Below are positions 1-33,115 of a stretch of DNA of 33,115 nt, piece by piece. Positions within the stretch are counted from its first letter, which is position 1, and each line of letters opens with the position of its first letter. The stretch is from Terriglobia bacterium. GTDB lineage: Bacteria > Acidobacteriota > Terriglobia > Bryobacterales > Bryobacteraceae. The stretch spans positions 1-33,115 of the forward strand of contig JAJPJN010000104.1 in assembly GCA_021324185.1 (NCBI GenBank), written 5' to 3'. A model generated the notes under the pieces. That model had not been told where the DNA came from. It saw only the letters and a list, made by a program, of their open reading frames with translations, and searched no databases. A program made the position numbers and the translations under genes.

Positions 1-246
1 GAACTGCGCAAGCGCCGGAATGAACGTGCCCGCGCCGAGCGTGGCTTTGTTTCGCAAAAATATAAAGAAGACGCTGAGCGCCGCCGCCAGGAAATGCACG
101 TCACGCGGCAAGAGATCCAAAATGTGAAGCAGGAAACTCAGAAACTTCGCAATCGTCTCGCTGCCGCCAAAACCGAAGCGCTCGAACTCAAGAATTTGGC
201 TAACAGAACGGCAAGCGCCAGCGCGCGGCTTGCCGCAGCCGCGTAA
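1..246 (+). CDS. C-terminal end of an unidentified coiled-coil protein (5' end outside window)
   Basis: Frame 1 is open from the window edge to a TAA at 244-246, giving 81 residues. The stretch is very rich in Arg, Lys, Glu, Gln and Ala with a heptad-like spacing of Leu and Val, as expected for a long alpha-helical coiled coil. It ends in an Ala-rich tail. No catalytic motif is visible, so the protein family cannot be named. The next gene starts five bases after the stop, which suggests translational coupling with the membrane protein that follows. Confidence 0.7.
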   Translation, partial: ELRKRRNERARAERGFVSQKYKEDAERRRQEMHVTRQEIQNVKQETQKLRNRLAAAKTEALELKNLANRTASASARLAAAA

Positions 247-251
247 ATATT

Positions 252-1490
252 GTGGTTCAGGCAGCGAACCCGCTCCCGCAATATTCCAACAGGTGGACTT
301 TCCTGCTTGCGCTGCTATTCATCGCGATAGCAGTCATTTCGCGCAAGCCGGACCTCGTCACCAACCCGCAGTTCATGGGCGATGAGTGCATCTGGTTTTC
401 GGAGGCATGGTTCACCGGCCCCTGGCACGCCATCGTCCACCCGCAGGCCGGCTATCTTTGCGTCGCTTCCAAGCTGCCCTTGCTGTTAGCCATCCATGTT
501 CCGCTCGCTGAAGCTCCTGCGGTCTTCGACTGGTACACGATTGGGATCGAAGTCCTGCTCGCGGGCTTCCTGCTCAGCGGCCGCTTGGCCAATGTGGCGG
601 GACTCAACGCTCGCCTCCTGCTGGCGTTTCTCTGTATCGCGCTTCCGAACTCGGCGGAAGTGGAGAGCCTGAACAACACGCAGTGGATGCTGGCTGTGTT
701 ATGTTTGCTGATCCTGTTTGGAAGCCCGCCGAAAAGCGCCGCCGCCAAGGCATTCGATATCGCCGCGGTCGGCCTGATCTCGGTTACGGGACCGTTCTGC
801 CTCCTGCTGCTCCCAATAGCATGCCTGCTCTGGTGGTTTCAGCGTGTGCGCTGGACGGCTCTGCTGGCGTGCATCATTGGCGTGGGCTGCGGCATTCAGC
901 TCTTCACGCTGGCGCATGCCCTGCCGCCCTGCAGGCCGATGGATGTGCTGAATCCGCTCGGCATTCAGATTTTGTCCGGTCAAATCTTCCTTTTCGGCGC
1001 GCTCCATGGCGGAACTCTCGTTCCCAACCCTTCTGAAGCCATGGATATCGCGATTCTGGTGCTGGCGCTGGGTCTCCTTACGGCCATCTATGCGTTCTGG
1101 AAAGGCGCCAGGGAGCTGAAGCTGTTCCTCCTGTTCGCTTTTCTGATCTGTGTATCGATTGGCCGCCGGCTGCACTGCGATACCGGATGGAGCTGGCAAT
1201 CTCTGATGAGCCCGGACTTCGCGGTCCGGTATTGGTACATCCCGCGCCTGGCTTTTCTCGCCGTTCTGGTATGGCTAATCGGCCGCGCGCGCCCGCAGTG
1301 GGTTCGAATCGCAGGCGCGGCCGCCGTGATTGCGCTTTCGCTCTTTGCGGTGACGCACTGGCGGTATTCAACCTGGCCTGACTACCATTGGCGCTATTAT
1401 GCACACTTAGTTGAGCGCTCGCCGCGCGGAACCACCGTTTGGATACCGGTCAACCCGCCCGGTTGGAAGTTCTTTCTGGTTGCCCGCTAG
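252..1490 (+). CDS. Polytopic inner-membrane protein, function unknown (possibly cell-surface glycan related)
   Basis: 412 residues from a GTG start. I see about 11-12 hydrophobic segments, for example around residues 16-32, 90-108, 121-133, 144-158, 168-195, 201-222, 266-286, 290-306, 335-350 and 354-370. There is no signal peptidase site and no large soluble domain. A loop near residue 40 (MGDECIWFSEAWF) carries acidic residues after the first membrane segment, which is loosely reminiscent of GT-C membrane glycosyltransferases, but I cannot confirm that family. The start has no clear Shine-Dalgarno sequence and lies five bases after the upstream stop, so coupling is likely. The neighbouring convergent methyltransferase is compatible with a surface polysaccharide role. 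That role is inference only. Confidence 0.75.
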   Translation: MVQAANPLPQYSNRWTFLLALLFIAIAVISRKPDLVTNPQFMGDECIWFSEAWFTGPWHAIVHPQAGYLCVASKLPLLLAIHVPLAEAPAVFDWYTIGIEVLLAGFLLSGRLANVAGLNARLLLAFLCIALPNSAEVESLNNTQWMLAVLCLLILFGSPPKSAAAKAFDIAAVGLISVTGPFCLLLLPIACLLWWFQRVRWTALLACIIGVGCGIQLFTLAHALPPCRPMDVLNPLGIQILSGQIFLFGALHGGTLVPNPSEAMDIAILVLALGLLTAIYAFWKGARELKLFLLFAFLICVSIGRRLHCDTGWSWQSLMSPDFAVRYWYIPRLAFLAVLVWLIGRARPQWVRIAGAAAVIALSLFAVTHWRYSTWPDYHWRYYAHLVERSPRGTTVWIPVNPPGWKFFLVAR

Positions 1491-1500
1491 CTCTATCCAT

Positions 1501-2208
1501 CTATTTCCGCCCGATAACCAAAAATTGCCGCCCGAAGATTTTCCACATCCACGGCAGCTTTAAATAGACCTGAAGCGCCCATACCGGCGGCCGGAATCCC
1601 TGCGACATCGAGTAGGGAAGAAACTTTTCGATCGACCGCTCTATCCGGAACCCCGCCATAATCATTGCCTCAGAAAGGGAGAGTTCCGTCAGCGGAAGGT
1701 GATGATCGAAAAAATCCCAATAGCTGCCGCTCAAGTGCTTGACGTTCGGTCCCAGCGTGATGAGGCGCCCCCCGGGCCGCAAACAGCGGTGCGCTTGGTG
1801 CAGCGTGTCCTGCAGCGTGCGCTTGGATGGGAGGTGCTCAAAAAAATTGCTTGTGAATACGACATCCACCTGGTTATCGCGCAGCGGCCACGGTTTACTG
1901 CAATCCTGCTCGATCAGTTGAATGCCGGGGCCCAGATGCTCTTTCGCGCTCGGATTCAGGTCCATCGCGAACTTCTCCCTGGCTGCGATGTTGTTGATGA
2001 ATTCCCCGTAGCCGCAGCCCACATCCAGAATGGAATCTTCAGGATTGATCCATTTGGAAAAGAAATTCGTCACCAGCACGCGCCAGATGCGGTCGCGATA
2101 TTCTTCTAACCCGCGAAATCGAACCGCGTAAATGCGTTCGAGTTCGAGTTGCATTTCCTCTTCTTCAGGCGAGGTAATGATTCGTTGGACTTCAGTTTTC
2201 GAGCTCAT
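1501..2208 (-). CDS. Class I SAM-dependent methyltransferase
   Basis: 235 residues. The SAM-binding glycine loop (motif I) is VLDVGCGYGEF, near residue 62. An acidic residue at the end of the second strand (FAMDLNPSAKEHL) would bind the ribose of SAM. The later strand VDVVFTSNFFEHL matches the post-motif of Methyltransf_11-type enzymes, where the sequence is typically V.EHL. An LRPGGRLITLGPN segment completes the Rossmann-like fold. The substrate is not deducible. The fold and its position beside a membrane protein suit modification of a lipid- or glycan-linked intermediate. It converges with the membrane protein gene, with ten bases between the stops. Confidence 0.85.
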   Translation of the reverse strand: MSSKTEVQRIITSPEEEEMQLELERIYAVRFRGLEEYRDRIWRVLVTNFFSKWINPEDSILDVGCGYGEFINNIAAREKFAMDLNPSAKEHLGPGIQLIEQDCSKPWPLRDNQVDVVFTSNFFEHLPSKRTLQDTLHQAHRCLRPGGRLITLGPNVKHLSGSYWDFFDHHLPLTELSLSEAMIMAGFRIERSIEKFLPYSMSQGFRPPVWALQVYLKLPWMWKIFGRQFLVIGRK

Positions 2209-2300
2209 TGAAGAGAAAGCGCAAGCTCCATCGATTCTAGCTGATGGGCCCGATTGCTTCTACGTCTGTCTAGATCTACAATATGTCAGGTATATCCTCT

Positions 2301-2555
2301 ATGCGGGTTTCTAAATGGGGCAATAGTTTGGCCGTGCGTCTGCCGGCTGTGGTTGTCGAAACCTTGGATCTCAAAGAGGGAGATGAAATCGAGATTTCCA
2401 TTGCCGGTAAACGCGATTTCAAGGTTTCGCGTGACCGGTCCAAAGAGAGGGCACTCGAGCAACTCCGGCAAATGAAGTGGTACTTCCCGCCCGATTTCAA
2501 CTTCGATCGAAAAGAGATTAATGAACGAAGCATTGAGCATTCTTTTCCAAGCTGA
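2301..2555 (+). CDS. AbrB/MazE/SpoVT-family antitoxin-like DNA-binding protein
   Basis: 84 residues from the ATG at 2301. An in-frame ATG at 2283 would add six residues, but the family normally begins at the MRVSKWGNSLAVRLP block, so I prefer 2301. The swapped-hairpin AbrB domain spans about residues 1-45, with the hallmark KWGNSLAVRLP and GDEIEI segments. Such proteins normally repress their own operon and neutralise a PIN or other toxin encoded immediately downstream. Here the C-terminus continues to an FDRKEINER segment typical of these antitoxins and then runs seven residues into the following reading frame. The downstream partner is only a stump (2521-2652), so this is probably an orphan antitoxin. 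Confidence 0.8.
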   Translation: MRVSKWGNSLAVRLPAVVVETLDLKEGDEIEISIAGKRDFKVSRDRSKERALEQLRQMKWYFPPDFNFDRKEINERSIEHSFPS

Positions 2556-2652
2556 CAACGATCTGAAGCGCATCATCGTCGATGCGACCCTGCATCGCGA
2601 ACCGCGCATTGATTTTCAAACTGCTCAGGCGGCCCGTGTGCTGGCGAATTGA
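2521..2652 (+). pseudogene. Truncated DUF5615 (PIN-like) protein, 43-codon N-terminal remnant
   Basis: An ATG at 2521 opens a 43-codon frame ending at TGA 2650-2652, overlapping the antitoxin gene by 35 bases. The translation includes FQADNDLKRIIVDATLHREP and then RIDFQTAQAA. This matches, from memory, the N-terminus of DUF5615/PIN-like proteins, which begin FQADADL...REP.IDFQ.A and run to roughly 110-120 residues with further Asp motifs such as LVSHD. Everything after the first alpha/beta unit is missing and the frame stops at once, so no nuclease fold can form. I read it as a decayed toxin-like partner. A short authentic peptide is a less likely alternative. Confidence 0.6.
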
Positions 2653-2795
2653 ATTGAACCGGTGCGACAATCATCGTTTGCCCGCCCGCGATGTGGGCGA
2701 CGAATCCGAGCTTTTCCGGAACCTCGGTGGGGGCCCAAATTGACGGGTTTGGGATCAGGTGCCTTCGGGAACGTCCTTTGTTTTCGGTGCGGTTC
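2653..2795. other. Non-coding stretch between toxin remnant and tRNA
   Basis: No convincing coding frame or database-type motif is visible here. A hairpin with 6-bp arms (CCCAAA and TTTGGG, 2734-2753) lies downstream of the tRNA on the minus strand. It has no T run, so it is at best a weak terminator or processing structure. The rest may be eroded sequence from the toxin gene. Confidence 0.4.
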
Positions 2796-2871
2796 TGGAG
2801 CCACCCGCCGGGATCGAACCGGCGACCTGCTGATTACGAATCAGCCGCTCTACCAACTGAGCTAGGGTGGC
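2796..2871 (-). tRNA. tRNA-Thr, anticodon CGT
   Basis: On the minus strand this 76-nt sequence folds as a full cloverleaf. The acceptor arms GCCACCC and GGGTGGC pair perfectly, followed by discriminator T and an encoded CCA (the complement of 2796-2798). The D arm contains AGCTCAGTTGGTAGAGC. The anticodon stem GCTGA/TCAGC encloses loop TTCGTAA, so the anticodon is CGT (complement of 2836-2838), reading the Thr codon ACG. The T arm has GGTTCGATCC. It is an ordinary, intact tRNA. Confidence 0.96.
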
Positions 2872-2883
2872 TAAACTTCTCTC

Positions 2884-2889
2884 ACTATA
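2884..2889 (-). promoter_or_regulatory. Candidate -10 element of the tRNA-Thr promoter
   Basis: On the minus strand TATAGT lies 12 bases upstream of the tRNA 5' end, the right distance for transcription to begin a few bases before the mature tRNA. A TTGACA hexamer further upstream is about 42 bases away, too far to serve as its -35. Confidence 0.35.
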
Positions 2890-2972
2890 ACTTATCGCCC
2901 GGACAGCGCAGCGGTGCGCGCTCAGCTATTCTGTCAAGCTACACTGAAGCCCGACGGCTTATCGTAAGAATA

Positions 2973-3764
2973 ATGCATGAGCTGCCCGAAGTCGAAACGG
3001 TCGTCCGCTCAATCGCGCCTCACGTAACCGGTAAAGCGATTCAGCATGCCGTCTTGAACTCGCGTCGAGTCACTCGTGGCGGATTGGCCGAGACGGCAAA
3101 GGCGCTCGTAAATCGCACCATCCAGCGCCTCGAGCGGCGCGGCAAACAGATGTTTTTTCATCTCGACCAAGGCGTGCTCTACGTTCATCTCGGCATGACA
3201 GGCAAGCTGCTCTGGAACGGCGAGCGGACCCCCTACACGCGGGCCGAACTCGTACTCAGCGACGGCCTGTTGCTTTACGACGATATTCGCCAGTTTGGAC
3301 GGGTTGAGTACTATGGTGCGCTACCGGAATTATTCCAAAAGACTGGGCCCGATGCGCTGAGCGTCGGTTTTCCGGAATTTTATGCTCGCCTCAAACAGCA
3401 TCGAACCCCGATAAAAGCACTGCTGCTCAATCAGGCCTTTATCAGCGGGGTCGGCAACATCTATGCCGACGAGGCACTGTTTGCCAGCCGGTTACATCCG
3501 CGCGTGCGCGCGAGCCGGATTTCGAAAACGCGCGCTGAACAGCTATACCGGAGCATCATCGATACGCTGGACCTGGCCATTCGCCATCGCGGATCGTCGA
3601 TCTCAGACTATGTCGACGCTGCCGGCGAGCGCGGTGCTTTTCAGGACATGCATAACGTATACGGCCGTGAAGGGCAGCCATGCCCGCGCTGCCAGGCGCC
3701 GATACGGCGCATTGTTCTGGGCCAGCGGGGAACCCACTATTGCCCTCGCTGCCAGCGCGTTTGA
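2973..3764 (+). CDS. mutM: Formamidopyrimidine-DNA glycosylase family protein (MutM/Fpg) with Pro2 replaced by His
   Basis: 263 residues, the usual family length. The frame is open further upstream across the tRNA, but the family N-terminus fixes the start at ATG 2973. Fpg excises oxidised purines such as 8-oxoguanine and then cleaves the strand at the abasic site. Visible parts are the N-terminal MHELPEVETVV, the beta-hairpin lysine K58 in RRGKQMFF, the helix-two-turn-helix region with FISGVGNIYADEALF, and a C-terminal zinc finger with two CPRC pairs and RGTHYCPRCQ. The oddity is residue 2. Fpg enzymes read MPELPEVE and use the freed N-terminal Pro as the Schiff-base nucleophile, whereas here codon 2 is CAT (His). 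Glu3 is kept. Activity may therefore be altered. The 3' end overlaps the convergent folP by 28 bases. Confidence 0.9.
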   Translation: MHELPEVETVVRSIAPHVTGKAIQHAVLNSRRVTRGGLAETAKALVNRTIQRLERRGKQMFFHLDQGVLYVHLGMTGKLLWNGERTPYTRAELVLSDGLLLYDDIRQFGRVEYYGALPELFQKTGPDALSVGFPEFYARLKQHRTPIKALLLNQAFISGVGNIYADEALFASRLHPRVRASRISKTRAEQLYRSIIDTLDLAIRHRGSSISDYVDAAGERGAFQDMHNVYGREGQPCPRCQAPIRRIVLGQRGTHYCPRCQRV

Positions 3765-4627
3765 GGAACCTGTCCTTCGTTTTGAAGAGCCGCCGCCTGC
3801 CGGATGGAATCGGCCACGTCCACCACCGCGCGCATCGCTTTGATGTTATGAACTCGCACAATATGGGCGCCGTTCAAAACACACGCTGCCACCGCGCCCG
3901 CCGTGGCGAATTCCGTGTCTGTCTGCTCTTCTTTTCGTAGAAACGACTTCCGCGAGGGCCCAATCGCAATCGGCAGATCGAATCGCTTCAGCAGTCCCAG
4001 TTGCGCAATGATCTCCGCATTTTGCTCGCGCCGTTTGCCGAATCCTAACCCGGGATCGATGACGATCTGGTGCTGCTGCACGCGTCCGTGCGTTGCGCGA
4101 TGGATGGCCGCCTCCAGGTCGATTGTGATGGATCGCATCAGGTCCTTGATGGGCGGCAGTTTCGCCCAGGTCTCGGGCCGTCCTCGCATGTGATTAATGA
4201 TCAGCCCGGCATCGTACTTTGTTACCACTTTCGGCAATTGCAGATCGAGCAGAATTCCCGTCGGATCGTTGATGATTTCCGCGCCATGTTCGAGCGCTTT
4301 TTCGGCTACCGCTGATTTGTAGGTATCCACCGAGATCGGGATGCTCAGATGGTTTCGCAGCCGTTTGATGACCGGGATCAGACGCCGCAACTCCTCCGCT
4401 TCGCTCACGCGCTCGGATCCGGGTCTGGTCGATTCCGCGCCGATGTCGACAATATCGGCGCCTTCATCCTCCAACTGCACCGCCCGCGCAAATGCGCGGT
4501 CCGGATCCGAATACTCGCCGCCGTCTGAAAACGAATCCGGAGTCACATTCAGGACGCCCATCAACAGCGTCCGTTCGCCCAAAACAATCTCGCGTTGCTT
4601 CAACCGCCATCGATAGCGCTTTTCCAT
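3737..4627 (-). CDS. folP: Dihydropteroate synthase
   Basis: 296 residues. It condenses p-aminobenzoate with dihydropterin pyrophosphate to form dihydropteroate in the cytosolic folate pathway, and is the sulfonamide target. The TIM-barrel signatures are present: LLMGVLNVTPDSFSDGG near residues 21-37, the pterin-binding VDIGAESTRPGS near 60-71, VDTYKS near 100, an IIND block, and the C-terminal GPSRKSFL loop. The start overlaps the upstream DUF2520-like gene by 28 bases, so the two are probably co-transcribed and translationally coupled. A hydrophilic tail beyond the barrel reads into the end of mutM on the other strand. Confidence 0.95.
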   Translation of the reverse strand: MEKRYRWRLKQREIVLGERTLLMGVLNVTPDSFSDGGEYSDPDRAFARAVQLEDEGADIVDIGAESTRPGSERVSEAEELRRLIPVIKRLRNHLSIPISVDTYKSAVAEKALEHGAEIINDPTGILLDLQLPKVVTKYDAGLIINHMRGRPETWAKLPPIKDLMRSITIDLEAAIHRATHGRVQQHQIVIDPGLGFGKRREQNAEIIAQLGLLKRFDLPIAIGPSRKSFLRKEEQTDTEFATAGAVAACVLNGAHIVRVHNIKAMRAVVDVADSIRQAAALQNEGQVPQTRWQRGQ

Positions 4628-5415
4628 GTCTCACAAATGAGTTTGCCAGACATCTGTTGCGTCCATTCGAGAAAATGCGCCAATGCCGGTTCGAATTCAT
4701 GTAAGGTGCGAAGAAAAGCGGCGCTTTGTTCCGGCGGGCAGTCCGGGAGATGCGGGGAGAAGGGCAGCCGCACGCCCCTGATTACGTCGCGCAGCATTTT
4801 TTCGGTCATGTGCTCGAGCAATGCCGCCAGTTCGTTCCCTGTGATCCCGCCGTTGCGCAGGCTCCGTTGCGCCGCTGTAAAGAGCGGAACCGGCAACACC
4901 GTCAGCAACATCTCCGCCGCAAACAAAAGCTGTTTCGATCCCAGCTTCATCTCGAAAGCCCGCCCCTCGTGCCGTTCGATGAAGCGGCGCACCAGCCGTG
5001 AAGCCGGTACTTCTCCTTCCAGCACAAACCAGTCCCGCTCAATCGTGGGCGCCCGAACCAGAGTGGCGACAGACGCGCCCCGCTCTTTGAGCGGCGCCAA
5101 TGCCTCCGTTGTGAGCCATGTCTCGCACAAAACAAAACAGATACGGTTCATGAGCAGCTCGGAACGGCAAAGTTCGTCCACGATCCGGCTGACCGCCCGG
5201 TCCGGAACACGCAAAAAGATCACCCGCGCGTTTTGCAGTTCCTCATATTCGGCAACCGGATAGCCGCCCTGTATCAAATTCGAAAAACGGCGCGCAATCC
5301 CGATATGGCTCGACTTGATGGGCCCAAGTTCTTCCGCGAGTTTTGGCAGCCGGAGTATTGATGACCGAGTCGAACTACCCTCCAGCACCAGGCCGACTGG
5401 CAGTTGTCTCTTCAT
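4600..5415 (-). CDS. Rossmann-like/DUF2520-type protein
   Basis: 271 residues from the ATG at 5415. A TTG 18 bases upstream is also in frame but less likely. The N-terminal half has a Rossmann-like pattern (LPVGLVLEG, then ARVIFLRVPDRAV near residue 65), and a later LAPLKERGASVATL block resembles the substrate half of DUF2520 proteins, which are distant relatives of F420/NADP-dependent oxidoreductases. The usual nucleotide-binding GxGxxG loop is degenerate (LEGSSTRS) and the conserved His/Ser of the family's HTSG block reads CETW here. It may therefore bind no cofactor. It sits directly upstream of folP with overlapping ends, hinting at a link to folate or pantothenate metabolism, but that is inference. 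Confidence 0.6.
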   Translation of the reverse strand: MKRQLPVGLVLEGSSTRSSILRLPKLAEELGPIKSSHIGIARRFSNLIQGGYPVAEYEELQNARVIFLRVPDRAVSRIVDELCRSELLMNRICFVLCETWLTTEALAPLKERGASVATLVRAPTIERDWFVLEGEVPASRLVRRFIERHEGRAFEMKLGSKQLLFAAEMLLTVLPVPLFTAAQRSLRNGGITGNELAALLEHMTEKMLRDVIRGVRLPFSPHLPDCPPEQSAAFLRTLHEFEPALAHFLEWTQQMSGKLICETWKSAIDGG

Positions 5416-5463
5416 AGATACCCGGGCAGCCAAGCGAGGCTTGGGCGATACATTAGGTAACTC

Positions 5464-7491
5464 CTACAGCTTTGCTACGTTATCGGGCATGGCGCTGCCC
5501 GCCATTTCACTAACGCTACTCGCTTTCAGAGCCCTCATGCGGTCGCGAAACTGCGCCGCTTTCTCGAAATCGAATATTTTCGCCGCTTCGCGCATCTTCA
5601 ATTCCAGTTCAGCGATCAGCGCGTCGCGTTTCTCCGGAGTGAGTTCTGCCTCCGGTGCAGCTTCTGTTTCCAGTGGCACCGTGACATAATCAGCCTCTGC
5701 AACCGCCACCAGGCTCATATCGATGGGCTTCATGATCGTTTGCGGGGTGATATGGTTGGCTTCGTTGTAAGCCTGCTGTAACGCCCGCCGGCGTTCTGTT
5801 TCGCGAATGGCTCGAGCCATACTTTCGGTCATCCTGTCGGCGTACAGGATCGCGCGGCCATTTATATTGCGGGCGGCACGGCCAATGGTTTGAATCAGCG
5901 AGCCGCTGGAGCGAAGGAAACCCTCCTTGTCCGCATCCAGTATGGCTACCAATGAAACCTCGGGCAGATCGAGTCCTTCGCGCAGCAAATTGACACCGAT
6001 TAGGACATCATATGCTCCTTTTCGCAAGTCGCGCAGTACTTTAATGCGGTCCAAAGTACTAACTTCGGAGTGTAAGTACGCGCACTTGACCCCCACTTCG
6101 GAGTAGTACTCGGCAAGGTCTTCGGCCATCCGCTTGGTAAGCGTAGTTACCAGCACCCTCTCATTCCGCTCGGCGCGCAGGCGGATTTCGTGTAACAGGT
6201 TATCTACCTGCCCCTTTATGGGCCGGATATCGATCTCGGGATCGATCAAACCCGTGGGACGGATAATCTGCTCAACCACCACACCGGCCGATTTCGTCAG
6301 TTCGTACGGCCCCGGCGTGGCCGACACGTAAATCACCTGATTTACACGGTTTTCAAACTCTTCGAAGGTCAGAGGACGGTTGTCCCGCGCGCTGGGAAGA
6401 CGGAACCCGTACTCCACCAGAACGTTTTTTCGCGAACGGTCCCCGTGATACATCCCCTGAAGTTGCGGGATCGTCTGATGACTTTCGTCAATAAAGATCA
6501 ACGCATCGTTTGGTAAATAATCGAGCAGAGTTGGTGGCGCTTCGCCCGGCAGCCGGCCGGAAAAATGGCGCGAATAGTTTTCGATCCCGTGGCAATAGCC
6601 AATTTGTTTGATCATCTCCAGATCGAACATCGTGCGCTGGTACAGGCGTTGCGCTTCCACCACCTTGCCCTGCGATTCCAGCTCCTTGTGCCACCACTGC
6701 AGCTCATTCTCTATGCTGCGCATCGCCTGCTCCCGCGTGGGCGCGTCCATGACATAGTGTGTTTTGGGATAAATGGGCAAACGCAGATAGGTCTGCTTGA
6801 CTTGTCCAAGCACAGGGTCGATTTGACTCAGCGATTCTATTTCGTCGCCCCAGAGCTCGATCCGGTAGGCGTTGTCATCGTATGTCGGATAAAGCTCGAT
6901 GGTGTCGCCTCGCACGCGAAATGTTCCGCGCCGGAAGTCATGATCGTTGCGATCGTACAGGATCTCCACCAGCCGCTGCAGAATCTCCTTGCGCGTGATG
7001 CGCTGGCCCTTTTCGAGCATCAGCAGCATGCCATAGTAGGCTTCCGGCGAACCCAGGCCGTAAATGCAACTCACGCTGGCCACGATAATGCAATCGCGGC
7101 GTTCGAAAAGCGAGCGCGTAGCTGATAGCCTCAACTTGTCCAATTCATCATTAATCGTGGCTTCTTTTTCGATATAGATATCGCCCGAGGGAATGTAGGC
7201 CTCCGGCTGATAGTAATCGTAGTAGCTGACGAAATATTCCGCCGCGTTCTGCGGGAAAAAAACCTTAAATTCGTGATAAAGCTGGGCGGCGAGTGTCTTA
7301 TTGTGAGCCAAAATCAAAGCCGGTCTGCCGCACGCTTCAACCACTTTCGCCATTGTGAAAGTCTTGCCCGATCCGGTGACGCCCAGCAAAACCTGGTGCT
7401 TTTCTCCATCGAAAATACCCCGCGTGAGCTGCCGGATGGCCTCGGCCTGATCGCCTCGCGGTTGATAGTCGATGCCTAATTTAAACGGCAC
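5464..7491 (-). CDS. uvrB: UvrABC excinuclease subunit B
   Basis: 675 residues, standard length. UvrB receives damaged DNA from UvrA, verifies the lesion with its beta-hairpin, and recruits UvrC for dual incision in nucleotide excision repair. Motifs in order are the Walker [13 protein letters not shown] near residues 35-46, the aromatic hairpin [15 protein letters not shown] near 90, [12 protein letters not shown] (Walker B region) near 335, [28 protein letters not shown] and QTIGRAARN of the second helicase domain. A C-terminal UVR coiled-coil motif ([20 protein letters not shown]) lies near 635-655. Every expected element is intact. It lies in the minus-strand run between yihY and the DUF2520-like gene. 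Confidence 0.98.
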
Positions 7492-7527
7492 GAGTTCAGT
7501 ATAAGAAGAGAACTTAGGCTGTGGTGA

Positions 7528-7547
7528 GGCAGGCGGTTTCGCCTGTC
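7528..7547. terminator. Hairpin between uvrB and the yihY-like gene
   Basis: Bases 7528-7547 form an 8-bp stem (one G-T pair) closing a four-base loop. GGCAGGCG pairs with CGCCTGTC around GTTT. No T run follows on the minus strand, so a classical intrinsic terminator is not supported. It could attenuate read-through into uvrB or be a dispersed palindromic element. Confidence 0.35.
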
Positions 7548-7553
7548 AAAGCT

Positions 7554-8549
7554 TTAGGCTAAGGGCACAAATGCAATCCGCTCGCGCTCGGCATTAAACT
7601 CGCAGCCGATCAGCGCGATGCAGGCAATCAGATACAGCCAGATCAATAGGACGATCACTGTTCCCACGCTGCCATAAAAAAAGTTGTAATTGGCATGGCT
7701 GACATAAAAGGCAAAACCGGCCGTGGCAAGCATCCACAGCAGCGTCGCGACGAATGCTCCGGGCCAAACCCGCATGAAACGCGATCCGAACAGTTTCTCG
7801 CAGTAGGCGGGCTCAGGCCGGTAGTTCGGGCCGAAATAATAAAGCAGACCGGTCACGAAGGTCGTCGTGCAGAATGCCAGCACATATTCGGCCAGCCGCC
7901 AGAGAACCTCCACCGAGCCCCGAATCTCGGAAACGCCAATCCAGTGAATAAACGCTACCTCACCCCTGGTTCCAAAGATGATCAACGATGAAGCCCCTAC
8001 CGCCGGGAGTGCGGTCACCATCACCAGAAAAATCGCCATCGCACGCTGCTGCAGAAACGGCCGTCCCGAGGGAATGCGGTACGCTGCCTGGAATCCTTCC
8101 ATCAGGCTGATCATGGCGCCCGAACCCGCCCACAATGAAAGCCCTACGGCGACAAACGAGAACGGAATCGGCTTGTGCATCTCCATCCGCAGCCGCGATA
8201 GCAGAATATCTTCCGCCCCCGGCGGCGCAAACTGCTGCACAAAAGTTTGAATCACGCGCACCACCGAGCGCGCATTCGCCAGAATCAAAATCGATGTCAG
8301 GGTTGTCAGGACCGGAAAAAGCGAGAGGAAAAACGAGTACGCCGCTCCTTTGGCGATGCTGAAGCAGTTGTCCTCGTAAGCGGCGATGAAGGCGCGTTTG
8401 AGCAGCCAGAAGCTTCGCGCCACCACGCCCGGTTCGATGATCGTGAAACTCGGCTGGGCCGTGGACGCCGGCATAGGAGCGGGCCGCTCGCTCTGTTGGC
8501 CGTTGTGCGGGTCGCCGATAGTCTGAGGTGTTTCAACGCGATCCGGCAC
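7554..8549 (-). CDS. YihY/BrkB-family inner-membrane protein
   Basis: 331 residues. After a hydrophilic, Pro-rich N-terminus of about 45 residues, the protein shows six predicted membrane helices and the family hallmark AKGAAYSFFLSLFPVLTTL near residue 64. A WAGSGAMISLMEGFQAAYRIP block and a C-terminal VLLIWLYLIACIALIGCEFNAE helix also match. The family was once labelled ribonuclease BN, but it is a membrane protein of unresolved function, possibly a transporter or envelope factor. It lies 35 bases after the peptidase gene and 62 before uvrB on the minus strand. Confidence 0.9.
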   Translation of the reverse strand: MPDRVETPQTIGDPHNGQQSERPAPMPASTAQPSFTIIEPGVVARSFWLLKRAFIAAYEDNCFSIAKGAAYSFFLSLFPVLTTLTSILILANARSVVRVIQTFVQQFAPPGAEDILLSRLRMEMHKPIPFSFVAVGLSLWAGSGAMISLMEGFQAAYRIPSGRPFLQQRAMAIFLVMVTALPAVGASSLIIFGTRGEVAFIHWIGVSEIRGSVEVLWRLAEYVLAFCTTTFVTGLLYYFGPNYRPEPAYCEKLFGSRFMRVWPGAFVATLLWMLATAGFAFYVSHANYNFFYGSVGTVIVLLIWLYLIACIALIGCEFNAERERIAFVPLA

Positions 8550-8584
8550 TGCCCATGATAATAGCCAAATTCGGCGTAAGGTGC

Positions 8585-9625
8585 TTACTTCTCGACGATA
8601 ACGGCCGGCTTGCCGCCTTCCGTCTGGCGGGCGCGAAACATCCCGAGCGTATTGAAGCTCGAGATCGGGTCTTCCTTCGTGCTTAGCACGATGACACCGC
8701 CTTCGCCGCCCTTGAGTACCCCGACCTCTTTTTGAATCACATAATCGGCGGCTTGCTGAACAGAAAAATTGCGGTATTGAACCAGAGCGCAGATCTCTTT
8801 GGCAACCGCGAGGCGAATAAAATATTCGCCGGCGCCCGTGCAGGATACGGCGCAGGATCGATTCGCAGCATAAGTCCCGGCGCCGATAATCGGCGAATCG
8901 CCCACCCGCCCGGGCATTTTGCCTTGCATGCCTCCCGTGGACGTGCCGGCCGCAATGTTCCCATGCTTGTCGCGCGCAACGACGCCCACCGTGCCATACC
9001 TGTGAGGAACAACCGGCCCCTGCAATGCAGACTGCGGGGCGGGTACGGGGCGCGGCGGTACCGGCCGCGCGCTTTGCTGCATGACGTTGGCAAACTCCTG
9101 CCAGCGCTGCTCGCTGAAGAAATAAGAAGGCGGCATCACCGGCAACCCGATCTTGCGGGCAAACGCATCCGCCCCTGAACCAATCAGCATCACGTGCGGG
9201 GTGCGCTCCATCACTGCGCGCGCGAGCGATATCGGGTTCTTGGCAGTTGCAACGCCCGCGACTGCCCCGGCCGCGAGCGTAGCGCCATCCATTATCGACG
9301 CATCCATTTCGTTTTTTCCTTCGGCATTGAACGCCGAACCGCGGCCCGCGTTAAATAACGGATCGTCTTCCAGAACCCTTATACCCGCCTCGACCGCATC
9401 CACTGCGCTCGCGCCCGCTTGCAATTTCGCAACGGCTGCCGCGAGTGCCTTCGATAATCCGGCCCGGTACGCGTCTGCCGAAGCCTTGTCCATGTGTTCC
9501 CATTCGGCGGAACCGGCGCCGCCATGAACAGCAACGGCCCATTTCACATTCTGTTGAGCAAAAGCAGAACTTAGCGGCAAAGCAAGAAGTGCCCAGAGAT
9601 GAGGCCTCAGCACAGCCGGAAGCAT
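8585..9625 (-). CDS. Exported isoaspartyl peptidase/L-asparaginase (T2-family Ntn hydrolase)
   Basis: 346 residues. A Sec signal peptide (about residues 1-23, ending SSAFAQ) sends it to the periplasm. The family signature HGGAG lies near 34-38 and FNAGRGSAFN near 91-100, with EMDASIMDG following. The precursor is expected to cleave itself before Thr212 (RYGTVGVVA), making that Thr the nucleophile. GDSPIIGAGTYA and a TGAGE substrate loop follow. Such enzymes remove the beta-aspartyl linkage of damaged peptides and hydrolyse asparagine. A long Pro-rich linker (ARPVPPRPVPAP) precedes the autoprocessing site. The start is one base from the stop of the upstream GH38-like gene, so they form an operon. 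Confidence 0.92.
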   Translation of the reverse strand: MLPAVLRPHLWALLALPLSSAFAQQNVKWAVAVHGGAGSAEWEHMDKASADAYRAGLSKALAAAVAKLQAGASAVDAVEAGIRVLEDDPLFNAGRGSAFNAEGKNEMDASIMDGATLAAGAVAGVATAKNPISLARAVMERTPHVMLIGSGADAFARKIGLPVMPPSYFFSEQRWQEFANVMQQSARPVPPRPVPAPQSALQGPVVPHRYGTVGVVARDKHGNIAAGTSTGGMQGKMPGRVGDSPIIGAGTYAANRSCAVSCTGAGEYFIRLAVAKEICALVQYRNFSVQQAADYVIQKEVGVLKGGEGGVIVLSTKEDPISSFNTLGMFRARQTEGGKPAVIVEK

Positions 9626-9626
9626 G

Positions 9627-11696
9627 TCAAGCCTTCAACGTGAAACGAAAGCGCATGTCTTCGCCGAACCATTGTATGTAGTTCGTGCCCCATCCATTAT
9701 TGAAAAGGCTGGCGTGAATGCCTCGGGCAATGTCCGGCTCCCGGGTTGAGAAATAGATGGGCGTTCGCTCTCCTAGCGCGAGCACGGGCGCATCCAGCGT
9801 CTCGATCGAAAACGCACCCTGCGCGTCTTTATAGCTGATGCCGTTCATAACAGCATGCATATACCGGTTGCCGCCCGCCACCACATCAAACGGAGAAATT
9901 TCCTGATCCACCTTCTGCAGCATCCAATTGCGCGCATCCGGAGCATTGGGCTGAAAGGTGAGCCATAAAGCCTCCGGAAGGCGATTCGACTTTTTCCCAA
10001 ACCAGTAGAAATTCACGTGCAGCAGCCGCGCTGTGCCGGGAACGATAAGCTCCAGGTACATCCGCTCCGGCCATGCCACCAGCCCCGTATTTTGCGCCGC
10101 GGGGTCTTCAATCTGTAACTGTGCAACAACCCGTTGCACATTCCTCTCTCGTCCCGACCAACAACCCACAACCTTAGGCATCCATGTTCGGCTCTCCGCC
10201 CCAAAGTGTTCGATGTTCGGCTTGCCGAAATCTTTGGGCGCCCAGGCGGCTTTGGTTTTCATGTAACTTGCCAGAAAACGATCGTAGTCCGCTTTGGAGA
10301 GCGTCTGGTAAGTGAACAGCGCAAGCGGATGGTCCGCCCCCGCCCAGTCACGCTGTGACTGGTTGCTGCGCAGCGTTCGAATCGCGCCGGTTTGCGGATC
10401 CAGCGCCAAAGCGAAGTGCCCGGTTTCAATCAATTCCTCCGGCCTGTGAGGCTTCAATCCGGCAACTGACGGCGGCTCTACCTTGAGTTGCGCGAGCCGC
10501 CTGGTTGCTTCTTCGCGCAACACCGCCGGAAGATTGGCGACGCCTTGATCAATATCGTCGCGCTTCTCGCGCCAGCTTGCCATGACGGTGCGATAGTTCG
10601 GCTTATCCAGCATTTGCGCCAGATCATGCGGCGTATAGTGATCAAAATCGAGCCACGTCTTTGTGTCCGTGCCCCACGTGTGTTCCGCCGCCAAAGCGAA
10701 TCTGCGCAGCAGAGCGATATCGGAGGCGCCGCCGCTTTTCAATTTCCCGTTGTCGACCCACTCCCTCCGCAGCCGCATGATCTCGCGGTAGCGCGCCACT
10801 TTCACGGGATCGCTCGGCGGCCCATAAATCCAGGTATCGCCGATTTCCTGCGTGACAACCGGCAGGCTGGTTTTGAACGGCGCCAGGGCGTTGGCGATGT
10901 CGGTAAGAGTGGCCGCCCGCACGCGGGCATTTGGAAACTGCTGCCGCAAGCGCGAATAAATCCGCCGGATCTCTTCCGGAGTGTGCGGCCCGCTGTTATC
11001 GCTGCGAACGTTGACCGATACCGCCAGGCTCGATCCGGGCACTTGAACCAAGCCTCCGTAATCGCGCCGGTGATACATGACGATTAGCGAGTGCCCGCTC
11101 GGATCTTTCCAGACAAAAACAGGCGGCACATCCGGCGGAGTGCTCGCGGAATTCACGCCGACGTCGAGAAACGTCACGCCATTTTCGGCCAGCGGCTGAA
11201 TCAGCCCGCGGCAGTGACCCGGCACGTCGGTCATCTTCGATCCGGTCGTGGTGCGCCCGAAACGGCGGTCGAGCGATTTCGATATCCCGATGGCGCCCGC
11301 AATCATAGTGGGCTCCATCAACTCGGTTTGCCAGGTAAACGGAAGCGCGTGCCAGGCGATATCGCCGTTCCCGATCGCTTCTTCCATCTGCTTCCGTTTG
11401 TCGCTGCTTGCCTGATCGAGATATTCGTACAGCAGCCAGGAACCGGTGGTCCAGATGTAACGGTCTTCACCGGAATTCCGCATGCTTTGCGCGATCTCTA
11501 TCGCGTGCGGGAAATATTCCTGAAAATATTTCCGCATGACTCCGGCTTGCGTATCGATGAAGCCACAATCAAAATGGCATTTGAACATGGCAAGCACCTC
11601 TTTGATCCCGGAAGGGGCCTGCTCTTGCTCTTGCCCGCGCAAACGCGAAAGTGCGCCGCTTGCCAGCGCAACACGAATAAAATTCCGCCGCAGCAA
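9627..11696 (-). CDS. Exported DUF5054 / GH38-like protein (putative alpha-mannosidase-like hydrolase)
   Basis: 689 residues with a twin-arginine-like N-terminus (LRRNFIRVALASGAL), so export is likely. The beginning of the mature protein carries FKCHFDCGFIDT, which resembles the zinc-binding HxD motif (HAHIDVGW) of GH38 alpha-mannosidases. TDVPGHCRGLIQPLAENGV resembles the DTFGHS nucleophile region, and IWTTGSWLLYEYL corresponds to the next barrel strand. The C-terminal 300 residues look like a beta-sandwich domain. The substrate is unknown and activity is unproven for DUF5054 proteins. It lies between a transaldolase-like gene (7-bp gap) and the isoaspartyl peptidase gene (1-bp gap). Confidence 0.75.
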   Translation of the reverse strand: MLRRNFIRVALASGALSRLRGQEQEQAPSGIKEVLAMFKCHFDCGFIDTQAGVMRKYFQEYFPHAIEIAQSMRNSGEDRYIWTTGSWLLYEYLDQASSDKRKQMEEAIGNGDIAWHALPFTWQTELMEPTMIAGAIGISKSLDRRFGRTTTGSKMTDVPGHCRGLIQPLAENGVTFLDVGVNSASTPPDVPPVFVWKDPSGHSLIVMYHRRDYGGLVQVPGSSLAVSVNVRSDNSGPHTPEEIRRIYSRLRQQFPNARVRAATLTDIANALAPFKTSLPVVTQEIGDTWIYGPPSDPVKVARYREIMRLRREWVDNGKLKSGGASDIALLRRFALAAEHTWGTDTKTWLDFDHYTPHDLAQMLDKPNYRTVMASWREKRDDIDQGVANLPAVLREEATRRLAQLKVEPPSVAGLKPHRPEELIETGHFALALDPQTGAIRTLRSNQSQRDWAGADHPLALFTYQTLSKADYDRFLASYMKTKAAWAPKDFGKPNIEHFGAESRTWMPKVVGCWSGRERNVQRVVAQLQIEDPAAQNTGLVAWPERMYLELIVPGTARLLHVNFYWFGKKSNRLPEALWLTFQPNAPDARNWMLQKVDQEISPFDVVAGGNRYMHAVMNGISYKDAQGAFSIETLDAPVLALGERTPIYFSTREPDIARGIHASLFNNGWGTNYIQWFGEDMRFRFTLKA

Positions 11697-11703
11697 AATG
11701 AAA

Positions 11704-12378
11704 TTACCGGACTGCCAGTGTGCCGAAGAGCTTGCTCTCAGGTACCGATTTCCAATCGTCCAGAAACATCTTCAAGCCGATATCTGTCATGGTGTGTTTA
11801 TAGAGGGACTCCATGATATCGAAAGGCATCGTGGCCACGTCGGCCCCGGCCAGCAACGATTCCAGAACCTCCTTCCCCGTACGTATGCTGGCCGCGAGAA
11901 TCTTTGTCTCGTATCCATAGCGATCGTAGATATCGCGAATTTGCTGGACCAACAGCACGCCGTCATCGCCTGCGAGTTCTTTGCGATGAATAAACGGGCT
12001 GATGTACGTTGCTCCTGCCTTCGCGGCCAGATAAGCCTGCACCGCGGAGAAGCACAGCGTCACGTTCGTTTTAATGCCTTCACTCGCCAGTTGCTTAACG
12101 GCCTTCAACCCCTCCGGCATTACCGGCACTTTCACCACCGCGTTGCGGTGAAATGCGGCAATCGCCCGGCCTTCCCGGACAATGTCTTCGGCTTTTGTGC
12201 TGACCGTTTCAACGCTGATAGGCCCATCGACAATTGCGAAAATCTCTTCGAGCACCTGGTCGAAATCGCGCCCCGATTTGGCAATGTGGGTCGGGTTCGT
12301 CGTGACCCCATCCAGGATGCCCCAACTCCAGGCCGTTTTAATCTCACTTACATTCGCGGTGTCGATAAACAGTTGCAT
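11704..12378 (-). CDS. Transaldolase / fructose-6-phosphate aldolase-family protein
   Basis: 224 residues, the short TalC/FSA class, expected as a cytosolic (alpha/beta)8 barrel. MQLFIDTAN and GVTTNPTH open the barrel. K83 in VVKVPVMPEGLKA is the Schiff-base lysine and TNVTLCFSAVQA is the following strand. The residue in the general acid-base position appears to be Glu (ISVETVST, E57). True transaldolases have Glu there, whereas F6P aldolases have Gln, so I favour transaldolase activity. It heads the seven-gene minus-strand run and has a strong Shine-Dalgarno (AGGAG) seven bases before the ATG, caught in a hairpin described separately. Confidence 0.9.
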   Translation of the reverse strand: MQLFIDTANVSEIKTAWSWGILDGVTTNPTHIAKSGRDFDQVLEEIFAIVDGPISVETVSTKAEDIVREGRAIAAFHRNAVVKVPVMPEGLKAVKQLASEGIKTNVTLCFSAVQAYLAAKAGATYISPFIHRKELAGDDGVLLVQQIRDIYDRYGYETKILAASIRTGKEVLESLLAGADVATMPFDIMESLYKHTMTDIGLKMFLDDWKSVPESKLFGTLAVR

Positions 12379-12383
12379 GAAAG

Positions 12384-12412
12384 AACTCCTCGATAGGCGC
12401 CTGTCAGGAGTT
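12384..12412 (-). promoter_or_regulatory. Inverted repeat that would sequester the transaldolase ribosome binding site
   Basis: In the 87-base gap between the divergent transaldolase and aldehyde dehydrogenase genes, AACTCCT (12384-12390) and AGGAGTT (12406-12412) flank a near-perfect 14-bp palindrome (GATAGGCGCCTGTC). In the minus-strand transcript the arm nearest the ATG is the AGGAG ribosome binding site. Pairing would hide it, with one bulged base and one mismatch. It could equally be a protein operator for both genes. Confidence 0.45.
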
Positions 12413-12465
12413 GTAACATATCATATACCAGCACCCGGCGCCGGAATTTCTTTGGAGAAACTTAG

Positions 12466-13899
12466 ATGGCTACAACAGTTGCGACTCATCCGCTTTTTAT
12501 AGATGGTGAGTGGGTGGATGCGCCCAGACATGACGTGGTCCGCTTGCCTTACGACGGATCGCCCGTTGGTGAGGTGCCGCATGCCGATGCAAGCATTGTC
12601 GATCGCGCGGTTCGCGCCGCCATCAAAGGCTCGCAGGCCATGGCCGCGCTGGCGAACTATGAGCGCGCCGAGCTGCTGCTCAAAATTGCCGCGCTGCTCG
12701 AGCGCGACCGCGAAGAATTTGCGCATATTCTTTCCTCGGAAACCGGCAAGCCCATTCGCGAAGCGCGTGTCGAGGCAGACCGCTGCCCGCAGACCTTGAT
12801 CGCGGCAGCGCATGAGGCCAGGCAACTGCACGGCGAAGTGGTTCCCATGGACTTTGCCCCCGGCGGCAAAGGGCGCATGGCCATCACCATTCGTGAGCCC
12901 ATCGGCGTGATCGGCTCCATTACTCCCTTCAACGTGCCGCTGAATCTCGCCTTGCATAAAGTAGGCCCTGCATTCGCCGGTGGCAACGCGGTGGTCCATA
13001 AGCCCGCCGAGCGGACCCCCCTCAGTGCGCTCCGGCTTGCGCGCACCCTGGACGAAGCCGGTGTCCCGAAAGGCGCATACAACGTAATCACCGGCGATGG
13101 TCCGGAACTCGCGGCGGCCATGTTGAGCCATCCGGATATTGCCATGATCACCTTCACCGGCAGCGTGCGCGTGGGTTCCGAAGTGCGCGCCAAAGCCGGC
13201 TTGAAACGCGTTTTGCTGGAACTGGGAAACAACTCCGCAGTCATCATCGAGCCCGATGGAGATCTGAAGACCGCCATCCAGCGCACCGTGCAAGGCGCAT
13301 TCAGTCACAGCGGCCAGGTCTGCATATCGGTGCAGCGCGCCTTTGTGCACCGCTCCATCGTTTCGGATTTCCTCGACGGCTTGCAGGAGCAGACGGCGAA
13401 GCTGCGCCTGGGGCACCCGTATGAGGATAGTACCGACATCTCTTCACTTATCGATGAAAAAGCCGCCATGCGCGTCGAATCGTGGATCGAAGAGGCAGTT
13501 GCAGCCGGCGCTAAGAAGCTATGCGGCGGAAAGCGCCGTTATGCCACCATTGAGCCCGCAATTCTGACCGATGTACCCGCGGACGCCCGCATTTCCTGCG
13601 AAGAAATTTTCGGGCCAGTCGTCGCGGTATATCCGTACGATGACCTCGATGAGGCCATTGCCCGTGTTAACAATACGCCTTACGGGCTGCAATCGGGCAT
13701 CTTCACCAACGACATTCAACGCGCCTTCCGTTCCGCGCGCAAGCTGCAAATGGGCGGTGTGTTGATCAACGATGTCCCCATGTTCCGCATCGACCACATG
13801 CCCTACGGGGGCGCCAAGCACAGCGGCCTCGGTCGCGAAGGCCCGCGCTACGCGCTCGAAGAAATGACCGAAACAAAAATCGTCTGCTGGAAGGTCTAG
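12466..13899 (+). CDS. NAD(P)-dependent aldehyde dehydrogenase
   Basis: 477 residues, a full-length cytosolic ALDH that oxidises an aldehyde to the acid. The oxyanion Asn is N156 in ITPFNVPLN, the general base is E252 in LLELGNNSA, and the nucleophile is C286 in SGQVCISVQR. The nucleotide-binding FTGSVRVG segment and the C-terminal EEIFGPVVAVYPYDDL and PYGGAKHSGLGREGPRYA blocks are intact. Relatives of this type act on small aldehydes such as lactaldehyde, glyceraldehyde phosphate or succinate semialdehyde. I cannot choose among these. GGAG sits eight bases before the ATG. The divergent partner is a transaldolase-like gene, suggesting a shared regulatory region and a role in triose or aldose metabolism. 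Confidence 0.95.
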   Translation: MATTVATHPLFIDGEWVDAPRHDVVRLPYDGSPVGEVPHADASIVDRAVRAAIKGSQAMAALANYERAELLLKIAALLERDREEFAHILSSETGKPIREARVEADRCPQTLIAAAHEARQLHGEVVPMDFAPGGKGRMAITIREPIGVIGSITPFNVPLNLALHKVGPAFAGGNAVVHKPAERTPLSALRLARTLDEAGVPKGAYNVITGDGPELAAAMLSHPDIAMITFTGSVRVGSEVRAKAGLKRVLLELGNNSAVIIEPDGDLKTAIQRTVQGAFSHSGQVCISVQRAFVHRSIVSDFLDGLQEQTAKLRLGHPYEDSTDISSLIDEKAAMRVESWIEEAVAAGAKKLCGGKRRYATIEPAILTDVPADARISCEEIFGPVVAVYPYDDLDEAIARVNNTPYGLQSGIFTNDIQRAFRSARKLQMGGVLINDVPMFRIDHMPYGGAKHSGLGREGPRYALEEMTETKIVCWKV

Positions 13900-13923
13900 C
13901 AAAAAGCTAGCCTGTTTCAGACA

Positions 13924-14247
13924 CTACCTGCCGCTTCCGTGACTCTTTGCTCCGTTTGCGCTCAATGGATCCGCTGTGCGCGGCACACAGACGCCGTATT
14001 GCTGCGACAAATAGTCCAACAATAGCTGCCGGTTCGAAACGACTGCGCCCCAGCCGATCATCTTCGTGAGCTCTTTATCCCAAGCCGCTTGCGAAAGCCG
14101 CTGCGAATCCACTAAGCGCAGGCTGTGGCACGGGCTGCAACTGCGCTGCTCTTCCTGCCTGGCAGCAGCCGCTTTGTCATCCTGCGCGAAAGCGCACCCG
14201 GCAACCAAGCCTAACAAAACCGGGCCTAACAGAATTAGATATTTCAT
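13924..14247 (-). CDS. Small exported mono-heme cytochrome c, probable electron acceptor of the sulfite oxidase
   Basis: 107 residues with a signal peptide (residues 1-21, ending GCAFA, also resembling a lipobox). One heme-attachment motif CSPCH lies near residues 37-41, and a conserved AAWDKELTKMIGWGA block follows. A candidate distal ligand is the Met in that block. The start overlaps the end of the sulfite oxidase gene by four bases (ATGA), the arrangement expected for a SorA/SorB-like pair where the cytochrome takes electrons from the molybdenum subunit in the periplasm. The pairing is an inference from context. Confidence 0.85.
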   Translation of the reverse strand: MKYLILLGPVLLGLVAGCAFAQDDKAAAARQEEQRSCSPCHSLRLVDSQRLSQAAWDKELTKMIGWGAVVSNRQLLLDYLSQQYGVCVPRTADPLSANGAKSHGSGR

Positions 14248-15395
14248 GCGCCCTTCTCCACAATGACTCCCACCTGATCAATCGCGTTGTAAAGATAGCC
14301 GGAAGGATTCCAGGTCGCCACCACCGGCTGGATATTTCCGGCACTGTCGGTCGCCCTCGACAGGATCGTGTAATAGCCCTCCTTCGGCGGCGTCCATTGA
14401 TACTCCCACAAGCGCCAGGCGAACGGAAGATCCTCCCGTCCCAATTGCGCATCATTCCACGTACGGCCGCTATCGCACGAAACCTCGACCTGCCGGATGC
14501 GTTGCTCCCCGGCCCAGGCGATGCCACGCAAACGCGCCGGCGCCAGCGGAATGCGCTGCTGATCGGACACGCTCGCAATCAACGATTTCACCGGCATGCC
14601 CTCAATTACTTCCAGGTCGGCCGGATTCACCGGCGTCCCCGGCGCCACCGCATGTTTCGGAAAACGGTATCCGGGATTCATAAAGAATCCGGTGTTCGGC
14701 TCGTTCGCCACTGTCAAATTCGTCACCCATTTGACCCAGCTTGTGCCATCCCAGCCCGGCACGATCAGCCGCACCGGAAAGCCGTGAAGCTCTGGAATCG
14801 GCTCGTGATTCATTTGCAGCGCCAAAATCGTGGCCGGATGCAAGGCCTTCTTCATCGGCATCGATCGAATGAAATCGGGCGTCTTCGCAACGCCTGTATC
14901 AGCGCCGTTTGTGGTTACGTAGGCGGCATTGAGATCGGCACCTGCCAGTTTCAAAACGTCGCTCAGGCGCGGCCCGGTCCATTCGGCATTCCCGATCGCG
15001 CCGCGCATCCACTGCACTCCCGGCACTGCCGGCCGGTAAAAGCCGCGCCCGTTGCCCGTGCATTCGAGAGTTGCCGCCACGGTGTATTGCGGCAGCTTGC
15101 GCAGATCGGCGGTGCTCAGTTGAAGCTGCTTCCCGACTCTGCCGTCGAGAGCAACCCGGTGGCTTGCTTCCTGCACAGACGGTCTCGGCAGGTGCTGGCG
15201 CACGAAAAACGCATCGTTGGGCGTAATCCAGGAAGAGAAATAAGACGCCGGCGTTTCCAGGTCCTCCGGCCTGTCGTTGTGAACAATTAAGGGCCGTTTG
15301 CCGGGAATGGTGATCTCCTGGCCGTTGGCTGCTGCGCTCGCAGCCACAATGAGCGCCAACAACTCGCGCCGGGTGGTATTGACGGACACTGACAT
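14244..15395 (-). CDS. Periplasmic molybdopterin-dependent sulfite oxidase-like enzyme
   Basis: 383 residues. A twin-arginine signal (TTRRELLALIVAASAAA) implies export of the folded, cofactor-loaded protein. The oxidoreductase molybdopterin domain has the substrate-site NDAFFVRQHLP (R66, H68), the molybdenum ligand C112 in LECTGNGRGF, and PELHGFPVRLIVPGWDG lining the cofactor. The C-terminal Mo-co dimerisation domain begins near residue 255 with PVKSLI and continues to the end. It probably oxidises sulfite to sulfate or a related oxyanion or sulfoxide and passes electrons to the adjacent cytochrome c. It is divergent from the TonB receptor gene. Confidence 0.92.
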   Translation of the reverse strand: MSVSVNTTRRELLALIVAASAAANGQEITIPGKRPLIVHNDRPEDLETPASYFSSWITPNDAFFVRQHLPRPSVQEASHRVALDGRVGKQLQLSTADLRKLPQYTVAATLECTGNGRGFYRPAVPGVQWMRGAIGNAEWTGPRLSDVLKLAGADLNAAYVTTNGADTGVAKTPDFIRSMPMKKALHPATILALQMNHEPIPELHGFPVRLIVPGWDGTSWVKWVTNLTVANEPNTGFFMNPGYRFPKHAVAPGTPVNPADLEVIEGMPVKSLIASVSDQQRIPLAPARLRGIAWAGEQRIRQVEVSCDSGRTWNDAQLGREDLPFAWRLWEYQWTPPKEGYYTILSRATDSAGNIQPVVATWNPSGYLYNAIDQVGVIVEKGA

Positions 15396-15446
15396 GTAAT
15401 ATATTATCGACCCTAGCTTCGGTATCGCGCGCAGCCGCCCGAAAAT

Positions 15447-15506
15447 GGCCTGTGCGCTTTGGTAATGTGGCGCGCCACAACGGCCTCAAACAGGCCTGTG
15501 CGCTTT
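15447..15506. repeat. Pair of 14-bp direct repeats between sulfite oxidase and TonB receptor genes
   Basis: GGCCTGTGCGCTTT occurs at 15447-15460 and again, exactly, at 15493-15506, start to start 46 bases apart. Both copies lie in the 137-base divergent intergenic region upstream of the receptor operon. Each is followed closely by AATG. They may be operator half-sites or a small duplicated segment. No promoter hexamers can be assigned with confidence. Confidence 0.5.
15466..15479. promoter_or_regulatory. Perfect 14-bp palindrome, candidate operator
   Basis: TGTGGCGCGCCACA is perfectly self-complementary and lies between the two 14-bp direct repeats upstream of the TonB receptor operon. It is the most symmetric site in this region and a plausible dimeric repressor target. 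Confidence 0.4.
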
Positions 15507-15532
15507 AATGCTCGACGAGGGAGCTTCAGGAT

Positions 15533-18500
15533 ATGTCTCGTTTCAAACGCGATTTGCTCAGCGTGTATGCGGCAATGCTGGTTTTCTTTGCCTCTGCCGC
15601 ATTGATGTTCGGCCAGGCGACAGGACGCATCGGCGGCACCGTTGTAGATTCCACCGGCGCCGTTGTGCCCGGCGCAACCATTGAATGCACTAATAATCAA
15701 ACCGGCCAGGTGCGTACATCGCAAACCAACCAGGACGGTATCTTCGAATTTCCCGATCTACCGATCGGTGAGTACTCACTCGTTATCAGCAAACAGGGTT
15801 TTGAGAGGGAACGCCGCACGCCGGTGCCGCTGATTACCGGCCAGGTTGTGGATCTGCAAATCACCTTGAAGCTGGGCAACGTGAATCAGACGGTGGATGT
15901 CACGGCCGAAGCGCCCCTCATCCAAGCCGCCTCTTCCACGGTGCAGCAGTCGGTAACCGTCAGGCAGATGCAAGATCTGCCCCTGAATCAGCGCAACCCC
16001 TTGCAATTAACCACGCTGACTCCCGGCACTGTTCTGACCAACGTTGGAACGGAATCGGGGCAGCAGGATAACACTGGACTTTCCGTAAACGGATTGCGCC
16101 CCACGCAAAATAATTTTCAGTTGGATGGCGTGATCTATAACGATCGTTTCTTCGATTCCGTGCCCACCATGCCGAACCCCGACGCGCTCGAAGAATTTAC
16201 CATTCAGTCCTCCAACTACAGCGCCGAACACGGCGGAGCGGGCGCTTTGGTGCAATTATCCACCCGCTCCGGAACCAACGAAATTCACGGCAGCGCCTTC
16301 GAGTTTTTCCGCAACACGGTTTTAGATGCGAGGCCTTTCTTTTCTTCCACGCTGCCGCCGTTTAAGTTGAACCAGTTCGGCGGCACTGCCGGTGGACCCA
16401 TCAAGAAAAACAAAACCTTTTTCTTTTTCTCGGCGCAGGATACGCAACGCCGTTCCGCCCCGACCCCGGTGAACATAATCGTCCCCAGTGCCGCCGAGCG
16501 CGCGGGTAATTTTTCTGCCGTCAAGTTGAATGCAACATACAGTGCTCTCTTCCCCGGCAATCAGATTCCCACCAGTCTGTTTAATCCCGTCTCAGTCGCG
16601 GTTGTCAACGCCCTTCTGCCGCTGCCGAACAGCACCATCCAACCCGGCCACTGGACCGGAGTAGCGAATCAGAATTTGGACGACACCCAATACCTGGTGA
16701 AGATCGATCAGATCTTTTCCCAGAACAATCGCTTCAGCGTGCGCTATTTTTACGACGAAGACAATTTTCAGCGGCCGTTTGCTGCGCCCACTGGATTCTT
16801 CGCCGAAAATCTGTTCCGTAATCAGAATCTGGTCCTGAACGACACCCAGGTTTTTAGCCCCACCTTCACGGCCACGTTCTTTGCCAGCGCGGGGCGCTAC
16901 GCGCGTACACAGATCCCTGAAGATCCAGGCCTGCGAACTTTGCAAAGCTTCGGTTATCAGGTCCCGCTAGGAACGCAGGTGCCCATTTTCCCCGGCATCC
17001 GCGCCAACATCTCAGGTTTTGTCAACATCTTCTCTGGCGGCGCGCTGCGGCAGGATTCAACCACCTTCGACTACAAAGCCTCCGCAGTCAAGATTTGGGG
17101 TGCACACACCATCAACTTCGGCGCTTCCTTCGAACGCACCCGCATCGATGCCAACGATTATTCCTACACACCCGGAGACAACACCTTCAATGGACAGTTC
17201 AGCGGCTCTGCCTTGGTCGATTTCTACCTCGGTTTGGAGTCCCAGTTCTTTCAGGACAACGGCCGCGTCTTTTATCTGCGGGAGGATCGGCCGTCCGTTT
17301 ATCTTCAAGATGATTGGAAGGCGAGCAAAGCGCTCACAGTGAACCTCGGCGTGCGCTGGGAGCCCTGGCTGCCTCCCGTTGATCTGAATGGATCTTTGAC
17401 CGCGTTCGTCCCCGGCCAGCAATCCACCGTTGCTCCCAACGCGCCGCTCGGGCTGCTGTATCCCGGCGACAAAGGCATCTCCGATACCGTCTACCATCAC
17501 AACTGGAAGGATTTTGCCCCGCGCGTCGGATTCGCTTATGATCTCGGCGGCAATCACAGGACCGTCATCCGCTCAGCGTACGGAATCTTCTACAGTTTCC
17601 CCGAAGGACTTCTCTACCAGCGCACCGATGCCGTGCAGCCCACCGATCTTTACTTGAGTATCCCTTCGCCGCAGTCATTTACCAATCCGTACCTGGGCTT
17701 CCCCGGCGGTGACCCGTTCCCCCGGCCGCATATATCGCGCAGCCAGTTCGCCACTTACAAATTCATTCTTCCGGTTTCAGGAGGTACTTTGGACCCGGCC
17801 TCGCGGGTCGGCTACACGCAAAACTGGAACTTCACTGTCGAACACCAGTTCCCTCGTAATATCGCGTTGTCCGTTGCTTATGTTGGAAATCACGCCATTG
17901 ACATTATGGGTTCGCGCCAGTTCAATCCGGCGATTCTGCAGCCCGGCGCCACCACGGGAAACGAGAACAGTCGCCGCCTATATCCCGGTTTAGGCGCGAT
18001 GGAACTCGCGAGTTCCTATGTTTACGAAGAATACAATTCGCTGCAGGTCAACGCTACCAAGCGGTTCTCTAGAGGACTGACGTTGCTGACGAATTTCGTC
18101 TGGGGCAAGATCATCGACGACACGTCGAGTGCGACCGAAGGAAGCGCCGGGCCGCCCAATCCGTTCAATTTTGCCAGCGCTCGGGGGCCGGCTGATTACG
18201 ATCAGGAGTATCGCTACACCCTTTCGGCCAACTACAATTTTCCGCACGCAAATGTCAGCGGCTTCGCCAATGTGTTAGTTAACGACTGGCAGCTTAACAC
18301 GTTAGTCTTCCTCTACAGCGGACTTCCATTCACCATCACCAGCGGAACGGACAGATCCTTGTCCGGAATCGGCAACGACTACGCGGATTATGTTCCCGGC
18401 GTGAGTCCGGCGCGTCCTGCGGGGGCCAGCCAGGTAGCGGCGTACTTTAACCCCGCGGCATTTCAACTTGCCGCGCTCGGCACGTTCGGCGACACGGGCC

Positions 18501-18727
18501 GTAATATTTTGCGCGGTCCGGCTTATTTCGATGTCGATGTCTCCGTGTTCAAGAACTTCTTTTTCACCGAAAGGTGGCGCCTGCAATTTCGTGCCGAAGC
18601 CTTCAACATTGAGAACCGGCCTAATTTCCAAAATCCGGTGGCCTCAGTGAATGCATCGAACTTCGGCCAGATCACCGCGACCAGCGATCCTCGCGTCCTG
18701 CAGTTTGCGTTGAAGTTAACTTTTTGA
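15533..18727 (+). CDS. TonB-dependent receptor, Oar-like, with N-terminal carboxypeptidase-regulatory domain
   Basis: 1064 residues. A signal peptide (about 1-28, ending SAALMFGQA) precedes a carboxypeptidase-regulatory-like domain at about 30-115 (GTVVDSTGAVVPGATIEC). A plug domain follows at about 125-245 (GLSVNGLRPTQNNFQLDGV, AEHGGAGALVQLSTRSGTNE). The remainder is an outer-membrane beta barrel ending in the typical terminal aromatic (VLQFALKLTF). Acidobacteria encode many such receptors, thought to import oligosaccharides or other large solutes with TonB energy. The stop TGA shares a base with the ATG of the following larA-like gene, so this receptor appears to be the first gene of a catabolic operon. 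Its substrate is therefore probably the sugar acid or glycoside handled downstream. Confidence 0.93.
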   Translation: MSRFKRDLLSVYAAMLVFFASAALMFGQATGRIGGTVVDSTGAVVPGATIECTNNQTGQVRTSQTNQDGIFEFPDLPIGEYSLVISKQGFERERRTPVPLITGQVVDLQITLKLGNVNQTVDVTAEAPLIQAASSTVQQSVTVRQMQDLPLNQRNPLQLTTLTPGTVLTNVGTESGQQDNTGLSVNGLRPTQNNFQLDGVIYNDRFFDSVPTMPNPDALEEFTIQSSNYSAEHGGAGALVQLSTRSGTNEIHGSAFEFFRNTVLDARPFFSSTLPPFKLNQFGGTAGGPIKKNKTFFFFSAQDTQRRSAPTPVNIIVPSAAERAGNFSAVKLNATYSALFPGNQIPTSLFNPVSVAVVNALLPLPNSTIQPGHWTGVANQNLDDTQYLVKIDQIFSQNNRFSVRYFYDEDNFQRPFAAPTGFFAENLFRNQNLVLNDTQVFSPTFTATFFASAGRYARTQIPEDPGLRTLQSFGYQVPLGTQVPIFPGIRANISGFVNIFSGGALRQDSTTFDYKASAVKIWGAHTINFGASFERTRIDANDYSYTPGDNTFNGQFSGSALVDFYLGLESQFFQDNGRVFYLREDRPSVYLQDDWKASKALTVNLGVRWEPWLPPVDLNGSLTAFVPGQQSTVAPNAPLGLLYPGDKGISDTVYHHNWKDFAPRVGFAYDLGGNHRTVIRSAYGIFYSFPEGLLYQRTDAVQPTDLYLSIPSPQSFTNPYLGFPGGDPFPRPHISRSQFATYKFILPVSGGTLDPASRVGYTQNWNFTVEHQFPRNIALSVAYVGNHAIDIMGSRQFNPAILQPGATTGNENSRRLYPGLGAMELASSYVYEEYNSLQVNATKRFSRGLTLLTNFVWGKIIDDTSSATEGSAGPPNPFNFASARGPADYDQEYRYTLSANYNFPHANVSGFANVLVNDWQLNTLVFLYSGLPFTITSGTDRSLSGIGNDYADYVPGVSPARPAGASQVAAYFNPAAFQLAALGTFGDTGRNILRGPAYFDVDVSVFKNFFFTERWRLQFRAEAFNIENRPNFQNPVASVNASNFGQITATSDPRVLQFALKLTF

Positions 18728-20010
18728 TGCCGGCTGAGCAAGACTTCGAAATTCCGTTCGGGCGCGATCACCTGCGCATCCGTTTACCGGCAGAATTGAT
18801 TGCGCCCCGGCCGGCTGAACAGATTCTCGACGAGCGCCAAGCAATCGAGACGGCGGTCCAGCACCCCGTCGGAACTCCTCCCCTGCGCGAAATTGTGCGC
18901 CCCGGCGAGCAGATTGCAATCATCGTCAATGACATCACCAGGCTCTGCCGCACCGATCTGATGCTTCCGCCGCTTGTCGACACGCTGAACGCCGCCGGTA
19001 TTCCCGATCGCGACATCTTCATCGTCTTTGCTTTGGGCATTCATCGCGAGCAAACGGAAGAAGAGCGCCGTCAAATTGTAGGCGACGCAATCTATGGCCG
19101 CTTCCGCATGTTCGACCACATCTCGACAGATTCGGCCAACCTGGTTTATGTTGGTACCACCAGTTTTGGTAATCGCGTCGAAATCAATCGCCAGGTCTGG
19201 GAAGCTGATCGCATCATTTTGACCGGCGAGATTATTTATCACTTAATCGCCGGCTATAGCGGCGGCCGCAAAAGTCTGGTTCCCGGAGTCGCCGGTTTCG
19301 ATACCACCACCTTCAACCACCGCATGATCTTTGACCCGCGCTGCCGCGTGGGCTTGCTGGACGGCAATCCGGCGCATGAGGATCTCCTCGAAGCCTGCCG
19401 CCTGGTGGATCCCGATTTCATGCTCAATCTGGTGCTCACCCCCGAGGGCAAGCTGGCGCGCGCCGTCGCGGGTCACTACGATTTAGCCCATCGCGAAGGC
19501 TGCCGCGCGGTGGACGAAATGATGCGCATCGGCATAGAAGAACGCTTCGATCTCATCATTGCTTCCGCGGGCGGCTTTCCGCTCGATATCGATCTGCGCC
19601 AGGCGCACAAGCCGCTCGAAAACGCCTGCTGTGCCCTGCGGCCGGGCGGCTCGATTCTTTTTTACGCCGAATGTTCGAACGGCGCCGGTATTCGTTCTTT
19701 TGAAGAATACGTCGAACGCTACTCGACGCATGACGAAATGCGCGCCGCTTTGCAACGGAAATTCGTTGTTGGCGGCCACAAGGCGTATTGGGTCACGCGG
19801 CTCGGCAGCGAATATGACGTGCATCTGGTCTCCAGGCTTGATCCGGCCTTCGTGGACCGCTGCCGGTTGCAACACGTGCCGGTTGCTGAGCACGAGTTGC
19901 GATTGCAGCAATTACTCGAAAAGGCAGGCGGTGAGGCGCGTGTTGGCGTCATACCGCATGCGGCGTTCACCCTGCCGGCGCCCGATTTTGTTGAGGCAGG
20001 AATTGTTTGA
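18727..20010 (+). CDS. LarA-family nickel-dependent hydroxyacid racemase/epimerase
   Basis: 427 residues from ATG 18727, which overlaps the receptor stop by one base. Lactate racemase uses a covalently bound nickel-pincer cofactor to exchange hydride at C2 of 2-hydroxyacids. All key positions are present with a constant offset of about two from the Lactobacillus enzyme. They are D69 and R72 in VNDITRLCR, H106 in ALGIHRE, H172 in YHLIAGYSGGRKSLVPG, the cofactor-anchoring K182 in the same block, and the nickel ligand H198 in TFNHRM. Cofactor genes larB, larC and larE are not in the window. Placement directly before a split UxaA-type dehydratase argues for an aldonate-type C2 epimerase rather than a lactate racemase. 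The substrate is inferred, not shown. Confidence 0.9.
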   Translation: MPAEQDFEIPFGRDHLRIRLPAELIAPRPAEQILDERQAIETAVQHPVGTPPLREIVRPGEQIAIIVNDITRLCRTDLMLPPLVDTLNAAGIPDRDIFIVFALGIHREQTEEERRQIVGDAIYGRFRMFDHISTDSANLVYVGTTSFGNRVEINRQVWEADRIILTGEIIYHLIAGYSGGRKSLVPGVAGFDTTTFNHRMIFDPRCRVGLLDGNPAHEDLLEACRLVDPDFMLNLVLTPEGKLARAVAGHYDLAHREGCRAVDEMMRIGIEERFDLIIASAGGFPLDIDLRQAHKPLENACCALRPGGSILFYAECSNGAGIRSFEEYVERYSTHDEMRAALQRKFVVGGHKAYWVTRLGSEYDVHLVSRLDPAFVDRCRLQHVPVAEHELRLQQLLEKAGGEARVGVIPHAAFTLPAPDFVEAGIV

Positions 20011-20021
20011 AAAACAAACTA

Positions 20022-20027
20022 AGGGAG
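20022..20027 (+). promoter_or_regulatory. Ribosome binding site fixing the GTG start of the SAF-domain gene
   Basis: AGGGAG lies five bases before GTG 20033. The reading frame is open far upstream inside larA in another frame, so this site together with homology decides the start. Confidence 0.6.
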
Positions 20028-20032
20028 TCATA

Positions 20033-20356
20033 GTGGCTATTGAAGCTTTCGTCATAGATCCAAATGATAACGTCGCAACGCTCTTCATTCACCAGGGCGC
20101 GCGCGGTTCATCTATAAAGGTCCAGATTGACGGCAAAGATGCTGAGATCCAATTGCGTGACAATGTGCCGTTTGCGCACAAATTTGCTATCCGGCCAATT
20201 CGAAAAGGCGAACAGGTAATCAAGTACGGCTATTCGATTGGAACGGCTACGGAGGACATCGAGCCGGGGCAACACGTACACATCCACAACACGGAATCAA
20301 ACAGAGGACGCGGCGATCTGGCAGGCTCAAGTCCTTCGAGTGGAGCAGGCAAGTGA
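20033..20356 (+). CDS. SAF-domain small subunit of a UxaA-type (altronate/sulfolactate-like) dehydratase
   Basis: 107 residues from GTG 20033. It is essentially one SAF domain. HKFAIRPIRKGEQVIKYGYS and IGTATEDIEPGQHVHIHN are close to the N-terminal domain of altronate dehydratase and to SuyA, the small subunit of sulfolactate sulfo-lyase. In E. coli UxaA this domain is fused to the catalytic part. Here it is a separate gene whose stop overlaps the GTG of the large subunit by four bases (GTGA). It probably forms a complex with that subunit and contributes to substrate binding. The hydrophilic tail after NRGRGD lacks structure. Confidence 0.88.
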   Translation: MAIEAFVIDPNDNVATLFIHQGARGSSIKVQIDGKDAEIQLRDNVPFAHKFAIRPIRKGEQVIKYGYSIGTATEDIEPGQHVHIHNTESNRGRGDLAGSSPSSGAGK

Positions 20357-21534
20357 AAAAACAGTTGCGAAATACCTGGATGGGTTATCGCCGGCCCGAT
20401 GGTCAAGCCGGCGCCCGTAATTCTTTACTATTGCTCTCCGGGACACTCTATGCCAACAGCGTCATCGAGCGGCTCGGGCACATGATTGCGAATACCACCG
20501 TCATCACGCATCCGCTCGGCCGCTGCCAGGTCATGCCTGATTTGCGGCTGACCCGCAAGACCCTGGTGGGCACTGCATTGAATCCCAATTGCGGCGGTGT
20601 CATCGTCATTGATCATCATCGCGAAACCGGTTGCACCGCAGAAGAGATGGCCCACGACATTGCCAAGAGCGGTAAGCCTGTCGAAGCCATCAATATTCGC
20701 GAAAGCGGCGGCGCCATTGAGGCAACCGCGCGCGGTTTAAGAATCGCGCTCGATATGCTGCGAAAAATCAGCACGCAAAATCGCGAAGAAGTTCCGGTCT
20801 CGGAATTGATTTACGGCCTCAACTGCGGAACTTCCGATACCACATCCGGCATCAGCTCGAATAAAGCCGTCGGTTATTGTTCCGACATGATCATCGATCA
20901 GGGCGGCCGCTCGATTCTGGCCGAAACTACGGAAATGCTGGGCGGCGAGCAGGTGTTGGCTGCGCGCGCGGCAACTCCCCAGATTGCCGATCGAATCTGG
21001 GAAATTACCAAACGCATGGAACAGCGCGCTCTCGCATCCGGAGAAGACATCCGCGGATCGCAGCCCACCGGCGACAACATCCTGGGCGGGCTCAGCTCGA
21101 TTGAAGAAAAATCGCTGGGCGCCATTCAGAAGAGCGGCACCAAACCCATCGTCGGTGTGGTTGATTATGCGGAGCCGATTGGACGCGAGCCCGGTCTGTA
21201 CATCATGGACACTCCGGGTCATGGCGGCGAATCGATCACCGGCATAGCGGCCGCCGGATCGCAGATCCTCACCTTCTCCACCGGGGGCGGCCACACCATC
21301 AATCATCCTTTGATGGTGACCATCCGGCTGACCGGCAATAAAACCTCGTTTGAAAAAATGAGAGATACGGTCGAGTTGGACGTAAGCGACATTTTCCAGG
21401 GGATGTCCATCGAAGAAGCCGGCATGCGCGTTTATAACGAGGTCATCGAAACCGCCTCCGGCAAGCTGACCAAGTGTGAAATTCTGCGTGAGAACAATGC
21501 CTTCGCCATCCATCGCATCGGCATCAGCATCTGA
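20353..21534 (+). CDS. UxaA-family dehydratase, catalytic large subunit (altronate dehydratase/SuyB-like)
   Basis: 393 residues from GTG 20353, lacking the SAF domain, which is encoded by the preceding gene. Family blocks are GYRRPDGQAGARNSLLLLSG near residue 11, LNPNCGGVIVIDHH near 73, YGLNCGTSDTTSGISSNKAVG near 150, GSQPTGDNILGGLSSIEEKS near 225 and IMDTPGHGGESITGIAAAGS near 280. Such metal-dependent enzymes remove water from aldonates (altronate, galactarate) to give 2-keto-3-deoxy acids, or bisulfite from sulfolactate. The adjacent LarA homologue suggests a sugar-acid substrate whose C2 configuration must first be corrected. Exact substrate unknown. Confidence 0.9.
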   Translation: MKKQLRNTWMGYRRPDGQAGARNSLLLLSGTLYANSVIERLGHMIANTTVITHPLGRCQVMPDLRLTRKTLVGTALNPNCGGVIVIDHHRETGCTAEEMAHDIAKSGKPVEAINIRESGGAIEATARGLRIALDMLRKISTQNREEVPVSELIYGLNCGTSDTTSGISSNKAVGYCSDMIIDQGGRSILAETTEMLGGEQVLAARAATPQIADRIWEITKRMEQRALASGEDIRGSQPTGDNILGGLSSIEEKSLGAIQKSGTKPIVGVVDYAEPIGREPGLYIMDTPGHGGESITGIAAAGSQILTFSTGGGHTINHPLMVTIRLTGNKTSFEKMRDTVELDVSDIFQGMSIEEAGMRVYNEVIETASGKLTKCEILRENNAFAIHRIGISI

Positions 21535-22090
21535 TCTTCAATCCTGGTTCGAACGGATGGAAGCGGCCGAACAAGCCGACGGATGGCTCGCCTGGTGCCG
21601 CGATCGCGATATTTTTGTCGCCTGCAGCGGCGAGTTTGTGGATGCCGTTGCACAGGAGCTGCGGCATCTTGCAGGAATTATTCTCGAGATCGGCGCCGGT
21701 TCCGGTGAACTAGCGGCCGCGCTGCACAAGCGAGATGTTCCCGTCCTTGCCACGGACCCTATACCCATGGGCCCGAACGTCACCAAACTCGCTGCGCGCG
21801 ATGCCCTCGCTCGTTACCGGCCTGAAACGGTGCTCAGCAGTTTTCTTCCGGTCGATGCCGGCATAGAAGCCGACATTTTGCGCTCCCCCGGCGTCCGGCA
21901 CTATCTGTACATCGGACCCGTGATCATGGGCAGAGTGGGGCCTGACGCGCTTTGGAGTGTTCCGCAATGGCGCGCTAAGACGCTCCCCGAAATCAACCGG
22001 GCGCTCATCAGCCGGCTCGACAGTCTGCCCGATTTTACCCGGCGCACTCATCAACGCGGCGCCGGCGCCGTGTTGCTGGAACGAACTTAA
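21497..22090 (+). CDS. Class I SAM-methyltransferase-like protein of unknown substrate
   Basis: 197 residues from ATG 21497. GTG 21476 and ATG 21557 are also in frame, and none has a good ribosome binding site. The start at 21557 would avoid overlapping the dehydratase gene. A glycine-rich IILEIGAGSGELAAALHKR near residue 60 and the following VLATDP match SAM-binding motifs I and II. The C-terminal half (RHYLYIGPVIMG, then VLLERT) is consistent with the rest of a small Rossmann-like fold. It sits inside the sugar-acid operon, abutting the epimerase gene with no spacer, yet has no obvious role there. A structural homologue without methyltransferase activity is possible. Confidence 0.75.
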   Translation: MPSPSIASASASDLQSWFERMEAAEQADGWLAWCRDRDIFVACSGEFVDAVAQELRHLAGIILEIGAGSGELAAALHKRDVPVLATDPIPMGPNVTKLAARDALARYRPETVLSSFLPVDAGIEADILRSPGVRHYLYIGPVIMGRVGPDALWSVPQWRAKTLPEINRALISRLDSLPDFTRRTHQRGAGAVLLERT

Positions 22091-22969
22091 ATGCATTCAC
22101 GACGTGTGTTCCTCCAGACGATGGCTGCTGTTTCCGGCGCCACTGCGCTCCGCGCACGCGATTTTCCAAATGTGAAACTGGGCGCCCAAACCAACGCTTG
22201 GCCGGTCAATCCGGCCGATCTGTCCACTTTCTTTGCTGTGCTCGACAAAATCAAGGCCTATGGATTCGATGGTTTTGAGACCGGCTTCGCTAATCTCCGC
22301 AGCCGGTTTCAATCACCGCAGGAAACAAAGCAGCGCATTGAAGCTACGCAACTACAGTTTTTCGGGATTCACATTTTTCTGCCGCATTACGATCCTGATA
22401 CGCACATCGCGCCTGCCAGCCTCTATGAAGAGGTCGCGCGCGGCGGCTCTGCGCTGGGAGCGCAACGGCTCATCTTAAGCGGGGCGCCCGTTTCAAACGA
22501 AAGCGGCCTCGACGAGCCGGCGTTAACCCGCAAGATAGCAGCGCTCAACCGCGCTGGCCGCTTTGCACAAAGCGTTGGCATGCGCATGGCGGCCTATCAC
22601 AACCACGCGCCCGAATTCGCTCGCAATGGTGCTGAAATCGTCGCCTTGATGCGCGAGACAGATCCAGCCGCCGTCGGCTTTCTGCTGGACGCAGGCCATG
22701 CTTACGAAGCCGGTACCGATGTGCCGGATTTTTTCAGCCGCCATCATCAGCGCATCATCGGCTTGCATTTGCGCGACTATAAAAGTGGAGAACAGGTTCC
22801 GTTGGGCAGCGGCACGTTCCCTTTGCAGCAGTTGGCCTCGGCAATCGAACGCGCCAGATGGCAAGGTTGGATCTTATGCGAAGAGGAGCGTCTGAAGAGC
22901 AAACCCGGAGACGCTGCTATGCGTCCGGCTCGCGACGCGCTGTTCCGGGTATTTCGAGGTGAAGCGTGA
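22091..22969 (+). CDS. Tat-exported sugar phosphate isomerase/epimerase-like TIM-barrel protein
   Basis: 292 residues. The N-terminus is a textbook twin-arginine signal (HSRRVFLQTMAAVSGATAL), so the folded, metal-loaded protein is likely exported. The AP-endonuclease-2/xylose-isomerase-like barrel begins VKLGAQTNAWPV. Metal-site residues appear in AAYHNHAPEF, FLLDAGHAYEAG, GLHLRDYKSGE and LCEEERL. Relatives isomerise or epimerise sugars or keto-sugars, and some act as lyases on 3-keto glycosides. The gene ends with a four-base overlap (GTGA) with the Gfo/Idh/MocA gene. A paralogue pair lies at 26979-28928. Confidence 0.9.
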   Translation: MHSRRVFLQTMAAVSGATALRARDFPNVKLGAQTNAWPVNPADLSTFFAVLDKIKAYGFDGFETGFANLRSRFQSPQETKQRIEATQLQFFGIHIFLPHYDPDTHIAPASLYEEVARGGSALGAQRLILSGAPVSNESGLDEPALTRKIAALNRAGRFAQSVGMRMAAYHNHAPEFARNGAEIVALMRETDPAAVGFLLDAGHAYEAGTDVPDFFSRHHQRIIGLHLRDYKSGEQVPLGSGTFPLQQLASAIERARWQGWILCEEERLKSKPGDAAMRPARDALFRVFRGEA

Positions 22970-24147
22970 ATCGAAGAGAAATGGCAAAACTCATGGGTGG
23001 CGCGGCTCTGAGCGCCGCATCCTATCGTCGCGTTCTGGGCGCCAACGATCGCATTGGGATTGCGCTCATCGGCAGCGGCCGGCGCGGAACCAGCGTCATG
23101 GGTTCCATGCTGGAGACCGGGCGCGTCGATCTGCGCTGCATCTGCGATATCTACGATGTTCAGCGAAATGACGCCCGAAAAAAGCTGGCGCCCGGCAAAC
23201 AGGATGTTACCGAGTGCGTAGCGCATGAAGAAGCTTTTGAGCAGCCCGGAGTTGATGCTGTTTTAATCGCAGTCCCTGATCATTTGCACATTGAACTTGC
23301 CGCAGCCGCGCTTGGGGCAGGGAAGCATGTCTATTTGGAAAAACCCACCACGCACCGCTTTGAGGAACAACAGAAACTGCGCGAGGCCGCGGCATCGAGC
23401 GGCAAAGTGCTTCAGTGCGGAACACAGCAGCGGAGCGGCGAGCACTATATTCGCGCCAAGCAGGAGATCTTCGGGCAAAACAAGCTCGGCAAGGTGGTCA
23501 TCGTGCGCACGATGTGGAGTGATTTTCCCTGGCAGCAGCGTCATCTCCCGCCACGCCCCAAACCCCCAGGCCTTGATTGGAACCGCTTTCTCGGCCCCGC
23601 GCCGGCCGTGCCGTTTGATTGGGCCCGCTATAACTCGTGGCGCTACTTCCCCGATTACGGCGACGGTTTGGTCGCCGATATCCTCACGCATTGGGCCGAC
23701 GTCGCCCAATGGATGCTGGATGAAACTCATCCACTTACGGCCAGTGCGGCGGGCGGCATCTATTATCCGCCCGATCACGACGGGCGCATCAATCCCGATA
23801 CCATCAACGCGATTTTGACCTATCCCGGAGGTTGGAACCTCACCTTTGAATCGAGCGTGCTTTCGCTAAAAGCCCAGCAGCCAACCGTGGTCTTCCTCGG
23901 TACGGAAGGATCGCTCGATATCTCCCGCGAGCGCTACATTTTCATGCCGAACGAGGGAGCGCAGCAGGTGGTTCGTGCATCAGGGCCGCTCGAAGCCGCC
24001 CACGTGTCCAACTTTTTCGATGCCATCACGAAAGGCGCAAAGCCCAACGCATCGGTGGAAATCGGAATCCAGGCCTGCAATCCCGTCCACCTCGCCAATC
24101 GCGCCTATTGGGAAAAGCGCACCGTCGCCTGGGAAGAGCTTGTATGA
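22966..24147 (+). CDS. Tat-exported Gfo/Idh/MocA-family oxidoreductase (copy 1)
   Basis: 393 residues. The N-terminal NRREMAKLMGGAALSAAS is a twin-arginine-type signal. The NAD(P)-binding Rossmann fold begins IGIALIGSGRRG near residue 31. The family lysine is in EKPTTHR (E125, K126, P127). The C-terminal alpha/beta domain has DGLVADILTHWADVAQWML, which provides the usual active-site H/D residues. Members oxidise or reduce sugars and cyclitols. Exported members, which carry a tightly bound NAD cofactor, have been linked to oxidation of glycosides at C3. It is encoded with a TIM-barrel epimerase and followed after seven bases by a bicupin gene. Confidence 0.92.
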   Translation: MNRREMAKLMGGAALSAASYRRVLGANDRIGIALIGSGRRGTSVMGSMLETGRVDLRCICDIYDVQRNDARKKLAPGKQDVTECVAHEEAFEQPGVDAVLIAVPDHLHIELAAAALGAGKHVYLEKPTTHRFEEQQKLREAAASSGKVLQCGTQQRSGEHYIRAKQEIFGQNKLGKVVIVRTMWSDFPWQQRHLPPRPKPPGLDWNRFLGPAPAVPFDWARYNSWRYFPDYGDGLVADILTHWADVAQWMLDETHPLTASAAGGIYYPPDHDGRINPDTINAILTYPGGWNLTFESSVLSLKAQQPTVVFLGTEGSLDISRERYIFMPNEGAQQVVRASGPLEAAHVSNFFDAITKGAKPNASVEIGIQACNPVHLANRAYWEKRTVAWEELV

Positions 24148-24154
24148 GGTTTTT

Positions 24155-24961
24155 ATGGCAACGACATTAACCAGAACCATCGAGGAGAAGCAGACGCCCG
24201 CCGCGGTAAAACCCGGTGTCCTGTTTCGCGCGGACCAATCAGGCGTCGAGTTTCGCCAGCGCTTCGTTCATTCGGAAGCAAACTTGCAATTTCTCGATTG
24301 CGGGGAATACCGGCTTGCGCCGCAGGCAAAATCAACTGCCCTTTCACTTCCGGGCCGCGAAAGTTTGCTTTTCATGTGGAAAGGCGAAGCTGCCGTTGAG
24401 GTAAACGGCCGTGAATTTCATCTCGCTCCCTACGACACGCTCTACATTCCGCGCAGCGCTGAATTCGTAATTTCAAATGAAGGGGACACTCCCGCCGCTA
24501 TCATTCAAACGTCTGCTCCGGCGGAAAATGTGCACCCGGTCTTCCATTCGAAATTCGCTGAGTTTTCGCAGCGCGAAGAACGGATTCGCAGCTTGAGCGG
24601 AAAAAACGTCTACATGATGTTCGATGTGTCGGAAGGCGCGGATAAACTGGTCGCAGGCTACACGTTCTTTGAGCCCTATGCCCGCTCCTGGCCGCCGCAC
24701 AACCACACCGATCAGGAAGAAACCTACATCTTTATCAAAGGACACGGCTCGATGGAGGTCTACGAGTCGCCCGAAAAACTTACCTTCGTGCACAACGTTC
24801 AGGAGGGCGATTTAGTGACGATCCCGTTCCTGAACTACCATCCTGTTTTCTCTCAGGAGTCGCCGCTCGAATTTATCTGGTGTATCGCCGGCGAGCGCTA
24901 CTGGGTCGGCGATAAGAACAAAGCCTTCATGAACGCCTCCGTCGATTCCCTAACCACCTAG
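24155..24961 (+). CDS. Bicupin protein, IolB/KduI-like (5-deoxyglucuronate isomerase-like)
   Basis: 268 residues from ATG 24155, with GAGG six bases upstream. It contains two cupin domains. The first is at about 60-120 (FMWKGEAAVEVNGREFHLAP, DTLYIPRSAEFVI). The second is at about 165-255, with metal-binding HNHTDQEETYIFIKGHG (two His and a Glu) and NYHPVF (His). Size and double-cupin form match IolB and KduI, isomerases of deoxyglucuronate and keto-deoxyuronate, which would suit a uronate or inositol-like pathway. Overall similarity is only apparent by pattern, so a generic cupin isomerase is the alternative. It has no signal peptide and is the last gene of the receptor-led operon. Its end overlaps the convergent GntR gene by 12 bases. 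Confidence 0.8.
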   Translation: MATTLTRTIEEKQTPAAVKPGVLFRADQSGVEFRQRFVHSEANLQFLDCGEYRLAPQAKSTALSLPGRESLLFMWKGEAAVEVNGREFHLAPYDTLYIPRSAEFVISNEGDTPAAIIQTSAPAENVHPVFHSKFAEFSQREERIRSLSGKNVYMMFDVSEGADKLVAGYTFFEPYARSWPPHNHTDQEETYIFIKGHGSMEVYESPEKLTFVHNVQEGDLVTIPFLNYHPVFSQESPLEFIWCIAGERYWVGDKNKAFMNASVDSLTT

Positions 24962-25627
24962 GAAACCGTTGGACTGCTGATCCGCGAGAAAAGCCACCAG
25001 CCGTTGCCGTACATTGCTGATGTGGCGGCGCATCGCCGATTGCGCTTCTTCCCGATCGCTTTTGCGCAGCGCATCCACAATCGCCTGATGAAAATCCGGT
25101 GCGATGCTCGAGGATAAATCGTACGTCTTACGCCGCGATAACCAGATCCGGTTCTGCACGTTTTGCAACATGCGGCATAACTCGCGGTTGTTCGTCGCAT
25201 CCGCCAGCAAGGCGTGAAAGCGCACGTCCTCCTCAATGTATTTCGGCTTGTCGTTTACCTTTAGCAGTGCGCGTGAACGCTTCACGCTTTTGTCCAGTTC
25301 GTTCAGCAGCGCCGGCGTAACGTGGGCCGTTCGCGCCACATGGACTTCTAATGCCTCCCGAAGATCGTAAAGCTGCTCCATCTCTTCGGGTGAAAATTGC
25401 CGCAGATATGCGCCCCGGCGCGGAGCAATGCGAATAAAGCCTTCGCTCTCCAGCCGGTTTAATGCCTCGCGAATGGGAGATTTGCTGATTCCAAGCTGAT
25501 TCGCTAACGCCTCTTCCGTCAGCCTGTGGTTTTCATCCAGGCGGCCTTCGAGAATGTATTCCTTAATGCTGTCGTACGCGCGCGTCGTTAGCGTATTAGG
25601 AATTGTCAGCTTCTTCAGGCGTGGCAC
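24950..25627 (-). CDS. GntR-family transcriptional regulator, FadR/FCD subfamily
   Basis: 225 residues. The N-terminal winged helix has LTEEALANQLGISKSPIREAL followed by RLESEGFIRIAPRRGAYL (about residues 37-77). The C-terminal FCD all-helical effector domain carries D/H residues in EEDVRFHALLADATNN and SSIAPDFHQAIVDAL that usually bind a metal and a carboxylic-acid ligand. FCD regulators commonly sense sugar acids, so it likely controls the sugar-acid genes on both sides. It is co-transcribed with the MFS gene, 9 bases after it. Confidence 0.93.
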   Translation of the reverse strand: MPRLKKLTIPNTLTTRAYDSIKEYILEGRLDENHRLTEEALANQLGISKSPIREALNRLESEGFIRIAPRRGAYLRQFSPEEMEQLYDLREALEVHVARTAHVTPALLNELDKSVKRSRALLKVNDKPKYIEEDVRFHALLADATNNRELCRMLQNVQNRIWLSRRKTYDLSSSIAPDFHQAIVDALRKSDREEAQSAMRRHISNVRQRLVAFLADQQSNGFLGG

Positions 25628-25636
25628 TCTAATATC

Positions 25637-26926
25637 TTAGATTCTACGGCCCTCAATCCTTCCCACAATCGCGTGCAGCACGATAACGCCCGTCAGGGGC
25701 AGAATCGCTGCCACAAAAAAGACCGGTGCATAGGAAAAGCGATCGATCAAAAAGCCGGTCAGAAGCGGAAATAGCCAGCCGCTCAGGCCGCCCGCAATGC
25801 CCGTCAGTCCGGTCACCCGCCCCACTGCCGGCTTTGGCACCAGGTCCGAAATCGCGGCGAACATATTGGCGGAAAGAAATGTGTGCCCGAACAGCACCAT
25901 GCAGATGAACGCAATGGCCATCGCCGCCGTCGCTGCTTCCACCACGCCCGCACTCAACAGGCAGAAAAGCGCGCCCGCATACAACGTGAGGAACCGGGCC
26001 GCATTCAGACTGAACCGGTGCTTTAGCAGTTGTCCCGCCACCCAGCCCCCGCCAATACTCCCCAGATCGCCGAACAAAAAAGGCACCCAGGCGAAAAGGC
26101 CGATCTGCGCGAGCGTCAATCCACGCGATTTATAAAGATATTCCGGCGTCCAGAACAGATAAAACTGCACCACCGGCCCAACGAAAAACCGGCACAGCAT
26201 CAGCCCCCAAACTTCCTTTTTCGATAACAACTCGCGATTGCGCGGTGGGGCTGCGGCGGACGTTTTTCCTTCTTCGATGTAGGAGCGTTCCGCCGCCGTG
26301 ACCTTCGGATGCGCTCGCAGCGGCGCATATTGCGCCCGCCAGCACAGCGTCCAGATAATCCCCAGTACGGCTGGAAGCAGAAACGCTGCCCGCCAGCCGA
26401 AATGCAGAGTGATGAAAACAATGCACGGAGCCGCGATGACCGCTCCCACCATGCTGCCGCTGTTGAAAACACCTACCGCGAGCGCGCGCTCCCGCTCGGG
26501 AAACCATTCCGAAATCACCTTCATCGCTCCGGAAAAGTTGCCGCATTCGCCGGTGCCCATCCAGAATCGAAACGCGCTGAATTGAAGTACCGAACGCCCG
26601 ATCGAGTGCATCGCGGTCGCAATAGACCACCAAACCACGGCAAACGAAAATCCCGCCCGCACGCCCCAGCGATCCATCAGCCAGCCCATCGGAAATTCGC
26701 CGACCATCATTCCGAACATGAACGCCGAGACCATTCGCGCATAATCGCTGTTCGTCATGTGGAACGTTTCGAGCAGCACCGGCGCAACTACCGATAGCGT
26801 CTGGCGATCAATGAAATTGATTACCGTAATGAAGAAAAGCAGAGCCAGAATGCGCCATCGCACCTGCATCCACCAGGCCGGGACTCCCAATCCGGCCGGT
26901 GTTCCTAACCGCGGCGTGATGGACAT
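25637..26926 (-). CDS. MFS transporter of the anion:cation symporter family (ExuT-like hexuronate transporter)
   Basis: 429 residues with twelve membrane segments. The first helix holds the family NFIDRQTLSVVAP motif, typical of hexuronate and aldonate carriers. The cytoplasmic loop after helix 2 has MGWLMDRWGVRAGF, and GTGECGNFSGAMKVISEWFP is the conserved helix 4-5 region. It should import a monomeric sugar acid with a proton. Its gene is co-directional with the downstream GntR regulator gene and divergent, across only 52 bases, from the second epimerase gene. This makes it the likely inner-membrane uptake step of the locus. Confidence 0.93.
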   Translation of the reverse strand: MSITPRLGTPAGLGVPAWWMQVRWRILALLFFITVINFIDRQTLSVVAPVLLETFHMTNSDYARMVSAFMFGMMVGEFPMGWLMDRWGVRAGFSFAVVWWSIATAMHSIGRSVLQFSAFRFWMGTGECGNFSGAMKVISEWFPERERALAVGVFNSGSMVGAVIAAPCIVFITLHFGWRAAFLLPAVLGIIWTLCWRAQYAPLRAHPKVTAAERSYIEEGKTSAAAPPRNRELLSKKEVWGLMLCRFFVGPVVQFYLFWTPEYLYKSRGLTLAQIGLFAWVPFLFGDLGSIGGGWVAGQLLKHRFSLNAARFLTLYAGALFCLLSAGVVEAATAAMAIAFICMVLFGHTFLSANMFAAISDLVPKPAVGRVTGLTGIAGGLSGWLFPLLTGFLIDRFSYAPVFFVAAILPLTGVIVLHAIVGRIEGRRI

Positions 26927-26937
26927 AGATAAGCTGA

Positions 26938-26950
26938 GATATCATATATC
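26938..26950. promoter_or_regulatory. Short inverted repeat, candidate GntR operator
   Basis: GATATCATATATC has 5-bp perfect arms (GATAT/ATATC) around three bases. It is the only symmetric site in the 52-base gap between the divergent MFS and epimerase genes, an ideal place for the adjacent FCD-type GntR protein to control both units. Confidence 0.4.
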
Positions 26951-26978
26951 ACGCCATTGCTATTCAGCGAGTTCAACC

Positions 26979-27815
26979 GTGACACGACGCGAATTCCTGG
27001 CCGCTTCGGCCTGCGCAGCTTCTCTCTGTTTCGCAAAACCCGCGGCCATCAAAGTCGGTTGCCAGGCCAACGCCTGGCCTTTGAAGGAAGGCGATTTCGA
27101 TCAATTGATCGATGTCGTCCACACCATCAAATCTCTCGGCTACGCGGGCTTTGAGTGCAACATCCGCTTCGTTCGTGGCCAGTTCGGCCACGCAGCGGAA
27201 GCGCGCAAGCGAATCGAGGATACCGGAATCCAGTTCATCGGCGCCCACACCAATATGCAGGAAGCTGCGCGGGAAGACTTTGCAAAAGCCGCTGCCGGCG
27301 CGGCGCAGTTGGGCGCTCTGTATATCGTGATGAGCGGCAGCGGGCTGGCGCCGAACGGCCAGTTTTCAGATGAAGCCTTGAAAACGAAAGCCGCGCAACT
27401 CGAAAACCTGGCCAGAACCTGCCGACAGAGCGGCATCGAGCTCGCCTACCATAACCACACCGCCGAATTCGCCAACAACAACGCGGAAATGGAAGGCCTG
27501 GCAGATCACACGGATCCGAAGCTCGTCAGCTTTCTGATGGATGCCGGGCATGGTTACCAGGGCGGCGGCAATCCTGCCGCGTTCATGTTGCGCGATTCCG
27601 ATCGCATCGTCGGATGCCACATCAAGACCTTTCGTGACAAGACTATGCAGGTTCCGCTGGGGCAAGGAGACTTTGGTTTTGAAGCGCTCGCCGCAGCCAT
27701 CAGGAAAACAGGCTGGACCGGCTGGCTCATTGACGAAGAGGGCGGTGGAAAAACGGCCGATTCGCCGGCAGTTGGTCCCGACCGCCAATACATCAGAAGA
27801 ATTTTTGGAGTTTGA
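26979..27815 (+). CDS. Tat-exported sugar phosphate isomerase/epimerase-like TIM-barrel protein (copy 2)
   Basis: 278 residues from GTG 26979. Longer open frames run upstream into the MFS gene, but the twin-arginine signal TRREFLAASACAASLCFA starts here. The mature barrel begins IKVGCQANAWPL, nearly the same phrase as in copy 1. Metal-site blocks are present in the same order as copy 1: LAYHNHTAEFANNN, FLMDAGHGYQGG, GCHIKTFRDK and LIDEEGG. The protein is followed by a Gfo/Idh/MocA oxidoreductase gene after 12 bases, repeating the arrangement seen at 22091-24147. It probably acts on a product of that oxidoreductase in the periplasm. Confidence 0.9.
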   Translation: MTRREFLAASACAASLCFAKPAAIKVGCQANAWPLKEGDFDQLIDVVHTIKSLGYAGFECNIRFVRGQFGHAAEARKRIEDTGIQFIGAHTNMQEAAREDFAKAAAGAAQLGALYIVMSGSGLAPNGQFSDEALKTKAAQLENLARTCRQSGIELAYHNHTAEFANNNAEMEGLADHTDPKLVSFLMDAGHGYQGGGNPAAFMLRDSDRIVGCHIKTFRDKTMQVPLGQGDFGFEALAAAIRKTGWTGWLIDEEGGGKTADSPAVGPDRQYIRRIFGV

Positions 27816-27823
27816 GGGAGGAG
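27815..27823 (+). promoter_or_regulatory. Strong ribosome binding site for a TTG-initiated gene
   Basis: AGGGAGGAG precedes TTG 27828, with core GGAGG six bases from the start. It supports initiation at the rare TTG codon rather than at a later ATG. Confidence 0.7.
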
Positions 27824-27827
27824 ACTT

Positions 27828-28928
27828 TTGACTCGCAGAGATTTTACAGCCACGCTGGCCGCCTTATCTGCTTACAACCTGAACGCGCAAACCGGTGAAA
27901 CTCCGGGCATTGGCTTTATCGGGCTCGGCGCCCGCTCGAAGGCTCATTTTCAGGCCTTCAAGGAGTTGCCGCAAGCGCACATCGTTGCCCTATGCGATCT
28001 TCAATCGGCGCGCATTGAAGAGACCAACGCCGGATTGCCCAGCAAGGCTGTCGGGTACACCGATTACCACGAACTGCTGCACGACAGGAACGTCGGCGCG
28101 GTGGTCATCGCGACGCCCAATTATCTGCACTACCAGATGGCTCTCGATACCATGCGGGCGGGCAAAGACTTGCTGCTCGAAAAGCCAATGGGCATCAATT
28201 ATGAGCAGGCCAAGGCCATCCGCGCGGAAGCGGCTCGCAGCGGCAGGGTCTTGCTGGTCGGGATGCAGCGCCTTTATGGGTCGGATGGCGCAATGATCGG
28301 GATGGTGCAGCGAGGCGATATCGGCCAGCCGAAAGTGATCAACGCGAGCGAATATCGCGGCGACTGGAATCCCCGGACCACTATGTATACCGACCCGGCG
28401 ACCGGTAAAACGGGTATCTGGCGCGTGATGAAAAAAGCCGTCGGCTCATCGGAGCTCGAGTTCTGTGTCCACTTATATGCCGCTCTTTGTAAGATCGTCG
28501 ATTCGCCTCTCGTGCGCCTGACTGCCACCGGCGGCGACTTCTATTACCCGAACCGCGAGACGCGCGATGCATCTTCCACCATCGTCGATTTCCAAAACAA
28601 CATGCGGCTCAGCCACAACTACGTCATGTTCTCGCCCGGCTGCCCCACTGTTATCGATATCTTCGGCGATAAGGGCAGTTTGAGCCGCGTCAATGGCAAG
28701 ATCACGGTCTACGCCGAAGACGGCAAGCCCAAAGACGTGCCGCCGATGCCCGAACGGCCGGAGACAGAAGCCATGGTCGAAATGTACAAAGATTTCTTTG
28801 AATGCATTCGCACGCGGCGCACTCCGCTTGCCAATGCAGATCTCGCCATGGCCGCATCCAAAATTGCGTTCGGCCTGGATATGAGCATTCTGCAGAAAAA
28901 GACCATCACCGCAGCCGATTTTGTCTGA
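27828..28928 (+). CDS. Gfo/Idh/MocA-family oxidoreductase (copy 2), probably exported
   Basis: 366 residues from TTG 27828. The N-terminus TRRDFTATLAALSAYNLNA is a short twin-arginine-like signal. The Rossmann fold starts IGFIGLGARSKAHF near residue 25. The family lysine is in LLLEKPMGIN (K119), and the C-terminal domain contains SELEFCVHLYAALCK, aligned with the active-site region of copy 1. This copy is shorter than copy 1 (393 residues) and clearly divergent, so the two pairs are probably specialised for different sugars. It is followed after six bases by the M20 amidohydrolase gene. Confidence 0.9.
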   Translation: MTRRDFTATLAALSAYNLNAQTGETPGIGFIGLGARSKAHFQAFKELPQAHIVALCDLQSARIEETNAGLPSKAVGYTDYHELLHDRNVGAVVIATPNYLHYQMALDTMRAGKDLLLEKPMGINYEQAKAIRAEAARSGRVLLVGMQRLYGSDGAMIGMVQRGDIGQPKVINASEYRGDWNPRTTMYTDPATGKTGIWRVMKKAVGSSELEFCVHLYAALCKIVDSPLVRLTATGGDFYYPNRETRDASSTIVDFQNNMRLSHNYVMFSPGCPTVIDIFGDKGSLSRVNGKITVYAEDGKPKDVPPMPERPETEAMVEMYKDFFECIRTRRTPLANADLAMAASKIAFGLDMSILQKKTITAADFV

Positions 28929-28934
28929 CGCCCG

Positions 28935-30176
28935 ATGGCTCTGAATCCGAAGCGGACCGTCTCAGAACTCGAAGAACTGCGCGCCCTCACTGGCGATGAA
29001 AACGGGGCGCAGCGAGTCGCCTGGACACCCATCTGGCAGAAGTCCCGGGACTGGTTCGCCCAAAAACTGGCCGGCCTGCCCGTCGAACGGCATTTGGATG
29101 CCGCTGGAAATAGCTGGGTGACCCTCAAAGGCGAATCCAAAAAAGCGCTCCTGCTCGGCGGTCACCTCGATTCGGTGCCGAACGGCGGCTGGCTTGATGG
29201 CGCTTTGGGCGTTCTCTCCAGCCTGGAGGTACTCAGGTGTTTCAGCGAAGAATATCGGGGACGCCCGCCTGTGACGATCAGAACCGTCGATTGGGCCGAT
29301 GAAGAAGGCGCCCGCTTCGGCCGCAGTCTGCTGGGTTCCTCGGCTTTCGCAGGAACACATTCCATCGCCGCCGATCGCGTTCGAACAGACAAGGACGGCA
29401 TTCGCCTGGAAGATGCCCTGCGCGCCTGCGGCACTGAAATCGACCGCTTTCCGGAAGCCGCGCGCGAACGGGAGAATGCAGCCGCTTATCTGGAGCTCCA
29501 CATCGAGCAGGGACCGGTTCTCGAGAGCCTCGGCCTTCCGCTTGGGGTTGTGCTCGGCACCAAGGGCGTCGAACGGCACACGGTCACCTTCTTCGGGCAG
29601 GAGGCGCATTCCGGCTCTACACCCATGAATGTGCGCCGGGATGCGCTCGCTGGGGCTGCCAGGCTGGCGCTCGAAATCCGGCCCATTGCGGCGCGCCATG
29701 CCGATGCTGTTTGCACCATGGGGAGTGTCAAAACTTACCCCGGCATCCCCACGGCCGTGGTGGGCCGCTGCGAAACCACGCTCGATCAGCGCCACTTAGA
29801 CGCCTCCGTGCTCGCAGCCATGCTACAGGATGCGCGCGCTGCCAGCGAGCGATTTGCAGCCGCAGAAAAATGCACGGTAGAGTGGTCGCGCATCTGGAGC
29901 ATTGAGCCGGTGCCTTTCGATCCGCATCTCATCGAGCTGTGCGACAGCGTGATCCGCGAAAGAGCCGGCAAGTCGCACCGCTTGCCCTCCGGGCCCTTGC
30001 ACGACGCCGCCGAAGTCGCTCGCGCCGGAATTCCTACAGTGATGATGTTCGTCCAGTCCCTGGGCGGCATCAGTCATAACAAAATTGAAGACACTCGCCG
30101 CGAGCACATCGAGCTGTCCGTTCAGGCGCTCAACGATCTGGCCGTCAAGACGGTGAACTGGATACTGGCTCAGTAG
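28935..30176 (+). CDS. M20-family zinc-dependent amidohydrolase (allantoate/N-carbamoyl-amino acid hydrolase-like)
   Basis: 413 residues, cytosolic. Binuclear metal ligands occur in GGHLDSVPNGGWLDGALGV (His and Asp), WADEEGARFG (Glu), LELHIEQGP (His) and GGISHNKIEDT (His). The small lid domain starts KGVERHTVTFFGQEAHSGS, where HSGSTPM holds the usual dimer-contributed residues. Family members hydrolyse ureido or N-carbamoyl bonds in purine or hydantoin breakdown. Its presence at the end of a sugar-oxidoreductase operon is unexpected, as no other purine gene is visible. The 3' end overlaps the convergent AI-2E transporter gene by 32 bases. Confidence 0.92.
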   Translation: MALNPKRTVSELEELRALTGDENGAQRVAWTPIWQKSRDWFAQKLAGLPVERHLDAAGNSWVTLKGESKKALLLGGHLDSVPNGGWLDGALGVLSSLEVLRCFSEEYRGRPPVTIRTVDWADEEGARFGRSLLGSSAFAGTHSIAADRVRTDKDGIRLEDALRACGTEIDRFPEAARERENAAAYLELHIEQGPVLESLGLPLGVVLGTKGVERHTVTFFGQEAHSGSTPMNVRRDALAGAARLALEIRPIAARHADAVCTMGSVKTYPGIPTAVVGRCETTLDQRHLDASVLAAMLQDARAASERFAAAEKCTVEWSRIWSIEPVPFDPHLIELCDSVIRERAGKSHRLPSGPLHDAAEVARAGIPTVMMFVQSLGGISHNKIEDTRREHIELSVQALNDLAVKTVNWILAQ

Positions 30177-31200
30177 CCGCGACCTCTTGCTTGGGCTTCG
30201 CGTATAGCTTCTGTACTGCGGCCAGAATTGCTGCCGCCAGCGGGGTTGCAACGACGACGCCCAGAATCCCCGCCACCGTCCACATAAAAAATTGGCTCAA
30301 AAGCGTGAGCGCCGGAGGCAAACGCACCGCATGTCTCTGTGCAATCGGTGTGATGACGTAGCCCTCGGCAACGTGCACGCCGACGTAAACAATCGTCACG
30401 TAGATGAGATCCCGCGGTCCTTTTGTAAATGCGATCAATGCCGTCGGGATGTATGCCAGTACTGACCCCACGTAAGGGATGAACAACATCGCGCCGGTAA
30501 ACAATCCAAGCGTAAACGCGAGCGGCAGCCCCATAATCCACAGCGCGATCATCGTTCCAACGCCCAAAAAGATCATGGGTACCAACTGGCCTAACAACCA
30601 ATGGCTCATAGATGTTCCAACCGTGTCCAATACCTCGGCCGCTTTGGCGCGATGCCGCGCCGGAACCAGGTAAAGCAATCCGCGCCGGTATAGCGACGGA
30701 TTACTGCCTAGAAATAATGCGATGGCAAGAATTACGACAGCGTCCGTAACGGCGTTAACCGAAGCCGTGGCGACAACTTTCGCCAAGCCGCTAGCCCGCT
30801 CGCTTTGCACGCTTGTCTCTACAAGGTGCGTCAGGTCGCGGCCCCACTGGTGTTGGTCGAGTGAACTGCGCAAATTGTCGATCGATCCTGGAATGGCTTT
30901 GAACATATCGTGGGCCTGATCGATGACGCTCGGCCCCAGGCCGTAAACCAGCGCGGCGACGATTATCACAATGGACCAGACAACAATGGCGTAAGAGTGT
31001 TTTGCCGTGACGGGCGCCCAGCGCTGCAGCCGGCCGGCAAGAGCCCGCAAAACCACGGCGATTAACGTGCCGGCGAACGCGATCAAAAGCACTCTTCCCG
31101 CCCAAATTACGAGCGCTATCGCCGCAGCGATCAGCAGGAGGCGGTAAACCAGACCTCCGGAGATGGTTACGCGCGCCTGTCGTCTAATGGGAGATGACAT
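30145..31200 (-). CDS. AI-2E family transporter (PerM/YdiK-like membrane protein)
   Basis: 351 residues, about eight membrane helices. An N-terminal pair (LLLIAAAIALVIWAG, VLLIAFAGTLIAVVLRAL) is followed by a soluble helical region around residues 85-140. Later helices are LGVGTMIALWIMGLPLAFTLGLFTGAMLFIPYVGS and the C-terminal FFMWTVAGILGVVVATPLAAAI. The family includes TqsA, linked to autoinducer-2 export, and Na+/H+ antiporters, so the cargo cannot be assigned. Its start codon overlaps the divergent small-transporter gene start region (31194-31202), leaving no room for a conventional intergenic promoter. Confidence 0.92.
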   Translation of the reverse strand: MSSPIRRQARVTISGGLVYRLLLIAAAIALVIWAGRVLLIAFAGTLIAVVLRALAGRLQRWAPVTAKHSYAIVVWSIVIIVAALVYGLGPSVIDQAHDMFKAIPGSIDNLRSSLDQHQWGRDLTHLVETSVQSERASGLAKVVATASVNAVTDAVVILAIALFLGSNPSLYRRGLLYLVPARHRAKAAEVLDTVGTSMSHWLLGQLVPMIFLGVGTMIALWIMGLPLAFTLGLFTGAMLFIPYVGSVLAYIPTALIAFTKGPRDLIYVTIVYVGVHVAEGYVITPIAQRHAVRLPPALTLLSQFFMWTVAGILGVVVATPLAAAILAAVQKLYAKPKQEVAATEPVSSSPS

Positions 31201-31658
31201 TGAAGACTCTGGATAAAGAGACGCGCTGCGCCATAAAAAACGCCATTTTCGTCGTGCTGATCGTGTTCGGCAATACTGTTGGCAACCTGATGCTCGCCAT
31301 CAGTATGAACCAGACCCCGAGCATATCTTCGGTAACCGTTCCGAATTATTTTGGCGCAATGTTGACGAATCCCTTTTTCCTCGCCGGCACGTTTTTAAGC
31401 GCTCTCTCCCTGCTCGCCCAGCTCACCATGTATACCTGGGCTGACCTGAGCTATGTTCTGCCCGTGACTGCCAGCGGTTACGTGGTCACGGCTATACTCA
31501 GCAAATTCTTTCTGCAGGAACATGTATCCATGTTTCGCTGGATCGGCGTTGTGATTATTTCTTTCGGCGTCTTCTTCGTTGCCGAAACGCCTCCGGATAC
31601 CAAGCACGTCGATGCCACTCATCCCGATGCCCAGCAAGTCGAAGGAGTTTCTCAGTGA
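31200..31658 (+). CDS. Half-size DMT-superfamily (EamA/SMR-like) membrane protein, subunit 1
   Basis: 152 residues with four membrane helices (IFVVLIVFGNTVGNLMLAI, FFLAGTFLSALSLLAQLTM, YVLPVTASGYVVTAILSKF, WIGVVIISFGVFFVAE). I choose TTG 31200 because GGGAG sits six bases before it. ATG 31194 is in frame but that same GGGAG is directly adjacent, too close to act as its ribosome binding site. The VLPVTASGYVVTAILSKFFLQE segment is the EmrE-like core, with a hydrophilic C-terminal tail. The stop overlaps the start of the next gene by four bases (GTGA), pointing to a heteromeric transporter such as those exporting lipids or small amphipathic solutes. Confidence 0.85.
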   Translation: MKTLDKETRCAIKNAIFVVLIVFGNTVGNLMLAISMNQTPSISSVTVPNYFGAMLTNPFFLAGTFLSALSLLAQLTMYTWADLSYVLPVTASGYVVTAILSKFFLQEHVSMFRWIGVVIISFGVFFVAETPPDTKHVDATHPDAQQVEGVSQ

Positions 31659-32017
31659 GATGGGTCTGGGTATTGGCGGTTGTCCTGACCAGCACGGCCG
31701 GAGACGTATTCAGCGCCAAGGGCATGTCCGAACGCGGCGAGATCGAAGATTTCCGGCCCCGCGGCCTGGCTCGAGTGGTTCACTATATCGTCACCCATCC
31801 CATGGTGTTGGCGGGCATTATTTGCAATGCTATTTCCTTCGGCGCTTTTCTCGCCTTGCTGTCGGTCGCGCAGCTTAGCTTTGCGGTGCCTGCGACGGCC
31901 TCGAGTTACATACTAAAAACCTTGCTTGCGGAATTTTACCTGCGTGAGCGCGTAGATCGCCGCCGTTGGATCGGAGTCGCCCTGGTCTCGGCTGGCATTA
32001 TTTTGATCTCTATATAG
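31655..32017 (+). CDS. Half-size DMT-superfamily (EamA/SMR-like) membrane protein, subunit 2
   Basis: 120 residues from GTG 31655, four membrane helices with the same fold and the analogous core FAVPATASSYILKTLLAEFYLRE. It differs from subunit 1 in having RGLARVVHYIVTHPMVLAGI between helices 1 and 2 and no C-terminal tail. The four-base overlap suggests coupled translation and an obligate heterodimer, as in paired SMR proteins or ArnE/ArnF. Substrate unknown. Confidence 0.85.
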   Translation: MRWVWVLAVVLTSTAGDVFSAKGMSERGEIEDFRPRGLARVVHYIVTHPMVLAGIICNAISFGAFLALLSVAQLSFAVPATASSYILKTLLAEFYLRERVDRRRWIGVALVSAGIILISI

Positions 32018-32033
32018 CCGCTAAGATCGAAAT

Positions 32034-32639
32034 ATGGCGTTCACGATCGACGAGAGCTTTCTGCCCGCCACTCTGACCGCTCATCCAATGACAGACGAGG
32101 AGTTCGCCGAGTTTTGTTCGGAGCATCCCGATCTGTTCTTTGAAATGACGGCCGACGGAGATCTGATTATCAGCCCGCCGGCTTATAGCCTGACCGGAAT
32201 GCGGCACAGCGAAGTATTGAAACAGCTAAAGCAGTGGGCCGAGCAGGAGGGGCGCGGCGCCGTCACTGATGCTGCGGCCGGCTTTGTTCTTCCTGCCGGC
32301 GCGCGGCGCTCTCCGGATGCGGCGTGGACCCTCAAAACACGCATCCGCGCACTCGATCCAAAAATCATCGAAGGCTTTTGGCATCTTTGTCCCGATTTCG
32401 TCATCGAAGTTCGATCCAAAACCGACCGGCTTCCCGCGCTGCAGGAAAAGATGCGGGAGTGGGTCAGCAACGGCGCGCAGCTTGCCTGGCTGATCGATCC
32501 CGACACTCGCAGCGCGGAGATCTATCGCCCGCACGCCGAACCCGAGCTTCAAAGCGGCTGTGAGTCGTTACGCGGCGAAGGACCGGTACAAGGATTTGTC
32601 TTAAATCTCTTGCCGGTTTGGGATCCACTGAAGGACTAA
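32034..32639 (+). CDS. Uma2-family (DUF820) PD-(D/E)XK nuclease-fold protein
   Basis: 201 residues. N-terminal MTDEEFAEFCSEHPDLFFEM is the family entry block. The restriction-endonuclease-like core has RRSPDAAWTLKTR (Asp) and CPDFVIEVRSKTDRL (Asp, Glu), followed by K439-like lysine in QEKMREWVSNGAQLAWLIDPD and AEIYRP. All three acidic/basic positions of a PD-(D/E)XK site are present. The biological role of Uma2 proteins is not established. They occur in large numbers in cyanobacteria and some acidobacteria. It follows the transporter genes by 16 bases on the same strand and precedes the RNase P RNA gene. Confidence 0.9.
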   Translation: MAFTIDESFLPATLTAHPMTDEEFAEFCSEHPDLFFEMTADGDLIISPPAYSLTGMRHSEVLKQLKQWAEQEGRGAVTDAAAGFVLPAGARRSPDAAWTLKTRIRALDPKIIEGFWHLCPDFVIEVRSKTDRLPALQEKMREWVSNGAQLAWLIDPDTRSAEIYRPHAEPELQSGCESLRGEGPVQGFVLNLLPVWDPLKD

Positions 32640-32645
32640 GAAAAC

Positions 32646-33035
32646 GCCTGCGCGATCGATAAGCCGGTTTCTGTGCCCATGAGTGGTCATGAGCGGCAAC
32701 CATTCCTCTAGGCCATCGATTGCTCGAAGGCTCCAGCGACCTACCCGGAAGTTAGTGTGACGGAGCGGGACCACTCCTCCTCCCCTATTTGGTCTTGCTT
32801 CGCATGGGGTTTTCCCTGCCATCCGCGATTACTCGCGCTGCGGTGCGCTCTTACCGCACCTTTTCACCCTTACCCGCGGCATGGAAGCCGCAGGCGGTAT
32901 ATTTTCTGTGGCACTGTCCGTAGCATGCGTTTTGGCCACATGCCCCCGGCCGTTAGCCGGCATGCTGCCCTGTGAAGACCGGACTTTCCTCTCGCCCGCC
33001 CGAAAGCAGGCCAGCGGTTGCCTGATCGCGCAGGC
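32646..33035 (-). ncRNA. rnpB: RNase P RNA (bacterial type A-like)
   Basis: About 390 nt on the minus strand. The 5' part has GAGGAAAGTCCGG and TTCACAGGGCA. The middle has GGTAAGGGTGAAAAGGTGCG and GGTAAGAGC, and ACAGTGCCACAGAAAAT lies between them. The 3' part has GCCTAGAGGAATGG and ACAGAAACCGGCTTATCG. Helix P1 is a perfect 12-bp pairing of 32646-32657 with 33024-33035, which sets the ends. Helix P4 pairs 32978-32986 with 32661-32668 and retains the bulged U. A candidate -10 (CATACT, complement of 33044-33049) lies just upstream. The RNA is the catalytic core that matures tRNA 5' ends. The gene diverges from the MtaB-like gene. Confidence 0.95.
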
Positions 33036-33062
33036 AATTCCCAGTATGTCAAAAATGGAAGG

Positions 33063-33115
33063 GTGAAGGTTTTTGTCCAGAGCTTCGGCTGCCGCGCTTC
33101 GCAGGCCGACGGCGC
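33063..33115 (+). CDS. mtaB: N-terminus of an MtaB-like tRNA methylthiotransferase (3' end outside window)
   Basis: From GTG 33063 the visible 17 codons read MKVFVQSFGCRASQADG. This matches the start of radical-SAM methylthiotransferases, where the FGC cysteine ligates one iron-sulfur cluster. MtaB adds a methylthio group to threonylcarbamoyladenosine at tRNA position 37. The ASQADG sequence is closer to MtaB than to MiaB or RimO, but with so few residues the subfamily call is tentative. GGAAGGG lies immediately upstream. Confidence 0.7.
   Translation, partial: MKVFVQSFGCRASQADG

Follow-up and report, generated by a model that had tools for sequence, protein, structure and literature searches.

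A larA gene that is followed directly by split genes of the UxaA/GarD family raises the question of what LarA acts on and what its neighbour does with the product. The window, that is the whole stretch of DNA analyzed, comprises 33,115 nucleotides (contig JAJPJN010000104.1) of a Terriglobia bacterium; the host is a soil bacterium. The initial annotation held that LarA epimerizes C2 of an aldonate rather than racemizing lactate, and that a split altronate-dehydratase-type enzyme then forms a 2-keto-3-deoxy acid. From the comparison of gene order, the LarA residues, the loss of cysteines in the large subunit, its placement in the SuyB clade, a SorA-like neighbour, the lack of a ComC-family match in the genome and the presence of genes for the nickel-pincer cofactor (NPN), we consider it probable that LarA is a nickel-pincer 3-sulfolactate racemase that feeds SuyAB; the substrates, the reactions, the direction of flux and the upstream sugar are all what we infer.

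The features of the window are listed in Table 1. The ATG of larA overlaps the stop codon of the TonB-type receptor gene by one base, and the large-subunit frame overlaps that of the SAF subunit by four; both subunit genes lie directly after larA and in its direction, as had been annotated. All Pfam matches exceed their cut-offs (Lar_N, 225.4 bits, and LarA_C, 43.6 bits, in LarA; SAF, 24.4 bits, GD_AH_second, 81.6 bits, and GD_AH_C, 251.2 bits, in the subunit genes), and the scores of the three genes lie far beyond chance. The alignment with Mar2 and LarAIp confirmed the six residues previously noted in LarA (D69, R72, H106, H172, K182 and H198) and added K295, the equivalent of LarA K298; equivalents of the superfamily positions D72, R75, H108, H174, K184, H200 and K298 are all present. 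Genes of the LarB, LarC and LarE type for NPN synthesis occur in the host genome: a LarE-type match of 310 bits (cut-off 150), larC split into two fragments, each at a contig end, and a LarB-like AIRC protein (50 bits, 252-aa frame).

Table 1. Features of the window and their positions
Feature	Position	Strand	Remark
DUF5054 protein	9627..11642	-	53-58% identity with proteins adjoining suyAB-comC-slcC in G130 and G382
TalC/FSA-type transaldolase or aldolase	11704..12378	-	
Aldehyde dehydrogenase	12514..13899	+	proposed sulfolactaldehyde dehydrogenase (inferred)
Small exported-looking CXXCH protein, SorB-like	13924..14247	-	counterpart adjoins larA in G475
SorA-like molybdopterin sulfite dehydrogenase	14244..15395	-	334.6 bits, cut-off 600
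TonB-type outer-membrane receptor	15533..18727	+	63% identical homologue directly upstream of uxaS-uxaL in G590
larA	18727..20010	+	proposed NPN-dependent 3-sulfolactate racemase, 427 aa, ATG start
Small SAF subunit, SuyA-like	20033..20356	+	107 aa, GTG start, AAGGGAG upstream
Large subunit, SuyB-like (UxaA/GarD family)	20353..21534	+	GTG start; Y33, R57, R90, C158
tim1, xylose-isomerase-like TIM barrel	22106..22969	+	
gfo1, Gfo/Idh/MocA oxidoreductase	22966..24147	+	
KduI/IolB-like cupin	24155..24961	+	
GntR/FCD regulator	24950..25627	-	
MFS transporter, hexonate type	25637..26926	-	homologues close to suyAB in G130 (53% identity) and G273 (48%)
tim2, second TIM barrel	27081..27815	+	
gfo2, second Gfo/Idh/MocA oxidoreductase	27828..28928	+	

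The large subunit bears on the second half of the question. According to the available text of PMC6336799, four cysteines are conserved across the UxaA/GarD superfamily save in sulfolactate sulfo-lyase. Cysteine occupies positions 33, 57, 90 and 158 in all seven sugar-acid dehydratase sequences compared, and one of the four iron-site cysteines is kept in the window (Table 1). The D-altronate, galactarate and D-arabinonate dehydratases (UxaA, GarD and C785_RS13685) share the SAF and GD_AH domains with the window enzyme but carry all four cysteines. Moreover, the window protein deviates at 14 of the 52 columns that are invariant in the sugar-acid sequences. It is a two-subunit UxaA/GarD enzyme lacking three of the conserved cysteines, as is SuyAB; the split alone is not diagnostic, since two-subunit sugar-acid members exist too, and cysteine loss is not unique, being found also in Haladaptatus_LUD, outside the SuyB clade. 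Like SuyAB of Cupriavidus pinatubonensis, encoded in an hpsNO-suyAB cluster, the window enzyme has two subunits, has lost three cysteines and carries Arg57, a residue present in 20/20 sequences of the SuyB clade (the window included) and in 0/13 others; unlike it, it joins a haloarchaeal sister branch, and the large subunits are 36% identical. Against the sulfolactate reading counts an identity of 43.3% to a sugar-context Priestia sequence, above the 35.9% to Cupriavidus SuyB. Positions typical of SuyB proper are matched at 7/49 in the window, 8/49 in the haloarchaeal branch and 3 to 6 in other split sequences.

In a tree of 33 large subunits, labeled by their gene neighbours and built without two long-branch sequences of an earlier tree (Haladaptatus_2nd and G530_second), the window protein groups with three haloarchaeal proteins (support 100/99), and all ten sequences with a SuyB context fall into one clade that includes it (95/91). 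The AU test rejects a grouping of the window with the three split sugar-context sequences (p 0.00012) or with all sequences that keep the cysteines (p 0.0035). Two of the three haloarchaeal sister genes adjoin sulfite or sulfate exporters, one of them also a HisD/HpsN-type gene. By this placement, the window large subunit clusters with proteins whose genes have sulfonate-related neighbours.

As for LarA itself, the NCBIfam lactate racemase model NF033504 gives 290.5 bits (cut-off 460), and the F, F, W signature of lactate racemases is replaced by L, I, H; a lactate racemase is ruled out on both counts, in agreement with the initial annotation. The other curated models also score below their cut-offs: LarAH10 is highest (425.9 bits, cut-off 540), and the two models for malate racemase (LarAH5/6) give 416.4 bits (MAR, cut-off 500) and 345.6 bits (cut-off 462). 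The pair H351-K352 fits the rule for malate racemases of the LarAH5/6 type, H or Q followed by K at the W358/T359 positions, and is their published signature (PMC11770544). LarA could then be a Mar-type malate or tartrate racemase-epimerase, with the SuyAB-like neighbour incidental or serving mixed dicarboxylate use. Mar2 (LarAH6, PDB 6d6z) is the best match of known structure (279.4 bits) and shares fold family, NPN and catalytic residues and the His-Lys pair, and such an activity would suit the LarA-clade genomes that have no SuyAB. We nevertheless regard it as unlikely: the MAR cut-off is not reached, LarA stands in a clade of its own, apart from Mar2, in a tree that contained neither L121 nor any verified Lactobacillus plantarum lactate racemase, Mar2 keeps Tyr and Gln where LarA has Arg291 and His294, and the scanned genes include no neighbour of the malic-enzyme type. 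At the Tyr294 position, Arg occurs in all 19 LarA-clade sequences with a letter there, in 0/29 other acidobacterial LarAs and in neither of two PDB sequences; in these alignments Arg291 is a clade-specific residue and a simple marker for finding more such LarAs.

An aldonate epimerase followed by a dehydratase has precedents in part, given that the literature already describes LarA-family gluconate 2-epimerases, and that LarAH10 of Megasphaera elsdenii and the GntE enzymes epimerize gluconate and mannonate (PMC7583248, PMC11770544), D-mannonate/D-gluconate being the best substrate of that LarAH10 (PMC11770544), a point against the sulfolactate reading. The window LarA resembles the latter, a member of the hydrophobic hydroxyacid racemase (HHR) group, in its top-scoring model and in the Leu after the second catalytic His, but it has His351 at the W358 position, where that group requires Phe or Tyr. 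A hexonate-type MFS transporter lies nearby, and a gluconolactonase-like gene stands upstream of larA in L040. However, GntE enzymes are marked by E, V, A, H (PMC11770544), where LarA has L173, I174, H351 and K352. With this pocket, the cysteine loss and the large-subunit tree, the aldonate reading is rejected for the window locus and we hold it very improbable; of the enzyme type first assigned, the split UxaA/GarD family stands and the dehydratase identity does not.

In the sulfolactate racemase reading that we favour, the nearby aldehyde dehydrogenase would oxidize sulfolactaldehyde to (S)-sulfolactate, LarA would convert this to (R)-sulfolactate, inverting C2 through proton-coupled hydride transfer, SuyAB would split the R form by elimination into pyruvate and sulfite, and the SorA-like dehydrogenase with its CXXCH partner would oxidize the sulfite. 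H106 and H172 would act as acid/base, K182 would hold NPN and H198 the nickel, and R291, H294 and K352 would offer positive groups to the sulfonate at the site that binds the second carboxylate in malate racemases.

Some neighbours have been seen elsewhere with suyAB, and others fit less well. Four genomes from the host's class (G130, G273, G305 and G382) have the gene order ALDH-suyA-suyB-comC-slcC; homologues of the MFS transporter lie near two of these loci and of DUF5054 near three (one partial), the tim1-gfo1 pair is also near suyAB in G305 (49%/49%), and three of the four stretches carry an SftI-like isomerase and PFK. DUF5054 occurs in 4/10 genomes positive with the SuyB query (our own added) against 10/386, an association that is weak because the SuyB clade does not include two of the ten (G348 and G054). 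The transaldolase scores higher with plain TalC types (246.8 bits) than with BmSF-TAL (165.1 bits); no SftI/SqvD-type SQ isomerase of sulfo-TAL or sulfo-EMP was found in the host genome (best 95.7 bits, cut-off 700; 163-174 bits in the four suyAB-comC-slcC genomes), and no chain named as a GH188-type sulfoquinovosidase is among the matches listed for gfo1 and gfo2. The SorA-like score, below its cut-off, also counts against the sulfolactate reading, and low-homology sorA-like genes in related MAGs are doubted in the available part of PMC6018796; in G475, larA, the SorA-like gene and the CXXCH gene form a trio in the same direction.

The place of comC/slcC seems to be taken by larA. In the host genome (G000, 96.85% complete) the ComC family (PF02615, Ldh_2) gave 0 matches, and likewise in G633 and G538, all three carrying LarA and a SuyB-type gene, which suggests that LarA occupies that place. 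Against this, G590 and G568 have LarA and a ComC-family gene together. In Chromohalobacter salexigens, SlcC and ComC racemize sulfolactate (Denger and Cook 2010, as cited in the available parts of PMC6018796, PMC9594981 and PMC12421959); as there, the gene of a SuyB-type lyase adjoins one whose product would invert C2, sulfite-handling genes are near and an aldehyde dehydrogenase is present, but one NPN enzyme would stand for two NAD(P)-linked dehydrogenases, of which the ComC family was searched for and gave no match. If LarA inverts C2, it would do alone the job of SlcC and ComC together. More tentatively, this could be a third way of sulfolactate racemization, in which one redox-neutral NPN enzyme replaces SlcC/ComC in a locus that lets a single organism degrade a sulfosugar as far as pyruvate and sulfate; such a locus would comprise a receptor, a hydrolase-like DUF5054 protein, a transporter, an aldolase-type cleavage, aldehyde oxidation, LarA, SuyAB and SorA-like oxidation. 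In PMC6018796, as far as its available text goes, suyAB is reported in SbA4 and slcC/comC are named for SbA5 only.

A SuyB-clade gene is found in 4/15 LarA-clade genomes of one genome sample, against a single case in the other genomes of the family, which number at least 163 (Fisher p 1.6e-4; 1.5e-3 without our own genome, relatedness being ignored in both), and is absent from 15/20 genomes of the LarA clade, which counts against the sulfolactate reading. The aldehyde dehydrogenase has orthologues near larA in eight other genomes, 9/20 of the clade being so arranged, and SuyB-type genes are near larA in only two; ten of the 20 have no such neighbours, bar sorA in G475. Since the pocket residues are the same in clade genomes without a SuyB-clade gene or these neighbours, LarA may have another substrate. 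It could act on a different acid that the dehydrogenase produces, such as lactate, glycerate or a sulfonated hexonate, with SuyAB a mere neighbour; of the NCBIfam models, that enzyme scores best with lactaldehyde dehydrogenase (497.8 bits against a cut-off of 650), and some LarAs racemize glycerate (PMC11770544). We think this improbable, given the low score with the lactate racemase model, a charged pocket (R291, H294, K352) ill suited to lactate, and SuyB-clade genes in 5/10 LarA-clade genomes with such neighbours against 0/10 without (p 0.033, grouped post hoc).

The adjacency of larA and uxaA-like genes, expected to be conserved, was absent from 9 loci and 19 contexts (partly overlapping sets) of close relatives; larA directly adjoins uxaSL in the window only, which also counts against the sulfolactate reading, and among those loci G590 alone has both on one contig, 13 kb apart. 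A plasmid of Sporomusa termitida and the acidobacterium G348 have other LarA types beside UxaA genes with all four cysteines, whose large subunits deviate at 3 each of the 52 invariant columns; at these two loci the sugar-acid route that the window does not bear out may exist.

SuyAB takes (R)-sulfolactate and the breakdown of sulfosugars gives the S form, as described in the available text of PMC12421959, and two NAD(P)-linked dehydrogenases acting as a pair are the known remedy for this mismatch. Among open-licence PMC papers we found none in which LarA or lactate racemase is connected with sulfolactate or sulfoquinovose. If the proposal is true, this nickel-pincer racemase would extend the substrate range of LarA to a sulfonate, genomes with suyAB but without comC would be explained, and the turnover of organosulfur by bacteria of soil and peat would be linked to nickel.

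The assembly to which the window belongs is a draft of 4.70 Mb in 184 contigs (96.85% complete), and the window is its contig C130 (33115 bases). As the initial annotation had described, larA is followed closely by the genes for the SAF and catalytic (GD_AH) subunits of a split UxaA-type enzyme, and the three genes are tightly grouped downstream of a TonB-type receptor gene. The genome has this single LarA copy, a second UxaA of the fused form elsewhere, and LarB-, LarC- and LarE-type genes for the synthesis of the nickel-pincer nucleotide (NPN). The larC gene lies in two pieces at contig ends (C171:48001-48840 and C107:3-263), as far as seen an assembly break and not a broken gene. The methyltransferase-like ORF directly after the large subunit gene is a weak match (18.5 bits).

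Features of the window around larA, with coordinates
Feature	Position	Remark
DUF5054 protein gene	9627-11642	
TonB-type receptor gene	15533-18727	in front of larA
larA	18727-20010	
SAF gene	20033-20356	small subunit
GD_AH gene	20353-21534	large subunit
Methyltransferase-like ORF	21557-22090	after the large subunit gene

All the known catalytic and cofactor residues that had been claimed for this LarA were recovered in the alignment. It scores below the cut-off of the NCBIfam model LarAH10 (425.9 bits, cut-off 540), and of those for the malate racemase LarAH6 (416.4, 500), LarAH5 (345.6, 462) and lactate racemase (290.5, 460); its closest solved relative is Mar2 (279.4 bits; LarAIp 224.8, L. 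plantarum LarA 165.5). At four substrate-predicting positions taken from PMC11770544 it has L173, I174, H351 and K352, and for malate racemases that source lists H or Q, then K, at the third and fourth of these. At the position of Tyr294, which bonds the substrate 2-OH in LarAIp according to PMC11851776, Arg stands in all 19 window-clade rows that are not gapped at this column, and in none of the 29 other acidobacterial LarAs or the two PDB rows. The window clade has a support of 100 (SH-aLRT, quick tree), and its members at 60% identity or more occur in 20 of 237 genomes of the family, own included, two of the 20 being partial.

The surroundings of split UxaA genes were of two kinds in plasmid searches, one with sugar-acid genes (KDG permease, DHDPS family, KGSA dehydrogenase) and the other with sulfonate genes (hpsN/hpsO, exporters of sulfite or sulfate, dehydrogenases resembling SlcC and ComC). 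The tree of large subunits has 33 rows, of which all 10 with a sulfonate context fall in one clade (95/91) with the window inside, grouped with three haloarchaeal proteins (100/99), two of whose genes adjoin sulfite or sulfate exporters. AU tests rejected placing the window with three split sugar-context rows (p 0.00012) or with all the cysteine-keeping rows (p 0.0035). PMC6336799 describes four cysteines as conserved across the UxaA/GarD superfamily, with sulfolactate sulfo-lyase (SuyAB) as the exception, and proposes an iron-binding role for them. Among the 7 sugar-acid rows, Cys is shared by 6 or more at exactly four columns (each actually in 7/7), and the window retains one. Arg57 is found in 20/20 SuyB-clade rows, window counted, and in 0/13 others. 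Against a SuyAB-like assignment, the window large subunit has an identity to sugar-context rows no lower than that to SuyB proper, it matches just 7 of 49 SuyB-proper positions, and Haladaptatus_LUD, outside the SuyB clade, also lacks the same cysteines.

The initial annotation had read the locus as an aldonate epimerase feeding a dehydratase. A better candidate for this route than the window is plasmid pSPTER of Sporomusa termitida (L130:5329-8155), where TctABC genes are lined up with a group-22 LarA (532.2 bits, above the cut-off of 400) and a split UxaA pair retaining 4/4 cysteines. Another unrelated LarA near a split UxaA occurs in the acidobacterium G348 (L202:7741-12622; order SDR, uxaS, uxaL, MFS, LarA); its uxaL retains 4/4 cysteines and its LarA is closest to a 'putative hexonate epimerase' model (224.6 bits, below the cut-off of 500). 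In the LarA-clade member G613 a gluconolactonase/esterase-domain gene lies ahead of larA (L113/L040:7566-9293 region), as would be expected if the substrate in that genome were a sugar acid.

When Cupriavidus SuyB was searched against 396 genomes of the phylum, nine matched at E 1e-68 or better, seven of them at 65-68% identity; the other two, G348 (40%) and G054 (37%), keep the cysteines and lie outside the SuyB clade. Four of the seven, of the window's class (G130, G273, G305, G382), have the order ALDH-suyA-suyB-comC-slcC, comC and slcC being the genes of the two-dehydrogenase sulfolactate racemase. Their fetched stretches include an SftI-like isomerase with PFK (3/4), a LacD-type aldolase (3/4), homologues of the window's MFS transporter (2/4) and DUF5054 protein (3/4, one partial) and, in G305, the tim1-gfo1 pair (TIM barrel and oxidoreductase) of the window; their ALDH is merely ~35-40% identical to the larA-associated type. 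The PFK of G130 exceeds the cut-off of the PPi-dependent subfamily model (393.8 bits, 273). These clusters (L203:6701-19710 in G130, L204:7455-19293 in G382, L208, L209) suggest sulfosugar use through to sulfite within one genome. Neither comC nor slcC was seen in G293, G028 or G376; in G293 the end of suyB overlaps with a gene of the Ldh_1 family (malate/lactate dehydrogenase; L199:10472-11419), which lies at the comC/slcC place of other genomes and possibly encodes a further type of sulfolactate dehydrogenase. Window-clade LarA occurs in 0 of the seven, G376 having a different LarA.

Within the window's family, SuyB-clade genes were found in the own genome, G633, G590, G568 and G538, all with window-clade LarA, and in G523, which has a ComC-family gene and no window-clade LarA. 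No ComC-family match was obtained in the own genome, G633 or G538; for the last two the absence is provisional, given a completeness of 84% and 87%. Both G590 and G568 do carry a ComC-family gene. PMC6018796 reports suyAB in the MAGs SbA4 (taken as G633) and SbA5, and names slcC/comC for SbA5 alone. In a sample of family genomes, the SuyB-clade gene was present in 4/15 with LarA of the clade vs 1 of at least 163 others (p 1.6e-4; 1.5e-3 minus the own genome; relatedness ignored).

Left of the receptor gene, the window carries a gene for a SorA-like sulfite dehydrogenase (334.6 bits against a cut-off of 600) and another for a small CXXCH protein; in G475 both kinds directly precede larA, all in one direction. 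An orthologue of the window aldehyde dehydrogenase is close to larA in 8 other genomes, and among the 20 LarA-clade genomes the TalC-type transaldolase is found in 4 in all, the MFS transporter in 5, the cupin in 6, and tim1 and tim2 in 5 each. A YeiH-type exporter lies by larA in G538, and shares a single contig with larA and uxaS-uxaL in G590. The DUF5054 protein has no solved relative at E 0.01, and our literature search found no paper naming the domain, which is above the family cut-off in 14/396 genomes of the phylum, two of them with it within 10 kb of suyAB. SuyB-clade genes are present in 5/10 LarA-clade genomes with larA neighbours of the kinds surveyed in the 20 genomes and in 0/10 without (p 0.033, grouping post hoc). 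Two observations count against a role of this LarA with SuyAB: the SuyB-clade gene was not found in 15/20 LarA-clade genomes, and 10/20 have none of these neighbours, except sorA in G475, with identical pocket residues.

LarA enzymes for malate, tartrate, hydroxyglutarate, gluconate and others have been described (PMC7583248, PMC11770544), and NPN epimerases are therefore already known for substrates besides lactate; among open-licence PMC papers we found no report of a LarA with a sulfonated substrate or serving SuyAB. Also counting against the mechanism proposed below, as regards the sugar upstream, the SftI match in the own genome reaches just 95.7 bits, and the window transaldolase is nearer to plain TalC types than to the sulfo-transaldolase BmSF-TAL. 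According to PMC12421959 and PMC9594981, sulfosugar breakdown yields the S form of sulfolactate and SuyAB acts on the R form. The mechanism that we propose rests on the comparison with the suyAB genomes of the phylum, the deciding one here: (S)-sulfolactate would be produced by the aldehyde dehydrogenase and inverted by LarA, with proton-coupled hydride transfer taking place at its NPN cofactor; sulfite would then be eliminated by SuyAB without the iron site required for hydroxyl loss, iron presumably being unnecessary for so good a leaving group as sulfite, and the SorA-like enzyme would oxidise the sulfite.
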